Shown: piece by piece, positions 1 to 60,686 of the stretch
Layout of the letters: each line of letters starts with the position of its first letter
Numbering within the stretch: the first letter of the stretch is position 1
Program-made: the position numbers and the translations under genes
DNA from: Bacteroidota bacterium
GTDB lineage: Bacteria > Bacteroidota > Bacteroidia > UKL13-3
NCBI GenBank assembly: GCA_947477885.1
Contig: CANJUD010000015.1
Span: 1 to 60,686 of the forward strand
DNA length: 60,686 nucleotides
Reading direction: 5' to 3'
Notes under the pieces: model-generated
The model's database searches: none
What the model was told of the DNA's origin: nothing
The model's input: only the letters and a program-made list of their open reading frames with translations

Positions 1-1
1 A

Positions 2-394
2 GATAATGTATTATATGATAGTACTTCATCTATTTACTTTCCGCCCACGGGCAGGTATTATGTGCATGTGGTGGATGGGAATGGGTGTATAGCTAATTCC
101 AATTCGCTACAGCATACTGGTATGAACTACCTAGAGCATATAGATAATTGGATCCGTGTGTATCCGAATCCAGTGAGCGATATGCTGTATATAGAGTACC
201 CTCCCATTCTGGTTGGTGAATACACCAACCAGAGGCAGCAAAGAAATATTGTAATATATGATATGCTCGGAAAGAAAGTATATAATACTATCACGAATGG
301 AGAAAGATTATATAGTATATCTATCGGGCATTTGCCTAAAGGGTTATATATACTTTCTGTAGGGGAAGAAAAAGTGAAGTTAGCTGTTGAATAA
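2..394 (+). CDS. C-terminal end of a secreted T9SS protein (5' end outside window)
   Basis: The reading frame is open from the window edge to the TAA at 392-394, so only the last 130 residues of a larger protein are seen. It holds the end of an Ig/PKD-like repeat and a type A T9SS sorting domain (core RVYPNPVSD, later YDMLGKKVY and GLYILSVG), which directs export across the outer membrane. DNA and protein are almost identical to the end of the 1049-residue protein at 2793-5942 (7 mismatches in 415 bp, two changing residues: L to V and W to L). It is therefore a close paralogue or product of gene conversion. An internal GTG at 62 is not a believable start because the homologue continues upstream. 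Confidence 0.9.
   Translation, partial: DNVLYDSTSSIYFPPTGRYYVHVVDGNGCIANSNSLQHTGMNYLEHIDNWIRVYPNPVSDMLYIEYPPILVGEYTNQRQQRNIVIYDMLGKKVYNTITNGERLYSISIGHLPKGLYILSVGEEKVKLAVE
209..232 (+). repeat. Palindromic element (GGTTGGTG family) inside a coding region
   Basis: Perfect 10-bp arms (ctggttggtg / caccaaccag) around a 4-base loop. It lies in frame within the T9SS sorting domain, where it is read as LVGEYTNQ, between two beta strands of the domain. Relatives lie at 5757, 16780, 34372, 44982 and 50315. Confidence 0.85.
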
Positions 395-516
395 TTTGTT
401 CAATGCTTCGTGTTTCTTACTATGCCCATTTCGTAAAATAAAAACTAAAAAAAAATAACACCATAAAAAAAACAATTCTCAATTTCACAAAGACAAATGC
501 AACTATTATTTCAAAA

Positions 517-2790
517 ATGGTATCTTTGATATTACTTTTGATGTTGACTATTGCACCTTTTGAAAAAATGCATGCACAGTGCGACCCTAACCCAGCTTTG
601 TTCGAAACCTGTAATTCTTCTCAGGCTCTGACATCTCCATCAACTTCCGGATGGGATTATTATTGGTATGAATGTGACGCATATGGGGCAAACCCAGTTT
701 CACTTGGTAGCCCGACTCCAGGAGGTTATACTGCACTTCCTACGGGGACCTTAAATCAAATACACTATTACTACTATTATGCACAAGATCAAGGTAATCC
801 GGCCAATAACTGCACTTCGGGTCTTATTACTGTTATGTTTGATTTCGTGCTTGATATCTCAAGTTCAGGCTCACTTCCGAGTGTTTATTTCACAGCATCA
901 GGTTATTCAAGTTCGAACACTTATAGCAATTATCAATGGTACAGAGGAGGAACTGCGATAATTGGAGCAACAAGTAGTACTTATACTGCTACCATGCCTG
1001 GAGATTATTATTGTGTTGCAGATGGGAGTTGTTGTGGCACAAGAACGTCCTTCACTGTTAATTTAGGATGTGGCTCTAATACTTATTCCAATTATACTTT
1101 CTCACCAGGGGTAACTAATATTAGCAGTAAGACTCTAGTACTTGATGGAACAATTACTATTCCTGAAGATGCGGTGGTAAATATATCAAGTGCTCTAATA
1201 TATATGAAACCAGAGGCCCAGATAATAATTGAAAAGGCTAATACAAATGATGGTGGAGTGTTGAACATGACATACTCTTTTATATATAGTTGCGGTACTT
1301 GGCACGGAATAACAGTTGTTGGAGCTGACTCCAATAATATGGGTCTAACAAAAAGTGCCAAATGTAGTTTGGATTATGTTATCATCTCTGACGCAGAATT
1401 TGGTATATATGCTTTTGACAACCCTGCAATTGATATAAATCATACTATTTTCTCCAATAATTATAGACATATACAAATTGAAAGATGTGCGGGAGCAAAT
1501 CCTGTTGCTCAATATATACAAAATTGTTACTTCGGCCCATTAATGTACTCAGCACCTACATTTTCAGGACCTACAATATATCAGCCCAATCCCATTCAAT
1601 ATTCAACCCTAAGGCCATTCGTGTATTTATGTCAAGCTGATGACTTTCATTTTGTATCTAACCAATATGAATGTATTAACCCTCCTGCTACATATAATCA
1701 AGTTGCTGCTATAGATTATACATATACCCCAGGTTATACAGACATATTTTTTAATAATGAAAATATAGCTGGTGATTTCTATGCTGGGATAATGGCAGAA
1801 AATGTAATGTCTTTTACTGTTAATGGTTCCTCATCTATAATAGGAGATATTTATAATGGTATTAATTCACAAAATGTACAAACTGTGACAATTGCTAATA
1901 CTGATATAAGAAATAATACTGGAAGCAAGGGGAATACAGGCATAAAAATTACAGAATGTTATAATCAATTAGAAATAAATAATTGCTTTATTAAGAATTT
2001 TGAGAATGGAATAGAATGTTATAATCAAGGAGCTGTATCTTATGGAGACATTACCCTGAATTCTATTATTTCAAATACCTACGGAATTGTTATTGCTCCT
2101 GATTGCCATCCCGCAACAGGCTCATGCGGCACTAACTCTTCTCATTATACTGCTTCTAGAAGTATAACAATGTTTTGCAATAAAGTATTAGGCAATGATT
2201 GGGGTGTTGTGGGAGTTGGAGATATTGTAGATCAAGGCACTGGCCCAGGCAATGATTGGGGGACATTTTTCGCATACACCATTGGTGCAACAACTAGTAC
2301 CAATGCTGATTTGGTATGGTATAATAATACTAATACTATTAGGTTTTATGTTTGGGATAGTTCAAGTTATATATATAATCCTCAGTGGCCAAATAGTGGC
2401 CAAAGTATTTCTTTAGATGGGAATGCGATAAGTTGTTGTAACTATACAAATGACGCAGTGCCCGCTACTAGCACTTATAAGGGTTGCAGAGGGTCATTTA
2501 TAATAAATCCCAGTAGCATTAATTCAAATATTTCAAGCTACGGCTCAAAAGTTGAAATATCTCCGAATCCATTTTGTAAAAACCTTAGTGTAAAATATTA
2601 CAGTCCCCAACCTACAGTTGTATGCATATTGGATATTACTGGAAGGGTACTTATAAAAAAACATGTAATGGATGAAGTGACAGAGATTAATACTGATTAC
2701 CTTTCTTCAGGGCTATATATTGTAAATATACTTGACAGCAAATCAGGAGAACTAATCAATACCCAAAAATTGATAAAAACGACAGATTAA
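517..2790 (+). CDS. Secreted parallel beta-helix protein with T9SS sorting domain
   Basis: A 757-residue extracellular protein, function unknown. After a signal peptide ending near HAQ (residue 21) come an Ig-like segment, then a long stretch rich in short I/V-x-I/N repeats (about residues 200-560) typical of right-handed beta-helix (PbH1) folds. The last 80 residues are a T9SS type A sorting domain (EISPNPF, DITGRVLIKK, SGLYIVNI). The ATG at 517 gives a signal peptide with no basic n-region. The same frame is open upstream and has an ATA at 463 followed by KKTIL, exactly where a normal ATG-KK start would be expected, so the true start may be upstream. It lies 122 bp after the preceding gene's stop and 2 bp before the next gene, probably one operon. 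Confidence 0.8.
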   Translation: MVSLILLLMLTIAPFEKMHAQCDPNPALFETCNSSQALTSPSTSGWDYYWYECDAYGANPVSLGSPTPGGYTALPTGTLNQIHYYYYYAQDQGNPANNCTSGLITVMFDFVLDISSSGSLPSVYFTASGYSSSNTYSNYQWYRGGTAIIGATSSTYTATMPGDYYCVADGSCCGTRTSFTVNLGCGSNTYSNYTFSPGVTNISSKTLVLDGTITIPEDAVVNISSALIYMKPEAQIIIEKANTNDGGVLNMTYSFIYSCGTWHGITVVGADSNNMGLTKSAKCSLDYVIISDAEFGIYAFDNPAIDINHTIFSNNYRHIQIERCAGANPVAQYIQNCYFGPLMYSAPTFSGPTIYQPNPIQYSTLRPFVYLCQADDFHFVSNQYECINPPATYNQVAAIDYTYTPGYTDIFFNNENIAGDFYAGIMAENVMSFTVNGSSSIIGDIYNGINSQNVQTVTIANTDIRNNTGSKGNTGIKITECYNQLEINNCFIKNFENGIECYNQGAVSYGDITLNSIISNTYGIVIAPDCHPATGSCGTNSSHYTASRSITMFCNKVLGNDWGVVGVGDIVDQGTGPGNDWGTFFAYTIGATTSTNADLVWYNNTNTIRFYVWDSSSYIYNPQWPNSGQSISLDGNAISCCNYTNDAVPATSTYKGCRGSFIINPSSINSNISSYGSKVEISPNPFCKNLSVKYYSPQPTVVCILDITGRVLIKKHVMDEVTEINTDYLSSGLYIVNILDSKSGELINTQKLIKTTD

Positions 2791-2792
2791 AT

Positions 2793-5700
2793 ATGAAAGC
2801 TATTTTTCTATGGTTATTGTTATGTATCGCTTTTAGTGTATATGCCCAAGAAGGAAATAATTGGGTATTGGGCAAATTTGGAGGTATTGATTTTAACAAT
2901 AACCCGGCACATGCCTTTAAATCTTCCATTTTCAGTTATGATTATAAAAAAGATTCTAACGCTGCGGATTATCCCCAATCCATTTCAGACTGTAAGGGAA
3001 AACTATTATATTATATTGGTGGTGACACTTTTATATGGAACAGAGAACATAAGCTTTTGCCCTCGTACTACTTATTAAAAACAAGGAGCATTAATAACTT
3101 TTTTGTCCCCTCGCCCAATAATGATTCTTTTATTTATCTTTTCAGGGTACGTGGCACTGGATTAGAATATTCTATTATCAATAATTACTTAGACAGTGGC
3201 AGGGGCGATTTTGAAGTTGTGAATCAAAAAGTTACAGACTCTATTGGATATAACACATGCTTTATTAAGCATAAAAATGATACCGATTATTGGATATTGA
3301 CCAAAACGAGTCTTTATACTATACATGCCTATTTGCTTACCCAAACTGGAATTTCTAAAACTCCAGTAATTTCTAATTTTATAGGTTACAAAAGCTGTTG
3401 CCACGGAAATGAACCTTATATACGGACATCCAATAATGGTAAATTTATTGTCTCAACCTATACCGACAGCAATCAATGTATATCCTACAAGCTATACAAT
3501 TTTAACAGGACTACCGGGATGTTGTCGTTCAACCAGGACATAATACCCCTTTCCATTAAGTTTAAAGCGCAGTATGCCCATTTTTCGTTTTCACCAAACG
3601 ATAGCATTTTATATTGCTTAACGACCAAATATCCAAAACTCGATAGTCAAGTTATTTATCAATTACCCACATATGATACTATAAAATTCACACAATCGAT
3701 ACCTATTTATGCAAATGATGGAACAGTCAAATATGGCATAGCTAGATCGCAATTGGGGCCAGATAACCGCTTGTACTTTGGTCTTTCTGCAGACTCAACC
3801 TACCGTGCACTTAGCTATATCAAATACCCTGATTTATGGGGCAAAGGTTGTGAACTTGTATTAGATGGCATCAAATTGCTACAAGGAACAATAGCCTTTT
3901 CACAACAGTTCCCATGTCACAGTTACCCCATCAAAAGAATAAACAACCGTTTTCAGGTAAAAGGGAGCAATACCTGTGGCAGCGATAGTACTATGCAATT
4001 TACTGCAGATGCAGATAGTGCGTTCAGTGCTTTCCGTTGGTATTTCGGAGATGGGGATAGTACAGATGGAAAGAGTGTGTCGCATACCTATAAAGGCGCA
4101 GGAAACTATTATGTGCGATTGGCATGTACCCTTGGGCCCTGTGGTTATAAGCAATGGGTGGGAGATAGTGTTACTGTAAAGCTACAACCTATATTAACTT
4201 TTAATACGCAGAAAAATGTATTATGTGGTTATCAAACCATAGATGCTAGTATTGGTTATAAATATACAGATACTTTGCATATCATATGGGGTGATGGGAA
4301 GGATACTTTAATAATGGGTGGTAACAATAATATACTTGCCAATATCAATTTGCAACATATATATAATAAAAGCGGCAGCTACAATGTAAGTTGCAAAGTA
4401 TGGAATTTCTTCTGTAATGATAGTGCCGCAACAACTTATAATATAGTTGTAGATACTATACCCAAGGCAAGTTTTGCATCAGATTATACTACAACTTGTG
4501 GTGCAAAAACTGTATCACTTTCAGATACTTCAAAATTTGATAGTGTTATAATAAACCGTACTTGGCATACATATAAACCCAGTGGTTTTGATACAAGTAT
4601 TATAACAGGAACTGTTAATAATATGTCTTTCTTATTTAATGATACGGGAGTGTATTCTGTTAAATTACTAATACAAAGCAAACAGGGTTGTATAGATTCA
4701 TTGGAGAAGATTAACTATATACAAATAAACCCAATACCTGTTAGCCAAATAAGTGGCAAAACAAAGTGGTGCGGTGCGGATTCGACTACGCTCACCGTAA
4801 CAGGAGGTATGCGTAATATATGGAGCACGGGAGATACAACGGCATCTGTATTTTTAAAACCTGTAACATCAAACTATTATAGTGTGCTTGTTACCAATAT
4901 ATATAATTGTTCTGTTAAAGATTCGGTTTATATAAGTGTTGGCAAAATTGTAACACCCTATTTCACGCCCAATTATCTCCAAAGCTGTGGAAACAGCGCT
5001 ATCACCCTTATAGATAGCAGTGGCGGTATGGATAGTATTATACAGCAACGAAAATGGACTATATATTATCCTAACAATATCATCAAACAATATGATACAG
5101 TTAGTAGCAACAAACTAAAACTCATTGTACAGGATACCGGTTATTATCATGCCAAACTGATATATATAACGAAACAAGGTTGTATGGATTCATTAACCAA
5201 AACAAATGTATTCCATATACTACCACAGCCAGCTGTATATATAGATAGTCCCAGCCATAACCCTTTGTGCTTTGGGGATAGTTTTGTACTCACTGCAAAA
5301 CAAAAAGATATAAACTACCCACCGCTTGTAAAATATAAATGGAACGCTGGGCCAGTTAATACACCAAGTATTATAGCAGATAGCAGCAACAGTTATTATG
5401 TGAGTGCAACAAATGCCTACGGTTGCGGGGCACAGAGCAATACCGTGAAGATAGATATATTGCCACAATTGTTTGCCAATATTAAAACAGCCAAAGACCG
5501 ATTATATGTAATTGCTACAAGGCCTATTGCTAGTTATACCTGGTATAAAGATAATGTATTATATGATAGTACTTCATCTATTTACTTTCCGCCCACGGGC
5601 AGGTATTATGTGCATGTGGTGGATGGGAATGGGTGTATAGCTAATTCCAATTCGCTACAGCATACTGGTATGAACTACGTAGAGCATATAGATAATTTGA

Positions 5701-5942
5701 TCCGTGTGTATCCGAATCCAGTGAGCGATATGCTGTATATAGAGTACCCTCCCATTCTGGTTGGTGAATACACCAACCAGAGGCAGCAAAGAAATATTGT
5801 AATATATGATATGTTAGGAAAGAAAGTGTATAATACTATCACCAATGGAGAAAGATTATATAGTATATCTATCGGGCATTTGCCTAAAGGGTTATATATA
5901 CTTTCTGTAGGGGAAGAAAAAGTTAAGTTAGCTGTTGAATAA
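2793..5942 (+). CDS. Large secreted PKD/Ig-repeat protein with T9SS sorting domain
   Basis: A 1049-residue protein with a clear signal peptide (ends near VYAQ, residue 19). Residues about 25-370 look like a beta-propeller-like region without a recognised name. A PKD domain (about 390-465, core WYFGDGDSTDG then HTYKGAGNY) follows, then several Ig/PKD-like repeats each with a Cys-Gly or CxxDS pattern. A T9SS type A domain ends the protein (RVYPNPVSD). It starts 2 bp after the previous stop, so the two are probably co-transcribed. The end is duplicated at 1-415, and a palindromic repeat (5757-5780) is translated within the sorting domain. Likely role: surface adhesin or cell-surface structural protein; this is inference. 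Confidence 0.85.
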   Translation: MKAIFLWLLLCIAFSVYAQEGNNWVLGKFGGIDFNNNPAHAFKSSIFSYDYKKDSNAADYPQSISDCKGKLLYYIGGDTFIWNREHKLLPSYYLLKTRSINNFFVPSPNNDSFIYLFRVRGTGLEYSIINNYLDSGRGDFEVVNQKVTDSIGYNTCFIKHKNDTDYWILTKTSLYTIHAYLLTQTGISKTPVISNFIGYKSCCHGNEPYIRTSNNGKFIVSTYTDSNQCISYKLYNFNRTTGMLSFNQDIIPLSIKFKAQYAHFSFSPNDSILYCLTTKYPKLDSQVIYQLPTYDTIKFTQSIPIYANDGTVKYGIARSQLGPDNRLYFGLSADSTYRALSYIKYPDLWGKGCELVLDGIKLLQGTIAFSQQFPCHSYPIKRINNRFQVKGSNTCGSDSTMQFTADADSAFSAFRWYFGDGDSTDGKSVSHTYKGAGNYYVRLACTLGPCGYKQWVGDSVTVKLQPILTFNTQKNVLCGYQTIDASIGYKYTDTLHIIWGDGKDTLIMGGNNNILANINLQHIYNKSGSYNVSCKVWNFFCNDSAATTYNIVVDTIPKASFASDYTTTCGAKTVSLSDTSKFDSVIINRTWHTYKPSGFDTSIITGTVNNMSFLFNDTGVYSVKLLIQSKQGCIDSLEKINYIQINPIPVSQISGKTKWCGADSTTLTVTGGMRNIWSTGDTTASVFLKPVTSNYYSVLVTNIYNCSVKDSVYISVGKIVTPYFTPNYLQSCGNSAITLIDSSGGMDSIIQQRKWTIYYPNNIIKQYDTVSSNKLKLIVQDTGYYHAKLIYITKQGCMDSLTKTNVFHILPQPAVYIDSPSHNPLCFGDSFVLTAKQKDINYPPLVKYKWNAGPVNTPSIIADSSNSYYVSATNAYGCGAQSNTVKIDILPQLFANIKTAKDRLYVIATRPIASYTWYKDNVLYDSTSSIYFPPTGRYYVHVVDGNGCIANSNSLQHTGMNYVEHIDNLIRVYPNPVSDMLYIEYPPILVGEYTNQRQQRNIVIYDMLGKKVYNTITNGERLYSISIGHLPKGLYILSVGEEKVKLAVE

Positions 5943-5963
5943 TTTGTTCAATGCTTCGTGTTT
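5549..5963 (+). repeat. Long direct repeat, copy 2 (partner 1-415)
   Basis: 98% identical to the window start; covers the last 131 codons of the PKD protein plus 21 bp of downstream sequence. The two copies are 5548 bp apart in direct orientation and flank the beta-helix gene and most of the PKD gene, so recombination between them could delete or fuse these genes. Confidence 0.95.
5757..5780 (+). repeat. Palindromic element (GGTTGGTG family) inside a coding region
   Basis: Identical to the copy at 209-232: 10-bp arms, 4-base loop, translated in frame as LVGEYTNQ inside the T9SS sorting domain. Confidence 0.85.
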
Positions 5964-5967
5964 AGGG

Positions 5968-6003
5968 GATTGCCACGTCGGAAGCCTCCTCGCAATGTCG
6001 CGT
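5968..6003. repeat. Fragment of a dispersed repeat (cggaagcctcctcgcaat)
   Basis: The same words (gattgc, cgtcggaagcctcctcgcaat) recur in the larger copy at 49564-49699. It lies between two convergent genes and has no coding role. Confidence 0.6.
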
Positions 6004-6018
6004 AAGGGGTTCGTGAAT

Positions 6019-6064
6019 AATCAAGCTAATCAGATTAATCATTTAAATAAATGGTTCAGACAAT
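6019..6064 (-). repeat. Dispersed tctgaacc...gcttgatt repeat
   Basis: Read on the minus strand it is gtctgaaccat followed by spaced 'gatt' words ending in gcttgatt. Similar copies are at 25290-25335 and 26143-26192, and a weaker one near 45112-45148. Confidence 0.6.
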
Positions 6065-6069
6065 TGAGG

Positions 6070-7449
6070 TTACAAACTCTCCAAAAACTTAACCAAAGCA
6101 TCGCGTTCCGCTTTGGTTAGTTTCTTAAAATTATCTTTGGCACTTTGTGCTTCGCCTCCGTGCCACATCACAGCTTCTATATAGTTTCGGGCACGGCCAT
6201 CGTGTAATAAATTTGTATTGCCATTTACACGTTGGTTTAGGCCAATTCCCCATAAGGGCGGGGTTCTCCATTCGTTACCTGTGGCATCAAATTCGGGTCT
6301 TCCATCTGCAAGTGCTAGGCCCATATCGTGCAATAAAAAATCGGAATAGGGGCGGATAATTTGTCCTGATAAAGGTTTGAAAGATACATCGGTTGCAGTT
6401 TCATGTTTATCAGCATGGCATTTCACGCAGCCAGAAACGATAAATAATTTTTTACCTGTTCTTACCGTTTCATCTTTCACATTTCTGCGTGCAGGCACAG
6501 CCAAAGTTTTCATATAAAAAGTCAATGCATTTACGATACTATCGGGCAGTTCAATTTTTCCACCTTGTTGGGTGGTTTCATACTCTATAGGAAATATAGA
6601 AGTAGTAATTCCTATATCTTCATTTAGTGCTTTAGCCACCTGATTTTTTATATTGGGCACCGCTGCTTTCCATCCGATACGTCCTATACAATTACCTTGA
6701 TGTGTTATATAATCATACACATAATTTACTCTCCCCGATATTCCATCACCATTGATATCATTAGGGTCGGCGTTTCTTAATATACTTTCTTCGCTAATTG
6801 CTTCTATTAATCCCATTCCAAAATTAGAACGAGAAACCCGAGGAGAGTATAATACATTTGCAGGCATGGAGGTATATAAGTTTGCAAATTGATATATTGG
6901 TTGGCGTAATTGTACGTCAGTTCCATCTGCTAATTTTTCTGTGATATAATTATAGGTTATCATAACAGTTCCTTCGGGATTAGTTCCTGCTATTGCCTTG
7001 TCTTGTAGCTGCGCGCCATAACCCGGCACAGGCAATGGTGCTCCATGCGTATCAACCCCAGGCACACTCAATTTAAAAAACATCGATTGGTAAGGTTGGC
7101 CGGATAAAGGTGGTGTGCCCCTACCTGCATTAATATGGCAACGAACACAAGAAAGTTGGTTAAACACTGGGCCCAAACCAACCGCAGGCGATGTAGTAGA
7201 AACAGGCACAAAAGTCTTATCAAAAAAACCATCACCCACACCATGCACCCTCCTATCTTCATCTGATAATCCATTAATAACATTTCCAAAAGCTCCGGCA
7301 CTTTCATCAAATACCGTGCAGTCCCCACCACTCATTCTTTCGTCCCATTCACTATCCTCAAGTGCTTGCGGTTTCCTGCATGAGTATATAATACTGGTAG
7401 TTGCAAGTAGGATAAATGCAATGTATATGTATAATTTTGTTTTTATCAT
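6070..7449 (-). CDS. Di-heme cytochrome c lipoprotein, DUF1111/DHOR family
   Basis: A 459-residue putative di-heme oxidoreductase ('thiol oxidoreductase'/peroxidase-like). Lipoprotein signal with lipid Cys24 (IIYSC). Two c-type heme motifs are visible: CVRCH at 101-105 and CVKCH at 341-345. The family lies in the periplasm or on the outer membrane and is often next to imelysin genes, as here (74 bp upstream). It is the last gene of the minus-strand heme/iron locus. Its chemical reaction is not established; a role in redox release or handling of iron/heme is inferred from neighbours. The 3' end contains a hairpin (ccaaag...ctttgg) that is part of the coding sequence. Confidence 0.9.
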   Translation of the reverse strand: MIKTKLYIYIAFILLATTSIIYSCRKPQALEDSEWDERMSGGDCTVFDESAGAFGNVINGLSDEDRRVHGVGDGFFDKTFVPVSTTSPAVGLGPVFNQLSCVRCHINAGRGTPPLSGQPYQSMFFKLSVPGVDTHGAPLPVPGYGAQLQDKAIAGTNPEGTVMITYNYITEKLADGTDVQLRQPIYQFANLYTSMPANVLYSPRVSRSNFGMGLIEAISEESILRNADPNDINGDGISGRVNYVYDYITHQGNCIGRIGWKAAVPNIKNQVAKALNEDIGITTSIFPIEYETTQQGGKIELPDSIVNALTFYMKTLAVPARRNVKDETVRTGKKLFIVSGCVKCHADKHETATDVSFKPLSGQIIRPYSDFLLHDMGLALADGRPEFDATGNEWRTPPLWGIGLNQRVNGNTNLLHDGRARNYIEAVMWHGGEAQSAKDNFKKLTKAERDALVKFLESL

Positions 7450-7523
7450 TCTCTAGTATAAAGTAGTTATATAAGGTATAAAGTAATTCTGCCGTCAGCT
7501 CATTAACCATTTATAATTCATCA

Positions 7524-8591
7524 TTAATTTGTAACCTTAGTTTGTATCAATGGAATCAATTCATCTTCTAATGTTTTTTTCAAATCAGTTAATATCTGCA
7601 CTGTACTTTCTACAGCAGGTCTTTCATTATATATAGCTTTTCCAAACTTGGTGGTATAGGCATTTAAATTATTGAAGGCCGCGTCCATTTTCTGGATGAT
7701 TTTTAAATCCAAAGATTTATTATATAAATCTGTGAGTGCATGCAAACCCGAGCCAGCGGCTGAGTAGCTACACATATATACATTTTTTGCTCCTTGAATA
7801 TTCATCGCAAAATCTTTCCACGAGTTACCTGAGAATGGAGATTCTTCTAGCATAGAATCGATAACAGTATATGGTTCTCCAATTTTCGCTTCGCCCACTT
7901 CACTTATAATACCTATCATGGAATTGGTGATTTCTAATAAAGCTTCTTTGCGTGTTTTATATACACTGGTACTTGTACCCGCACTACTCACTTGCAAAGC
8001 ATAATTTCCACCTTGAGCTTGCCATTCGGTATACATTTGTGCGGTAATAGTTTTGAGATTATCAGCCACTGCCAATAAATAATCTTTCTGACGCGATGTT
8101 AACTCATTGGCTTTTCTAGCACCACCCAAACCAAATATCATATACTCGATAGGATGAAAACCTTTTAAAGTAGTATTCAGATTTTGTATATATGCTGAGG
8201 TAAAAGTATTACTGCTTTTTAAAACAGAATCAATTTCGGTATAGCTTATTGGCCAGTCGTCGATAGCGGGGTCTAGCCCTTTGAATGAGACAGGACCAAA
8301 TAAAAATGCTTCTGATTGTTCCCAGATTTTGCGTGTGGCATACCAGGTTTGTTGGGTTGTATACAAATTCGCATCTGTTGGATTTGCCACAAATGTTTGT
8401 ATACTATTATATAGTTCATTTGATTTATTTGACAAATCCAATAAATTAGGAACTGCAATATGTGTTGGAAAATCGTTTAATATATTCGCTGTAACGGTAT
8501 TCACAGCAGGTACAATCACTTCCGGTTTTCTATGACAAGAAGCTGAAACTAAGATTGCATATAATACGAATATATATAGGTAATTTTTCAT
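7524..8591 (-). CDS. Imelysin-family (peptidase M75-like) lipoprotein
   Basis: A 355-residue lipoprotein (lipid Cys19 after LVSAS). The family signature GxHxxE is present as GFHPIE (residues 144-149). Imelysin-like proteins are iron-regulated and linked to iron or heme uptake; despite the name no protease activity is established for the family. Only 7 bp separate it from the upstream Rieske gene, so they are co-transcribed. Confidence 0.9.
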   Translation of the reverse strand: MKNYLYIFVLYAILVSASCHRKPEVIVPAVNTVTANILNDFPTHIAVPNLLDLSNKSNELYNSIQTFVANPTDANLYTTQQTWYATRKIWEQSEAFLFGPVSFKGLDPAIDDWPISYTEIDSVLKSSNTFTSAYIQNLNTTLKGFHPIEYMIFGLGGARKANELTSRQKDYLLAVADNLKTITAQMYTEWQAQGGNYALQVSSAGTSTSVYKTRKEALLEITNSMIGIISEVGEAKIGEPYTVIDSMLEESPFSGNSWKDFAMNIQGAKNVYMCSYSAAGSGLHALTDLYNKSLDLKIIQKMDAAFNNLNAYTTKFGKAIYNERPAVESTVQILTDLKKTLEDELIPLIQTKVTN

Positions 8592-8598
8592 GTTTTTA

Positions 8599-9027
8599 TT
8601 ATAAGGTGATTACTAGATTTTCCTCGTCTATTGTATAATTTAATTGTTTTAAAGGTAACGCTGCTGGCCCATTTACCACTTTACCATCAGTATCAAAACT
8701 ACTTCCGTGTAAGGAGCAGTTAAAGCCTTTGGAATTAGGGCTAAGAAGCCAATCTTGGTGGGTACATTTCAATACAAGTATTATATATTTTCCATCCTTT
8801 ATTTTGAGCATAATATCATAGTCCAAATCTAAATCTCGAACTAAAATATCTTTTTGAGCTTTCAAACTCAGCAATGGTATTTTTATCTCCCCTTTTTCAT
8901 GTTTTGTTTTAATAACTGGGAACGGGGAACATCCTTCTAAATTAATCATGGCAACAGCTAAGCCCATACCACAAGCAGCATTGCAAGTAAATTTGAGAAA
9001 GTCTTTTCTGTTTAATTGATGTTCCAA
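8599..9027 (-). CDS. Rieske [2Fe-2S] protein
   Basis: A 142-residue protein with the Rieske ligand pattern: C88-T-H90 and C104-S-L-H107 (KCTHQDW ... NCSLHGS), followed by the usual GxV-x-GPAxxPL segment. The disulfide cysteines of the classical bc1 type (CTHLGC/CPCHGS) are absent, so it resembles ferredoxin-like Rieske proteins. The N-terminus (RKDFLKF, then a hydrophobic stretch and GC at 32-33) suggests export, possibly as a lipoprotein. Adjacent to porin (10 bp) and imelysin (7 bp). Probable role: electron transfer for the iron/heme locus; inferred. Confidence 0.9.
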   Translation of the reverse strand: MEHQLNRKDFLKFTCNAACGMGLAVAMINLEGCSPFPVIKTKHEKGEIKIPLLSLKAQKDILVRDLDLDYDIMLKIKDGKYIILVLKCTHQDWLLSPNSKGFNCSLHGSSFDTDGKVVNGPAALPLKQLNYTIDEENLVITL

Positions 9028-9037
9028 TGTATCGATA

Positions 9038-10255
9038 TTAAAAGCTGTAACAAATGCCTAAGTTGATATAATGATTGTTAGTATAATAAGGCAATGCATA
9101 AGGAGGTGGATTAAGAACTAGCTGCTGATTAAACGCTCCATTACTTATATAATGATAATCCAACTTAACACCTACGCCACGATGCGGCATCCAAGTAAAG
9201 CCTGCAAATATATGCTGCTGCGTATAATACTTATTAGCAATTCCATTACTAGGCATTTTGGCATTCATATCCACAAATTCATAACGGGTAAATATATTGA
9301 ACTGTTTATTTCCCTTATGTTTTTTATATAATATATCGTATGAATATTCCGTATACAATCCGCGAGAAGTATTTGCAATATTATTGGAATAAGCGGTGTT
9401 CAGCAAATTTGCATCGGGCACATTAATTTGTACGGCCAACAATTTAAAATGAACTGCTTTCCGACGGTATTGCACATTGGCTTCATTCAAAAATACAGGT
9501 GTACCAAATGACCCAGTTGAAAGCCCCAGCACATCTGCTGATTTATTGTCGACACCAACACTTCCTCCTATATATGAAGAACACTGCAAACGCCATGGTC
9601 CATAATAATATAATAGTGCTGCTGTAATAGCTTTCTGTCTAGCCTGAGCATTACTGCCTTCGCCCCTACCCTCTCTGATGCCTTGGCTTAAACTAAATCC
9701 GGATGCATCCAATCCATTCATTAATGCGATACTATAATTAAAACCCGGCATACTACGCGGACTACCATATAGTGCTACACCCACCTCACGCCAAGTGGCT
9801 GGTATCAGCATAGTTTCAACTACTGGGCGGTCGTTGGCATTAAATGTTGTGGAGAGATGATTCTCATTAATGAGTCCGATACGTGGTGTGAAAAAACCTG
9901 CATTGATATATAATGTTCTGTTAACATCAAACTTTATAAAGCATTGCTCTAAGCTTATTTCTCCAGAGCCTTTACCGTTTTCTACTTTGGCATTTTCAAG
10001 CTCAAGTTCACTAAAGAAACATAACTTATCGTTGAATCTATTACCCACAAACAATACATTCCTTCGCAAATTTGCCAGCCCTAATTTATTGTTTACATCG
10101 TGGGTATATAATACTTCCCCATAACCTGATATTGCTGTGGCCCTATTGCCCTTTAACTGCAATCCTGCTGCCAAGCTATCTTCGTGTGTAATGATTTGTC
10201 CCGAAACTAAAACTGGGATAATGAAGGATAATAATAAAATACTGCGTTTAAACAT
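9038..10255 (-). CDS. Outer-membrane porin-like beta-barrel (OprO/OprP-like)
   Basis: About 405 residues from the ATG at 10255 (MFKRS), chosen because it gives a normal signal peptide ending near VSGQ; an in-frame ATG 27 bp further up would add a charged MPHNKTKGK leader and fall inside the promoter spacing. The mature part has alternating beta-strand character, a YGEVLYTHD-type first strand, and ends in an aromatic residue (GICYSF), as barrels do. Substrate unknown. Position in the heme/iron locus suggests a metal or small-chelate channel. Confidence 0.8.
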   Translation of the reverse strand: MFKRSILLLSFIIPVLVSGQIITHEDSLAAGLQLKGNRATAISGYGEVLYTHDVNNKLGLANLRRNVLFVGNRFNDKLCFFSELELENAKVENGKGSGEISLEQCFIKFDVNRTLYINAGFFTPRIGLINENHLSTTFNANDRPVVETMLIPATWREVGVALYGSPRSMPGFNYSIALMNGLDASGFSLSQGIREGRGEGSNAQARQKAITAALLYYYGPWRLQCSSYIGGSVGVDNKSADVLGLSTGSFGTPVFLNEANVQYRRKAVHFKLLAVQINVPDANLLNTAYSNNIANTSRGLYTEYSYDILYKKHKGNKQFNIFTRYEFVDMNAKMPSNGIANKYYTQQHIFAGFTWMPHRGVGVKLDYHYISNGAFNQQLVLNPPPYALPYYTNNHYINLGICYSF

Positions 10256-10279
10256 CTTGCCTTTCGTTTTATTGTGCGG

Positions 10280-10310
10280 CAAAATTATTATCTAGAATGA
10301 TTCCAAACAA
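10280..10310 (-). promoter_or_regulatory. Bacteroidota-type promoter for the porin-Rieske-imelysin-DHOR unit
   Basis: Minus strand TAATTTTG (10280-10287) matches the -7 box TAnnTTTG; a TTG lies 20 bp upstream (10308-10310). Transcription would begin about 20 nt before the ATG at 10255. It would let the four downstream genes be made separately from the HmuY/TonB genes. Confidence 0.5.
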
Positions 10311-10354
10311 GTTTATTTAGAATATTTCTAAATATATATGTAAAACTCTCAAAA

Positions 10355-11368
10355 TCAACGCATTTTTTTGAACACAAACTTGGGTACACCAGGTTTGCCT
10401 TGTTTGTTGTAATAATCTAAAAACTTCAGTTTAAAATAAACGTTGTTGCCATTACGGATGATATAGTTTCTATTAGAACGAACAGCGTAACGTGACAATG
10501 CAAAATCATAGTACTTCCAATCGTAACCTATTGCATCTTTGTCGTCAGTAAATACAAAGTTTTTTGCAAGTTGTAAATCTATATCACTATACTTATTATT
10601 AGAATCAACAGCACAGGAAACATTATAATGGTTCGAAATAACACCTCTTACCACATAAGGATAAGGTTGGCCCTGATTCATTAAGAAGTCGATATATTTG
10701 GTAATTTTAAAATCCCAATCTTCTTTAGGTGGTTCAAAAAATAAAATTTTCTTGCTGGCAAAACTATAGTGAATGAAATTATAATCCTTATCAAAATTAA
10801 CTTTTTCTTCTATAAAGGAACTTGCAGGCGATTCAAAATATCTCCACCTAAATTTAAAATAACTATTGGTTTTGTCCAAAGGTTGGAAAATAATAAATCT
10901 ATCTTGGGGCCCTGAAGTATCCTTCACATATCTAATAATAAATATATTTTTATGCAAGGTGTTATTAAATCTATCCCAACATGCACTAAATCCTGTACTA
11001 TCAAGTGATCCATGAGGGCGGTCGAATACTAATTTGCTGAGAGCTGGCTTGCTATATTTGTTTAAAAAAGTAGTATCATTGGTATTATACACTGCTATAT
11101 TACTTCCTGTATTTAGTTGTATCCCAAATTTGTTTGGGTCGCAGGCAAAAGATATATCCCATTCATGTATACTTCTGAAAGTAAAATTACCTGTCTCACA
11201 ATCAAAAAATACGACATTCTGAAATGAATCTCCCATCTCAAATTCTTTTACCACACCTTCTGCATTATTTTGCAATTGCCATTCCGGGTCTTTCTTCATG
11301 CATGATTCAACTGTAAGCAAAATCATTGCACACAACAAATATATAATATGTTTAATTGTTAGTTTCAC
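10355..11368 (-). CDS. HmuY-like heme-binding lipoprotein
   Basis: A 337-residue lipoprotein (lipid Cys23 after LTVES). It carries features of the HmuY family: a WDIS/WDF segment, GVISN, and a C-terminal IGYDWKYYDF followed by two beta strands ending KLKF. The T9SS protein at 13420-14748 shares these (WDLVFTRY, GVLHN, IGYDWKTFDF, YKLKF), so the two are paralogues. The start is GTG, whose G is the last base of the TonB receptor's TAG stop (one-base overlap), implying translational coupling. HmuY proteins bind heme at the cell surface and pass it to a TonB receptor; that role is inferred here. Confidence 0.7.
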   Translation of the reverse strand: MKLTIKHIIYLLCAMILLTVESCMKKDPEWQLQNNAEGVVKEFEMGDSFQNVVFFDCETGNFTFRSIHEWDISFACDPNKFGIQLNTGSNIAVYNTNDTTFLNKYSKPALSKLVFDRPHGSLDSTGFSACWDRFNNTLHKNIFIIRYVKDTSGPQDRFIIFQPLDKTNSYFKFRWRYFESPASSFIEEKVNFDKDYNFIHYSFASKKILFFEPPKEDWDFKITKYIDFLMNQGQPYPYVVRGVISNHYNVSCAVDSNNKYSDIDLQLAKNFVFTDDKDAIGYDWKYYDFALSRYAVRSNRNYIIRNGNNVYFKLKFLDYYNKQGKPGVPKFVFKKMR

Positions 11369-13377
11369 TATTTTAGCATTTTAGAAAAATCGTATTTAAA
11401 CGTCATAAAAAAAGTTCTTCCCATACCAATAGGGCTAGAACCAGCTTGCGTATGCGGCCCATCTTTTATAGTTGAGTTTACGCTAGTAATATTTAATACG
11501 TTTTTAACTCCAATTATGAATTGTACATTTTGTTTTGCATATTTCTTATTAAATGAAACATCCATCCATTTCCAAGTATTAATATATGCTACCGCAATAT
11601 TACCATTCTCGTCGTACACATATTTTTGTTGTTTTCCATTAACTTTATAGAAAATCGAAATACTACTATTATATTTTTTGAATTTGTAATCACCACTAAA
11701 ATTAATTTCGTGGTAATAGAAAAACTTATGGTTTAGATTAAAATAATTATTTAATCCTGTTCTTGACAACCCAGTTCTAAAAGTAAATTTTGGACTATAA
11801 TAACCCACTTGTAAAGTGCCGCCCTTGCTGGCAAATTTGTCAATATTTATATACTTATTTATATTGCTAGTTGCATCTAACTGTAACAAGGTTATCATAT
11901 TAGTTAACCTATTATAAAAAGTTGAAACATCGATTTTAATAGAGCGTTCTTTTTTGATTGGCCTGGTATAGCTATAGTTGAGTTGTATATTACCTGAACG
12001 CTCAGCTTTTAAACTATCATTTCCTAAAACGATATGATTGGCATCCACAAAATTAAAAGTAAGTTCTTTAAGCGTTGGGGCACGAAAACCTTTACCCGCA
12101 GAAAAACGAATGACATTGTTTTTATTCAATTGATAACGCAAACCCAGCATTGGTATAGCTGGAACTGTGAAACGTTTATTATAAGCTAACCTAAACCCAA
12201 CTTTTATATCTAATTTTTTGGTGGGCTTATACTCATTATTGAAAAATAATGCATAGTCATTAATATAATTTTTGTTACCGCCAAATTTTTTACCCGCTGC
12301 ATGGTCAGAATTTATATCATATCCAAATTGACTTGTATAGTTTCCTTTTTTATTTTGTCTAATATAGTTCCCTCTTAACTGCAGCAGCGCAAATCGTGTA
12401 GTGTCCTGATTTTCCATATTGGCAGATAAAGCTTGGTCCCCAGTAACCAAATCTTTCACATACTCATTACGTTTACGTTGATAAAAACTATAGGAATTCA
12501 AAAAAACAAGTGCTCCCGTTTTACCCAATTTCCTATCAACTTGCCAAGTAATTTGCGATCTATTGGTGATAAAATGATCATCGATTCCTTTGGCATCAAA
12601 GGGAGTTACAATTGGTGAACCTTTACTGAGTAAAAACTCTCTATAATAGTTTGCCGATATTCTATTTGCGGTTTTACCCAAATTAAAATTACAATATATA
12701 TTCGTAAAATATTGTTCTTTGGGTCTCCACAGCATTTGTCTTTTATATAGATCTTCATTGGGATCCCAGCCATCAAATAAATAGCGGCCAACGCTAATTC
12801 CCAATAATGATTTTTTTATTTTGGTAGTTCCTCCAAGGTCGTAATTATAATTGCCTTTACTATCATGGTAAATATTTGCATTTAGATCATACAAATTTTT
12901 GGAACTCTTTTTAGTAATTAAATTAATCACGCCTGCACTAGCATCGGTACCATATATCACAGACATGGGTCCTTCTATTATTTCAATGCGTTCTATATTA
13001 TTCAGGTTAATTTGATTCAAATCAATATTGCCATCCAACCTTCCTATAATAGGTACCCCGTCCATCAGTATTTTCACTTGGCTCCCGCTAAGCCCTTGCA
13101 CACTAATTCGACTACCCAAAACAGCATCCTGAGTAATACGAAAATTAAGTTCATTGGTGAGCACGTCTCTTAAACTAACTGCTCCCATTTTATCTATTTT
13201 GGCACGGTCAATCACCTTTATCTTTTGTACTGAAAGGTCGACTGTTGTGTTCTTCATTTGCCCAGTAACTACGATGGAATCCAATGGTATTTGGGCATCA
13301 CTATTCCCATATAACAAAAACAAGCAAAGCACCCCAATGAGGTGCTTTGCTTGTAATATATTTTTTATAGCGGACAT
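11368..13377 (-). CDS. TonB-dependent outer-membrane receptor, probably for heme/iron
   Basis: A 669-residue receptor: signal peptide ending near SDAQ; plug domain about residues 30-160 with SIVVTGQ (TonB box region), RISVQGLSGSQVKILMDGVPI and the IERIEIIEGPMSVIYGTDASAGVINLITK signature split around residues 115-155; then a 22-strand-type barrel ending in F-K-Y-D-F. Its position between two HmuY-like genes suggests a HmuR-like heme receptor, but no ligand residues were verified. Confidence 0.9.
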   Translation of the reverse strand: MSAIKNILQAKHLIGVLCLFLLYGNSDAQIPLDSIVVTGQMKNTTVDLSVQKIKVIDRAKIDKMGAVSLRDVLTNELNFRITQDAVLGSRISVQGLSGSQVKILMDGVPIIGRLDGNIDLNQINLNNIERIEIIEGPMSVIYGTDASAGVINLITKKSSKNLYDLNANIYHDSKGNYNYDLGGTTKIKKSLLGISVGRYLFDGWDPNEDLYKRQMLWRPKEQYFTNIYCNFNLGKTANRISANYYREFLLSKGSPIVTPFDAKGIDDHFITNRSQITWQVDRKLGKTGALVFLNSYSFYQRKRNEYVKDLVTGDQALSANMENQDTTRFALLQLRGNYIRQNKKGNYTSQFGYDINSDHAAGKKFGGNKNYINDYALFFNNEYKPTKKLDIKVGFRLAYNKRFTVPAIPMLGLRYQLNKNNVIRFSAGKGFRAPTLKELTFNFVDANHIVLGNDSLKAERSGNIQLNYSYTRPIKKERSIKIDVSTFYNRLTNMITLLQLDATSNINKYINIDKFASKGGTLQVGYYSPKFTFRTGLSRTGLNNYFNLNHKFFYYHEINFSGDYKFKKYNSSISIFYKVNGKQQKYVYDENGNIAVAYINTWKWMDVSFNKKYAKQNVQFIIGVKNVLNITSVNSTIKDGPHTQAGSSPIGMGRTFFMTFKYDFSKMLK

Positions 13378-13387
13378 GGATTTTATA

Positions 13388-13412
13388 ATATAGTTTTAAT
13401 TAGAAACTATAT
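13388..13412 (-). promoter_or_regulatory. Intercistronic hairpin between T9SS HmuY gene and TonB receptor
   Basis: Perfect 9-bp stem (atatagttt / aaactatat) with a 7-base loop, occupying most of the 42-bp gap between the two genes. There is no U-run after it, so it is more likely an mRNA-stability or partial attenuation element than a full terminator. It could set a high secreted-protein to receptor ratio. Confidence 0.45.
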
Positions 13413-13419
13413 AAAAGTA

Positions 13420-14748
13420 TTATTCAATTACCAACTTCTGTGTTTGTTGGTTATTGCCGCACTGTATATTTACCATATATAAACCTTTACCTAAATTTTC
13501 AGTAGGTAAATTATAAGCATTGAAACCGTTATTTTTTGTTTGTTGGTTATATATCAATTTACCGCTTAGGTCATATATATTAATTTGCATGGTGCTTAGT
13601 TTCTCAGTATTCACATATAACTGAGTATTACCGTTTGAAGGATTTGGCGACAAGGTATATACAAATTTATTTTCGTCTATAATATTTACTGCAGTATTAA
13701 AAATCAACATTTTCTGTGTTGCAAAAGCTACCTTGCCATTGGCACCACCACCAAAACCTGTGAACTTTAATTTATATATTTCATAAGTAACGCTACCATT
13801 TAACTCGTGGCGTGAATTTAGCACAACATAAGTAAGTGAATCGCCCAATACATATTGATTCGAATTAAAATCAAAAGTTTTCCAATCGTAACCAATGGTA
13901 TTAATCTTGTCGCTAAATCTACTGTCCATGGTATCAGTTACAGAAACAGCATCGCATAATTGGTTTTTTATTTTGATAGATTTAGTTTGTATATTGTGAA
14001 GCACCCCTGTTACCTGATAGTAGGGTGTTGTAGGATCGTTTTGTTTGGCAAAATAACGGGTAAAAACTAAATCCCATTTATTATTATCTGGCTCACGTTT
14101 TAGTTCCATATCCTTTTCTAAATTATAATACATAAAATGATTTTTCGGATAATTGTTGTCCATTAAAGTAACGGTAGTATCACCTGTTCCATCCAAATTT
14201 GCATATCTGAATGTCCATGACTTCACACCTGAAACTGATTTGCGGGCAACCACATAAAACTTCTTAGCCCAAGGCTGTGCTGGAGGATTGGGATTGGCAT
14301 ATATTACAAAGATTGAATCGCCATCAATTTCTCCAGGTACATTACTATTATACACACCCCACGAATAATAAGGATGCATAGATGAGTCTCTGCACAAAGC
14401 ACCATCAGCCCATTTCTCGTCGCTATTAAAAAACCTACGCCATGATTTCCAACCGCTGGTATCAAAAGTAGACCAACCTGTGATATCGCTATTTGGATAT
14501 TTGGCCACGCGAACATCATTTGAATGATTTGCCAATATTGCATAATACATGGCATCTTTGCCACCTACTGCACTAAAGGCCAAATGCCAATTGCGAATAG
14601 GCACGGTGTCAACCATTTTATCTTTTAATGAATAATACACTTCGTTGCGATATTTAGGGCCAAGGTAAACACTATCATATACCCAGTTCTGGGCATAGGT
14701 GTTAAATGCTGTAAAAGCTAATAGTGAGAATAAAAATTTTTTGATCAT
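13420..14748 (-). CDS. HmuY-like protein exported by T9SS (candidate hemophore)
   Basis: A 442-residue protein with a signal peptide (ends near TYAQ) and a T9SS type A sorting domain in the last 80 residues (YTLSPNPSNGNTQLYV, YDLSGKLIYN, GKGLYMVNIQ). Between them lies a HmuY-like region with the same landmarks as the lipoprotein at 10355-11368. The known HmuY is a lipoprotein, so export and release or anchoring through T9SS is unusual. First gene of the locus; 42 bp upstream of the receptor. Predicted role: capture heme outside the cell for the TonB receptor. Confidence 0.75.
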   Translation of the reverse strand: MIKKFLFSLLAFTAFNTYAQNWVYDSVYLGPKYRNEVYYSLKDKMVDTVPIRNWHLAFSAVGGKDAMYYAILANHSNDVRVAKYPNSDITGWSTFDTSGWKSWRRFFNSDEKWADGALCRDSSMHPYYSWGVYNSNVPGEIDGDSIFVIYANPNPPAQPWAKKFYVVARKSVSGVKSWTFRYANLDGTGDTTVTLMDNNYPKNHFMYYNLEKDMELKREPDNNKWDLVFTRYFAKQNDPTTPYYQVTGVLHNIQTKSIKIKNQLCDAVSVTDTMDSRFSDKINTIGYDWKTFDFNSNQYVLGDSLTYVVLNSRHELNGSVTYEIYKLKFTGFGGGANGKVAFATQKMLIFNTAVNIIDENKFVYTLSPNPSNGNTQLYVNTEKLSTMQINIYDLSGKLIYNQQTKNNGFNAYNLPTENLGKGLYMVNIQCGNNQQTQKLVIE

Positions 14749-14807
14749 GATTTTTTTATTTTTTCGGAATGCGTTAATTAAATTTACTTGCTGGTTTTTA
14801 TTGGCTG

Positions 14808-14815
14808 CAAAATTA
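14808..14815 (-). promoter_or_regulatory. Possible -7 box for the heme/iron locus
   Basis: Minus strand TAATTTTG, about 60 bp before the ATG at 14748. The nearest -33-like word (CTTG at 14841-14844) is 25 bp away, longer than usual, so this is weak. I saw no Fur-like inverted repeat. Confidence 0.3.
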
Positions 14816-15027
14816 TAGTAATTATTTGTGAGAATTATGCCAAGATTGGGTTTTTGACTAATATGTTACATTTGTACAGGGATTCGGGACTGAAAGGCTG
14901 GAGCAAACTTTATAATCTCACGGCAGGTTCCCTGAATCCACAATCCTGAATTCAATTTTATAAAATTTACTATCAAGTATTTGGAAATTTAGTTCCAATC
15001 TAAGGGTTTCAGATTTAAAAGCCTGAA

Positions 15028-15035
15028 TATATTTG
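15028..15035 (+). promoter_or_regulatory. -7 box TATATTTG for the small lipoprotein gene
   Basis: Matches TAnnTTTG, 48 bp before the ATG at 15083. No convincing TTTG at the -33 position. Confidence 0.35.
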
Positions 15036-15082
15036 TCGTGTTATATGCACCTATATTTTAATTTTAAACGTTATAATATTAC

Positions 15083-15376
15083 ATGAAAAAAATATTTTAT
15101 ATATTTGCATTTTTCTTAATTCTTGGTTTCACTGCATGCGAACATACAAACTATCAAACCTACACCTTAAAATCAGATTATACTGGATATTATTTTAATA
15201 TTGAAGGTATAGATTATCAAATCTGCAATGACAGTATGGTTTCAAAATTTAAAAATGGAGTTAAGATAGAAGCCGTTGTAAAAAGAATAGACTCGTGCAA
15301 TAACTGGTCTGGGATAGTGTGTGGATTGTACCATCGCTATGAAGGATTTATTTATATAGAAAAAACAAAATACTAA
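15083..15376 (+). CDS. Small lipoprotein of unknown function
   Basis: 97 residues with a classic lipoprotein signal (MKKIFYIFAFFLILGFTAC, lipid Cys19). The mature part has three more cysteines and no recognised domain. Convergent with rarA, overlapping its stop by 4 bp. Confidence 0.65.
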   Translation: MKKIFYIFAFFLILGFTACEHTNYQTYTLKSDYTGYYFNIEGIDYQICNDSMVSKFKNGVKIEAVVKRIDSCNNWSGIVCGLYHRYEGFIYIEKTKY

Positions 15377-16650
15377 TACCCATATTTCTCCTTCCATCTT
15401 TCCTTCAAAAACTTTCTTAACTCAATTTCTCTGGCATTATCTCCAGGTTCATATATATTGGTTCCTGCAATTTTTTCGGGCAAATATTCTTGTTCTATAA
15501 AATTGCCTTCGCCCTGGTGTGAGTATATATAACCCTTACCATAATCCAAATTTTTCATCAGTTTGGTTGGGGCATTTCTGATATGTAATGGTACAGGCAA
15601 ATCGCCATGGTCCTTTACCAACTTCATTGCATGCTCAATGGCAACATACGATGCATTACTCTTGGCTGATGATGACAAATACACTGCACACTGTGATAAT
15701 ATAATTCTCGATTCGGGATAACCTATTTTGTTAACCGCATCAAAAGTTGCATTGGCTAATAACAGAGCATTTGCATTTGCATTGCCCACATCTTCGCTCG
15801 CAAAAATTACCATCCTTCGGGCAATAAATTTTACATCCTCGCCACCTTCTATCATTCTCGCCAACCAATACACTGCCGCATTTGGATCACTGCCTCGCAT
15901 ACTTTTTATAAATGCTGAAATGATATCATAGTGTTGCTCGCCTTGTTTATCATATAATGCTACTTTTTTCTGGGCAATATCCATCACCATTTCATTTGTT
16001 ATTATAACTTCCTCCCCTTTGGCTGCGGGAGCTATAGCAGTTGCTACTATTTCTAACAAATTTAAAAGTTTGCGAGCATCGCCGCCACTTATATTAATAA
16101 ATGCTGCCGTTTCTTTTAATGTTATATGATATTGTTTTAGGTCTTCATCATTTTGTAATGCTTGGTTTAATAATTTCACCAATCCCTTTTCATCCAATGG
16201 TTTTAATACATATACTTGGCACCTGCTCAGCAAAGCTGAGTTTACTTCAAATGATGGATTTTCGGTGGTGGCACCAATCAATGTTATAATACCTTTTTCC
16301 ACTGCTCCAAGCAATGCATCTTGCTGTCCTTTATTAAATCGATGTATCTCGTCAATAAATAAAATAGATTGTGTAGTTTCCTTTGCTTTTTCAATTACTT
16401 CCCTCACTTCTTTCACACCACTGCTAATCGCACTCAACTGAAAGTAAGGTACAGATAAGGTATTTGCTATAATATGTGCAATAGTGGTTTTACCAACACC
16501 CGGAGGTCCCCACAAAATCATGGAGGGAATTTTTCCTTGTTCGATAGCAGTTCTTAATATACTTCCTTTGCCGGTAAGATGTTCTTGCCCAACCAAATCG
16601 TCCAATGTTTTCGGACGCATTCGCTCGGCAAGTGGGGTTGATGAATTCAT
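15373..16650 (-). CDS. rarA: Replication-associated recombination protein A (RarA/MgsA)
   Basis: A 425-residue AAA+ ATPase that acts at stalled replication forks. Walker A GPPGVGKTT (48-56) and Walker B ILFIDEIHRF (96-105) are present, followed by sensor 1 (GATTENPSFE) and the RarA tetramerisation region (SDPNAAVYWLARMIEGGED, then the C-terminal helices). Length is normal for the family. Monocistronic and convergent with the small lipoprotein gene. Confidence 0.95.
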   Translation of the reverse strand: MNSSTPLAERMRPKTLDDLVGQEHLTGKGSILRTAIEQGKIPSMILWGPPGVGKTTIAHIIANTLSVPYFQLSAISSGVKEVREVIEKAKETTQSILFIDEIHRFNKGQQDALLGAVEKGIITLIGATTENPSFEVNSALLSRCQVYVLKPLDEKGLVKLLNQALQNDEDLKQYHITLKETAAFINISGGDARKLLNLLEIVATAIAPAAKGEEVIITNEMVMDIAQKKVALYDKQGEQHYDIISAFIKSMRGSDPNAAVYWLARMIEGGEDVKFIARRMVIFASEDVGNANANALLLANATFDAVNKIGYPESRIILSQCAVYLSSSAKSNASYVAIEHAMKLVKDHGDLPVPLHIRNAPTKLMKNLDYGKGYIYSHQGEGNFIEQEYLPEKIAGTNIYEPGDNAREIELRKFLKERWKEKYGY

Positions 16651-16779
16651 GAGGTAAAATTAGGAAATGGCGAGATATTATACAAGAACTATATATATAC
16701 TAATTTGTCTCTTCGCTGCGATTCGCCGCCGCGAACTGTGCCCTCCTCTGTGTCCTCTGTGGTTAAGTTTAAGTATGCC

Positions 16780-16806
16780 TGTGGTTGTGTGTTTTCACCA
16801 ACCACA
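16780..16806 (+). repeat. Palindromic element (GGTTGGTG family), intergenic
   Basis: Arms tgtggtt (16780-16786) and aaccaca (16800-16806) around a 13-base loop that ends in cacc. Flanking gcct matches the copies at 34372 and 50315. Confidence 0.6.
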
Positions 16807-16919
16807 TATTGGAGGAGGTTTTACCACAGAGTCTTGGTCGATATTATCTCTAAACATTTAAAAATCAAACCGTAAGAGCGACTTAACCTTGTTCACTTCA
16901 TATTTCCCCCATTTTGCCC

Positions 16920-16927
16920 TACTTTTG
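16920..16927 (+). promoter_or_regulatory. -7 box TACTTTTG for the glycan cassette
   Basis: Matches TAnnTTTG and lies 20 bp before the ATG at 16948, giving a short leader. No clear -33 TTTG at the right distance. Confidence 0.4.
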
Positions 16928-16947
16928 AAACCCTTTTATAAAGGCCC

Positions 16948-17670
16948 ATGCAAAAACATACTGTTACTGTTATATTACCCGTAGTAAACGAAACTTATTC
17001 GCTCCGCCAAACCGTGGAGATGATTGAGGAATTGTGCAGTGCAGAAGTATTGGAGTACCTGATTGTGATTTGCAAAAAGACCAGTATCGAGAGCAGAAAA
17101 GTGATTGAAGAAATAGTGCTTAAATATGGTAACAAAGTTCGTGTACACGACCAAATATTGCCTTTCTTAGGTGGTGCCATGCGTGAATGTTTTGATTTGG
17201 CCAAAGGCACTCACTTGCTAATGATGGCAAGCGACCTCGAAACAAATCCGGAACAAGTGCCCCAACTAATTGCACTCAGCAAGCAACATCCAGACTGGAT
17301 TGTTGGCACCAACCGTTGGACCAAAGGTGGCGGTTTTACAGGCTATAGTCCAGTGAAATTGGTATTCAATTTCTTCTTCCAAAAGTTCTTTTCTATATTA
17401 TATGGTACCAACCTCAAAGACATGACTTATGGGTACCGTATATTCCCCACAGCCCTAGTGCAATCAATTAATTGGACGGAATTAAAACATCCATTCTTAT
17501 TTGAAAGTATATGCAAGCCATTGCGATTGGGTGTGAAAGCTGTAGAAATTCCAAGCGTTTGGAAAGCTCGAACCGAAGGCGAATCGCAGAATCCTTTTAT
17601 CAATAATTTTAAATATTTTGGAACAGGAATCAAAATCCGTTTCATGAGCAAAAGCAAAATAAAAAAATAA
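16948..17670 (+). CDS. Family 2 glycosyltransferase
   Basis: A 240-residue GT-A fold enzyme: N-terminal VTVILPVVNETYSLRQTV (nucleotide-sugar entry strand), a SDLETNPEQ segment in the DxD position (about 92-100), TNRWTKGGGF and MTYGYRIF near the acceptor site. No membrane segment. It starts the cassette; 20 bp to the next gene. Donor and acceptor sugars are unknown; cell-envelope or secreted-glycan synthesis is inferred. Confidence 0.8.
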   Translation: MQKHTVTVILPVVNETYSLRQTVEMIEELCSAEVLEYLIVICKKTSIESRKVIEEIVLKYGNKVRVHDQILPFLGGAMRECFDLAKGTHLLMMASDLETNPEQVPQLIALSKQHPDWIVGTNRWTKGGGFTGYSPVKLVFNFFFQKFFSILYGTNLKDMTYGYRIFPTALVQSINWTELKHPFLFESICKPLRLGVKAVEIPSVWKARTEGESQNPFINNFKYFGTGIKIRFMSKSKIKK

Positions 17671-17690
17671 ATATATAATATATTATTCAA

Positions 17691-18605
17691 GTGAAAAAAG
17701 TAATTGTTACCACCACCATCAATCCGCCCACCAAGGCCATCAAACTTTTCGAAAGTTATGAAGATTGGGATCTTGTAGTTATTGGCGATTTAAAAACTCC
17801 AAAAGATTATACCTTAAACAAAGGTGTGTATGTTACCCCCGAAGAGCAAGAAGCTTATGATAAAGACCTGAGCGATGCTATCGGATGGAATTGTATACAA
17901 CGCCGCAACATGGGCCTGCTATGGGCTCACGATATGGGTGCTGATATCGTTGCTGTAGTGGATGATGACAATATCCCTTACGAAGGTTGGGGCCAGAACT
18001 TGATGTTAGGCAATCCTGTAGAAACAAATTACTACGAAACTGATTTGCCAGCATTCGATTCTATTGGTGCTACAAACCATAAACATTTATGGCATCGTGG
18101 TTATCCATTATTGAGTTTATCAAAACGCGATTACTCTCGCAAATCTACCAAAACTATAACACCCGATGTACAAGCAGATTTCTGGGATGGAGATCCTGAT
18201 ATCGACGCTATATGCCGCATGGAACATGCTCCTGAGTGCAAATTCGACCCAGCATGTTTCCCTATTGCTGCCAATAAAATGTCTCCTTTCAATTCGCAAA
18301 ATACATTTTTGAAAGCTTCACTTTTGAAAGATTATTTCTTGTTCCCACACGTGGGCCGCATGGATGATATATGGGCATCGTATTATCTGCAAGCCAAAGG
18401 TGCAAATGTAGTTTTCGGAAAAGCTTCAGTATTCCAAGATCGCAATGTGCATGATTATACAAAAGATATGAAAGCTGAATACTTGGGCTACGAGCATAAC
18501 TTAAAAATTGTAACAGAATTGCCAAGTGACCCTGATGCGATTTTAAAATATTTACCCGAGCGTTCTATCGAAGCTTTCAAATTATATAGAAAACATTTTT
18601 TATAG
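17691..18605 (+). CDS. STELLO-like glycosyltransferase
   Basis: A 304-residue cytoplasmic enzyme with GTG start (20 bp after the previous stop). The N-terminus VIVTTTINPPTKAI, the IQRRNMGLLWAHDMGADIVAV segment (residues about 67-87) and the metal-binding VDDDN motif (88-92) resemble the STELLO/reversibly glycosylated polypeptide type of transferase. The neighbouring GT2 and epimerase suggest a sugar-transfer role in the same glycan. Family call from motif memory only. Confidence 0.6.
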   Translation: MKKVIVTTTINPPTKAIKLFESYEDWDLVVIGDLKTPKDYTLNKGVYVTPEEQEAYDKDLSDAIGWNCIQRRNMGLLWAHDMGADIVAVVDDDNIPYEGWGQNLMLGNPVETNYYETDLPAFDSIGATNHKHLWHRGYPLLSLSKRDYSRKSTKTITPDVQADFWDGDPDIDAICRMEHAPECKFDPACFPIAANKMSPFNSQNTFLKASLLKDYFLFPHVGRMDDIWASYYLQAKGANVVFGKASVFQDRNVHDYTKDMKAEYLGYEHNLKIVTELPSDPDAILKYLPERSIEAFKLYRKHFL

Positions 18606-18614
18606 TATTATATT

Positions 18615-18701
18615 ATTGTTGTTATCCTTCGACTCTGCTCAGGATGACAACAATGCCCATTGCCACCCTGAGCGGAGTCGAAGGGCAGCAATGGGACAAC
18701 A
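18615..18701. repeat. Long inverted repeat (cttcgactc / gagtcgaag) in the glycan cassette
   Basis: Arms 18626-18643 and 18667-18684 (18 bp, one mismatch) with a 23-base spacer, extended outward by ttgtt/aacaa words. It lies in the 132-bp gap between the STELLO-like gene and the epimerase and could form a strong RNA hairpin. Confidence 0.75.
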
Positions 18702-18737
18702 AAGAGAGAGAATAAATATATAAACTAAAATAATTTT

Positions 18738-19724
18738 ATGAGGATTCTTATAACAGGTGGGGCAGGATTTGTAGGCAGGCATTTTACTGAACATTGGCTC
18801 AAACAAGGTGCTGACGTGGATTGTGTGGATTTAGTAGCACCACTCACTGGTGGTATCGACCCATCAGATGGTTGGCCATTATATGAACCTCGTGACTATG
18901 ATAATTTCAAATTTCATAAAGAAGATTGTCGTAAATTTTTCAAACACAATAAACATGAATATTATGATTATGCATTCCATTTAGCCGCAATGGTTGGTGG
19001 ACGTATGATGATAGAAAATAATCCACTTGCAGTTGCCGATGATCTTTCAATAGACAGTGAATATTGGCAATGGGCCAAGGAAGCAAAACCAGGAAAAACT
19101 ATATGTTTTAGTTCGAGTGCAGCTTATCCAATTAAATTACAACGCCACGATCATTATATATTATTGAAAGAAGATATGATATCGTTTGCCGAAGATATCG
19201 GTATGCCAGATATGAGTTATGGTTGGGCTAAATTGACGAACGAATATTTGGCATTACTAGCATACGAACGTCATGGTTTGAAATCTGTATCATATCGTCC
19301 TTTCAGTGGCTATGGCGAAGATCAGGACATGACATATCCGTTCCCCAGTATCTGCAAACGCACTTTGGAAAACAAAGGTGAAGAGCATCTATCAGTTTGG
19401 GGCAGTGGCAAACAAATGCGTGATTTTATACATATAACAGATTGCGTTCGTGGTGTGATAACAACCATGGATCAAATTGATGATGGTACTGCACTTAATT
19501 TAAGCACTGGAATATTTACCAGCTTTATAGAATTTGCTCAAATGTCTGCCGGAATTGTGGGATATAATCCTATCGTAACTGGCACCAGCGACAAACCCGA
19601 GGGTGTATTTGCCCGTGGAGGAAACACTGCCAAACAAAAGCTCCATGGTTTCGAATATGACGTTTCATTTGAAGAAGGGATTAAAAGATGCTTGGCTTAT
19701 TTGGAGCGGAAGATGCAATCATAA
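18738..19724 (+). CDS. NAD-dependent sugar epimerase/dehydratase (extended SDR)
   Basis: A 328-residue enzyme with Rossmann GGAGFVG (residues 7-13), catalytic S-S-S (FSSSAAYP, about 124-131) and YxxxK as YGWAK (about 155-159), then SYRPFSGYG and a DFIHITDCV segment typical of nucleotide-sugar epimerases. Substrate cannot be read from sequence; GDP-fucose synthase-like or UDP-sugar epimerase are both possible. Only 10 bp to the next gene. Confidence 0.85.
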   Translation: MRILITGGAGFVGRHFTEHWLKQGADVDCVDLVAPLTGGIDPSDGWPLYEPRDYDNFKFHKEDCRKFFKHNKHEYYDYAFHLAAMVGGRMMIENNPLAVADDLSIDSEYWQWAKEAKPGKTICFSSSAAYPIKLQRHDHYILLKEDMISFAEDIGMPDMSYGWAKLTNEYLALLAYERHGLKSVSYRPFSGYGEDQDMTYPFPSICKRTLENKGEEHLSVWGSGKQMRDFIHITDCVRGVITTMDQIDDGTALNLSTGIFTSFIEFAQMSAGIVGYNPIVTGTSDKPEGVFARGGNTAKQKLHGFEYDVSFEEGIKRCLAYLERKMQS

Positions 19725-19734
19725 TTAACCAGTA

Positions 19735-21030
19735 ATGAATACTTATATAAATAAAGGTGTACTTTTTTTATATGGTGCTTTCATTATTGAATTCATCGTT
19801 TTCTTTTTCTACAGACAGCAATTAGGCTATATCATAGCTCCTCTGCTGTTCACGGTTAGCGGGCTATTTATTGCACTGTTCCCTTTTTTCTCAAAGCTAG
19901 ATTTTACCAATACCGCTCGCACAAGTTTTACAATAAATAAAGTATATATCTACGTATTCTTCGCACTCGTATTTATCCTTTTTGGATTTTGGGCACAACA
20001 TATTTTTACTACAAACCCTATTGATATAAAAAAATCGGATATCCTTCCCATCATCGACTCCTTATATGTAGAGCGATTTATAAATGGTGAATATATATAT
20101 AATGAAGCTCCTGGATTTGGCTATGGCGACCATTGGACTCCTAACTACTTGCCCATGCACTGGATGCCTTTTGTAGCAAGCAAACTGATGGGCATCGATC
20201 CCCGATGGATTCCTTTACTTTTTTATTCGCTTGCCTCATTTTTATATATTAAGTTCTTGCTCAAAAAAAATGATAGCTCAAAAAACTTATATATGAAGTT
20301 AGCTTTGCCCTTGGTGTTTTTATTCTTAATTTTTTGGAAACAATCCAATGAAATTGCACACACCATTGAATTATTAATTGCATCTTACTATTTTATATTA
20401 GCAGTATTTTTATCAAACAATAACATATTGGGAAGAAGCGTAGGCCTAATGTTTACATTGCTTTCACGCTATGCCGTAGTTTTCTATTTACCTGCCGCCT
20501 TGGTGCTTGAGTGGTTAAATAACAAGAAAAGATTATTTAAAGAATTAGGCTGGGTATTATTGTTTGTGAGTGTGTTTTATATCATACCTTTCCTATTAAA
20601 AGACCCCAATATTTTTTTGAAGGGAAACAGTTCGTATGATACAGCCGCTGTGGGCGAATGGCAAGGACAATCGTGGCAAGCCCCAAGTGACAAGCCTTTT
20701 CAGTTGTTCCAAGGATTGGGTTTTGCATCGTGGGCCTATAATAACTTCAGTGGCGATCTGATGGAAAAGATTTCAAAATATAAAAATATATTATTAGTAT
20801 GTTCTATACTTTCAGCATTATTACTTGTCGTTTTTGTATATAAAAAACATAAGAAATATCCCCAGCAACTATTACACCTCGCTGCACTAAAAGTTATATT
20901 AACCATAGTTTTCGCCTTCGTTCTTGTCCCATACTCCTATTTGTTTTGGAGCAGTTTGGTGGTTTCGTTTTGTATATTGGGGAATTATGATTTGTTTAGG
21001 GAAAACACTACGGCAATCGACGCTAAATAA
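19735..21030 (+). CDS. Multi-pass membrane protein, possible GT-C glycosyltransferase
   Basis: 431 residues with about 10-11 hydrophobic helices and a soluble loop after the second or third helix carrying YVERFINGEYIYNEAP and GDHWTPNYLPMHWMPF, which resembles the first periplasmic loop of PMT/GT87-type lipid-linked sugar transferases. Last gene of the cassette. Probable role: transfer of a lipid-linked sugar at the membrane; inferred. Confidence 0.6.
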   Translation: MNTYINKGVLFLYGAFIIEFIVFFFYRQQLGYIIAPLLFTVSGLFIALFPFFSKLDFTNTARTSFTINKVYIYVFFALVFILFGFWAQHIFTTNPIDIKKSDILPIIDSLYVERFINGEYIYNEAPGFGYGDHWTPNYLPMHWMPFVASKLMGIDPRWIPLLFYSLASFLYIKFLLKKNDSSKNLYMKLALPLVFLFLIFWKQSNEIAHTIELLIASYYFILAVFLSNNNILGRSVGLMFTLLSRYAVVFYLPAALVLEWLNNKKRLFKELGWVLLFVSVFYIIPFLLKDPNIFLKGNSSYDTAAVGEWQGQSWQAPSDKPFQLFQGLGFASWAYNNFSGDLMEKISKYKNILLVCSILSALLLVVFVYKKHKKYPQQLLHLAALKVILTIVFAFVLVPYSYLFWSSLVVSFCILGNYDLFRENTTAIDAK

Positions 21031-21400
21031 TATTTCGTGCCTACGGCACTTGGGGAAATGGTAATCATCTTTTAGCTACCGATATATCGTCCCGCTGGGA
21101 CTATAGTACAATCATTTAACATGTCTCGTCCCCAAAAGTTTTCACTTTTATTAAACAATCCTACCGCAAGTTTACAGCTTTTAGACAGACCCAAAGTCCC
21201 ATCGGGACGAAATATCGGTAAAACAAAATATAGTAAGAAGTGTAAGTGCCGTAGGTACGAAATATACTATCCGCATATATCTCTGAAAAGCCTAAGTCCC
21301 ATAGGGACGAAATATTGGTAGAAACAATATATAGTAAGAGGTTTAAGTGCCGTAGGTACGAAATATGAAAATCAATTTATAAAAATATAATATCGTTTAA
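21031..21400. repeat. Intergenic tandem repeat block (agtccc-cgggacgaaatat / agtgccgtaggtacgaaatat)
   Basis: Two tandem units of about 72 bp at 21194-21265 and 21294-21366, each made of an agtcccat-x-gggacgaaatat element, a tagtaag spacer and an aagtgccgtaggtacgaaatat element. Degenerate inverse copies occur at 21037-21110 (gtgcctacggcac; tcgtcccgctgggac). Each half is a short palindrome. The 66-codon frame at 21121-21321 runs through repeats and is not a gene. Confidence 0.8.
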
Positions 21401-21401
21401 C

Positions 21402-21434
21402 AAAAAAACGCCATCCTAAAATAGAATGGCGTTT
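21402..21434 (-). terminator. Rho-independent terminator of nrdJ
   Basis: Stem aaacgccat / atggcgttt (21406-21414 with 21426-21434) and, read on the minus strand, a run of seven T immediately after. It is 47 bp beyond the nrdJ stop. Confidence 0.8.
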
Positions 21435-21480
21435 CATAAAGTATTATAATCTTAGCCGGGAGGCTGAGCAAAGCCGAAGC

Positions 21481-24400
21481 CTAACTACACCCCAAACTAT
21501 TCCCACAGTTCAAACACTTATAACAAGTGCCGCTGCGGATAGTTATATGCCCGCACACGTTGCATGAGGGAGCATCGCTTTGCATACTGCGTAAGTAGTC
21601 GTCGCTGCTGTTGGTTTTCTTGGCTCGGGTGGGTCTGATTGTTGGAGTTGGTTTTGGAGTGGTTGGTTTTACCAGTACTGGAACTTCTGCGGTAGCAGTG
21701 CTGCTCAATACAAAACCTATAGCTGGTGGACGGTTATTTTCGTCTTCGTCTATATTAAATTCATCAACGGGCTCTTCAAGTCCTACACCAAATATCTCGT
21801 TTTGTTTTTCTACAATATCTTCGATGGTGGGTTGTACTTGAACCAAATCAGTACGTCCTAAGTATTCGAAACCAAGCATGCGGAATATATAATCTATTAT
21901 AGAAGTTGCACTCTTAATATTATCATGTCCTTCTACAAATCCACTGGGTTCGAAACGGGTGAAAGTGAATTTATTTACATACTCTTCAAGAGGTACACCA
22001 TGTTGCAAACCTATAGAAACTGCAATGGCAAAACAGTTCATAATACTGCGGAAGGTAGCACCTTCTTTATGCATATCAATAAATATTTCACCAAGGGTTC
22101 CATCATTATATTCTCCGGTGCGAACGAATACAACTTGTCCGCCTACTTTCGATTTTTGAGTGAAGCCATTACGTTTATTTGGCAAACGTTTCTTGTCTAT
22201 CATACGTGCCAACTGTCCGGCAAATTCGCGGGTTTCGGTAGTATTCAATACATTTTGTACGGCTTTCAATACATCATCCCAAGGCATGTTATCTATATTG
22301 ATATCGCCTTTGCCAGCAAGTGCTGCTTCTACAACTTCCTCATCCACCACATCCGATTTATTGCTAAGCGGCTGACTCAATTTGCAACCATCACGATACA
22401 ATGCATTGGCTTTCAAACCAAGCTTCCAGCTTTCCAAGTAACAAGCTTTAATTTCATCAACAGTTGCTTCGTTTGGCAAGTTAATAGTTTTACTAATCGC
22501 ACCACTAATAAATGGTTGTGCAGCGGCCATCGATCTGATATGTGCATGTGCATGTATATAACGAACACCTTTGCTTCCGCAACGATTCGCACAATCAAAT
22601 ACTGGGTAATGTTCTTCTTTTAATATAGGGGCACCTTCTATAGTTCCAGTACCACATATTATATCATTGCTACCTTCAATCTCAAGGCGGGTAAAGCCCA
22701 AGCTGCGAAGCATATTGAATTTAGGATGATTATATTGTTCCGTGGTAAATCCTAAACGTTGCATCGTTTCTTCACCAAAAGTCCATTGGTTAAATGCAAA
22801 TCCTATTTCAAATGCAGCACCTAAACCTGCTTCTACTTTTGCCAATTCTTCACGGGTGAAACCACGGGCCAATAAACTTTCTTCATTAATAGCGGTAGTA
22901 CCTTTTAAAGTTGCTGTACCAATTGCATAAGTAACAATGGTATTTATTTCTTTTTCATCATAACCCAAATTACGCAAAGCATCGGGTACTGATTGGTTGA
23001 TTATTTTGAAATAACCACCACCTGATAATTTTTTAAATTTAACCAAAGCAAAATCAGGCTCGATACCAGTAGTATCACAATCCATTACCAAACCTATAGT
23101 TCCTGTTGGAGCTATTACAGTAGTTTGTGCATTGCGGTATCCATATTTCTCACCGTTTTGTACTGCTTGGTCCCATGCATTGCATGCAGCAGATAATAAA
23201 TATTCAGGACAGAATTTCGGATCGATACCTACAGGTTGTGTATTGATTCCTACATAATTTTCTTTGGGAGAATTATATGCTGCATAACGGTGGTTACGCA
23301 TTACACGCAACATGTTTTCTTTGTTATCATCATACTTATCAAAAGTGCCAAGGTGCTTGGCCATCTCTGCAGAAGTATCATAACTAACGCCAGTCATAAT
23401 AGCGGTGATAGCACCTATTATAGCTGTAGCCTTTGGACTATCATAAGGAATACCACTAACCATTAGCATGGTTCCCATATTGGCATAACCAAGACCGAGT
23501 GTGCGGTAATCAAAACTTAATTGAGCAACTTCTTTACTTGGAAACTGAGCCATCGCTACAGAAATTTCCAAAACTGTTGTCCATAAACGAGTAGCGTATT
23601 CAAATCCTTTTACATCAAACTCAAGTGTTTTTACATTAAAGAATTTCATCAAGTTGAACGATGCCAAATTGCAAGCGGTATTGTCCAAGAACATATATTC
23701 GCTGCAAGGGTTCGATGCATTGATTAATCCACCTGCGGGGCAAGTATGCCAATCGTTAATTGTTGTATTAAATTGCACTCCAGGGTCGGCACAAGCCCAA
23801 GCTGCATAACCAATTTTGTCCCACATTTTTTGGGCGTCGATTTCTTTCATCACACGGCCATCGGTGCGGGCTCTTAGTGCCCAGTTTCCACCTTCATGCA
23901 AGGCTTTAAAAAAGTCATCTGGAATACGTACAGAGTTATTACTGTTCTGTCCTGATACAGTTGCATAAGCTTCGCCTTCGTAGCCACTATCATATCCAGC
24001 AGCTATTAATGCAGCTACTTTTTTCTCTTCGTTTACTTTCCAATCGATAAAGGTTTCTATTTCGGGATGGTCCAAATCCAAGCAAACCATTTTGGCTGCA
24101 CGGCGGGTTGTTCCACCACTTTTAATAGCACCTGCGGCACGGTCACCTATTTTTAGGAAACTCATCAATCCCGATGAAGTTCCGCCACCCGAAAGGGTTT
24201 CGCCACCACCACGAATTTTTGAGAAGTTGGTTCCTACACCACTGCCATATTTAAATATACGTGCTTCACGAACCCAAAGGTCCATAATACCACCTTCGTT
24301 TACCAAGTCGTCATCCACGCTCAATATAAAACAAGCATGGGGTTGTGGACGCTCGTAAGCCGAGGTCGATTGTTTCAATTTGCTATCAACAGGATCTACA

Positions 24401-24861
24401 TAATAATGTCCCTGAGGTTTTCCTGTAATACCATAACTGCTGTGCAAACCTGTATTAAACCACTGCGGACTATTAGGAGCACATTGTTGACTTGTGATAG
24501 AGAATACCAACTCTTCATAGAAAACTTGTGCATCGGTAGGCGTGGCAAAATATCCATAGCGTTCGCCCCAAGTACGCCAGCAGTGAGCCATGCGATGTGC
24601 CACTTGCTTTATGCTGGTCTCAGCACCCATACTTCCATCTGCTTGAGGCACTCCCGCCTTTCTGAAATATTTTTGTGCTAATATATCTGTTGCCACCTGG
24701 CTCCATTCTTTCGGGACTTCCACGTTATCCATCTTGAACACGTAATCGCCTGCTGGATTTTTAATTACCGACTGGCGAAGGTCGTATTGAAACATGTCGG
24801 CAACAGGGGTGTTGTCGTTGGTGAAATGCCGTTTAAACGGAAGGCCTTTAGATTTTTGCAT
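21481..24861 (-). CDS. nrdJ: Class II (adenosylcobalamin-dependent) ribonucleoside-diphosphate reductase
   Basis: A 1126-residue oxygen-independent reductase that makes deoxynucleotides. Seen: the SPQWFNTG and PHACFILSV segments, [16 protein letters not shown], the [20 protein letters not shown] active-site stretch split about residues 385-405, the [19 protein letters not shown] segment, and a C-terminal zinc ribbon (CNVCGH ... [13 protein letters not shown]). These match the long vitamin-B12-dependent NrdJ type. A Pro/Thr-rich linker (about 1070-1095) precedes the ribbon. Monocistronic with its own promoter and terminator; no B12 riboswitch was found in the leader. Confidence 0.95.
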
Positions 24862-24955
24862 GGTATTATATTAATTTTTTTGGTTAGACTTCGGTAGGGA
24901 TATATATAGTTATCGGTTTTGTTTTCACCCAATACTTTTAATCATATAGGGAGGT

Positions 24956-24988
24956 CAAAAGTAGCTTCAAGGGTACGGGTATATCAAA
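24956..24988 (-). promoter_or_regulatory. nrdJ promoter
   Basis: Minus strand TTTG (24985-24988), 21-bp spacer, TACTTTTG (24956-24963), a good fit to the Bacteroidota consensus. It gives a leader of about 85-90 nt before the ATG at 24861. A DnaA-like box begins 6 bp upstream of the -33 element. Confidence 0.6.
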
Positions 24989-24993
24989 TGCCA

Positions 24994-25111
24994 TTTTCCA
25001 CACTAATAGTTTTTCCACAGGCAAAGCCCTTATACCACTATGGTTTTAGCTATGTGGATAACGATTTATATACATTGGGAAGCCCTGTATTATCAACGTT
25101 TTTGTGGACAA
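24994..25111. promoter_or_regulatory. DnaA-box cluster: candidate oriC or nrdJ control region
   Basis: Within 118 bp: TTTTCCACA at 24994 and 25011, perfect TTATCCACA on the minus strand at 25053-25061 (tgtggataa), and TTGTCCACA on the minus strand at 25103-25111. TTATCAACG at 25090 is weaker. AT-rich stretches follow at 25183-25200 and 25244-25265. Genes to the left (21481-24861 and much of 6070-16650) run leftward and genes from 28782 to 39762 run rightward, as expected around an origin, with exceptions. DnaA also regulates nrd genes in other bacteria, so a promoter role is the main alternative. Confidence 0.5.
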
Positions 25112-25466
25112 TTAGTTATAAATACAATTTGCATGGTGTCTGTTTTTGGGTACAGCCTATTGCGACATGATTTAGATGGCTATTATATAATTATATTGTC
25201 CATGGTTCCCCGAATTTATTCGGGGCCACCAAACATGAGGTGGACTATAATTATTATAATATTTTAAGCAGGTGTGTCCACGCACATGCCCTCGCTGTCT
25301 GAACCATGATTAAGATGATTTATATGATTGGCTTGATTCTTATTTCACTGCCTTTGGTTGTGGTGGTGAGTAGCCTGCACTGAGCAAACCTGTGCTGAGC
25401 GGCAGGCGAAGTAGCCGAAGTGTAGTCGAACCATCGCAGACCAAATTGGCATGCAGGATTTTATAT
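25112..25466. other. Intergenic region with AT-rich segments and repeats
   Basis: Non-coding. Contains the palindrome ccccgaatttattcgggg (25208-25225), AT-rich tracts, the left member of a direct repeat pair (25268-25358) and an inverted-word segment cctgcactgagc/gtgctgagcggcagg (25374-25406). Confidence 0.5.
25268..25358 (+). repeat. Direct repeat flanking the toxin-antitoxin pair, left copy
   Basis: Aligns by eye with 26114-26212 (about 80% identical), sharing cgctgtctgaacc, spaced tgatt words, ggcttgattctt and cactgcctttgg. The two copies lie either side of the DUF433/DUF5615 genes. Confidence 0.7.
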
Positions 25467-25497
25467 TTTGGCTTTAAATAAATTGCTTTTATATTTG
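25467..25497 (+). promoter_or_regulatory. Strong Bacteroidota-type promoter of the toxin-antitoxin pair
   Basis: TTTG (25467-25470), 19-bp spacer, TATATTTG (25490-25497). The ATG at 25502 is only 5 bp after the -7 box, so the transcript should start at or next to the start codon (leaderless or nearly so). Confidence 0.65.
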
Positions 25498-25501
25498 CAC
25501 A

Positions 25502-25738
25502 ATGAAATGGGAAGAACATATAGTATCTGACAATCAAATTTTATTGGGCAAACCTATTATAAAAGGCACACGAATTTCAGTTGAAAATATTATGGAGTTA
25601 TATGCATCAGGTTGGAATGAAGACGCTATATTAGAAAGCTACCCACATATTTCAAAAACAGATATTCTGGCAGTTTTTGCCTATATAAATGACTGCATGA
25701 AACTCGAACAGTTTTTACCATTGCCAAGGTCAGCATAA
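25502..25738 (+). CDS. DUF433 antitoxin-like protein
   Basis: 78 residues with the typical DUF433 pattern (GKPIIKGTRISVENIMELYASG, then ILESYPHISKTDILAVFAYI), a helix-turn-helix-like antitoxin fold usually paired with DUF5615 PIN-like toxins. The stop overlaps the next ATG (TAATG), as expected for such a pair. It probably represses its own promoter. Confidence 0.85.
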   Translation: MKWEEHIVSDNQILLGKPIIKGTRISVENIMELYASGWNEDAILESYPHISKTDILAVFAYINDCMKLEQFLPLPRSA

Positions 25739-26098
25739 TGAATTTTCTGGCCAACGAAAATTTCCCTAACCCTTCAGTTTTATATTTGCTCAACCTTGGG
25801 CATACAGTTGCATATTACCAATACAAATCCTGGATGCAGTGACAAAGAAGTAATTGAAAAAGCACTGAAAGAAAATTCAATCATTCTTACTTTCGACAGA
25901 GATTATGGTGAAATCATTTTCAAATACGGAATTGCAAATCCTCCAGCCATTGTCTATTTCAGGTTCAAAGGAAACAATCCTGAATTTGCCGGAAAAATGC
26001 TCGACGAAATTATCAATGCTAAAATGTATATACTTGAAAATACATTTACTGTTATTGAAGAAAACAATATTCGGCAGAGAGTATATATTTCGAAATAA
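25738..26098 (+). pseudogene. DUF5615 PIN-like toxin, frameshifted
   Basis: Starting at the overlapping ATG the frame reads MNFLANENFPNPSVLYLLNLG and stops at 25839. The rest of the family sequence (SDKEVIEKALKENSIILTFDRDYGE, then YFRFKGNNPEFAGKML) continues in the +1 frame to 26098. The junction is about 25800-25835. The parts together make a complete DUF5615 protein (acidic residues D/E of the PIN-like site in the N-terminal NENFP and in TFDRDYGE). Either an inactivated toxin or a sequencing error. Confidence 0.75.
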
Positions 26099-26113
26099 AT
26101 CCCCTGTGTTCGG

Positions 26114-26212
26114 CAGGGGTGTGCCCCCACGCACCTGCCCACGCTGTCTGAACCGCTGATTAATATGATTTTTATGATTAGCTTGATTTTTATCTCGCTG
26201 CCTTTGGATAGA
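26114..26212 (+). repeat. Direct repeat flanking the toxin-antitoxin pair, right copy
   Basis: See 25268-25358. The core gctgtctgaacc...gcttgatt also occurs alone at 6019-6064 (minus), so the element is dispersed and not specific to this pair. Confidence 0.65.
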
Positions 26213-26230
26213 GCTTTCTATTGTTATACT

Positions 26231-26303
26231 ATTTTGGGCATGCCCCCCGAAGCGGGGGTCGGGCCATACGCCTTACTGCGTGCCGGCTGCTGTCCCTCAT
26301 GCG
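26231..26303 (-). repeat. Dispersed 70-bp repeat (gagggacag...cacgcagtaa)
   Basis: On the minus strand it reads gcatgagggacagcagcc, then gcacgcagtaaggcgtatgg and a gaccc...gggg palindrome ending in gggca-tgcccaaaat. A second copy with the same order lies at 45168-45240 on the plus strand. Confidence 0.75.
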
Positions 26304-26380
26304 GCTGACGCGATATAGCAAACATATATATAACATAAAAAAAATCCATACAATTTAAACGAGCCTCTTTCCTAATAATA

Positions 26381-26617
26381 TCAGAGTGAAACATAGTTCA
26401 GAATAAAATGCTCAACTATTGTATCAGCTATTTTTTTAACTCTGCCATTACCAGTCCTCTCATTAGTTGAAATATTTGAAATTATTTGAAAAGTGGGATT
26501 AACATCCTTCCTCTTTTCATATAGTTTCGCTTGCACTAAGTATTCAATTGCAAGTCTGAATGAAGATTCAACACTTATAAATTCTGATTCAGATGGTAAA
26601 GGATACGAGAATAAAAT
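26381..26617 (-). pseudogene. Unrecognised ORF remnant in frame with the two small ORFs upstream
   Basis: Open frame of 78 codons with protein-like composition (SEFISVESSFRLAIEYLVQ, then NERTGNGRVKKIADTIVEHF) but no ATG, GTG or TTG start; its first codon is ATT after a TGA at 26618. It is in the same frame as 26624-26812 and 26813-27037, separated only by TGA codons. It may be the C-terminal part of a broken gene. A plus-strand frame over the same bases (26493-26831) looks less protein-like. Confidence 0.45.
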
Positions 26618-26623
26618 TCAATT

Positions 26624-26812
26624 TCAATTAGATTTTTTCTTCTCTTTTAAAAGCAATTCAAGTCGTAGTATACTGTCAACTATATCCTGCCTTGCAGAAG
26701 ATGATAAACCTATTCTCTCACTTCTTACAAATGAGTTTGCCCTTTTATCCCAAAGTGCAATTTTTTCTTTACAAGTTTTGATATCTCTTTTAATCCGTTC
26801 AATATTTTCCAT
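26624..26812 (-). CDS. Small helical protein of unknown function
   Basis: 62 residues, mostly charged helix (ERIKRDIKTCKEKIALWDKRA, then RQDIVDSILRLELLLKEKKK), probably a coiled coil. The ATG directly follows the TGA of the upstream ORF with no spacer and in the same frame, so it could be a continuation of it after a nonsense change. Confidence 0.5.
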   Translation of the reverse strand: MENIERIKRDIKTCKEKIALWDKRANSFVRSERIGLSSSARQDIVDSILRLELLLKEKKKSN

Positions 26813-27037
26813 TCAGCGATTAGTTATATGATTTTTTTGAATTTCTCTTAATTCGGCGATTTTTGTTTTCTTTGTTTCACTGATTGCAACAAAAGAACTG
26901 GAAGAACTTTTAAATAAATTCATTACATCTTCTTGTTCCCAGTTAAGCAACATGTCATTTGCCATTTGATGTATAATCAAATGTTTCAAGTTTGATTTAT
27001 CAAACTGTAAAGAATAAGTTTTTGGTATTTTATTCAT
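26813..27037 (-). CDS. Small protein of unknown function
   Basis: 74 residues (MNKIPKTYSLQFDKSNLKH...), no recognised domain. 11 bp downstream of the HIT gene, so part of the same transcript. Ends at TGA immediately before the ATG of the next ORF. Confidence 0.55.
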   Translation of the reverse strand: MNKIPKTYSLQFDKSNLKHLIIHQMANDMLLNWEQEDVMNLFKSSSSSFVAISETKKTKIAELREIQKNHITNR

Positions 27038-27048
27038 AAGTAAATCAA

Positions 27049-27438
27049 CTAATAATTTTTCCTTTCAGGTATAACACCTCTAACTCCACCCCTTGGTTCT
27101 TGCACATCCCCATTATATCTAGGAATTAAATGTATATGAACATGTGAAACCGTTTGCCCCGCAGCTTCACTAACATTTATTCCTATATTGAAACCATCCG
27201 GATTGAATTTTTTTAATACTATTTTTTTAACACTATTTACCATAAGCCAGCAAGCAGATTGCTCTTTGAAAGTTAATTCAAAATAGTCAGAGCAATGTCT
27301 TTTCGGTATTACAAGAACATGTCCTTTGTTTACTGGAAATTTATCAAATATCGAATAAGCGGCTTCAGATTCTAGGATTAATTCTCTATCTGAATCTGGA
27401 TTACAAAAAGGGCAATTATGTATATTTAGCTGTATCAT
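27049..27438 (-). CDS. HIT-family nucleotide hydrolase/transferase
   Basis: 129 residues with the HIT triad HVHIHLIP (His99, 101, 103), upstream HVLVIPKRH and GFNIGINVSEAAGQT. Cys9 and Cys12 (CPFC) with a downstream His form a likely zinc site. HIT proteins cleave or transfer nucleotide phosphoesters and phosphoramidates. Its ATG overlaps the HNH gene's stop (ATGA), so the two are translationally coupled, an unusual partner for a housekeeping HIT protein. Confidence 0.9.
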   Translation of the reverse strand: MIQLNIHNCPFCNPDSDRELILESEAAYSIFDKFPVNKGHVLVIPKRHCSDYFELTFKEQSACWLMVNSVKKIVLKKFNPDGFNIGINVSEAAGQTVSHVHIHLIPRYNGDVQEPRGGVRGVIPERKNY

Positions 27439-28469
27439 TTTAAAAACTCAAACCCATTATTGGATGCAATAGTAATTAGTGGTTGTATACGATCTTTAAA
27501 ACTCTGTCTGGAAAAGCTTTTATCTATGTCGGGGAAAATTGACAAATAATCTTCTAGTAGTTTGCTATTAGGTGTTTTATATTTTATAATTTCAACTGCG
27601 TTGTTTTGTAAATTAAAAAAAGAGTCAAAATATTTATTAAGCTGAGGGAGTTTATCGCTTTTAGAGCTATTAAATGTTTTGTTAGCAGGAATCAAATTCC
27701 AAATTAAATCGTGAGAAACAAAAGAATATGGAATAAAATGTTCGACAGCATAATTTCCAATTGTAAGTTTCTCTCCTGTATATATACATTTTATCGAACC
27801 AAGTTCTTTAATAACGATATCCCAAAAATGTGTTCTTTGTTTTGTCAAGTTATTTCTCACTGCGGGTTTAATCAATTTGTTTGGGATATCTGGTACATTA
27901 GGATTTTTCGCTTGTAAGAACAAAGCAAGATTCCAATAGCAAAAATCTTTTAACAATCTTGCATTTGTTGTGAGATAATTTTTCCATTCAGGATTGATTT
28001 GAATTTCATTTTCAAACAAAGCATATAAACAGTTATTACTGAAAACTTGTGATGCTTTATATATTTCTGCTCTATCCATTTTCTGAAACCACGGACTTAA
28101 AAACCAGTGGGGAACATTTTTATTAAAATGCCAAAGGCTATTTTCTGTTTTCTTATTTTTTGATGAAATAAGTTTTTCAAAAACGATATTAAGTTTTTCA
28201 TCAATTGTGATATTCTCTTCTTTTATAATATCTTGAATCGCCATCTGAATTAAATCTTGTTTCCCAAATGAAACATGGAAATAATTTACTGTAAACCACG
28301 CATTAGAAATCATTCTTGCAAACAAATCCTTTTTAGGGATTTCCATATTCCCGCTTTCAACAGATTGTATAATTGATAAGAGCCAGTAATACTTGTAAGT
28401 GGCAACCGTATTGTTGAAACATGCTGCTAAAATATTAGTCGGCAATCTGTTTGAATTAGGGAGTTGCAT
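27435..28469 (-). CDS. HNH endonuclease
   Basis: 344 residues from the ATG at 28469; an in-frame TTG at 28493 would add MKKKLKTN. The C-terminal third holds an HNH/betabetaalpha-metal site: CIYTGEKL, then VEHFIPYS (catalytic His about 244), WNLIPANKTFNSSKSDK (Asn about 258 and 267, Lys about 273). The N-terminal 220 residues are helical with an FNNTVATYKYYWLLSIIQ segment that I do not recognise as a named domain; it may be a DNA-recognition or effector-control part. First gene of the small minus-strand operon with HIT and the small ORFs; defence function is a hypothesis. Confidence 0.8.
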   Translation of the reverse strand: MQLPNSNRLPTNILAACFNNTVATYKYYWLLSIIQSVESGNMEIPKKDLFARMISNAWFTVNYFHVSFGKQDLIQMAIQDIIKEENITIDEKLNIVFEKLISSKNKKTENSLWHFNKNVPHWFLSPWFQKMDRAEIYKASQVFSNNCLYALFENEIQINPEWKNYLTTNARLLKDFCYWNLALFLQAKNPNVPDIPNKLIKPAVRNNLTKQRTHFWDIVIKELGSIKCIYTGEKLTIGNYAVEHFIPYSFVSHDLIWNLIPANKTFNSSKSDKLPQLNKYFDSFFNLQNNAVEIIKYKTPNSKLLEDYLSIFPDIDKSFSRQSFKDRIQPLITIASNNGFEFLK

Positions 28470-28552
28470 ATTAGTTTTTAACTTTTTCTTCAATTTTATT
28501 GCGTCAATTTCATGTTACGACACAGTTTAGTACAGATCCTATATGTTGCCCA

Positions 28553-28560
28553 CAAACATA
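28553..28560 (-). promoter_or_regulatory. Possible -7 box of the HNH-HIT operon
   Basis: Minus strand TATGTTTG, about 85 bp before the ATG at 28469. No good -33 word at 17-22 bp. Confidence 0.3.
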
Positions 28561-28662
28561 GTATTATAATTCATTTACAACGCTACATTACCGTCACAAA
28601 CAATCCCAAAACTATTAACAATTAAATTAACAAATCAATAAACTCGCACATTCCACCCCCCA

Positions 28663-28694
28663 TTTGCCCTTTAAATTTCCAACCCTTACCTTTG
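28663..28694 (+). promoter_or_regulatory. hppA promoter
   Basis: TTTG (28663-28666), 20-bp spacer, TACCTTTG (28687-28694): a close match to the Bacteroidota -33/-7 consensus, with an AT-rich leader of about 80 nt to the ATG at 28782. Confidence 0.7.
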
Positions 28695-28781
28695 CCCCCC
28701 AAATATTTTTTATTTTATAATTATAATTTTACATTTTAAATAAGAATATCAACGAATTAACACAAAACGAATTAAATAAAC

Positions 28782-31193
28782 ATGGAACAAAATCTAATTT
28801 ACATAGTCCCAGCATTGGGGATTATTGGCTTAATTGTAATGGCCATTAAAAGTGCTTGGGTAAGCAAGCAAGACGCGGGCGATAAAAACATGCAAGAGCT
28901 TGCAGGCTATATAGCCGATGGAGCAATGGCATTTTTAAAAGCAGAATGGAAAGTACTCAGTATTTTCGTTGTATTTGCTGCTGCATTACTTGCCTACTCG
29001 GGAACCATTCACGAAATTAATGGGAAGGCCATTCACTCAAGTTGGATTATTTCTATAGCCTTTATTATCGGTGCCGTATTCTCGGCAACTGCGGGTTATA
29101 TAGGGATGCGTGTAGCTACCAAAGCTAACGTGCGTACCACACAGGCAGCCCGTACCAGTTTGAAACAAGCTTTGAAAGTTTCATTTACAGGTGGAACAGT
29201 AATGGGCTTGGGCGTTGCTGGCTTGGCTATTCTAGGCTTGGGCGGTTTGTTCATTGCTTTCTTAGGAATATTTAATGATGGCGTTAATGCTGAATATGTT
29301 AAAACAGCTATTGAAGTTCTTACAGGATTCTCATTAGGTGCTGAAAGTATCGCACTGTTTGCCCGTGTGGGTGGCGGTATTTATACCAAAGCTGCCGACG
29401 TAGGTGCTGACCTTGTAGGTAAAGTAGAAGCTGGAATTCCAGAAGATGATGTACGTAACCCTGCTACTATTGCCGATAACGTAGGTGATAACGTAGGTGA
29501 CGTTGCTGGTATGGGTGCCGACTTATTCGGTAGCTATGTAGCAACTATATTAGCCACCATGGTATTGGGACAAGAGATTACCTTAACCGATAAATTCGGA
29601 GGAATGTCTCCCATACTTTTACCAATGGTTATTTGTGGATTAGGAATTCTTTTCTCTATTGTAGGAACTTGGTTTGTGACTATTAAGGATGATAAATCAA
29701 ATGTACAAAGTGCGTTAAATTTAGGTAACTGGTCATCAATGATAATTACCGTAGTAGCATCATACTTTGTAGTAAACTGGATGTTGCCTGATGGTGATAT
29801 TATATTACGTGACCACGTGTTTACCAAAGCGGGCGTATTCTATGCTATTTTAGTAGGTACCGCAGTGGGTGCGATAATGAGTATTGTTACCGAGTATTAT
29901 ACTGCCATGGGTAAAGGCCCAGTTAACTCTATTATTCAACAATCATCTACAGGGCATGCTACCAACATTATTGGTGGTTTGGCAGTAGGTATGAAATCAA
30001 CCGTTATTCCTATTTTAACTTTGGCTGCCGGTATTATGGCTTCATATTATTTTGCTGGATTATATGGTGTGGCTATCGCTGCAGCAGGTATGATGGCAAC
30101 AACTGCTATGCAATTAGCTATTGATGCTTTCGGACCTATCGCAGATAATGCTGGTGGTATTGCTGAAATGAGTCAACTGCCTCCTGAAGTTCGTGAACGT
30201 ACTGATAATTTGGATGCCGTTGGAAATACAACTGCAGCTACCGGAAAAGGATTTGCTATTGCATCTGCCGCTCTTACTTCATTGGCATTATTTGCAGCTT
30301 TTGTGGGTATTGCAGGTATCGATGCTATTGATATATATAAAGCTCCTGTTTTGGCTGGCTTATTTGTAGGAGGTATGATACCTTTTATATTCTCTGCATT
30401 ATGTATTCAAGCAGTTGGAAAAGCTGCCATGGATATGGTACAAGAAGTACGTCGCCAGTTCCGCGAAATTCCTGGAATTATGGAATACAAAGCAAAACCT
30501 GAATATGAAAAATGTGTAGCTATTTCTACCAAAGCATCTATCCGCGAAATGATGCTGCCAGGTGCTATTGCGTTAATTACGCCAGTACTTGTTGGTTTTA
30601 TATTTGGCCCTGAAGTATTGGGTGGTTTATTGGCTGGTGTAACTGTAAGTGGTGTGTTGATGGGAATATTCCAAAGCAACGCAGGTGGTGCTTGGGACAA
30701 TGCAAAAAAATCTTTTGAAAAAGGTGTAATGATCAATGGCGAGATGTTCTACAAAAAATCTGAACCACATAAAGCTTCTGTAACTGGCGACACTGTAGGT
30801 GATCCTTTCAAAGACACCTCTGGTCCATCTATGAATATCTTAATCAAATTAATGTCGATTGTATCATTGGTAATCGCTCCGTATATCGCTGTTAATGGCG
30901 GCGGTTCTGAAAAAGATATGATGGGCAACTGCCATAACCAAACAGAATGCTGCGAAGGACATGGCAAAAACATGGACAAAAAAGATTGCTGCAAGAATGA
31001 TTCAACTTGCGAAGACAAAGATGAATGTTGCGAAGAAGGCAAAGGCCATCAATGTGAAGGCGGTGCTTGTGCTTGCCCCGAAGGAACTGCTTGCCCTACC
31101 AAAGATTGCAAAGAAGCTTGCTGCAAAGGCAAAGAGCAATGCGAAATGAAAGACGGCAAAAAAGCTTGCTGCAAAGACAAAGAAAGAAAATAA
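28782..31193 (+). CDS. hppA: Membrane-bound ion-pumping pyrophosphatase with Cys-rich tail
   Basis: 803 residues. The first about 710 are a standard M-PPase: 15-16 membrane helices, the pyrophosphate-binding [13 protein letters not shown] segment, [23 protein letters not shown] split around residues 225-250, and [19 protein letters not shown], in which Ala (not Lys) after TT indicates the K+-dependent, Na+-pumping class. It hydrolyses PPi to pump cations across the inner membrane. The last about 90 residues are an unusual hydrophilic extension with 18 cysteines, several as CC pairs, plus many Lys/Glu/Asp and some His. Such a tail is not part of the usual family; it looks like a metal-binding sequence. 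Confidence 0.95.
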
Positions 31194-31230
31194 ATTATTG
31201 AAGAGACAGTTATAAAAATAAATAATTAAT

Positions 31231-31286
31231 AATTACGAATGCCGAATTACGATTTCTATCTCAACGTAATTCGTAATTCGTAATTC
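31231..31286. repeat. Imperfect long hairpin between hppA and the DUF5606 gene
   Basis: aattacgaat (31231-31240) pairs with attcgtaatt (31276-31285), and gaattacg (31244-31251) with cgtaattc (31265-31272). It may lower read-through from hppA. Confidence 0.6.
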
Positions 31287-31294
31287 TGATAAAT

Positions 31295-31747
31295 ATGAGT
31301 GAAGAAAAAATAAAATTAGAAGACGTAGTTTCAATTTCTGGTGTACAAGGCTTGCACCACATAGTAGGCCGCAGCAAAAGTGGAATTATCGTGGAGACCT
31401 TAGATGAGAGACGCAAGCGTATGCCCGTGGCTTTAAGCAATAAGGTTTCTATATTAAGTGAGATTGCCATGTTTGCATTGAGTGAAGATGTGCGATTGGG
31501 CGATATCATGCTTCGTATTAAAAACCAAGAGCTTGAACCACCAGCAGCAAAAGCTAACATAAGAGACTTGCACCACTTCATGGAAATGGCCTTGCCTGAT
31601 TTTGATAAAACTCGCGTTTATGATTCACATATTCAAAAACTTGCAAATTGGTTCCGCGTTTTAGAGCCTTTATTAGATTTTGAAAACTTGGCAAAGGTTT
31701 CTGACGAAGCTGCTGAGGCTGAGAAAGAAGAAGAAGCGGCGGAATAG
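31295..31747 (+). CDS. DUF5606 protein (Bacteroidota-specific)
   Basis: 150 residues beginning with the typical LEDVVSISGVQGLHHIVGRSK segment, a central helical part (LHHFMEMALPDFDKTRVYDSH) and an acidic Ala/Glu tail. Conserved in Bacteroidota but of unknown function; no catalytic motif seen. Confidence 0.8.
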   Translation: MSEEKIKLEDVVSISGVQGLHHIVGRSKSGIIVETLDERRKRMPVALSNKVSILSEIAMFALSEDVRLGDIMLRIKNQELEPPAAKANIRDLHHFMEMALPDFDKTRVYDSHIQKLANWFRVLEPLLDFENLAKVSDEAAEAEKEEEAAE

Positions 31748-31937
31748 TAAACAGTGATCAGTAAACAGTAGTCAGTGGCTGACGCCTGATTTTAATTATA
31801 ACGTCATTGCAATTTGTCATGCTGTCCCGAATGGTCGGGATTATCGAAGCATAGACAAATTAGGAGCATACTTCCAAACGCCGTATTCGATGAACTCAGA
31901 CTGACAGTTTCATTAAATTATATAATACTTCACCCCA
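31748..31937. repeat. Intergenic repeat-derived region
   Basis: Holds cagtgatcagtaaacagt words, gctgacgcctgatt (also at 50290 and 51029) and gtcatgctgtcccgaatggtcgggat-x-cgaagcat (31817-31852). No gene. Confidence 0.6.
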
Positions 31938-32327
31938 ATGAAAAATATATATAAAGTCGGCGACACAACATCCCTCCAAATCACCGTAACAGACAAAGAT
32001 ACCGCCACTTTCGACACAGGCGAAGTACACCCCGTATACGCCACCTTCGCACTGGGCCGCGATGCTGAGTGGACCACAAGACAGTTTGTATTAAACATGA
32101 AAGAATCCGACGAAGAAGGTATCGGAACTTTTCTAAATATTATACATCATTCCCCCGCACTAATAAATTCTGTAGTTGATATAACTGCAATAGTGACTGC
32201 AATAAATGGTCATGAAATTATATGTAGTTTTGAAGCAAAATGTAATGATAGAATTATTGCAACTGGCGAGACGGGGCAAAAGATTTTGAAGAAGGATAGG
32301 TTGGAGAAGTTGTTTGAGGGGTTATGA
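31938..32327 (+). CDS. FlK-like hotdog-fold thioesterase
   Basis: 129 residues: HPVYATFALGRDAEW, GIGTFLNIIHHSPAL, then an acyl-binding strand pair and IATGETGQKILKK. This resembles the fluoroacetyl-CoA thioesterase-like family of short hotdog proteins; the Thr, Glu and His positions of the active site appear present (AT-FAL, AE, IIHH) but I have not aligned them. Likely a small acyl-CoA thioesterase of unknown substrate. Confidence 0.65.
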   Translation: MKNIYKVGDTTSLQITVTDKDTATFDTGEVHPVYATFALGRDAEWTTRQFVLNMKESDEEGIGTFLNIIHHSPALINSVVDITAIVTAINGHEIICSFEAKCNDRIIATGETGQKILKKDRLEKLFEGL

Positions 32328-32413
32328 TAATATTTACATAAGCCTGCCATCACAAAATCACCAACAAAAATCTCCTCCTCACCCCAAATTACTGGCCACT
32401 GATTACTGTTTAC

Positions 32414-32432
32414 TCCCGAATCTTATTCGGGA
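32414..32432. repeat. Short palindrome tcccgaatcttattcggga
   Basis: First exact copy of a family also at 39797, 46722, 46788, 46817 and (inverted) 50963. Here it is between two cactgattactgtttac-like words. Confidence 0.8.
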
Positions 32433-32459
32433 CTGTCCACTGATTACTATTTTCTCCCT

Positions 32460-32467
32460 TACTTTTG
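32460..32467 (+). promoter_or_regulatory. -7 box TACTTTTG for yidC
   Basis: Matches TAnnTTTG and is 21 bp before the ATG at 32489; no clear -33 word. Confidence 0.45.
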
Positions 32468-32488
32468 CACCCTTATTTTTAAAACAAA

Positions 32489-34333
32489 ATGGACAGAAAT
32501 TCCTATATAGGTTTACTATTGATTGTAGCTCTCGTTATCGGCTACATATACATGAACGCCCCCAGTGAGGAGCAGTTGAAGAAGGAGCAGATGGCGAAAG
32601 ACTCCACTGCCCATGTGCAAGACAGTGTGAGAAAGTTCGCTGACAAATTGCAGAACGATGCAGCCAAAACACAATTGCCTGATAGCATAAAAGCTAAAAA
32701 AGATACAGTTGCTAAAGTTTTTAAAACTGGCGATAGTCAATTGGTGGTTATCGAAAATGAGGAATTGAAAGTGTGGGTGAACACCTTGGGTGGCAAGGTG
32801 GCCAAAGTGGAGCTAAAAAAATATACCAAAGCTAACCGCAAAGAACCAGTTACCTTAATGGCAAGCAAAGAAAATGTTTTTGGCTATGTATTTACTTCCC
32901 GAGATAATTCATTAATCAATACCGAAGCACTATACTTTGAGCCTGCCAAAACTAGCATGAACGTTAAGTCGGGGCAGACGGATAGTATTACATTCAGAGC
33001 CAAGGTGAACGACAATAGTTATATAGAACAGAAATATGTATTAAGTGGAAGTGGTTTCAAATTGGGCTATAGCTTAAGGATGAAAGGCATGGATACTATT
33101 ATAGCTCAAAACAGCAATTATCTATCGCTGAATATGCAAACTGAAATGGAAAGACAGGAAGCCCATAGTGAGGCTGAACGTAATACCACCACGGTTTATT
33201 ACCATTATGATGGTGAAGAACTAGACTTCATAAACGAACGTAAAGACGAAAAGAAAACCTTGACCCCTCGCTTGAAGTGGGTGAGTTTTAAACAGCAATT
33301 TTTCAATATTACACTTGACGCAAAAAAATCATTTTTAGAAAATGCCACAGTAGATGTAGCAACTTTTAAAGATACTTCTAGGGTAAAAGTATTGTCAGCC
33401 AATTTGATGCTACCATACAATCACAGTGCTGATGAGACATTTGATATGGAGTTTTATTTTGGCCCCAATCATTATAATACTTTGGAGAAAAGTGGTATCG
33501 TTGACCATCAGCGTATCATTCCCTTGGGATGGGGAATATTTGGCTGGGTGAACCGCGGAGCTGTGATTCCAGTATTTGATTTCTTGAGCGGATTCAATTT
33601 AAACTACGGCCTTATTATATTATTACTAACGCTGCTTATCAAAATGATTTTGTTCCCCTTGGTTTATAAATCATATATGAGCACCGCCAAAATGCGGATA
33701 TTGAAACCTGAGATTGATGCGATCAAACAAAAGTATCCAAACGATTTTCAAAAGAGCCAACAGGAGACGATGGGCTTTTATAGAAAAGCAGGCGTAAGTC
33801 CACTCGGTGGCTGCCTTCCAATATTATTACAAATGCCAATACTGATTGCGATGTTCCAATTTTTCCCATCAGCATTCGAGCTGCGGCAGCAATCATTCCT
33901 ATGGTCGGGCGATTTATCTGCTTACGATTCTATCTGGGATTTTGGATATGTGCCTGTAGTAAGTTACTTATATGGTGACCACGTGAGTTTGTTTACTATA
34001 TTAATGACTATATCATCATTATTATTTACGATGATGAATAACCAACTTACCGCAGCAAGCGGACAAATGAAATATATGGGTTATATCATGCCTATCATAT
34101 TCTTAGGATTCTTCAACAAATATGCATCGGGATTAACATGGTATTATTTCTTGAGTAACTGCGTTACAATGCTGCAACAAATAAGCATTCGTAAATTGGT
34201 AAATGAAGATGCACTGCATGCACAAATACAAGCTAACAAAAAGAAACCGGTATCGAAATCGAAATTTGCTGCAAGGATAGAAGAGATGGCGAAGAAGAGA
34301 GGACTAGATCCGAATACTGGGAAACGGAAATAA
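32489..34333 (+). CDS. yidC: Membrane protein insertase YidC
   Basis: 614 residues: N-terminal helix (YIGLLLIVALVIGYIYM), a charged linker, a periplasmic beta-domain (about 85-350), then the 60KD insertase core with five helices (GLIILLLTLLIKMILFPL..., GGCLPILLQMPILIAMFQFF, GFFNKYASGLTWYYFLSN) and a basic tail for ribosome contact. Inserts and folds inner-membrane proteins with or without Sec. In many bacteria yidC lies near the origin, which fits the DnaA-box cluster 7.5 kb away. Confidence 0.95.
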   Translation: MDRNSYIGLLLIVALVIGYIYMNAPSEEQLKKEQMAKDSTAHVQDSVRKFADKLQNDAAKTQLPDSIKAKKDTVAKVFKTGDSQLVVIENEELKVWVNTLGGKVAKVELKKYTKANRKEPVTLMASKENVFGYVFTSRDNSLINTEALYFEPAKTSMNVKSGQTDSITFRAKVNDNSYIEQKYVLSGSGFKLGYSLRMKGMDTIIAQNSNYLSLNMQTEMERQEAHSEAERNTTTVYYHYDGEELDFINERKDEKKTLTPRLKWVSFKQQFFNITLDAKKSFLENATVDVATFKDTSRVKVLSANLMLPYNHSADETFDMEFYFGPNHYNTLEKSGIVDHQRIIPLGWGIFGWVNRGAVIPVFDFLSGFNLNYGLIILLLTLLIKMILFPLVYKSYMSTAKMRILKPEIDAIKQKYPNDFQKSQQETMGFYRKAGVSPLGGCLPILLQMPILIAMFQFFPSAFELRQQSFLWSGDLSAYDSIWDFGYVPVVSYLYGDHVSLFTILMTISSLLFTMMNNQLTAASGQMKYMGYIMPIIFLGFFNKYASGLTWYYFLSNCVTMLQQISIRKLVNEDALHAQIQANKKKPVSKSKFAARIEEMAKKRGLDPNTGKRK

Positions 34334-34371
34334 ATTATCAGGTGGAAACACTTTACACCACCATTTATGCA

Positions 34372-34389
34372 GTTGGTGAAAACACCAAC
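34372..34389 (+). repeat. Palindromic element (GGTTGGTG family), intergenic
   Basis: gttggtg / caccaac arms with aaaa loop, in the 147-bp gap between yidC and prfB. A second small hairpin (ggtg...cacc, 34341-34361) precedes it. The flank ccacaggcagtaac resembles the other copies. Confidence 0.7.
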
Positions 34390-34480
34390 CACAGGCAGTA
34401 ACACAAAAGCGAAAAAGAACCAATACTCAGGTCTCACTTAGGGGAGATATAAAGGGGATAACTGTAAAACATAACAAGAT

Positions 34481-35552
34481 ATGACAACCGATCAAATTAA
34501 AGATTTAAGAGGCCGTGTAGAGGCTTTGAGGAGATATCTTTGACGTGGATGATAAGTTAAAACAAATCCAAGACGAAGAAGAAATTTCCCACGGCCCAAC
34601 ATTTTGGGATAACCCAAAAGAGGCAGAAAAACTACTAAAAGGTATCAAACTCAAAAAAGTTTGGACCGATGCGTTCCTCAATTTGCAAAGCCAAATGGAC
34701 GACCTCGATGTGGTTGTTGAACTTGGTGGTAGCGAAGAAGAAGTGGAATCACAAGCAAGCATTTTAATTAAAACACTAGATGCATTGGAATATAAAAGAA
34801 TGCTAAGTGGTGAGGAAGATGCATTTAGTTGTATCCTCACAATCAATAGTGGAGCAGGTGGAACTGAGAGTCAGGACTGGGCTGAAATGTTGAGCAGAAT
34901 GTATGTGATGTGGGCCCAAAAAAATGGTTATCATGTTTCTGAAATCGATAGACAAGATGGTGATGGCGCCGGAATAAAATCATGCACTTTAGAAATCGAA
35001 GGACAATTCGCCTACGGCTATATGAAAGGTGAGAATGGCGTGCACCGCATGGTTCGCATCAGTCCCTTCGATTCCAATGCACGCAGGCACACCTCTTTCG
35101 CTTCTGTATATTGTTATCCAGAAGTAGATGATGCTATTGAAATAGAAATAAAAGATGCCGATATAGAAATTCAAACATCACGCAGTGGCGGTGCCGGCGG
35201 ACAGAATGTAAACAAGGTTGAAACCAAAGTACAACTCACACATAAACCAACTGGTATTGTAATAGTTTGTCAGCAGGACCGGTCGCAATTGGGCAATAAA
35301 GATAAGGCAATGAAAATGCTTAAATCGCAATTATATGAATTGGAACTGCGCAAACGCAATGAAGCAAAAGCCACGGTGGAAGCTGGAAAGAAAAAAATTG
35401 AATGGGGTTCGCAAATTCGCAACTATGTTTTTCATCCTTATAAATTAATAAAAGATTTGCGCACTGGTGTTGAAACCTCCAATGTGCAAGTAGTAATGGA
35501 TGGCGAGCTGGAGGAATTTATCAAAGCTTATTTAATGGAATTTGGAGGCTGA
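34481..35552 (+). CDS. prfB: Peptide chain release factor 2 (programmed +1 frameshift)
   Basis: Recognises UGA and UAA stops. The gene starts at ATG 34481, reads 20 codons to CTT TGA (TGA at 34541-34543) and continues in the +1 frame from GAC at 34542. The shift site has an internal SD (agg-ag at 34529-34533) before tat-ctt-tga-c, as in other prfB genes. Release motifs: SPF (RISPFDS) and GGQ in [19 protein letters not shown]. Overlaps the next gene's ATG (TGATG). Confidence 0.95.
34529..34545 (+). promoter_or_regulatory. RF2 programmed frameshift site
   Basis: Internal Shine-Dalgarno aggaga, then tatctt-tga-c. When RF2 is low, slow UGA reading allows slippage at CUU to the +1 frame, so RF2 controls its own synthesis. 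A strong SD is notable in a genome that otherwise shows few. Confidence 0.9.
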
Positions 35553-36307
35553 TGAAATGCCAAATAGAACATATAGGAACTGTTGATTTATCGAAACCCA
35601 TCGATATATCAATTGCTATTAATGGCACACCAAACCAAGTGAATGCATTTCATCTTCCTTTTGCACAAATAACACCTTTTAAAGAAGGGGATTTTATAGG
35701 TTCTGTAGAAAAAGGTGGACCTGTAAATTGTTATAATGTTTCTTTCAACCCACATGGCAATGGCACACATACCGAGTGCGTGGGGCATATAAGCAAAGCA
35801 CACCACAGCGTAAACGAAGAAGTAAAAGAATATAGTGGAAAAGCTATATTAATTACGGTTGAATTAGTTGAAATAAATAATGGCGATAGATTACTCACTT
35901 TAGATGCTATCAAACAAAAATTATCATTATATAATATAACAAATCCCTGGGCAATTGTTATACGGTCGCTACCAAATAATATCAGCAAAAAAACGGAATT
36001 ATATAGTGGCAACAATCCCGCTTACTTCGAACCGGAAGCTACGGAGTGGCTACGCCTGCAAGGATTTAAACATCTACTTACAGATTTACCGTCGGTGGAT
36101 AGAGAAGAAGACCAAGGCAAATTATTGGCACATCATGCTTGGTGGAATTACCCAAATACTAATGGCGATGGGCGTTCGATTACCGAACTTATATATGTTG
36201 ATGACAGTATAATAGATGGGGATTATTTTTTGCAGTTACATATTGCTGCGATGGAGAGTGATGCGAGCCCATGCAGACCCTTACTTTATAAAATAGTTGA
36301 AGACTAG
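35552..36307 (+). CDS. Cyclase-family / kynurenine formamidase-like metal hydrolase
   Basis: 251 residues with the family metal motif HGNGTHTECVGH (His68, His73, Glu75 or neighbours, His79; consensus HxGTHxDxPxH). Ends with a TELIYVDDSI...DGDYFLQLHI segment as in the family. Translationally coupled to prfB by a one-base overlap. Substrate unknown; kynurenine pathway genes are not nearby. Confidence 0.8.
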   Translation: MKCQIEHIGTVDLSKPIDISIAINGTPNQVNAFHLPFAQITPFKEGDFIGSVEKGGPVNCYNVSFNPHGNGTHTECVGHISKAHHSVNEEVKEYSGKAILITVELVEINNGDRLLTLDAIKQKLSLYNITNPWAIVIRSLPNNISKKTELYSGNNPAYFEPEATEWLRLQGFKHLLTDLPSVDREEDQGKLLAHHAWWNYPNTNGDGRSITELIYVDDSIIDGDYFLQLHIAAMESDASPCRPLLYKIVED

Positions 36308-36485
36308 TTTATATAATTAGATAATATTATTCTAATATAGGCTATTTTTAAATAAAAAATCTTTAACCCTAAATTTTGCAATACAACGTTCTTGTTGTTC
36401 ATTCGCATGTAAAATTGAATTTACAGTTCAATGAATTCAGTTCAAATATATAATACTCTACTTATAAAAATCATTTTATCATTCA

Positions 36486-39128
36486 ATGAAAATCCTTGAC
36501 ATCAAAGCCATGCGTGGCCCCAACATCTGGAGCAATACCCGCTACTTCCTTATTCAAATGCGTTTGGACTTAGAAGAAATGGAACAATTCCCTAGTAACA
36601 AAATTGAAGGATTCGACAAAAGAATTGCTACTATGTTTCCTTCCATGATAGAACATCGGTGCAGCCCCGGAGTGCGGGGTGGATTTTTTGCACGCATTGA
36701 AGAAGGCACTTGGATGGGACATGTGATAGAACATATCGCTTTGGAAATACAATCTCTTGCAGGTATGGAATGTGGCTTTGGGCGAACAAGAGAAACTGCA
36801 ACTTCTGGAATATATAATGTGGTGTTTAGTTATATGGAAGAGAAGGTGGGAATATTTGCCGCCAAAGCCTCTGTAGCTATTGCAGAAGCACTAATACAAG
36901 GTAAAGATTATGACCTCGCAGCTGATATACAAGAAATGCGTGTACTGCGTGAACAAGAGCGCTTGGGACCAAGCACAGGTAGCATTGTTGATGAAGCAAA
37001 AAGCAGGGGTATTCCTTGGATACGATTGAACAGAAATTCATTGGTGCAATTGGGTTATGGCATCAATCAACACCGTATTAGAGCAACTGTTGCCAGCACT
37101 ACAAGTAATATAGCAGTTGAAATTGCATGCGATAAAGAAGACACAAAAAATATATTAGAAGCCGCAAGTGTTCCTGTCCCTAAAGGAAGAATTATCATAG
37201 AAGAAGAAGATTTATTAAGTGCTTGCGAAAAGCTGGGATATCCTTTGGTAATAAAACCTATTAATGGAAATCATGGTCGCGGTGCAACTATTGGAATACA
37301 AAATTATGAGCAAGCAGTAGAAGCTTTAGCGATTGCAAAAAAAGTTTCTCGCAGTGTAATAGTTGAACAATTTATTGTGGGATTAGATCATCGTTTATTG
37401 GTTATAAATTATAAGTTTGTTGCCGCTGCATTGCGAACTCCCGCAGCCGTTGTAGGCGATGGTAAAAGTAATATACAAGAACTAATTGATATAGTAAATT
37501 CCGATTCTCGCCGTGGTTATGGACATGAAAAAGTATTGACACAAATTAAGATTGATGAAGTATCAGAAAATATATTGAGAGATAAAAATCTGACCTTGGA
37601 AAGTATATTACCCAAAGACGAAATATTATATTTAAAGGCTACTGCAAATTTGAGTACCGGCGGAACTTCAAACGATGTTACCGATATCGTTCACCCCGAT
37701 AATATATTTATGGCCGAACGAATTGCACGAATTGTGGGACTCGATATTTGTGGAATTGATATCATGACTTCTGATATATCACAACCCGTGGAAGATTTGC
37801 GTGGTGCGGTATTGGAAGTAAATGCGGCTCCTGGTTTCCGTATGCATTTAGAACCTGCCGAAGGACTACCTAGAAATGTTGCGGCACCTGTAGTTGATAT
37901 GTTATATCCTCCAGGAAGTAATTATAGAATTCCTATTATAGCAATCACAGGTACCAATGGTAAAACCACCACCACACGTTTGATTGCTCATATTATGAAA
38001 ACAGTGGGGCACAAAGTAGGATATACTACCACCGATGGTGTATATATACAAAACCGCATGATGGTGCGTGGAGACTGCACTGGGCCTGTAAGTGCAGAGT
38101 TTGTATTAAAAGATCCAAGTGTCGATTTTGCAGTTCTTGAATGTGCCCGTGGGGGAATACTTCGTGCAGGATTGGGATTTCATAAATGTGATATGGCCAT
38201 CGTAACTAATATAGCTGCCGACCATTTGGGATTGCATGATATAAATACATTGGAAGATTTGGCACGTGTGAAAAGTACTGTTCCAAAAGCGGTAAAAAAA
38301 GATGGATATACGATATTAAATGCAGAAGATATACATGTATTTAATATGAAAAAAGAATTGGATTGCAAGATTGCCTTGTTCGCACTCGACGAAAAAAATC
38401 CGAAAATTATAGAACATTGTAAAACGGGCGGATTGGCTGCTGTTGTAGAGAATGGCTATATAACTATATGTAAAGGAACTTGGAAAATACGCGTAGAAAA
38501 AGTAGTGAATATTCCTTTAACTTTTGCTGGCCGTGCGGTATTTAATATATTAAATATTTTGCCCGCAGTGCTCGCTGCTTATTTGCGTGATGTAAAAATT
38601 GAAGATTTAAAATTGGCATTAGATACATTTATTCCAGGCACTGTTCAAACACCCGGCAGAATGAATTTATTCAAATTTAAAAACTTTGAAGTACTTATCG
38701 ACTATGCACATAATACCGCAGGATTTAATGCTATTTCCCGATTCCTCGAAAAAGTAGATGCCACGCCAAAGATAGGCGTGATAGCGGGTGTAGGCGATAG
38801 GCGTGATGAAGATATTATAAGTTTGGGCAAAGTTGCAGCAGGCATGTTTGATGAAATTATTATACGGCAAGACCGAAATTTACGCCACCGTACCGAGCAA
38901 CAAATTATAGATTTAATGGTACAGGGTATTACCGAAGTGCGCCCCGATATGAAATATACAGTTTTCCGCAAAGAAACCGAAGCCATAGATTTTGCGATGA
39001 ATCATGCCATCAAAGATTCATTTATTGTAATATGTAGCGACGTGGTTCCCGATGCTTTGGAGCAGATTAAAAAGTATAAGGAGGACGAGGATAAGTTTGA
39101 GATTACGAAAGAGGATTTAATTGGGTGA
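36486..39128 (+). CDS. cphA: Cyanophycin synthetase
   Basis: 880 residues of the CphA1 type: N-terminal domain (1-155), ATP-grasp domain about 160-480 (VIKPINGNHGRGATIG; ECARGGILRAGLGF follows later), and a Mur-ligase domain beginning with the P-loop GTNGKTTTTRL (about 487-497) and ending after DYAHNTAGF and GDRRDEDI. It polymerises aspartate and arginine to cyanophycin granules, a carbon/nitrogen store. The cyanophycinase or isoaspartyl-peptidase gene that often accompanies it in Bacteroidota is not in the window. Alternative: a related pseudo-cyanophycin or peptide ligase. Confidence 0.9.
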   Translation: MKILDIKAMRGPNIWSNTRYFLIQMRLDLEEMEQFPSNKIEGFDKRIATMFPSMIEHRCSPGVRGGFFARIEEGTWMGHVIEHIALEIQSLAGMECGFGRTRETATSGIYNVVFSYMEEKVGIFAAKASVAIAEALIQGKDYDLAADIQEMRVLREQERLGPSTGSIVDEAKSRGIPWIRLNRNSLVQLGYGINQHRIRATVASTTSNIAVEIACDKEDTKNILEAASVPVPKGRIIIEEEDLLSACEKLGYPLVIKPINGNHGRGATIGIQNYEQAVEALAIAKKVSRSVIVEQFIVGLDHRLLVINYKFVAAALRTPAAVVGDGKSNIQELIDIVNSDSRRGYGHEKVLTQIKIDEVSENILRDKNLTLESILPKDEILYLKATANLSTGGTSNDVTDIVHPDNIFMAERIARIVGLDICGIDIMTSDISQPVEDLRGAVLEVNAAPGFRMHLEPAEGLPRNVAAPVVDMLYPPGSNYRIPIIAITGTNGKTTTTRLIAHIMKTVGHKVGYTTTDGVYIQNRMMVRGDCTGPVSAEFVLKDPSVDFAVLECARGGILRAGLGFHKCDMAIVTNIAADHLGLHDINTLEDLARVKSTVPKAVKKDGYTILNAEDIHVFNMKKELDCKIALFALDEKNPKIIEHCKTGGLAAVVENGYITICKGTWKIRVEKVVNIPLTFAGRAVFNILNILPAVLAAYLRDVKIEDLKLALDTFIPGTVQTPGRMNLFKFKNFEVLIDYAHNTAGFNAISRFLEKVDATPKIGVIAGVGDRRDEDIISLGKVAAGMFDEIIIRQDRNLRHRTEQQIIDLMVQGITEVRPDMKYTVFRKETEAIDFAMNHAIKDSFIVICSDVVPDALEQIKKYKEDEDKFEITKEDLIG

Positions 39129-39408
39129 TACCCTAGAACCTCAAACCAGTCAAGCAAGCGTAACATCCCCCCCTCCCGGGAGGCGAGGCGTGAATACAAG
39201 GTATTCATAGTAATAAAATATTTGTATATGTTATTAAAAAGAGTATTTCTTAATTTATGTAGTATTTCAAATCCAATCTCCTCTCAGGAGAAAAGTGACT
39301 AGCGAAGCAATGTAGGGATGAGGTGAAAAGCGACGAATAAAATATCACCCACTCAGGCAACTTTTCTCCCCTACCCCAAGTCATACTGATAATAAAGACC
39401 TATTCGTT
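39129..39408. other. 280-bp intergenic repeat region
   Basis: No gene. Contains ctcccgggag palindrome (39173-39182), ctcctctcaggagaaaagtg and gatgaggtgaaaagcg (39278-39335), words common to small dispersed repeats. No clear promoter before 39409. Confidence 0.5.
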
Positions 39409-39762
39409 ATGAAAAACCTTTTCTATGCTACATTGTTTGTTATCGCTTTCTTGGGTATTAAAAATGAAACCCAAGCTCAGACCAAAAGAAGTGATAATAC
39501 AGTTACAACCCCGAATGCTTTTGTACTCAATGAGCAAAACCACAAATATTATTGGATGGATAATGACAACTCAGAATCTTTTGAGATGAGTGTTTATAAC
39601 AAATGGGGAGAGTTGGTATATAATACCAAAGACAAATCTGCTGGATGGGATTCTAAATCAAATGGCCAACAATTAACTTCCGATATATATGTATATGCGG
39701 TAAAAATATATCGTGATGGTAAATGGATAAACTATACTGGGTCGATTAAATTGGGTGAGTAG
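39409..39762 (+). CDS. Stand-alone T9SS type B (CHU_C/gliding C-terminal-like) sorting domain protein
   Basis: 117 residues: signal peptide ending TQAQ (residue 24), short linker, then a complete domain of the gliding-motility-associated C-terminal type (NAFVLN, FEMSVYNKWGELVYNT, AGWDSKSNGQQLTSDIYVYAVK, YTGSIKLGE). This domain normally ends much larger secreted proteins; here there is no passenger. It could be a small surface subunit, a carrier or a remnant. Confidence 0.7.
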   Translation: MKNLFYATLFVIAFLGIKNETQAQTKRSDNTVTTPNAFVLNEQNHKYYWMDNDNSESFEMSVYNKWGELVYNTKDKSAGWDSKSNGQQLTSDIYVYAVKIYRDGKWINYTGSIKLGE

Positions 39763-39796
39763 TATATATAATAAAACTCCTCACATCCTAACTCCC

Positions 39797-39815
39797 TCCC
39801 GAATCTTATTCGGGA
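39797..39815. repeat. Short palindrome tcccgaatcttattcggga
   Basis: Exact copy, in the 66-bp gap between two convergent genes; could act as a bidirectional transcription barrier. Confidence 0.8.
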
Positions 39816-39828
39816 CCTAATTCCTGTT

Positions 39829-42045
39829 TTACCTAAACTTATACCCTAACGCGTGGGTGAGTCTACCATACAAATAGGTCTCATTATAATCTACCAAAGG
39901 GTTTCTGGGGCTGCGGTTGGGCGATTGACCGCCTTCCAATTCAAAGGTGAAATTTTTGACCGCAGCACACATAATATTAAAATTCATTGTTTGGCGTGTA
40001 CTGCCCAATGTATATAAATTGGCTATCATATGTGAGTATACATAACCTACCGAAAAAGTAGTTTTAATCTTTTTATATTGGTAACGTAAACGTGAATCGA
40101 CTGATTGAGAAAATGGGATTACAGCACCAGTTGGATCGGTGCTCATATTTTTTGTGCCTTGTATATCAACTCCCAAATTAAGTGGGGCAAATTGCTCACG
40201 CAATCCTGCTGAATACACTTTCATACTGTTATTATTCAGGTTATATATTTTGTCTATACGGTCGTTCTGTGTATACTGTAGATTGAGGCTGTGCGACGAT
40301 TTCCCGGTACGCAATGTATATATAATAGATGAGGTTAGTGTTTCCACATAATCATTACTGATTAATGTTTTCGATTCTCTTGTCAAATCAGGCGAACGGC
40401 GATTTTGAAGCATATAATTAACCATCAGTTGCGGCCATTTTATGCCTGGAGAAAGTATATAAGTGGCAGTAAACAAATGTTGATTTATAGTAGAGTATTG
40501 CGTTTTTGAGCGGTTATTATCTTGAAACTGGTAGCGAAGTGAAAGATTCATTTTACGCTTGAACATATATACTTGTTCTGAAACTGAAAATTGTCTCACA
40601 TCAACTTTTAAATAGGGATTTCCGAGTGATTGATAACCTGCTCCAAAATATCTGAAGTCGAATGTGATTATTTGATTCTTGGGTCGGAAAGCTACATTCG
40701 CGTACATCGACATGGCATTCTTTGCCGGTTTCACTGTAGTAAAGTTTGTAATAAATACATTTCGAAAAACATAAGGGTCAACTTTCAAATCCGTGCCCAA
40801 GGCTGAGTCGACTTGCTTTTTTGTAACTGCTGGCTTTGATGCATCGTTGGTAAAAAAACTATAAGCCCAGCCCACACTACCTTTCATTTTTGATTGGTTG
40901 GTGGTAAAAGTTTGATCAGCACCTACTACAAAATTATCTTTAGGAGCCACTCCATATTTAATACTATTTTGATTATCCTTTACTTTCAAAAAATTTAATC
41001 CCAAATAAGTTCCTTCCATTTTATTTCCAAACACCAAACGCAGGCCACTCATATTTCTTTCATAGGTTCCAGGTAGTATATAACTTCCGGGGGAATTTGA
41101 TACCCATCCGTAATTGGGTATGCCATTTGTATTTTGTGTATCGTTTGATATACCTTCAATAGCTCTCGTCAATTGACCATGAACTGCTTGCATCTGGAAT
41201 CGTTTAAAATTTAATGCGAACTTATATCCCCGCATTTTCAACCCTGTTAAAACCAATTTGTCAAAACTGGGCGACATATCACCCCATAATAATTCTATTT
41301 TTTCGTGCGATATACCTGTTTGAAAATAGTTACGTGATTGTATACCCCTAGGCTTATAAAATTTAGTAAGCTCATCACTTGTTTGAAAAATACGAAGCGG
41401 GAATGAAACTTTACCCACCTTTAATTCCGCATTTATATTGGCATTATTTGTTTGCGGTGGTTCCTGCCTGTTTGCAGCACCTGGCCCTGATAAATGAGTT
41501 TGCCTGCTATCCAATACAATACTTCCAACAAGTGAAATAGGAATTTTTGGTTTCGGTTTAGTTATAGAATCTCCATTTTTATTTACTATAATAGTATCTG
41601 TTGCAGGGAGCAAACTTTTATTTTCACGAACAAAAAAACGCCATTTAACAGGTGCAAAAAATTGATAGCCCTTTTCCTTAGCTGTAATCTCAATATTATG
41701 CGCTCCAACTTTTAATGGCAATAGATAAAGAACGGTAAGATTATAGTTGGCTATTTTCACAAACGTGGTAACCAATCTATCATCTATCATAATACGCAAT
41801 CCATTATTTGCTAAATCAACTGTATTAATAAACTTGAGTGCTATAAATAATTCATCATCATTTATAGTTGAATCGGGAAGTGGACTCATGATGGTAAATA
41901 CATCATTATATTTCACACCCAAAGTTTGTGGTTTTTGTTGTTGAGCGAGAGAAAGCGAGGGAAAAAAAACTATATAAATAAACATGAAAAGCCCCGCAAA
42001 ATAAGCAACTTTATCATGAATACCTTTCAATGGCTGTTGTATCAT
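39829..42045 (-). CDS. Outer-membrane beta-barrel-like protein, function unknown
   Basis: 738 residues. After a hydrophobic leader (about 15-35, ends LSLAQ) there is an Ig-like domain (about 40-140: YNDVFTIMSPLPDSTINDDELFIALKF), a Pro/Asn-rich linker and a long region of amphipathic strands to the end (YLYGRLTHALGYKF), typical of a barrel. No recognised family. 113 bp downstream of the 479-residue Ig/TIG gene, same strand; they are probably co-expressed and may form one outer-membrane complex. Confidence 0.65.
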   Translation of the reverse strand: MIQQPLKGIHDKVAYFAGLFMFIYIVFFPSLSLAQQQKPQTLGVKYNDVFTIMSPLPDSTINDDELFIALKFINTVDLANNGLRIMIDDRLVTTFVKIANYNLTVLYLLPLKVGAHNIEITAKEKGYQFFAPVKWRFFVRENKSLLPATDTIIVNKNGDSITKPKPKIPISLVGSIVLDSRQTHLSGPGAANRQEPPQTNNANINAELKVGKVSFPLRIFQTSDELTKFYKPRGIQSRNYFQTGISHEKIELLWGDMSPSFDKLVLTGLKMRGYKFALNFKRFQMQAVHGQLTRAIEGISNDTQNTNGIPNYGWVSNSPGSYILPGTYERNMSGLRLVFGNKMEGTYLGLNFLKVKDNQNSIKYGVAPKDNFVVGADQTFTTNQSKMKGSVGWAYSFFTNDASKPAVTKKQVDSALGTDLKVDPYVFRNVFITNFTTVKPAKNAMSMYANVAFRPKNQIITFDFRYFGAGYQSLGNPYLKVDVRQFSVSEQVYMFKRKMNLSLRYQFQDNNRSKTQYSTINQHLFTATYILSPGIKWPQLMVNYMLQNRRSPDLTRESKTLISNDYVETLTSSIIYTLRTGKSSHSLNLQYTQNDRIDKIYNLNNNSMKVYSAGLREQFAPLNLGVDIQGTKNMSTDPTGAVIPFSQSVDSRLRYQYKKIKTTFSVGYVYSHMIANLYTLGSTRQTMNFNIMCAAVKNFTFELEGGQSPNRSPRNPLVDYNETYLYGRLTHALGYKFR

Positions 42046-42158
42046 TTTGCAGGGCTTGATATATATATATATTATGAAGTTTAAAGTGAAAAACTAAAAT
42101 TGAAAAGCTGGCTTACGCCAATATTACTTTTCACTTTTAGTTGTTAACTTTTAGTTTT

Positions 42159-43598
42159 TTATTTGGTTAATCCGAAAAGTTTTTGAATAAACAAACGCAT
42201 ACTAGCTTCTGTCATATTACCCATGTAAGCTGGGGCAACCGTTACAATTGCATATTCTGTATATTCACCTATGCTGGCAATAACAGCAACACTGCCAGAG
42301 GTGCTTGGTGACGCTGTAAACAAACCCATTTTATCTACACTACCGGCACTTGCAGGAACAACTTTCCATGTGATAACCGCATCAGTAATTAGTTCGTTAT
42401 TTACAGTAAATGCTTGTGCATTAAATTTGTATGTACTACCTGAAGGAATCGTAACTTCTTCGGGAGTTATTTTTAAATCGGCAACAGTCATTGCCGCTTT
42501 TCCTGCAGCTTGGTAGCGAAACCAATAGACCTCACTTGCTAATACATTAGCACCTAAAGAAGAATTATTTGTTCTTCTAACTTGCCAAGCATATACTTTT
42601 CCGTCTTGTAATACTTCAGCCGAAGTAGGATATATAAATGTGGTTGTTTTAAGATTTGTTTGTTTCAACATTGGACGGTTATTGGTTACTTCTTCGGCGG
42701 TTTTTTGACCATCCATTACAGGATATACATCTAGTTCAAAATTATCGCCTTGCGAGAACCATTGAAATACTGGAAGTGGATTGCGCATTACATCAGCAGG
42801 GAATGAAATAGAACTACCGGGAGTAATTAATTCAGGGCGTGTGGTAGGATTTGACAATACAGTTTTAGCTGTTCCAGTTCCTATTAAATGACCGTTTTGG
42901 TCAGTAAGAGTTAAAGTATAATCATAGTCATCAGCCGGTAAAGTACCTGTATTAATTGCATTTTCGAAAAAAGCTTTGCTTTGATCTATCTTATAATTAT
43001 CGAACTCTTTATTGTTAAATGTTAAGTGATCGCCACCTTTCAAAATACTAATTTTTTTAGTCGCAGTGCCTACACCTCCTATTTTCTCACCTCTAACTGT
43101 AAGCGTAGCAGTTAAGTTAGCTCGATCTGTTTTATCATTAAATATACTTACTGAAAAAAGTACGGGAGACGAACTCAAATTATTGGGATCGAAATCGCTT
43201 ATATTAATTGACTGTACAGGATTTACTAATAAACTAATTGATAATGGACTGCTATTAGAAATAATTCCAAACGTTCCACCTGCATAAACATTTGTTCCTT
43301 GGTGAACATCCAAACTTCTATCGCCCGAGGCGGCAGCATCAATAGCTATATTAACTATCATTAGTTCGCGTCCGTTCACAGTAACATGATTTACAGTAAT
43401 ACCCGTTGCTGGTGAAAAGGTAATATTTGTTTTTGTAATAGAGGCATCCCACTGCGTGCCACTTCCGCGAACTAAAATGTCTAAACTTGAAGTGCCAGCT
43501 AAACCGTTGTTTGGCACAATTGAGGTAATGCTTCCTTGTGCAAAGGTGCTTGCTATAATTACGGTACAAGCTAATAGGGTAAAAATATTTTTTTTCAT
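42159..43598 (-). CDS. Exported IPT/TIG and Ig-like (Big2) domain protein
   Basis: 479 residues with signal peptide (ends STFAQ, residue 20). IPT/TIG-like domain about 22-105 (SITSIVPNNGLAGTSSLDILVRGSG), an unnamed middle part with a fibronectin-like segment (VFQWFSQGDNFELDVYPVMDG ... VYAWQVRRTNN), and a Big2-like domain about 385-455 (KITPEEVTIPSGSTYKF, DKMGLFTAS). No T9SS sorting domain and no lipobox, so it is periplasmic or associated with the next gene's barrel. Confidence 0.65.
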   Translation of the reverse strand: MKKNIFTLLACTVIIASTFAQGSITSIVPNNGLAGTSSLDILVRGSGTQWDASITKTNITFSPATGITVNHVTVNGRELMIVNIAIDAAASGDRSLDVHQGTNVYAGGTFGIISNSSPLSISLLVNPVQSINISDFDPNNLSSSPVLFSVSIFNDKTDRANLTATLTVRGEKIGGVGTATKKISILKGGDHLTFNNKEFDNYKIDQSKAFFENAINTGTLPADDYDYTLTLTDQNGHLIGTGTAKTVLSNPTTRPELITPGSSISFPADVMRNPLPVFQWFSQGDNFELDVYPVMDGQKTAEEVTNNRPMLKQTNLKTTTFIYPTSAEVLQDGKVYAWQVRRTNNSSLGANVLASEVYWFRYQAAGKAAMTVADLKITPEEVTIPSGSTYKFNAQAFTVNNELITDAVITWKVVPASAGSVDKMGLFTASPSTSGSVAVIASIGEYTEYAIVTVAPAYMGNMTEASMRLFIQKLFGLTK

Positions 43599-43772
43599 GA
43601 TGGTTTGATTACGTTGATTTTGTATGACAAAGGACGGTATATATTATATTTGGAGGCAAACATGATTTATAAGATATCTTACATTTCTTTTAGTTTGTGA
43701 TATGTGCAAATTTAAGGTTTATGTTTTTACTTAGTGAGTTTGCGTGTTTATTTGTAATCACAAAAATACAAA

Positions 43773-45023
43773 ATGATTTCACAACGACAACTTTTTTTAT
43801 TGCACAATGCCCAAACTTCTCCAGCCCCGCTGATGATAGAAGTAGCAAAGGCTGAGGGCAACTACCTTACTGACACTGCTGGCAATCAGTATTTAGATTT
43901 CCTTTCTGGCGTATCGGTATGCAATGTGGGACACCGGCATCCGCATGTGTTGAAAGCCATTTATAATCAATTGGATAAATATATGCATACGATGGTATAT
44001 GGGGAATTTATACAATCGCCGCAAACCTTGCTGGCAGCTAAACTAAACGAGCATCTAAGCCCCAAATGGAATAACGAAACCTTATCGGTTTACTTTTCAA
44101 ATTCAGGAGCTGAAGCTATTGATGGAGCATTAAAATTAGCCAAACGAGCAACGGGCCGATCAGGTATTATAGCTTTTAAAAACGCCTACCATGGTAGTAC
44201 TCATGCGGCATTGAGCCTGATGAGCAATGAAGAATTTAAAAATCCTTTCCGCCCTTTATTGCCAGATGTAAGGTTTCTCGATTTCAACAATTTTGAGCAA
44301 TTAGAATCTATAAATTCTGAGTGTGCTTGCGTGGTGTTAGAAATTATACAATCGGAAACGGGCTATACTTTGGGGCAAAATGATTGGTTAACTGCTTTAA
44401 AAAATAAATGCACTGAAACAGGAACACTATTAATAATAGATGAAATACAAACTGGTTTTGGAAGAACCGGAACCTTGTTCGCATTTGAACAAACAGATAT
44501 CACACCTGATATACTTGCATGTGCCAAAGGCATGGGCGGTGGGATGCCCATCGGGGCTTTCATCGCTCCAAAATATTTGATGGATACACTTAGTAATAAC
44601 CCAGTACTTGGTCATATCACAACTTTTGGAGGACACCCAGTATGTTGTGCTGCATCTCTGGCAACCATGGAAGTAATAGAAAATGAAAACCTATTATATA
44701 GTGTGCCTGAAAAAGAATTGCTCATGAGAGATTTATTGAAAGGGAACAAAACGATAAAAAATATTAGTGGCAAAGGATTGATGCTTTCGCTTGAATTTGA
44801 AAATTTTGATCAGAACAAAACTATTATAGATAAGTGTATAGAAAAAGGAATGCTTACTGATTGGTTTCTGCATGCGGCGAATAAGTTGCGGTTGACTCCG
44901 CCGTTGACGATTGGGGAGGATGATATTAGGAAGGCGTGTGGGATTATATTGGAGTGTGTAAAGGAGGCCCTACAAGTCCATTTGGTTGGTGGGGACGCCA
45001 ACCAAGGACAATTCGGTACTTAA
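43773..45023 (+). CDS. Class III aminotransferase with repeat-derived C-terminus
   Basis: A 416-residue PLP enzyme of the acetylornithine/ornithine aminotransferase type: SNSGAEAIDGALKLAKRATG, PLP-contact DEIQTGFGRTG (Asp223) and Schiff-base Lys252 (ACAKGMGGGMPIGAF), then HITTFGGHPVCCAA. Substrate not determinable. The true fold appears to end at about residue 401 (ILECVKEAL); the final 15 residues (HLVGGDANQGQFGT) are encoded by the palindromic element at 44982-45005. Confidence 0.9.
   Translation: MISQRQLFLLHNAQTSPAPLMIEVAKAEGNYLTDTAGNQYLDFLSGVSVCNVGHRHPHVLKAIYNQLDKYMHTMVYGEFIQSPQTLLAAKLNEHLSPKWNNETLSVYFSNSGAEAIDGALKLAKRATGRSGIIAFKNAYHGSTHAALSLMSNEEFKNPFRPLLPDVRFLDFNNFEQLESINSECACVVLEIIQSETGYTLGQNDWLTALKNKCTETGTLLIIDEIQTGFGRTGTLFAFEQTDITPDILACAKGMGGGMPIGAFIAPKYLMDTLSNNPVLGHITTFGGHPVCCAASLATMEVIENENLLYSVPEKELLMRDLLKGNKTIKNISGKGLMLSLEFENFDQNKTIIDKCIEKGMLTDWFLHAANKLRLTPPLTIGEDDIRKACGIILECVKEALQVHLVGGDANQGQFGT
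44982..45005 (+). repeat. Palindromic element (GGTTGGTG family) forming the end of a coding region
   Basis: Arms ttggttgg (44982-44989) and ccaaccaa (44998-45005). It is translated as LVGGDANQ in the same frame as the copies at 209 and 5757 (LVGEYTNQ). A half copy with gacaccaaccaaggacaa follows at 45073-45090, outside the gene. Confidence 0.8.
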
Positions 45024-45358
45024 TCCGTGTAATCCATGACTCATAAAAAGTGACGAGTGTGGAAGCATTGGGGACACCAACCAAGGACAATAAGGCAGAG
45101 GTTATATTATGAACCAGACTAATCATGTAAATCAGTTTAATCAGTTGTTAAGACCGCGTGGGCATTTGCGGCTGCGTGAGGGACAGAAGCCAACACGCAG
45201 TAAAGTGGATGGCCGACCCGCGTTGGGGCACGCCCAAAACACCGTCCTTAAAAACAGAAACCGATTAATCCTTATCCACAAATTGTGAGCATCGCCAAAA
45301 TCAATTATATATATACTAATTGTTTATTTGTACTTGAACAATTATCCCCTTTATTTCC
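45024..45358. other. 335-bp intergenic region made of repeats
   Basis: Half GGTTGGTG element (45073-45090), gaaccagactaatcatgtaaat words (45110-45150), the 70-bp repeat at 45168-45240, then an AT-rich stretch. A single DnaA-like TTATCCACA at 45272 is alone. No gene. Confidence 0.6.
45168..45240 (+). repeat. Dispersed 70-bp repeat (gagggacag...cacgcagtaa)
   Basis: Same order of words as the minus-strand copy at 26231-26303: gcgtgagggacag, aacacgcagtaaag, ggatggccgaccc, gggcacgcccaaaac. Confidence 0.75.
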
Positions 45359-46708
45359 GTGAACAAAAATTATCTTGGCAAAGCGGCTCTTTTGGCGGTG
45401 GGTGTTTTGCTATGCCTTTTAGCCCTGAGTATAATACCCGAAAAATATTATGATGATCTCGGATTAAGACCTATTGATTTGCTTGCTGATATAAAAGAAA
45501 AACATATCATAAAACCGAAGCAAAAAAATAAAAACAAACCCAAAGTTCTTCCACCCTACCAGTATGAAATTCCTTGTCCGAATGGATTAACTTGTATAGA
45601 AAACTTGAGTGAAGATTCATTGGCAAAACTACAATTAGCAGAATCAATTCGTAAGATGCGTGGCAAGAAAAAAACTTTTCACATAGCATTTTTCGGCGAC
45701 TCATTTGTGGAAGGAGACATGATGACTGGCGACTTGCGTGATACGCTGCAACGCGTGTATGGCGGGGCGGGCGTGGGTTATATGCCTATCACCTCGCACG
45801 TGGCAGGATATAGAATTAGTATAACACATACTTTTAGTAAAGATTGGCTAACAGAAAGTATAGTTGACCAACCAAAACCCAAAGCAAAATTTGGAATTGG
45901 CGGCTATGTATTTACTCCAGTAGAAGGAAGTTGGGTAAAATACAGTGCGGTAAAAAAAGCACGATTAAATCAATATCATAGAGTACGTATATTATATAGT
46001 GGTGCTGATGGTGAAAAAATAACTTTGAATAACGTACAAGAAATTATATTAGAAAAAGGAGAAGGTGTAAAAGAAAAAACTATAGAACTGGATAGTGCAA
46101 AAAGTATACATTTACAATTTGCACAAAACGGAAAATTAAAATTATATGGTGTAATACTGGAAGGTGCGAATGATGGATTGTTATTAGACAACTATTCGAT
46201 GCGAGGCAACTCGGGCATTGGGCAGGCTGAGGTGAGTGAAACTATATATAAACAAACGGATGCCATTATAAAATATGATATGGTAGTATTACAATACGGA
46301 CTGAATGTAGCCAATAGTAAATACACCGATTACCAATGGTATAAAATCAGCATGAACAAAGCACTGGCACATGTAAAAAAATCATTCCCCAATTGTCCGA
46401 TTATGATAGTTAGTGTGAGCGACCGTGGCAGTAAGGCGGGAACAATGAAAGGGATTGCAGAACTATTAGAAGTGCAAGAAGAATTTGCAACAAAACATCA
46501 CATGCTTTTTTATAATTTATGGAAAGCTATGGGCGGAGAAGGAAGTATGGCGAATTTTGTAGATAGAAAATGGGCCAATAAAGATTATACACACCTCACG
46601 TTTGAAGGTGGAAAATTTGTGGCTGGGCAGTTTGCAAAAGCTATTATACATGCGTTAAAAGAAATTGAAAAACATAATAACCCATTTCAGATATATGCAA
46701 AGAGATAG
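45359..46708 (+). CDS. SGNH/GDSL-type hydrolase, membrane-anchored
   Basis: 449 residues, GTG start (giving an N-terminal anchor helix, YLGKAALLAVGVLLCLLALSI). The block I motif is FFGDSFVEGD (nucleophile Ser115), with YGLNVANS for block III and DYTHLTFEGG near the end (Asp/His pair). It lies 5' of a second SGNH gene and an MBOAT gene, so it is probably an O-acetyltransferase or esterase acting on an exported polysaccharide in the periplasm. Its 3' end overlaps the long in-frame leader of the next gene. Confidence 0.8.
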   Translation: MNKNYLGKAALLAVGVLLCLLALSIIPEKYYDDLGLRPIDLLADIKEKHIIKPKQKNKNKPKVLPPYQYEIPCPNGLTCIENLSEDSLAKLQLAESIRKMRGKKKTFHIAFFGDSFVEGDMMTGDLRDTLQRVYGGAGVGYMPITSHVAGYRISITHTFSKDWLTESIVDQPKPKAKFGIGGYVFTPVEGSWVKYSAVKKARLNQYHRVRILYSGADGEKITLNNVQEIILEKGEGVKEKTIELDSAKSIHLQFAQNGKLKLYGVILEGANDGLLLDNYSMRGNSGIGQAEVSETIYKQTDAIIKYDMVVLQYGLNVANSKYTDYQWYKISMNKALAHVKKSFPNCPIMIVSVSDRGSKAGTMKGIAELLEVQEEFATKHHMLFYNLWKAMGGEGSMANFVDRKWANKDYTHLTFEGGKFVAGQFAKAIIHALKEIEKHNNPFQIYAKR

Positions 46709-48086
46709 GATGGGATTTAGGTCCCGAATCTTATTCGGGAGGGATATGGGATATGGGGGTCAGTCCGTCGTGACGAAGGGATTCAGGTCCCGAATCTTAT
46801 TCGGGAGGGATTCAGGTCCCGAATCTTATTCGGGAGGGATTCGGGATTCGGGGGGAGCCAAATACTATATACAAAAATATATTATTACTTTTTTTGTTTT
46901 ATTATATATACCTTTAACACCTTGCCAAGCTCAAGATACACAATTTGTATATAATTTCATAAAATATGATGCAGATACTATTAGTAATGCAAATACACTC
47001 GATTCACTGTTTGCAAAATTACTTCGCATAGAAAATGGTAGTGGTGAAGTAGTAAATATTTTTCATATCGGAGATTCACATATACAAGGAGATTTTTTCT
47101 CTGGGGAATGCAGATATTTGATGCAACAAAAGTTTGGCAATGCAGGCAGGGGAATGGTATTCCCTTATAAAGCTGCAAAGACTAGTGGTCCGCAAGATTA
47201 TAGGACAAGTTTTGGTGGTGTATGGCAAACCAATAAAGCGATTCTACCTATTAAAGAAAATACAAATGGAATTTCTGGATTTAGTATCAGCACAAAACAA
47301 AATGGAGCTTATGTATTATTTGATATGAAAGGTTGTGATTCTGTGAATACTTATCTTACGCAAACATTACTAATTCCAAAAGATAATCATGGTTATCAGT
47401 ATAAACTCAATATAAAAGATTGGACAAACGATCAACTATACAAAGTGAATTATACTGATGATGATAAATTGCCCTATCATATAGTGCAATTCGACAAACC
47501 AACATGTAAATGGGGACTGGAGTTTGAGGGCTCAGGGCAGGACCAGTTTGTGCTACACGGTGTTGTGGCTTTAAATAAGCAGTCAGGAATATTATATCAC
47601 AATATAGGAGTAAATGGAATACAGGCTCATCAATATTGTAATAATCCAGATGTATTTACACAAACATTTTCGTTGAAACCAGATTTGATTATTATATCAT
47701 TGGGAACAAACGAGGCACAAGATTATAAAAAAACAAATGAAGAATTTGCAAGACAATTGGATAGTTTGGTGATGACCAAAGCACAGTGTGAAGGTGTTCC
47801 TTTTTTAATCACCACACCTATGGAATCATATAAATGGGGAAGACCAAATCCACATGTGGCACGGGTAGCAGAAGCATGGAAAACGGTGGCAGCTAATCGC
47901 AGATTGCCGCTTTGGGATTTATATAATATTGCGGGCGGACCTTATAGTAGCTATCAATGGGCACTCAAGGGATTATTCAGCAGAGACAAAGTGCATAACT
48001 CCATTAAAGGTTATGCATTGCAAGGCGATTTATTATATCAAGCACTGATGTATCATTACCAACTTTATGTTATTAGACCTCGATAA
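46665..48086 (+). CDS. SGNH hydrolase, second copy, with a repeat-filled N-terminal leader
   Basis: The longest frame gives 473 residues, but the first about 68 translate the repeats at 46722-46835 (FRSRILFGR appears twice) and precede a normal signal peptide (IITFFVLLYIPLTPCQAQ, about residues 74-91). The real start is probably near 46869, where the only candidate is ATA; no ATG, GTG or TTG is in frame between 46790 and 46915. Catalytic features: IFHIGDSHIQGD (Ser nucleophile), SLGTNEAQ and KVHNSIKGYAL (His). Homologous in layout to the gene before it. Ends 20 bp inside the MBOAT gene. Confidence 0.75.
   Translation: MKNIITHFRYMQRDRMGFRSRILFGRDMGYGGQSVVTKGFRSRILFGRDSGPESYSGGIRDSGGAKYYIQKYIITFFVLLYIPLTPCQAQDTQFVYNFIKYDADTISNANTLDSLFAKLLRIENGSGEVVNIFHIGDSHIQGDFFSGECRYLMQQKFGNAGRGMVFPYKAAKTSGPQDYRTSFGGVWQTNKAILPIKENTNGISGFSISTKQNGAYVLFDMKGCDSVNTYLTQTLLIPKDNHGYQYKLNIKDWTNDQLYKVNYTDDDKLPYHIVQFDKPTCKWGLEFEGSGQDQFVLHGVVALNKQSGILYHNIGVNGIQAHQYCNNPDVFTQTFSLKPDLIIISLGTNEAQDYKKTNEEFARQLDSLVMTKAQCEGVPFLITTPMESYKWGRPNPHVARVAEAWKTVAANRRLPLWDLYNIAGGPYSSYQWALKGLFSRDKVHNSIKGYALQGDLLYQALMYHYQLYVIRPR
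46722..46835 (+). repeat. Three copies of tcccgaatcttattcggga in a gene leader
   Basis: Exact 19-bp copies at 46722-46740, 46788-46806 and 46817-46835; the last two form a 29-bp tandem unit with gggattcagg spacers. They lie between the end of the first SGNH gene and the signal peptide of the second. Confidence 0.9.
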
Positions 48087-49554
48087 TATATTAAAACAAT
48101 TTATATACAACCCTAAGGAGCCATTAATTTTTAGCTCTGGATTATTTGTGTTTTTATTCACAGCATTTCTATGCGGATTTTGGTTATTACACAAAAAGCA
48201 TAAACTAAAAATTATATATACTATTTTATTTTCATTGTTCTTTTATTATAAAAGCAGTGGTATATATTTCTTGATTTTGATTGGCTCAACGGTGGTAGAT
48301 TATGCGTTAGCCAATATGATATGGAAAACCAAAGACCCATGTACACGTAAGGCTTGGCTCGTGTTTAGTTTAGTGATTAATTTGGGAATGTTGGGGTATT
48401 TTAAGTATACCAACTTCTTATTTGAGATATTTGCTGATCTCTCTGCAAGCAATTTTGAACCTTTGCATATTATATTACCAGTGGGTGTTTCATTTTTTAC
48501 TTTTCAATCGTTGAGTTATACTATAGATATATATAGAAAAGAAATTGAGCCCGTAAAGCATATCTGGGATTACGCATTCTTTGTATCATTCTTCCCACAG
48601 CTAGTTGCGGGACCAATTGTACGCGCAAAAGATTTTTTACCCCAAGTGGCCAAAGACCCTATAGTTACTTTAGAAATGCTCGGTCGTGGTGTGTTTTTAA
48701 TATGTATCGGATTATTTAAGAAAGCCGTAATTTCCGATTATATTAGTGTAAATTTTGTAGACCGGATTTTTGACAATCCAACATTATATAGTGGCTTTGA
48801 ATGCCTGATGGGAGTGTATGGCTACGCATTACAAATATATTGTGACTTTAGCGGATACAGCGATATGGCTATTGGTGTTGCATTATTTTTCGGATACGAA
48901 CTTTGCAAAAATTTTGACTCACCATATCAGAGTTTAAATATTACAGAATTTTGGAGACGTTGGCATATATCTTTATCAACTTGGTTGAGAGATTATTTAT
49001 ATATATCATTGGGTGGAAACAGAAAAGGAAAATGGCGAACCTATTTCAACCTCATGCTAACTATGCTGCTGGGCGGGCTTTGGCACGGGGCAGGATTCAA
49101 TTATATATTATGGGGCGGACTACATGGCGTTGCCTTAGCAGGACATAAGTTTTATCTCGAACAAAAAAATGCATGGAATAGACTACATGTGTTTTTTAAT
49201 ACTCGTGGGGGAAAGGTATTAGCATGGTTTATCACCTTCCATTTTGTATGTTTCTGTTGGATATATTTTCGTGCAAGCGATATGAATAATGCAGCAGATG
49301 TACTCGGACAAATTGCTTTTGCATTTGATATAAGAGTAGTGCCACAATTTGTAGAAGGATATCCCTATATTATATTATTATTGGCTTTGGGATATGCTCT
49401 GCACCTAACGCCTACAAGGTGGGAAGACAGAGTGAGGGAAGAGATTACGTATGCTCCCTTGTTGACAAAAGGTTTTGCAATTTTGGTTATGATCATACTT
49501 GTGATACAGGTAAAATCGGCAGAGGTTTTGCCGTTTATATATTTTCAGTTTTAG
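48067..49554 (+). CDS. MBOAT-family membrane O-acyltransferase (AlgI/PatA-like)
   Basis: 495 residues, about 11 membrane helices. MBOAT signatures: GPIVRAKDF, WRRWHISLSTWLRDYLY (His300), and the catalytic His340 in LGGLWHGAGFNYILWGG. It moves acetyl groups across the inner membrane for transfer to a polysaccharide by partner SGNH enzymes, here the two genes upstream. Translation overlaps the second SGNH gene by 20 bp, so the three are co-expressed. No alginate genes in the window, so the target polymer is unknown. Confidence 0.9.
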   Translation: MLLDLDNILKQFIYNPKEPLIFSSGLFVFLFTAFLCGFWLLHKKHKLKIIYTILFSLFFYYKSSGIYFLILIGSTVVDYALANMIWKTKDPCTRKAWLVFSLVINLGMLGYFKYTNFLFEIFADLSASNFEPLHIILPVGVSFFTFQSLSYTIDIYRKEIEPVKHIWDYAFFVSFFPQLVAGPIVRAKDFLPQVAKDPIVTLEMLGRGVFLICIGLFKKAVISDYISVNFVDRIFDNPTLYSGFECLMGVYGYALQIYCDFSGYSDMAIGVALFFGYELCKNFDSPYQSLNITEFWRRWHISLSTWLRDYLYISLGGNRKGKWRTYFNLMLTMLLGGLWHGAGFNYILWGGLHGVALAGHKFYLEQKNAWNRLHVFFNTRGGKVLAWFITFHFVCFCWIYFRASDMNNAADVLGQIAFAFDIRVVPQFVEGYPYIILLLALGYALHLTPTRWEDRVREEITYAPLLTKGFAILVMIILVIQVKSAEVLPFIYFQF

Positions 49555-49563
49555 TTTCTATTT

Positions 49564-49699
49564 CGTCATTGCAAGGAGGATGCGTTTGCCTGTGTGCCGG
49601 AGCGACGTGGCAATCCCAGTGAGTGTGTGCACGGAGAGATTAAGTTCCCGAGCATACTTCGAGGAGATTGCTTCGTCGGAAGCCTCCTCGCAATAACGG
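49564..49699. repeat. Dispersed inverted repeat (cgtcattgcaaggagg ... cctcctcgcaataacg)
   Basis: Arms cattgcaaggagg (49567) and cctcctcgcaata (49683) face each other with an internal gcgacgtggcaatccc / gattgcttcgtcgg pair. A fragment lies at 5968-6003. Non-coding gap between the convergent MBOAT and GNAT genes. Confidence 0.75.
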
Positions 49700-49704
49700 T
49701 TCTA

Positions 49705-50247
49705 TTATATCTTCCAACTCTCCCACTCACCTCTTGTAATCTTTAACCAATCGCACTCAATATCATCATACATAAATTTTTCTACATATTTCAATCCAAT
49801 TTTCTCTAATACATTTCTTGATGCTGTATTTTCAACATGGGCGGTGCCTATTACTTCTTGTAGGTTCAACACCTCAAAACCATAGTCCAAAGCTGGTTTA
49901 GCCGACTCAGTTGCATAACCTTTGCCCCAATATTTTTTGATAAAGCGATACCCGATATCATAATACTTTGGATGGTTATTTCTTTCTTCTTTCACTAATT
50001 TTAATCCTGACCATCCTATAAAATTATTGGAACTTTTTTCAATAACTGCCCAGCGTCCCACACCATTTTCTATATATTGTTGTCGAACAAAATCAATGAC
50101 TTCACGCACTTGCTGAATATTCGTAACAGGGTTATTGCCTAAATACCGATGCACTTCGGGGTCGGAGTCGAGCTCGAACATACCTACTTCGTCGGAGGGA
50201 AGCATGTCACGGAGGATGAGTCGTGGTGTTTCTCTATATATTTTCAT
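49705..50247 (-). CDS. GNAT acetyltransferase (RimJ/RimL-type)
   Basis: 180 residues with TPRLILRDMLPSDEV, GYRFIKKYWGKGYATES (acetyl-CoA loop, RxxGxG variant KYWGKGYA) and VENTASRNVLEKIGLKYV. Acetylates an N-terminal or small-molecule amine; target unknown. Single gene. Confidence 0.9.
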   Translation of the reverse strand: MKIYRETPRLILRDMLPSDEVGMFELDSDPEVHRYLGNNPVTNIQQVREVIDFVRQQYIENGVGRWAVIEKSSNNFIGWSGLKLVKEERNNHPKYYDIGYRFIKKYWGKGYATESAKPALDYGFEVLNLQEVIGTAHVENTASRNVLEKIGLKYVEKFMYDDIECDWLKITRGEWESWKI

Positions 50248-50466
50248 TTACGATTTACGATTTACGATTTACCCCGCCGCGGCGGGTTGCTGACGCCTGA
50301 TCTATTATACTGCCTGTGGTTGTGTCTTGTGACCAACCACAACGGCCGATTGATTTAAGAACAAGGATTAACGTTCGCCGCGGCGAATTGATTTTAGAAG
50401 TTGCTGACGCCTTATTTTTTTATACTTAACTTCAAATGCAAATATATAAAAAATTAATCAATTCCC
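50248..50466. repeat. Repeat-rich gap: acgattt tandem, ccgcggcggg palindrome, gctgacgcc words
   Basis: tacgattt occurs three times in tandem (50248-50271), followed by ccccgccgcggcgggt (50272-50286) and gctgacgcctgat; gctgacgccttatttttt occurs at 50403-50420. The same set recurs at 50989-51040, on the other side of the thioesterase gene. Confidence 0.7.
50315..50341 (+). repeat. Palindromic element (GGTTGGTG family), intergenic
   Basis: tgtggtt (50315-50321) and aaccaca (50335-50341) with gtgtcttgtgacc between; preceded by actgcc as at 16780 (atgcct). Confidence 0.6.
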
Positions 50467-50474
50467 TATATTTG
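50467..50474 (+). promoter_or_regulatory. -7 box TATATTTG for the thioesterase gene
   Basis: 10 bp before the ATG at 50485, so the leader would be only a few bases. No TTTG at -33. Confidence 0.45.
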
Positions 50475-50484
50475 CACTACTGAT

Positions 50485-50895
50485 ATGTACGATAAAAAAA
50501 ATATTACCCTCACACTTCGCATCGATTGGAGCGAACTTGACCTCTTCGGCCATGTGAACAATGTGGCTTTTATGAAATATGTGCAGGCTGCAAGAGTAAA
50601 CTATTGGGAACAAATTGGATTGTATAAATTATATTCAGATAATAAGCATGGCCCCATGTTGGCCTCAACTCATTGTGAGTTTAAGAAACCTTTGTTTTAT
50701 CCTGGAGAAGTTATTATACATTCACAAATGGAGTTTATCAAAAATTCTAGTTTTGGAATTTCTCATTTATTATATAATAGTGATAACGAACTTGCAGCAG
50801 AAGCTAAAGATGTGATGGTGATGTATGATTTTGGGAAGGGGGAGAAGATGGGTTTTCCTAAGGAGATTAGGGAGTTGATTGAGAGACTTGGTTAA
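50485..50895 (+). CDS. YbgC/4-hydroxybenzoyl-CoA-type thioesterase
   Basis: 136 residues, hotdog fold with the family signature LDLFGHVNNVAFMKYVQAAR (Asp at position 18-20 region catalytic), STHCEFKKPLFYPGEV and KDVMVMYDF. Hydrolyses short acyl-CoA or acyl-carrier thioesters. Isolated between two matching repeat blocks. Confidence 0.85.
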   Translation: MYDKKNITLTLRIDWSELDLFGHVNNVAFMKYVQAARVNYWEQIGLYKLYSDNKHGPMLASTHCEFKKPLFYPGEVIIHSQMEFIKNSSFGISHLLYNSDNELAAEAKDVMVMYDFGKGEKMGFPKEIRELIERLG

Positions 50896-51199
50896 TGGTG
50901 AATTATGAGTGGTAAATTATGAATGGCTTAAGCCTAATTTACGGCTTTGCCATGCTGAGCGGTCCCGAATAAGATTCGGGAGAAGCATACGATTTACGAT
51001 TTACCCCGCCGCGGCGGGTACGAGTTTGCTGACGCCTTATTTTTTTCACGGTGAACTATCCCGATAGTGCAATGTGGCTAAAGCCGATTTACATATTCCT
51101 ATTAAAACCGATGGCTGAAGCCAACGGCAATAGATAATCCTAAACTTAACAATATTCCCCATAGTTACAACCACTGACTGAAAATTGGCGTGCGTGATA
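50896..51199. repeat. 304-bp repeat-derived intergenic region
   Basis: Contains ggtgaattatgag/ggtaaattatgaatgg words, inverted tcccgaataagattcggga (50963-50981), the block matching 50248-50298 (50989-51040), and a ggctaaagcc ... ggctgaagcc pair (51072-51126). No gene; a 75-codon minus frame (51046-51273) crosses these repeats and is rejected. Confidence 0.7.
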
Positions 51200-51517
51200 C
51201 TATAATAGTTTCGAATCTTCAAGTTTTTTTTGAAGTTCCACTTTCTCATCTTCCATCTTACAAAGATGTTCAATTAAATTAAATGTCCAAGCTATTGCAT
51301 ATTCATTAGGCTCCAACACATCAAAAACTCTTGGATTCAATCTTGTTCCAACCATCCAACAAGAACCTGTGTCACGAAGCAATACCCAATCTCCTTTGCG
51401 ATATTCCCAATCTTCTCTTACTTCAATCCAACTATTTTCCTTTAATTTTTCTATCAGTGACTGTCGCATTATTATATATTGTTCTATCAGTTGTATTCTA
51501 TACTCGCTCAACCTCAC
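51200..51517 (-). CDS. Small hypothetical protein
   Basis: 105 residues if translated from 51517, or 89 from the more typical ATG at 51469 (MRQSLIEKL). Central segment YRKGDWVLLRDTGSCWMVGTRL resembles a small beta-barrel, the end is a coiled coil (MEDEKVELQKKLEDS). Not recognised. Confidence 0.5.
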   Translation of the reverse strand: MRLSEYRIQLIEQYIIMRQSLIEKLKENSWIEVREDWEYRKGDWVLLRDTGSCWMVGTRLNPRVFDVLEPNEYAIAWTFNLIEHLCKMEDEKVELQKKLEDSKLL

Positions 51518-51667
51518 CCCCTGCCCTTCTATGTGGTAGAAGGGAGTCGAGTATTCTAATATTTTATCTTTATTCTTTTGTCTATCGTGTTTGTACTTGA
51601 TACCTGATACTTACTACTTGATACCATTTTATCTTTTATCTATAATCTATAAACTTTTGTCTCCGCC

Positions 51668-54600
51668 TTACTCTCTCAACAACTTAACTGGCACACTCGA
51701 TTTCCCGCCGTCGGTATCTATATATAATAAGTATAGTCCATGAGCAAATTTACTTAAATCAAGTGAAGTGTTTAAACTATTATTAGTTATTGCTTGCGAT
51801 TCTTGCATTAATAATCTTCCAGTCATGTCTGTTATTCTGAGTGAAACACGAGTAGTATTCACAGTAGCTATAATGTTGAAAGTGCCATCGCTGCTTGGGT
51901 TTGGCCACACTCGCAAAGTAGGAGTATTATATATATTTGCGATACCAATATTATTGTAATTATATGCTACTGATGAAACTGATAAGCATCCAAAATTGTC
52001 AGTATACTCAACAGTATAAAATCCTTTTTGCATAGGTATATAATAATTAACAGCTGTGTTTGCAACTGTATTACCGGCCAATTTCCATATATATGATAGA
52101 CCAATTGAGGGAGATGCAAAAAGTGAATCCCCCTGCTGGGTAATAACAGGAGTTGTAGGTGTATGGAAGGTATAACCATTGGCTGATGAAGTAGCAGTAC
52201 ATCCATTTGAATCGGTAATGGTAACAGTTACTATAGCGGTTTGTTTGAGTGTAATAGTTGGTGTGATTTCTGTGGTGCTCCAACTATATGTTTTGGCAAT
52301 TCCAGCAGAAAGTATTATACTATCTCCATTACACAAATCTTTTGGTCCGCCCGGGGTAATATTTGCATTGAGGGCAGGATATACATCTACGCTTACTATA
52401 TTACTACTATCACTTCCACAAACAGTGGTTACCATTGCACGATAACTGGTTTTTGCAGTAGGCGAAACAGTATAGTTACTTGAAGTATTTGTGGTATTTA
52501 TCCATGACGTTCCGTTATAATACTGCCATATAATAGTTCCTGTATTTCCAGTAAGCATTAGGTCTGTGGAACCACCGGGACAAATGCCGGGAGCCTTTGC
52601 GGATGCGCTACCACCAACTGCTTTAGGGTTGATACTAATTGATATAGTTTTAGATGTGTCACTTCCACACTTTCCACTTGTTACGAGTGCACGATATGAG
52701 GCAGTGGTTGTGGGAGAAACATATATATTATTTGCTGATGAATTTAAATTCTGCCAACCGCTACCATTGTCATATTGCCAAGCTATAGAACCTGTATTAC
52801 CTGTTAAAGCCATAAAGACCGAATCGCCTGCACAAAGATTTGAAACCGAAGCAAAAATACTTCCCGACACTGCGGGAGGAGTAACCGTGACACTGACAGT
52901 TTTAGAAGTATCTGTTCCGCATGTACCTGCTGTTACCAGTGCTCTGTAATCAGTATTGGTGGTTGGGGAAACATATATACTATTTGCAGTTAAACCGAGA
53001 TTTTGCCAAGTGCTGCCATTATAATACTGCCAAGAAATTGTTCCTGTATTATTTGATATAGTTAGGTTCACTGAATCACCTTTGCATATACTTGTATTTG
53101 CAGAAATATTTCCTGCAACTGCTTTTGGATTTACTGTTATAGTAACTTGGTTTGATGAATCGGGAGAACATGCACCAGATGTTAGATAAGCTCTATATAA
53201 AGTTGTTGCTGATGGTGCGATTCTGTAAGGATTAGCAGATGAATTTAAATTTATCCAAACATTATTACTATAATACTGCCATGCAATAGTTCCTGTGCTG
53301 CCTGATAGTGATAAGTCGATAGAATCACCACCGCATATATTATTTGTAGATAATGATGCAGTGCCCCCAACAGCTTTTGGACTCACTGTTATAGTGGTTT
53401 GATTTGATGAATCGTTGGGACAAGTTCCTGATGATACATAAGCTCTATATGTTGTGGTATTTGCAGGTGCAACTTTATATGGATTTGCTGATGACCCTGT
53501 GCTTGTCCAAGCACCCGCTGATAAATATTTCCATATAATATTTCCTGCACTTCCTGAAAGGGTTAAGCTAACGGAATCGCCCGCACATATATATGATGCA
53601 GACAAGCCCGCAGTGCCGCCTACAGCTTTTGATGATATAATAACTGCAACGGCCGCTGAGGTAGTTGTTTGACTATATGAATCTGTCACTTTTACGGTAA
53701 TAGAATCTGTTCCCGCTGCAGAAGGACTATAATATAATGAATCATAAGGATGTCCTTTGCCTGATTTTAATAACGTGCTTCCATTCTTATACCAACTATA
53801 AGTATATCCAGTATCATAAGCAGTGGTGAATTGTTGTCCGCTTCCCAAACAAAAAGATATATTGCTTTGAGGTAAAATAACAGGATTGGGAGGAGAAACA
53901 ATATCTATAGTATAATCTTCACATTCGCCAACATCAAAAGCATTGGTGTTAGCCACAAAGCAAGGATTAAACTTGCATGCTCCTGTATAAAAGTAATAGT
54001 AGTAGCCCGACATTATACGCAAACGATATGACCCTGCTGCTTGCGAAGATGGCACTGTAAATTTAACAGTATCCACAGATTTATGATATAAATTTCTACC
54101 TATTTCCTCTACCGAATCAAACACCCCATTGGCATTCCAATCCACCCAAGCCACCGTTGCCTGAGGATAGGTAGCAGCTGTAGAGCCCGGTGTAACATAT
54201 AACTTATAACTACTTCCTGCAATTAAGTTTGCATTATAAGCAGTGTAATCACTATAATATGTTGGTGTAGTTTTAGGGACACCTGATGAATTATTTAAAT
54301 TACTAAGTTGTACATTGGTGATGCCCCATTGATATGAAGCATTATAATAGTTAATCGCACCACCTGTGGGTATACAATAATCAATTTTTCTGTTGCCATA
54401 AGGTGCAGCAGTATCGGGAGCATAGCTTGTGGAGTTGAGCGTAAATGCAGTACATGTAGCATCTATATAGTTTCCAATTTTCGCTGATGAATTTACATCA
54501 TAACTCACCCAGAAATAATTGGGTCCCGATTGTAAAGCTATAGAATCTGTAAACGTTAGAGCTGAACTTCCGGGACTTGAAACTGTACTTCCATATTGTT

Positions 54601-57600
54601 TGGTGGTATTAAAATTTGAATCGGTGCCGGTATACCACACTTTGGCATTTTTTATATTGGCAGTATCGGTGGTGCCGGTGGTATAGTAAGTAATTGATTT
54701 AACAGCTAGCGGGAAGGCTGCACCTTTGGTATTTATTATAATATGTATTACGTCATTATTCGTAGTATTTGGTTGCACAGCTTTCTTGTTTTGTATATTA
54801 TTTGCAGATATATATGATTGACTTTTTGCAGTATCAACCTTGATTATATAATCTTCCGTTTCACCATATATAAATTGAGAGCAGGCAGAATTGGCATACG
54901 CAGTATAATAATCAAATTTAATTCTTACTTGATGTTTTCCTACAGGAGTAGAAGCTGGAACTGCAAATGATCCAACAGCTTTCAAACTTGTGGTTAATTG
55001 ATTTGCCACTACACGTTCTACTGAATCAAATTGGCCATCATTATTTACATCCAACCATATATTCAAATATTCTGCATATACATAAGAAGTCACACTATAG
55101 TTTACATACTCGCCTTGATTGGTGGTAGTGGTAGAACTAATATTTGTAAAATCAGAATACGAAGTGCTACTGCATCCAGAAGTATTACTAATTGAATCTA
55201 AAACTACATTACTAATATACATATAACACGGATAGGTAGAAGTAGGAGGAATACAATAATATATTTTTCTATCTCCACTTGGGTTATTGGTATCGGGAGC
55301 ATAAGTAGTATTGCCAATAGTTATTGAATCGCAGCCTGCATCCACATGGTCAGTTAATTTTGCATAAGAAGGTATATCATAAGTCAACCAAAAATAATTA
55401 TATCCAGATGAAGTTAATACCATCGAATCGATGATGGAGAATTTATTTCCGGGATATATAATTGTATTTCCAAACTGCGTAGTAGCCGCAAATACTGAGC
55501 TTGAGCCAGTATACCAGAGTTTTGCATTTCTAATTTCACTGGTGTCTGTAGTGCCATTAGTATTTAGTTGAAATGATTTGATAGGTAGCGGATTTGATGC
55601 CCCAAGTGTATTAATTTTAATTCCGATGATATGATTATTGCTAGTGTTTTTTGCAACATTAGTTGAATTTTGTGTAGTAGCAGATGATATATAATTCATA
55701 CTTTTTGCTGTGTCAACATTTAACATATAGTCTTCTGTTTCGCCATAAGCCAATGTTTTACATGGATCATTCACATACGTATAATAATCGCACGCAATCC
55801 TTACCAGATGCTGTCCCACACTGGTGTTAATAGGCACCGCAAAAGTTCCTGTTGCTTTAAGTCCGGTAGATAATTGATTCTTCACTACCTGCTCAGCTGA
55901 ATCGAACAAACCATTATTATTAAAATCAACCCAAATGGTTACATACATATTATATTGATATAATGATACACTGTAATTAACCATATCACCTTGAGAAGTT
56001 GTGGTACTCAAACTTGAAAAATCAGAAAACGAAGTAGAGCTACAGCCAGAATTATTATTAATAGAATCGAGTTTCACATTGTTTATATACATATATACAC
56101 ATGCATAGGCAGCAGTATTGGGCACACAATAATATATTTTGCGGGTGCCATAAGGATTCACTGTATCTGCTGTATAAGTGGTGCCTGCTATAATAAATGA
56201 ATCACAACCTGCATCTAATAAATTGCCTAAAGCTGCAGTGGCAGTAATATCATACGCAAACCAAAAATAATTATATCCTGATGAAAGTGTAACAGAATCG
56301 TTGAAAGATACATTGGAGCCTGGAGTAGAAACTGTACTTCCCACCTGTGTGGTAGTTGCAAATGTAGAACTTGTGCCCGTATAATATACTTTGGCATTCG
56401 ATACATCTGAAATATTTGTTGTGCCAGTTGTATTCAAATATAAGTTAGTTAATTTTAATGGATTTAGTGAACCCCAAGCATCTACTTTAATTCCTATAAT
56501 TTGGTTATTGCTACTTGATCTGGAAACATTGGGTGTAATTTGAAATACATGAGCAGAATTATATACCATATTACTTTGTGCCATCACATGGGCGGTATAG
56601 TCTTCTATCTCGCCATAATAACCATCTGCACATGCATCGAGCGATATATATTGATAGGCATACTGATGACGTACACGCATGCGGTGGTAGCCTATATTTG
56701 ATCCCGATGGAATAGCGATAGTGGTATTACCAGTTCCATTTGCAGTAACAAAATATTTATCCAATAATCTTTCGTTTGTATTATTGAAATTTCCATCATC
56801 ATCAAAATCTATCCATACATTTATGTATGCCGCATAGGTTGTAACCGAAATGGAAGTATTATAAGTAATTCCCTGTTCAAAATTCACGACCTTATTGGTA
56901 TAATCATTATATGCTTTCGAGTTGCAACTTGTACCTGTATTATTTGCTAAATTAGAAACTTCAATATTACTAATACACATGCCACCATAATAGCAACCAT
57001 AAGTCATCGCTGGGATGCAATAATTTATGAGTCGATACCCGGCAGGAGCTGTTATTATAGGTGTTACCACAGTATCTACATCAATGCTTGTACATTCTGC
57101 ATCGAGTGAATCACCCACTTTTGCAAAGGAATCTATATCATATACCAACCAAAAATAATTGTCACTATTATTCACCAATTCCTGATTTCCAGTAAAAGTA
57201 AAGCTACCAGATGGAGAAGTTTTGGAACTTCCAAATTGTGTGAGCGTAGTAAAGGTAGTTCCCACACCTGTATAATATAATTTTGCATTGGTAATATCTG
57301 CAACATTTGTAGAACCATTGGTATTAAATGTAAAAGAAAAAGCGGTATCTGTAGCATTACATGCAGGGGTTACATTAATTCTCAATATCACATTATTGAT
57401 AGTACCGGGAGAAATATTTTGTGTATTTTGTTGTAATACTGCCGCCGTTTTGGTTGCTAAATCTGACCCCAAACCTACAGCATGCCAAGCCGCTGCACAG
57501 GCAAACATTTCATTGGAACAGGTGCCGAATAAATCTTCGGCGGCTTGTATTGAATAAGTGCGTGCATCATCATATTGTGCTGATGAATATAAATAATAAG

Positions 57601-59131
57601 TAAGTGTACGGAAGGCTATTGCCGCTGCTTCATGTATACCAATAGAATCAACACTATAGTAATCATTATTGTCATTGCTACCTGTACCTCCATTCGACAA
57701 CAAATAAAACCAAAAATTCTGAACACCACTATTGGTATGCACACCGCCATTATCAGCAGCACCAGTATACCAGTATTTTCCATAATAAGTATCGGGTTGA
57801 TTATGTGCATTGGGGTTGCCCATTGAGCGAATTGTCCATCCAATTTTTGTGGCTAAATCCCATTCAAATTTTGCCGAATCTCCATACCATTCGATGGCAG
57901 TTCCCAAGCAATCGCTGAATGATTCATTCAATGCACCACTTTCGTATGAATAATTAAGTTGTGCAGTATATGAAGTTAATCCGTGTGTGATCTCATGGCC
58001 TGCAATATCTAGTGATACCAAGGGTTTCACGGAGGAACCATTCCCATCACCATAGGTCATATAACTTCCATTCCAAAACGCATTGGAATAATTATTTGAA
58101 TAATGTATATAGCTAATTAATTTAAATCCATTATTATCTATACTATTTCTACCATATATATTTTTATAATAATCGTAAGTCATTTCTGCACCAAAATGTG
58201 CATCGGTGGCATACTCATCATAATTGCTATTTACATTATTCCAAGTGGTGTCACTATCTGTAAAATCGACAGCACTTCCATAGCTGGTTCCTTTTTGCAT
58301 ATTATATGTTTCAATACCTCCACCCCTATTTGCTTCATGCAATCTGAAACTATTTGCAGCATAATAATCTGTATATATTTGTTGGTCGCCACTCATTGCA
58401 GTTTTTGCTGTAACCAATGTATCGGAAGTATGTATTCTATCTAAATGGGCCAAAATATCTCCGCCCTGTGCATCCACAAACACATATTGGCGACTCATGG
58501 GGTCAAGGGCATATATATCAAATTTGTAGGCAAGTTTATATTGATTGGCATCGGTGGTATAATCGCTGGATACATATACCATTTCACCTTTGGGATACCA
58601 AGTAGCATACATATCTTTATTTTGGAATTTGATTAATTGTTCACTTGCTGGGTCGTCCCACATATATACTTTGGCATTTGTATATACCATAGCATTTTTT
58701 AGTGCGTCGCTTTCGCTCAATGATGAAGTATTTGAGGCGTTAAAATTATCATATAATAATCCATTCATCGAAACTATTTTTCCAGCTTTCACATGAAAAA
58801 TATACATGGTATTTTCTACTGGCAAACCATTAAATAATTGCCTGTAGCGGTAATGCGTAAAACCAATTTGGTCAGTTTCCTGTGTCAGGAGTTTCAGCTC
58901 AAAACTCTCTGGCAGTCCCATCGTACTTTTGAACCAAGGCATAAACCCTTCAAAGCTGGGCTGATTGCTTGGCTTGAATTTTAAAAAAGACGGGATGCTC
59001 GATTGGGGTTTAAAAAGCAACTTTGCCGAGATGGGCTCGAGCTTGTGCTGCAATTTGTTAGTTTGCGAATACGAAAGGCTAAAGCCTATAAGAATAATAG
59101 AGATAAGTGTTAATAATTTTTTGAAATCCAT
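51668..59131 (-). CDS. Giant secreted M4 (thermolysin-type) metalloprotease with GEVED, Ig-like and T9SS domains
   Basis: 2487 residues. Signal peptide (1-22), FTP/PepSY-like propeptide (about 30-230), M4 catalytic domain (about 240-565): zinc motif HEITH (379-383), third ligand Glu403 in ALNESFSD exactly 20 residues later, and GGVHTNSGVQNFWF with the catalytic His. Then four repeats of a 130-residue beta module plus a GEVED domain (each ends Y-G-E-x-E-D-Y), one Ig-like domain, five tandem Ig-like repeats of about 85 residues (KAVGGTA...CAGDS) and a T9SS type A sorting domain (LRVWPNPSSDGTFNI). Secreted protease, probably cleaves proteins outside the cell for nutrition or surface processing. 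Confidence 0.95.
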   Translation of the reverse strand: MDFKKLLTLISIILIGFSLSYSQTNKLQHKLEPISAKLLFKPQSSIPSFLKFKPSNQPSFEGFMPWFKSTMGLPESFELKLLTQETDQIGFTHYRYRQLFNGLPVENTMYIFHVKAGKIVSMNGLLYDNFNASNTSSLSESDALKNAMVYTNAKVYMWDDPASEQLIKFQNKDMYATWYPKGEMVYVSSDYTTDANQYKLAYKFDIYALDPMSRQYVFVDAQGGDILAHLDRIHTSDTLVTAKTAMSGDQQIYTDYYAANSFRLHEANRGGGIETYNMQKGTSYGSAVDFTDSDTTWNNVNSNYDEYATDAHFGAEMTYDYYKNIYGRNSIDNNGFKLISYIHYSNNYSNAFWNGSYMTYGDGNGSSVKPLVSLDIAGHEITHGLTSYTAQLNYSYESGALNESFSDCLGTAIEWYGDSAKFEWDLATKIGWTIRSMGNPNAHNQPDTYYGKYWYTGAADNGGVHTNSGVQNFWFYLLSNGGTGSNDNNDYYSVDSIGIHEAAAIAFRTLTYYLYSSAQYDDARTYSIQAAEDLFGTCSNEMFACAAAWHAVGLGSDLATKTAAVLQQNTQNISPGTINNVILRINVTPACNATDTAFSFTFNTNGSTNVADITNAKLYYTGVGTTFTTLTQFGSSKTSPSGSFTFTGNQELVNNSDNYFWLVYDIDSFAKVGDSLDAECTSIDVDTVVTPIITAPAGYRLINYCIPAMTYGCYYGGMCISNIEVSNLANNTGTSCNSKAYNDYTNKVVNFEQGITYNTSISVTTYAAYINVWIDFDDDGNFNNTNERLLDKYFVTANGTGNTTIAIPSGSNIGYHRMRVRHQYAYQYISLDACADGYYGEIEDYTAHVMAQSNMVYNSAHVFQITPNVSRSSSNNQIIGIKVDAWGSLNPLKLTNLYLNTTGTTNISDVSNAKVYYTGTSSTFATTTQVGSTVSTPGSNVSFNDSVTLSSGYNYFWFAYDITATAALGNLLDAGCDSFIIAGTTYTADTVNPYGTRKIYYCVPNTAAYACVYMYINNVKLDSINNNSGCSSTSFSDFSSLSTTTSQGDMVNYSVSLYQYNMYVTIWVDFNNNGLFDSAEQVVKNQLSTGLKATGTFAVPINTSVGQHLVRIACDYYTYVNDPCKTLAYGETEDYMLNVDTAKSMNYISSATTQNSTNVAKNTSNNHIIGIKINTLGASNPLPIKSFQLNTNGTTDTSEIRNAKLWYTGSSSVFAATTQFGNTIIYPGNKFSIIDSMVLTSSGYNYFWLTYDIPSYAKLTDHVDAGCDSITIGNTTYAPDTNNPSGDRKIYYCIPPTSTYPCYMYISNVVLDSISNTSGCSSTSYSDFTNISSTTTTNQGEYVNYSVTSYVYAEYLNIWLDVNNDGQFDSVERVVANQLTTSLKAVGSFAVPASTPVGKHQVRIKFDYYTAYANSACSQFIYGETEDYIIKVDTAKSQSYISANNIQNKKAVQPNTTNNDVIHIIINTKGAAFPLAVKSITYYTTGTTDTANIKNAKVWYTGTDSNFNTTKQYGSTVSSPGSSALTFTDSIALQSGPNYFWVSYDVNSSAKIGNYIDATCTAFTLNSTSYAPDTAAPYGNRKIDYCIPTGGAINYYNASYQWGITNVQLSNLNNSSGVPKTTPTYYSDYTAYNANLIAGSSYKLYVTPGSTAATYPQATVAWVDWNANGVFDSVEEIGRNLYHKSVDTVKFTVPSSQAAGSYRLRIMSGYYYYFYTGACKFNPCFVANTNAFDVGECEDYTIDIVSPPNPVILPQSNISFCLGSGQQFTTAYDTGYTYSWYKNGSTLLKSGKGHPYDSLYYSPSAAGTDSITVKVTDSYSQTTTSAAVAVIISSKAVGGTAGLSASYICAGDSVSLTLSGSAGNIIWKYLSAGAWTSTGSSANPYKVAPANTTTYRAYVSSGTCPNDSSNQTTITVSPKAVGGTASLSTNNICGGDSIDLSLSGSTGTIAWQYYSNNVWINLNSSANPYRIAPSATTLYRAYLTSGACSPDSSNQVTITVNPKAVAGNISANTSICKGDSVNLTISNNTGTISWQYYNGSTWQNLGLTANSIYVSPTTNTDYRALVTAGTCGTDTSKTVSVTVTPPAVSGSIFASVSNLCAGDSVFMALTGNTGSIAWQYDNGSGWQNLNSSANNIYVSPTTTASYRALVTSGKCGSDTSKTISISINPKAVGGSASAKAPGICPGGSTDLMLTGNTGTIIWQYYNGTSWINTTNTSSNYTVSPTAKTSYRAMVTTVCGSDSSNIVSVDVYPALNANITPGGPKDLCNGDSIILSAGIAKTYSWSTTEITPTITLKQTAIVTVTITDSNGCTATSSANGYTFHTPTTPVITQQGDSLFASPSIGLSYIWKLAGNTVANTAVNYYIPMQKGFYTVEYTDNFGCLSVSSVAYNYNNIGIANIYNTPTLRVWPNPSSDGTFNIIATVNTTRVSLRITDMTGRLLMQESQAITNNSLNTSLDLSKFAHGLYLLYIDTDGGKSSVPVKLLRE

Positions 59132-59175
59132 GTGAATAGCGATTTTTTTTTGAAAGGCAAATGTACCGAATTTTT
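59132..59175. other. Short gap between divergent genes
   Basis: 44 bp, AT-rich, with an eight-T run. Any promoter of the protease (minus strand) must lie here or inside the next gene; I see no consensus box. Confidence 0.4.
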
Positions 59176-59573
59176 ATGGAATATTTATATCAAAAAATAT
59201 TATCCTATTTATAGTTGCCGTTTGGGTTGCCGTTTCCATTAGCTGCTATTTTTATTTCAGTAAAAAAAAATTATATAATAATTTAAAAGAGTATGGTGAA
59301 ATTACCCAAGTGTACGCCAAGTTTTTGGGCATCGACGGCACACCTTGGTATTACGGAAAACCCGCTGCTTACTTTTACTTTTTTAGCAATGCAGGTGATA
59401 ACATAAAAAGCCGAGAAGCCCCCTTAACTCCGGACAGTTTTACTACTTGCAATTATATACCCAATAAGTTGGTATTATATGTAGAAAACGAATTACGGAT
59501 AAGCAGCGTAATTTGTAATTTGATTCTCCTTTGCGAACCTAAGGTAAACCAAAAAAAAATGATGAAAAATTGA
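59176..59573 (+). pseudogene. Small membrane-anchored protein with an apparent frameshift
   Basis: From the ATG at 59176 the frame reads MEYLYQK and stops at once. If one A is added to the A6 run at 59192-59197, it reads on as NIILFIVAVWVAVSISCYF (one membrane helix), a basic stop-transfer KKK and an exported domain of about 90 residues (ITQVYAKFLGIDGTPWYYGK...) to the stop at 59571. The uncorrected frame starts only at GTG 59310, after the helix. So a one-base deletion (real or a sequencing error in a homopolymer) or slippage is likely. Domain not recognised. Confidence 0.55.
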
Positions 59574-59685
59574 TATTGATGCTAACCATCGATATTGCTA
59601 GTGGTTTCATTATTTTACTGAAAACTTCGATATGATTGCCTTTATTTTTTAGCTTTTTTTAACCTATTTTTTGGCGATTATTAAT

Positions 59686-59693
59686 TATATTTG
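59686..59693 (+). promoter_or_regulatory. -7 box TATATTTG for the FIST gene
   Basis: 54 bp before the ATG at 59748. The in-frame TTG at 59691 overlaps this box and would not be in the transcript, which supports the ATG start. Confidence 0.45.
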
Positions 59694-59747
59694 CACAAAA
59701 AAGTAAAGGGAAATTGTGCAGAATTGAAGTACTGCCCTGTAATTCTG

Positions 59748-60380
59748 ATGAAGTCTAAATTATTAAAATACTACGTGGTAACCTGGACTAGCAGATCCGG
59801 TAAACTAATTCACAATAAAATTATTGCTGACTTAGTGCTTTGTTTTGGTTCAAAACAAATATTTAGAGCCAATGCTTTATATTCAAATACAACAACTCAA
59901 TTCACTGTTCCTCAAATCACTATGTGCTCTACTAGCGGAGAAATCATTGATATCCATGTGCAAAACAATACATTAGTTGCTGTCGCTTTACAGTTTGAAA
60001 AAACAAAGATTGAGACTTCAACTGCAAATGTATTGGACTACAAAAACAGTTTTGAAGCGGCTAAATCCCTGATTGACAACCTACCAAAACTCGATCTAGC
60101 TTATATTCTTGTTCTTGCTGATGGAACCCTGGTGAATGGGAGTGAACTGGCGAGGTGTTTAAATCAATCGGTTGATAGCAAGATCTCAATAACCGGCGGA
60201 CTCGCTGGCGATGGCACTAATTTTAAATCGACACTTGCAGGTCTTAACAATTCCCCCAAGCAAGGTTTAATCGTCGCTACAGGTTTTTATGGCAAAGGTA
60301 TTTTTGTTACCAGTGGTTCAGAATGTGGATGGGATAAGTTTGGACCAGAAAAAAATAATTACCAAATCAGAGGAAAATAA
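59748..60380 (+). CDS. FIST_N-domain protein lacking FIST_C
   Basis: 210 residues from MKSKLLKYYV. Matches the FIST_N sensory domain: DLAYILVLADGTLVNGSELARCLN, ISITGGLAGDGTNF, LAGLNNSPKQGLIVATGFYG, and near the end GWDKFGPEKNNYQIRG. In normal FIST proteins (about 380-400 residues) the sequence continues into FIST_C, but here a TAA follows and two more stops come soon. It may be a truncated gene or a short variant. FIST proteins are predicted ligand sensors, often with chemotaxis or two-component genes; none is visible here. Confidence 0.75.
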   Translation: MKSKLLKYYVVTWTSRSGKLIHNKIIADLVLCFGSKQIFRANALYSNTTTQFTVPQITMCSTSGEIIDIHVQNNTLVAVALQFEKTKIETSTANVLDYKNSFEAAKSLIDNLPKLDLAYILVLADGTLVNGSELARCLNQSVDSKISITGGLAGDGTNFKSTLAGLNNSPKQGLIVATGFYGKGIFVTSGSECGWDKFGPEKNNYQIRGK

Positions 60381-60516
60381 ATTATTTAAGCTATCTGAAT
60401 AATATAGAAAAGGATTTGGACATTGTTGAATGTTGAATTTACAGAATAAAAAAAGTCAATAAAATAAATTAATATTTGCAGCGTATATTTAATGTTAAAC
60501 CAAATAATTTAAAACC

Positions 60517-60686
60517 ATGAAAACGTTTACAAAAAAGACTATTACAGCTCATCTTTCCCATCAAATGATTGCTGCTGCTGTATTAAAAGCCGAAGAATTA
60601 AAATTTTCAATCGCAATATCTATTGTTGATGAAAGTGGAAATTTAAAAGCATTTTCGCGGATGGACATGGCCCCGTTAATAGCAAT
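60517..60686 (+). CDS. GlcG/HbpS-like (DUF336) protein, 5' part only
   Basis: The first 56 codons, cut by the window end. The sequence (HLSHQMIAAAVLKAEELKFS, then SIAISIVDESGNLKAFSRMD) fits the heme-degrading/heme-binding HbpS-GlcG fold family. 137 bp downstream of the FIST gene. The family name is from the pattern; function in this organism is unknown. Confidence 0.65.
   Translation, partial: MKTFTKKTITAHLSHQMIAAAVLKAEELKFSIAISIVDESGNLKAFSRMDMAPLIA

Follow-up and report, generated by a model that had tools for sequence, protein, structure and literature searches.

The seven co-directional genes at 6070-14748 of the window, the whole stretch of 60,686 nucleotides that was analysed, probably form two operons, a trio that acquires heme for use as a cofactor and a Fur-repressed operon that handles iron. 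The trio (14748-10355) varies the known Hmu/Hfp systems by combining a HmuY-fold T9SS protein and a HmuY lipoprotein with one TonB-dependent receptor.

Gene order and transcription units

The first-pass annotation had described a single locus of seven genes on one strand in a stated order. The ORF calls for the window bore out the strand and the order, all seven ORFs being located on the minus strand (Table 1). The one-base overlap of the lipoprotein and receptor genes was also found to be real: the stop codon TAG of the receptor gene and the GTG start share the G at 11368. However, the single locus resolved into two units. The lipoprotein and porin ORFs are separated by a 72-base gap, and because this gap carries promoter-like and operator-like sequence of its own, two transcription units, the trio and the porin/Rieske/imelysin/di-heme operon, are likelier than one. 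For both candidate -7 elements, TAnnTTTG was presumed to be the promoter consensus.

Table 1. Features of the two predicted operons and their upstream regions (window coordinates)
Feature	Position	Strand	Basis
Candidate -7 element of the trio, TAnnTTTG type	14808..14815	-	read directly from sequence
T9SS-tagged HmuY-fold protein, 442 aa (leader about 1-19; HmuY-like domain about 20-350; type A sorting domain about 358-442)	13420..14748	-	TIGR04183 and PF18962, model, fold matches
TonB-dependent receptor, 669 aa, FRAP-His-GN.L stretch	11368..13377	-	PF07715, PF00593, motif
HmuY-family lipoprotein, 337 aa, GTG start	10355..11368	-	PF14064, model, Cys23
Perfect inverted repeat TTTAGAA-N3-TTCTAAA, predicted Fur-type operator	10316..10332		sequence, relatives
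Second repeat copy, two mismatches	10291..10307		sequence; shared with one of the two relatives in the genus
Candidate -7 element TAATTTTG of the porin operon	10280..10287	-	read from sequence
Porin-like protein, likely true start ATG 10255	9038..10282	-	weak PF07396; start region
Rieske [2Fe-2S] protein, CTH and CSLH motifs	8599..9027	-	PF00355 2.5e-8, over cut-off
Imelysin-family lipoprotein-like protein, GxHxxE as GFHPIE	7524..8591	-	PF09375 4.1e-53, over cut-off
Di-heme oxidoreductase (DHOR), CxxCH at residues 101 and 341	6070..7449	-	PF06537 2.3e-90, over cut-off

The proposed identities of the Rieske, imelysin and DHOR proteins were supported by profile matches over cut-off, whereas the porin match was weak and below cut-off (PF07396, 17.9 bits against 20.9). 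The start region of the porin-like protein at ATG 10255 (MxKR) is conserved in relatives. The imelysin with GxHxxE adjoins a di-heme peroxidase, which is the mark of an imelysin/di-heme iron operon, and the second operon would accordingly be an ICMP/Efe-type iron-handling unit to which porin and Rieske genes have been added. As far as the available text of PMC3143127 describes them, ICMP and EfeUOB-type operons likewise contain a GxHxxE imelysin by a di-heme peroxidase under predicted iron control, but in the operon studied here a porin-like and a Rieske gene come first. In Bizionia argentinensis, genes for a Rieske protein, a cytochrome c and an imelysin-like protein depend on MliR and are co-controlled with iron uptake genes; this likeness is by description only, in the available part of PMC9478572, and MliR belongs to a different regulator class from the Fur type predicted here.

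It is unlikely that all seven genes serve one pathway, in which heme captured by a released hemophore would be transferred and imported and its iron released by redox reactions of the Rieske and DHOR proteins. As here, the trio and the four genes lie side by side on one strand in the two further genomes of the genus, and parts of the neighbourhood recur elsewhere, with the four genes beside the trio but divergent in L156 and with porin and Rieske genes directly upstream of the trio in L204 and L215. However, among the 40 inspected family regions the four-gene operon adjoins the trio only in the source genus, and three other genera carry the four as an operon at a distance from it. Moreover, imelysin orthologues were strong in only 6 of the 64 family genomes, whereas the T9SS-HmuY gene was found in nearly all of them. 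Because the four-gene operon stands alone elsewhere and has its own operator-like repeat, one seven-gene pathway was dropped as the main reading. The suggested redox release of iron from heme also found no support, as imelysin and di-heme peroxidase genes are commonly paired in iron uptake in general (PMC3143127, available text).

Two HmuY-fold proteins

Most of what is known of HmuY-type proteins concerns lipoproteins from anaerobes of the mouth and gut. It had been proposed that one HmuY-like protein of the locus is a lipoprotein and that a second carries a T9SS signal, and both proposals were confirmed at the level of profiles and predicted structures. The lipoprotein matched the HmuY profile PF14064 (E 1.9e-11, 44.7 bits against a cut-off of 27), and its lipobox cysteine was kept in 53 of 54 aligned lipoprotein rows. 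Its structure model (pLDDT 93.1), for which Foldseek directly listed HmuY relatives, aligned with eight HmuY-family entries at Z 12.2-15.2, the next entry reaching 4.7. In the T9SS protein, Por_Secre_tail PF18962 and TIGR04183 were both over cut-off, the latter with 50.6 bits (cut-off 23) over residues 367-441 at the protein end. Against seven HmuY-family structures, residues 19-350 of its predicted model (pLDDT 87.0) scored Z 11.1-13.8; residues 358-442 matched the fold of T9SS C-terminal domains. Both proteins flanking the receptor were thus predicted to fold as HmuY, with Z of 11-15 to its solved relatives.

For the T9SS protein, HmuY emerged only when the Foldseek top 1000 were realigned; in the plain search, the top 50 included no HmuY and consisted largely of T9SS domains and of chance matches to sheet-rich proteins. 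Since the fold matched but the Pfam profile search with PF14064 gave no match up to E 1, this protein is called HmuY-fold and not a Pfam HmuY member. It is homologous to the lipoprotein by BLASTP (E 7e-11 over 154 aa). A profile search for the T9SS component SprA gave a SprA_N match in the source genome.

Two separate routes to the cell surface are proposed for the HmuY-fold capture proteins. The first protein would cross the outer membrane through the T9SS and then be either attached to surface LPS, as is described for T9SS type A cargo in the available text of PMC9143113, or released. The second would be an outer-membrane lipoprotein sitting on its TonB receptor. Heme may then be collected by the T9SS protein away from the membrane and passed on to the lipoprotein on its receptor, which would import it. 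Such a trio would give a defined donor-acceptor pair for testing, and its presence in many, mostly environmental, Bacteroidota would represent a hemophore delivered via the phylum's own secretion system. No HmuY-fold T9SS cargo was described in the literature searched, a body that covered few of the subscription papers and some sources in part.

Conservation and iron control

The survey of locus conservation demonstrated that the trio is widely kept and the four downstream genes are not. The order T9SS-HmuY, TonB receptor, lipoprotein-HmuY was found in 38 of 40 inspected family genomes and in 66 of 80 named Bacteroidota loci, two more of which had the order receptor-lipoprotein-T9SS. In two family regions (G004 and G013), the receptor and lipoprotein genes were missing beside the T9SS gene, which also stood alone in L175, L196 and L201, where contig ends were not the cause. 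The two HmuY types formed two fully supported groups in a quick tree, and their pairwise distances correlated over 40 loci (r 0.83; none of 1000 permutations was as high). Judging from these sequence comparisons, the trio is an old module conserved far beyond the source genome. Its recurrent neighbours elsewhere, clustered by single linkage with a Pfam check on one representative per cluster, were heme-linked (HemS/ChuX, CbiX/ferrochelatase-like, PepSY and Peripla_BP_2); the L157 neighbour had no Pfam match. Pfam also gave no match for the L121 protein and for an approximate stretch of L106.

Iron control, which had been expected of the locus, found support for the four-gene operon and for trios elsewhere, but not for the trio here. 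The perfect repeat upstream of the porin gene occurs with one and no mismatches in the two same-genus relatives, and its only other perfect copy in the source genome precedes feoAB. The FUR-family profile had one match in this genome, and we infer from the sequence that the regulator of the repeat is a Fur-family protein. With ample iron, this single detected protein would repress the 10282-6070 operon. The repeat may be a testable iron operator for Bacteroidota beyond the model species. Upstream of the trio in the window, no iron operator was recognised, the best candidate having four mismatches, a score equalled by 46.5% of shuffles. Of 54 named loci, mostly more distant than the source family, 14 had a repeat with at most two mismatches in front of the trio (0.44 expected); in the family, such a repeat preceded the T9SS gene in 2 of 41 sequences. 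One of the named loci, L207 of the cultured Crocinitomix catalasitica ATCC 23190, has the trio with a repeat that differs at one position, and in the family the trio of G037 has an iron-type repeat.

Ligand of the trio and fate of heme

The receptor contains a TonB plug (PF07715, 1.5e-21) and barrel (PF00593, 9e-18). Its best NCBIfam profiles were those of B12 (3.2e-28) and heme receptors (1.2e-25), both far below cut-off (for the heme receptor profile TIGR01785, 90.1 bits against 316.85) and resting mainly on the plug, and a search of the PDB placed BtuB higher than heme receptors. A FRAP-His-NPNL-like stretch, which we take to be a mark of HmuR-like heme receptors, is present here as a variant; among the named receptors 54 of 72 had it, as did 28 of 39 from the family, with His in every match.

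No invariant His/Met pair that would mark a heme site was found in the 54 aligned lipoprotein rows, and no conserved heme-ligand pair was found in the alignments of either HmuY type or in the family alignment. This lack counts against heme acquisition by the trio. Heme ligands vary among the known HmuY members described in the available text of PMC9331221. The T9SS proteins share a single near-invariant His (52 of 55 rows), which is Gly in the source genus; in the family set, just 21 of 41 rows have His there. Within the genus, H55, H75, H125 and H251 of the T9SS protein and H68, H200 and H247 of the lipoprotein are conserved.

Considering the receptor's profile and PDB rankings and the missing ligand pair, together with CbiX-like genes near the trio in 13 distant loci, the trio might import another tetrapyrrole or ligand, such as cobalamin, with re-used HmuY-fold proteins. 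This is improbable: both folds match HmuY-family structures whose entries name them as binding heme, HemS/ChuX and PepSY genes adjoin the trio elsewhere, an iron-type repeat precedes it in other genomes, and the receptor scores that favour B12 lie far under every cut-off.

Acquisition of heme as a cofactor is in line with what the genomes encode. Ferrochelatase was undetected in the source genome and in 63 of the 64 family genomes by a search with one profile, which was positive in 8 of 14 controls. The source family therefore seems mostly unable to complete its own heme, and its bacteria should need heme for growth. HemS was not found in the 64 family genomes, nor was CobN-type HmuS (PF02514; positive in 5 of 14 controls) or heme oxygenase in the source genome, which likewise leaves the proposed release of iron from heme unsupported. 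With ferrochelatase undetected across almost all of the family, and with no match to known heme-degrading enzymes in the source genome, imported heme probably serves intact as a cofactor, for instance in the di-heme protein of the adjacent operon. It is conceivable, as a more tentative extension, that the family lost ferrochelatase and lives on heme imported by an old two-stage relay mostly freed from iron control; if true, this loss of control would mean that the relay has changed from scavenging iron to supplying a cofactor steadily.

It is quite doubtful that the trio instead scavenges heme as an iron source, like Hfp/Hmu, with an unrecognised enzyme extracting the iron: the repeats upstream of trios in named loci and in G037 and the iron response of hfpR-hfpY (PMC9331221, available text) are consistent with it, but the trio here has no recognised operator and the searches for HemS, CobN and heme oxygenase were negative.

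The trio may be compared with known systems as far as the available texts describe them. In the iron-responsive HfpR-HfpY operon of Flavobacterium psychrophilum, a TonB receptor and a HmuY-family protein are likewise encoded without hmuSTUV; unlike the trio, this operon has one HmuY protein and a DoxX-family gene between, and a T9SS-tagged HmuY is not mentioned in that text (PMC9331221). In hmuYRSTUV, the HmuY lipoprotein also adjoins the TonB receptor (PMC12583661, PMC12106395), whereas here a T9SS-tagged HmuY-fold protein precedes the receptor and the genome gave no CobN-type HmuS match. The hmu operon of P. endodontalis resembles the trio in that hmuY is preceded by a gene for a T9SS type A protein, but that protein, compared by description only, is described as beta-barrel-like and perhaps a transporter, not as HmuY-like; its relatives are encoded beside or apart from hmuY and are strongly raised in low iron (PMC11208336, PMC10434189).

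Gene content and predicted folds of the HmuY-like proteins

Seven ORFs were found on the minus strand of the window, from 14748 to 6070, in the gene order of the first-pass annotation. The one-base overlap that it had reported was borne out, since the receptor stop shares a base with the GTG start of the lipoprotein gene. In family searches, the lipoprotein HmuY, receptor, Rieske protein, imelysin and di-heme oxidoreductase (DHOR) all scored above curated Pfam cut-offs, the porin gene matched under its cut-off, and a T9SS type A domain was the sole match of the first protein. Heme proteins are encoded by this organism, among them DHOR, which contains two CxxCH motifs.

Genes and predicted regulatory elements located in the window
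Feature	Position	Strand	Remark
T9SS-HmuY	13420-14748	-	
TonB receptor	11368-13377	-	
Lipoprotein-HmuY	10355-11368	-	
Perfect repeat TTTAGAA-N3-TTCTAAA	10316-10332		between lipoprotein and porin
Second repeat copy, two mismatches	10291-10307		between lipoprotein and porin
Candidate -7 element, Bacteroidota-type	10280-10287		between lipoprotein and porin
Porin	9038-10282	-	
Rieske	8599-9027	-	
Imelysin	7524-8591	-	
DHOR	6070-7449	-	
1049-aa PKD-repeat protein with T9SS type A tail	2793-5942	+	ends convergently with DHOR gene
2487-aa frame	51668-59131	-	near far end of the window

An intergenic REP-like repeat with ATTGCGAGGAGGCTTCCGACG was present in two copies, at about 5985 and 49683, on the minus strand.

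The T9SS protein and the lipoprotein were homologous (29% over 154 aa, E 7e-11), and the structures of both were predicted. In the model of the T9SS protein, which was built with an alignment of 55 sequences (mean pLDDT 87.0), residues 19-350 aligned to PinO, HmuY, BVU_2192, BF2707, BfrB, Tfo and BfrC (Z 11.1-13.8), and residues 358-442 aligned to T9SS C-terminal domains, such as that of mirolase (Z 11.7, rmsd 1.6 over 77). The lipoprotein model (pLDDT 93.1) matched eight HmuY-family entries at Z 12.2-15.2, and the next entry was at 4.7. Against PDB sequences, the lipoprotein alignment reached BfrB (1.2e-10) and HmuY (1.4e-5), and the T9SS-protein alignment reached BfrB/HmuY weakly (0.04); HmuY was not in the Foldseek list alone for the T9SS protein. 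Judging from the predicted models, both proteins flanking the receptor are HmuY-like by fold, as had been proposed.

Conservation of the trio and its relation to known systems

When 64 genomes belonging to the window's GTDB family were searched with the T9SS protein, every one gave a match, with a best E <= 5.4e-32 in 63; the sole match in genome G051 (70% complete) covers residues 26-355 and is probably its lipoprotein. The regions of 40 of these 64 genomes, selected partly on contig size, were inspected, and T9SS-HmuY, receptor and lipoprotein-HmuY followed in that order on one strand in 38 of the 40, the exceptions being G004 and G013. A collection of named-species genomes was scanned with a nine-sequence alignment, which yielded 384 relatives. 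The best 80 of them, mostly from metagenome-assembled Bacteroidota and some from the same family as the window genome, were analysed. Among these best 80, the same trio order was found in 66 loci (one with a split receptor frame) and the order receptor-lipoprotein-T9SS in 2. Of the others, 4 lacked the lipoprotein (contig ends truncate 2 of these), 1, at the start of a contig, had the lipoprotein with the T9SS gene, and 7 had the T9SS gene alone (4 at contig ends).

In a quick tree, the two HmuY types were fully separated. Their pairwise distances correlated (r 0.83, 40 loci, 0/1000 permutations as high), to which shared genome descent contributes. Because of this separation, the correlated distances and the conserved trio, the two HmuY genes are considered an old pair that was inherited jointly.

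In G004, G006, G010, G013, G018 and G062 (L076, L083, L085), the T9SS-HmuY frame spanned 757-802 aa and contained a tandem pair of HmuY-like stretches; in G004 and G013, neither receptor nor lipoprotein adjoined it.

According to the published excerpts consulted, HfpR-HfpY (PMC9331221) and hmuYRSTUV (PMC12583661, PMC12106395) are the systems nearest to the trio. In such excerpts, the hmu operon of P. endodontalis includes a T9SS type A protein, which has relatives elsewhere and is called beta-barrel-like (PMC11208336), and a Prevotella intermedia T9SS gene beside hmuY was up 104-fold in low iron (PMC10434189). The literature search turned up no account of a T9SS cargo with a HmuY fold. The trio is a widespread, new variation on known heme-uptake systems.

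Two probable operons and a predicted iron operator

The porin gene is preceded by its own inverted repeat, predicted to be a Fur-type operator, and by a candidate -7 element of the Bacteroidota consensus type. Both same-genus relatives retain this element and the first repeat, which has one mismatch in one of the two genomes; a single relative retains the second repeat copy. Imelysin matches were strong in 6 of the 64 family genomes (E <= 4.9e-79) and weak in ten more. In the three strong genomes outside the genus, the four genes had the same order in a contig interior, on another contig than the trio. Within the 40 family regions, the four-gene operon followed the trio only in two same-genus relatives. 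Among the best 80 of 384 named loci, it lay beside the trio in the same-genus locus L140, and a full set lay beside the trio in divergent orientation in L156; porin and Rieske genes were directly 5' of the trio in L204 and L215, and imelysin was near it with HemS and PepSY genes in L174. From gene arrangement and the sequence before the porin gene, the seven genes probably form two operons, and the single combined pathway of the first-pass annotation was not upheld. That the two sets adjoin repeatedly speaks for a common role in supplying iron or heme, not for one pathway. The four-gene operon beside the trio is probably an ordinary iron operon. In the excerpts consulted, imelysin paired with a di-heme protein has been known for a long time (PMC3143127), and there is precedent for the joint regulation of Rieske, cytochrome c and imelysin-like genes (PMC9478572).

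Only two perfect repeats were present in the window's genome, preceding feoA-feoB and the porin operon; of its two one-mismatch copies, one lay ahead of an Nfu-type Fe-S gene and one inside a gene. Two-mismatch sites were no commoner than those of the reversed control (51 vs 66 per strand). Over the 64 family genomes, 39 perfect sites were counted vs 10 for this control, with at least one site in 30 genomes. The half-sites resemble operators of the Fur/PerR/Irr class, and a profile search found one FUR-family match in the window's genome. No published account of the repeat as an operator was found in the literature search. In 29 loci (L111-L139), the gene 3' of a perfect repeat was FeoA-like in three, the porin of the four-gene operon in one and T9SS-HmuY in one (G037). 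The others, checked in Pfam by one representative of each, included a 2OG-Fe(II) oxygenase, a TonB receptor and cytochrome c, and several sites had no clear downstream gene. A repeat with <=2 mismatches lay <=300 bases upstream of T9SS-HmuY in 14 of the 54 named loci of alignment A3, vs 0.44 expected from shuffles. Of the 41 family sequences, just 2 had such a copy, and none was found upstream of this gene in the window.

Perfect repeats also lay 5' of similar 262-264-aa proteins in L112, L113, L115, L116, L118 and L135, that of L116 being a 2OG-Fe(II) oxygenase in Pfam.

Proposed heme supply and division of labour

Among the best 80 of 384 named loci, the recurrent trio neighbours, checked by one representative per kind, included a CbiX/ferrochelatase-like lipoprotein (13 loci), two kinds of PepSY protein (a membrane protein in 10 and a ferric-reductase-like one in 6), HemS/ChuX (6) and a periplasmic binding protein (5), a heme-leaning set. 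A FRAP-His-GN.L stretch, a likely mark of heme receptors, was kept by 54 of 72 receptors in the named loci and by 28 of 39 in the family; curated receptor models pointed to B12 and heme alike, with every match under the cut-off. Ferrochelatase (PF00762) was found in 1 of the 64 family genomes (G009) and, when the 45 high-quality genomes alone are counted, in 1; among the 14 control genomes, 8 were positive, including Bacteroides ihuae. Its rarity, though T9SS-HmuY is in nearly all genomes, suggests family-wide heme auxotrophy. Profile search found HemS in none of the 64 family genomes, and CobN and heme oxygenase were not found in the window's genome. With these enzymes and ferrochelatase undetected yet heme proteins encoded, import of intact heme as a cofactor is the simplest reading, and it speaks against the redox iron release proposed in the first-pass annotation. 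The observation in that annotation was confirmed and its interpretation partly supported: the HmuY folds stood, and redox iron release and the one pathway did not.

The lipoprotein cysteine was present in 53 of 54 aligned rows, and in 37 of these 53 it was followed within a few residues by K[DE], which resembles Bacteroidota surface-lipoprotein export signals. Type A T9SS cargo is described, in an excerpt, as surface-LPS-anchored (PMC9143113). The T9SS protein would perform outer capture, and the lipoprotein would perform receptor-side delivery. Among the T9SS-HmuY proteins, a single His is near-invariant (52 of 55 aligned rows; residue 139 of the protein in the window). Gly stands in its place in the window's genus, and other members of the family have Lys, Arg, Asn or Tyr there. 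A possible ligand may have been lost or replaced, and the His-to-Gly change speaks against an easy heme story.

Extra genes lay mostly between T9SS-HmuY and the receptor (L211, L185, L167 and others): the CbiX/ferrochelatase-like lipoprotein in 13 loci, PepSY_TM_like_2 in 10 and DUF6686 in 8.

Follow-up and report, generated by a model that had tools for sequence, protein, structure and literature searches.

The DNA stretch analysed here, a Bacteroidota contig of 60,686 nt (assembly GCA_947477885.1, contig CANJUD010000015.1, C15 below) that we refer to in full as the window, contains a short palindrome that lies between genes and is also read in one and the same frame inside proteins. The locus raises the question of what kind of element the palindrome is and why its translated copies should share a frame. 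The palindrome most likely represents a RAYT-associated REP element, and its uniform frame a result of selective survival and not of targeted insertion, a reading to which we assign a probability of roughly 0.88.

Copies of the element within the window

The copies found in the window and the genes that host them are given in Table 1. The codons at 209 and 5757 (CTG GTT GGT GAA TAC ACC AAC CAG AGG CAG) and at 44982 (TTG GTT GGT GGG GAC GCC AAC CAA GGA CAA) confirm the sequence-only reading in that the palindrome is translated in one common frame at all three positions. Its count of three genes stands for the number of coding sites, but only two of these are independent, since positions 1-300 and 5549-5848 form a 300-bp duplication with 98% identity that comprises a T9SS sorting domain and, within it, the REP. 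The 5757 copy is located within the C-terminal sorting domain of a 1049-aa T9SS protein, and the aminotransferase has a C-terminal extension, most of which is made up by the REP. Among the three intergenic copies proposed at the same time, the one at 34372 has an exact core, whereas the 16780 and 50315 copies, which on the minus strand read TGTGGTTGGTGAAAACACACAACCACAGGCA and TGTGGTTGGTCACAAGACACAACCACAGGCA, respectively, are degenerate, and both keep the tail.

Table 1. REP copies and their host genes in the window (contig C15).
Feature	Position	Strand	Context
REP copy, loop AATA, tail AGGCA, translated LVGEYTNQRQ	209..237	+	T9SS type A sorting domain, beta1-beta2 loop
REP copy identical to that at 209, translated LVGEYTNQRQ	5757..5785	+	duplicated 300-bp segment
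REP copy, loop GGGA, tail GGACA, translated LVGGDANQGQ	44982..45010	+	C-terminus of class-III aminotransferase (ArgD-like)
Partial REP copy GGGGACACCAACCAAGGACA, reduced to right arm and tail	45070..45089	+	directly downstream of the aminotransferase
Intergenic REP copy, loop AAAA, tail AGGCA, exact palindrome core	34369..34397	+	
Degenerate intergenic REP copy, loop AAAA, tail AGGCA on minus strand	16776..16806	-	
Degenerate intergenic REP copy, GTTGGTC-ACAA-GACACAAC variant, tail AGGCA on minus strand	50311..50341	-	
Host gene: PKD-repeat protein, T9SS type A sorting domain (TIGR04183, PF18962)	2793..5942	+	
Host gene: 3' end of paralogous T9SS protein	2..394	+	cut by contig end
Host gene: class-III aminotransferase (TIGR00707 argD, PF00202)	43773..45023	+	

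A tagged hairpin dispersed through the genome

The element had initially been written too loosely; its real core is GTTGGTG-N4-CACCAAC, and most of the copies are missed if the gap is set to 8 nt. With up to two mismatches, the core is found at 92 places in the whole 3.12-Mb genome versus 10 for the reversed pattern, and a fuller pattern at 57 places versus none for its control, which excludes chance genome-wide. A curated set of 67 copies was kept, for which the correct tail was required; the matches at C3:114974, C7:128751 and C9:27635, where the tail is absent, were rejected as chance occurrences. Judged from the genome stretches around them, the curated copies are mostly extragenic, with about 10 of the 67 located within coding sequence.

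The REP unit is 29 nt long and consists of a 10-bp stem, a 4-nt loop and the tail AGGCA or GGACA. Aligned in one orientation, the copies follow the form (N)TGGTTGGTG-4-nt loop-CACCAACCA(N')-tail AGGCA/GGACA, while on the opposite strand a 5' tag TGCC(T) or TGTCC precedes the hairpin, which is the layout of a REP; written single-stranded, the tagged hairpin is TGCCTGTGGTTGGTGTTTTCACCAACCAC. The copies fall into a class with the loop AAAA or ACAA and the tail AGGCA (class 1, 39 copies) and a class with the loop GGGA or AGGA and a tail that is GGACA or close to it (class 2, 25 copies). The stem pair -3/+20, three bases outside the core, is of the Watson-Crick type in 56 of the 67 copies and occurs as all four pair types, compared with 19.7 pairings expected from the columns, and this covariation shows that the hairpin is conserved. 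Flanking target duplications, which the sequence-only reading had proposed to look for, are absent, matches between the flanks being no commoner than in shuffled sequence. Close pairs of copies are mostly direct in this genome, and inverted pairs 26-33 nt apart recur in a sister genus. A variant in which the inner G-C pair has become C-G (GTTGGTC-N4-GACCAAC), a further compensatory change, is found at C1:414059, C5:5834, C3:264370 and at 50311-50341 of the window.

RAYT genes and their link to the hairpins

A search for a mobilising enzyme, likewise suggested from the window, revealed two RAYT genes, both with hairpin copies of their own on their flanks. The first one (C1:65675-66187) is a 171-aa ORF situated between REP copies at C1:65328-66751, with six flanking copies in all, and contains the motifs MPNHIHLLW and YIHNNP. 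It matches NF047646 (REP-associated tyrosine transposase) with an E value of 1.6e-22 and 79.9 bits, just under the cut-off of 80, and its score is also under the cut-off of PF01797, while a profile built from its family has TnpArep (PDB 4er8) as the first match, with an E value of 0.0011. The second RAYT, on contig C18, is 68% identical and is flanked by copies of its own variant GGTTGGCG..CGCCAACC, in which the inner pair is compensated.

Relatives of these RAYTs are found in Bacteroidota and in a few Chlorobiota and Ignavibacteria MAGs, and the hairpins accompany them there as well. Hairpin density in the relatives is 2.43/kb near the RAYT versus 0.26/kb farther off, an approximately 9-fold difference, and 57 of 80 named RAYT loci have the same hairpin type on both sides, mostly with a YGCC or GTCC tag pointing outwards. 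The palindrome type follows the RAYT tree, on which the outer stem base changes 3 times as opposed to at least 14 times in 100 shuffles, so that hairpin and enzyme co-segregate. Such linkage suggests that the elements are actively mobilised by the RAYT. The aminotransferase copy at 44982 belongs to the GGACA-tailed (TGTCC) class, for which no cognate RAYT was found in this genome, and relatives of the TGTCC, CC-loop class occur in a separate RAYT clade (loci L114, L115 and L223). A third, distant RAYT (31% identical; C5:9100-9567, L110) has an in-frame TAG and no such hairpin nearby.

Filled and empty sites in proteins

Comparison with homologues, another check proposed at the outset, bears out that the residues are an addition, as element-free homologues do not have them. 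The same-genus ArgD orthologues (90% and 87% identity) stop before the REP, at ILESVG and IIESIEMCG, respectively, and the ArgD-like protein of the window continues to ECVKEALQVHLVGGDANQGQFGT; other relatives are also devoid of the tail. In a sister genus, the isoleucyl-tRNA synthetase (IleRS) has the insert in three species and an empty site in five congeners (G069, G066, G070, G063 and G018). In G068 and G065 the insert reads VGED(T/I)NQGH in an otherwise near-identical gene (VGEDTNQGH in G068, a net gain of 21 nt), and in G006 a shortened version is present that is still in-frame.

The T9SS sorting domains accommodate the element at two places, the beta1-beta2 loop and the loop following the DxxG turn. 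Compared with a profile of element-free sorting domains, the loop gains up to 7 residues. Three of six coding copies are found in sorting domains, which account for about 1.8% of the coding DNA (probability about 1e-4, the enrichment being approximate because of shared ancestry among the paralogues), and the sorting-domain loops are the main site where coding insertions concentrate. At C1:545132-545458 (L067), a decayed T9SS sorting domain in tandem contains REPs in both loops and in both orientations. A MobA-like gene has C-terminal REPs in two species (L033 at C7:141173-141238, and L293): in the own genome a copy of the AGGCA class stands before one of the GGACA class, and in G001 a copy of the GGACA class is read in another frame.

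One frame prevails among the coding insertions

Coding was scored on both sides of the copies in this genome, in two congeners and at loci of several more distant genomes, and orthologous and duplicated sites were merged by judgement into independent insertions, the T9SS copies of G002 (L307, L316) being assigned to loop 1. Nine of the ten independent coding insertions are read in the VGxxTN frame (phase 0), namely those in T9SS loop 1 in sense and in antisense, in T9SS loop 2, in a second, unrelated T9SS protein (L305), in a linker preceding a sorting domain (C2:91185), in IleRS, and at the C-termini of ArgD, of the MobA-like protein of the own genome and of L329; the sole exception, in another frame, is the C-terminus of the MobA-like protein of G001. 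Such a bias has a probability of 0.0004 with equal phases and of 0.0017 when a stop in one frame is allowed for, in a count where the independent insertions are few and the T9SS copies are partly of shared ancestry. ORFs overlapping the copies at C3:105575 (antisense to a T9SS domain), C1:342896 (no family match) and C6:12296 (a low-complexity repeat ORF) were left out of the count.

Copies at apparent N-termini served as a control (C1:377173, C2:67593, C12:25075 and C17:32575 and, at other loci, L249, L274, L276, L278, L296, L308 and L309). These copies were excluded from the coding set, as the sequence preceding the element is either short or, for the most part, scores as non-coding; all 11 are probably untranslated and probably lie upstream of the true starts. 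The VGxxTN phase is found in 3 of the 11, about the expected third, and the listing of frames that had been asked for thus shows a clear enrichment in the coding copies.

The preference for the VGxxTN phase can be accounted for by its codon properties. The phase is free of stops on both strands and contains neither Trp nor Cys; on the tag-3' strand it reads LVG(D/E)NTN(Q/H)RQ. Of the four element variants compared, three have their most hydrophilic reading in this phase; in the GGGA-loop variant, it is surpassed in hydrophilicity by one frame that contains Trp. The reading from the other strand, found for an insert in the same T9SS loop, is VGVVTNH. As no other frame is stop-free on both strands and without Trp and Cys, selection alone can yield the one-frame pattern, and the pattern seen for inserted repeats thereby obtains a simple test.

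The shared frame would be uninformative on insertion if the T9SS copies had a single origin and had spread only via duplication or gene conversion of sorting domains. The copies at 209 and 5757 do belong to one duplication, and several of the hosts are paralogous; however, the copies are found in two different loops, in both orientations, as both REP classes and in unrelated proteins, which makes a single origin unlikely.

Origin of the coding copies

RAYTs are HUH Y1 enzymes, and the RAYT would be expected to recognise the single-stranded hairpin together with its tag. According to the REP model, a non-autonomous hairpin of about 29 nt would be spread by its cognate RAYT and land many times, the surviving copies being mostly intergenic. 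Coding copies would survive where the net length keeps the frame, at tolerant places such as the T9SS sorting-domain loops, C-termini and one IleRS loop, and when read in the VGxxTN frame, and duplication of T9SS tails would add to the uniformity of the frame. The inserted peptides themselves are presumably neutral.

Alternatively, the copies could be retained by a function of the hairpin in RNA or DNA, such as that of a terminator, an mRNA stabiliser or a protein-binding site, with the coding copies as a by-product. The hairpin is indeed conserved by covariation, and such roles have been proposed for REPs elsewhere (PMC3733652), but the aligned copies have no T-run after the stem, no Rfam family matches the element, genomes of a single family contain anything from 0 to about 57 copies, and orthologous sites are empty. 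A function of this kind is unlikely as the general explanation, although single copies may have a secondary role as hairpins.

The Rickettsia palindromic elements (RPEs), to which the element had been likened, provide the best-known example of repeats that insert into proteins (PMC2229807, PMC3767692). A similar family, with no transposase of its own and specialised for protein insertion, would give the same outcome, as RPEs enter conserved, solvent-exposed protein regions in frame (PMC2229807, PMC3767692), and the window sites at 209, 5757 and 44982 are all in coding sequence. The two are alike in that a palindrome occurs repeatedly and is inserted in frame into conserved proteins at tolerant places; yet RPE-1 to RPE-7 are described as elements of 100-150 bp, or as CGTC-tagged (RPE-4 and RPE-6), with no linked transposase, whereas the present unit of about 29 nt has a TGCC or TGTCC tag and no CGTC, is mostly intergenic and flanks RAYT genes, which places it in a RAYT-associated REP family instead. 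The RAYT linkage led us to reject a Rickettsia-type element without an enzyme, and an RPE-like family is very improbable. Even less tenable is the idea that VGxxTNxxQ was itself selected as a motif of the protein, forming for instance a sorting or binding loop, with the palindrome as a codon side effect: one frame is dominant and several T9SS sorting domains have the peptide in common, but the same 29 nt with the same tail lie mostly outside genes, which rules the motif out as the origin, the hosts ArgD, MobA-like protein and IleRS are unrelated, most of the 150 listed T9SS sorting domains do not have the peptide, and the same loop also accepts the opposite-strand reading.

Relation to known REP systems

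RAYT-associated REPs and REPtrons (TnpA_REP systems) are best known from gamma-proteobacteria. The elements described here share with them the tagged hairpin of 20-40 nt in many, mostly extragenic copies, the RAYT flanked by inverted copies, the co-evolution of RAYT and REP type and the absence of target duplication. They differ in the tag, which is GTAG in the known systems and here TGCC(T) or TGTCC on a GTTGGTG-CACCAAC stem core, and recurrence in T9SS sorting-domain loops is a feature of the present elements. No GTAG or GTGG tetranucleotide is found at the foot of the stem, which excludes the GTAG superfamily but not RAYT-associated REPs overall, since TnpA_REP subclass 2.6 (RAYT group 5) reportedly does not use GT[AG]G (PMC6006769). 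That subclass comprises mostly Bacteroidetes proteins of about 179 aa with atypical flanking structures (PMC6006769), and the present RAYTs have the same NH[LIV]H and YIH[QN]NP motifs, a similar length, an SS motif after the core and flanking structures that likewise are not of the GTAG type and recur elsewhere in the genome. In contrast to the WQ motif of the subclass, most members here have FWE or IWE at that column, and the structures termed "atypical" in the subclass are here a single hairpin type tagged YGCC or GTCC. Because the WQ motif is absent, subclass 2.6 is named as the closest known group and the present RAYT is not filed as its member.

For the GTAG and CGTC families, Di Nocera et al. 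(2013, PMC3733652) described REPs inside ORFs of many species, tRNA synthetases being one group of host proteins. As in that study, the intragenic copies here are wholly within ORFs and translated, and a tRNA synthetase is among the hosts; the earlier cases are mainly from Proteobacteria, including Rickettsia, whereas the present ones are from Bacteroidota, with one dominant frame and T9SS tails. In the part of the literature covered, we found neither Bacteroidota nor T9SS sorting domains described as hosts of in-frame REPs. While in-frame REPs as such are already known from Proteobacteria (PMC3733652), the Bacteroidota case and the T9SS hot spot appear to be new. The palindromes of a large Bacteroidota group thereby gain a defined hairpin, tag and partner enzyme, filled and empty sites are documented inside an essential enzyme, IleRS, and T9SS sorting domains are indicated as a place where mobile DNA is absorbed by proteins.

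The CGTC-tagged REPs, including RPE-4 and RPE-6, have been reported without an associated transposase (PMC3733652). The TGTCC class, with its RAYT clade noted above, might be a relative of this CGTC/TGTC-tagged superfamily; such kinship is improbable, but if true, these RAYTs would be the long-missing transposases of protein-inserting palindromes generally.

Other repeats are also present in the window. A second palindrome family, GTCCCGAATCTTATTCGGGA(G/C), has six copies, at 32413, 39796, 46721, 46787, 46816 and 50962, three of which are clustered at 46.7-46.8 kb. A 33-nt direct repeat, AGGGGATTGCCACGTCGGAAGCCTCCTCGCAAT, is found at 5964-5996 and 49662-49694 in copies that are 91% identical, and a short repeat around TTGCTGACGCCTKAT occurs four times, at 31776, 50287, 50401 and 51026.
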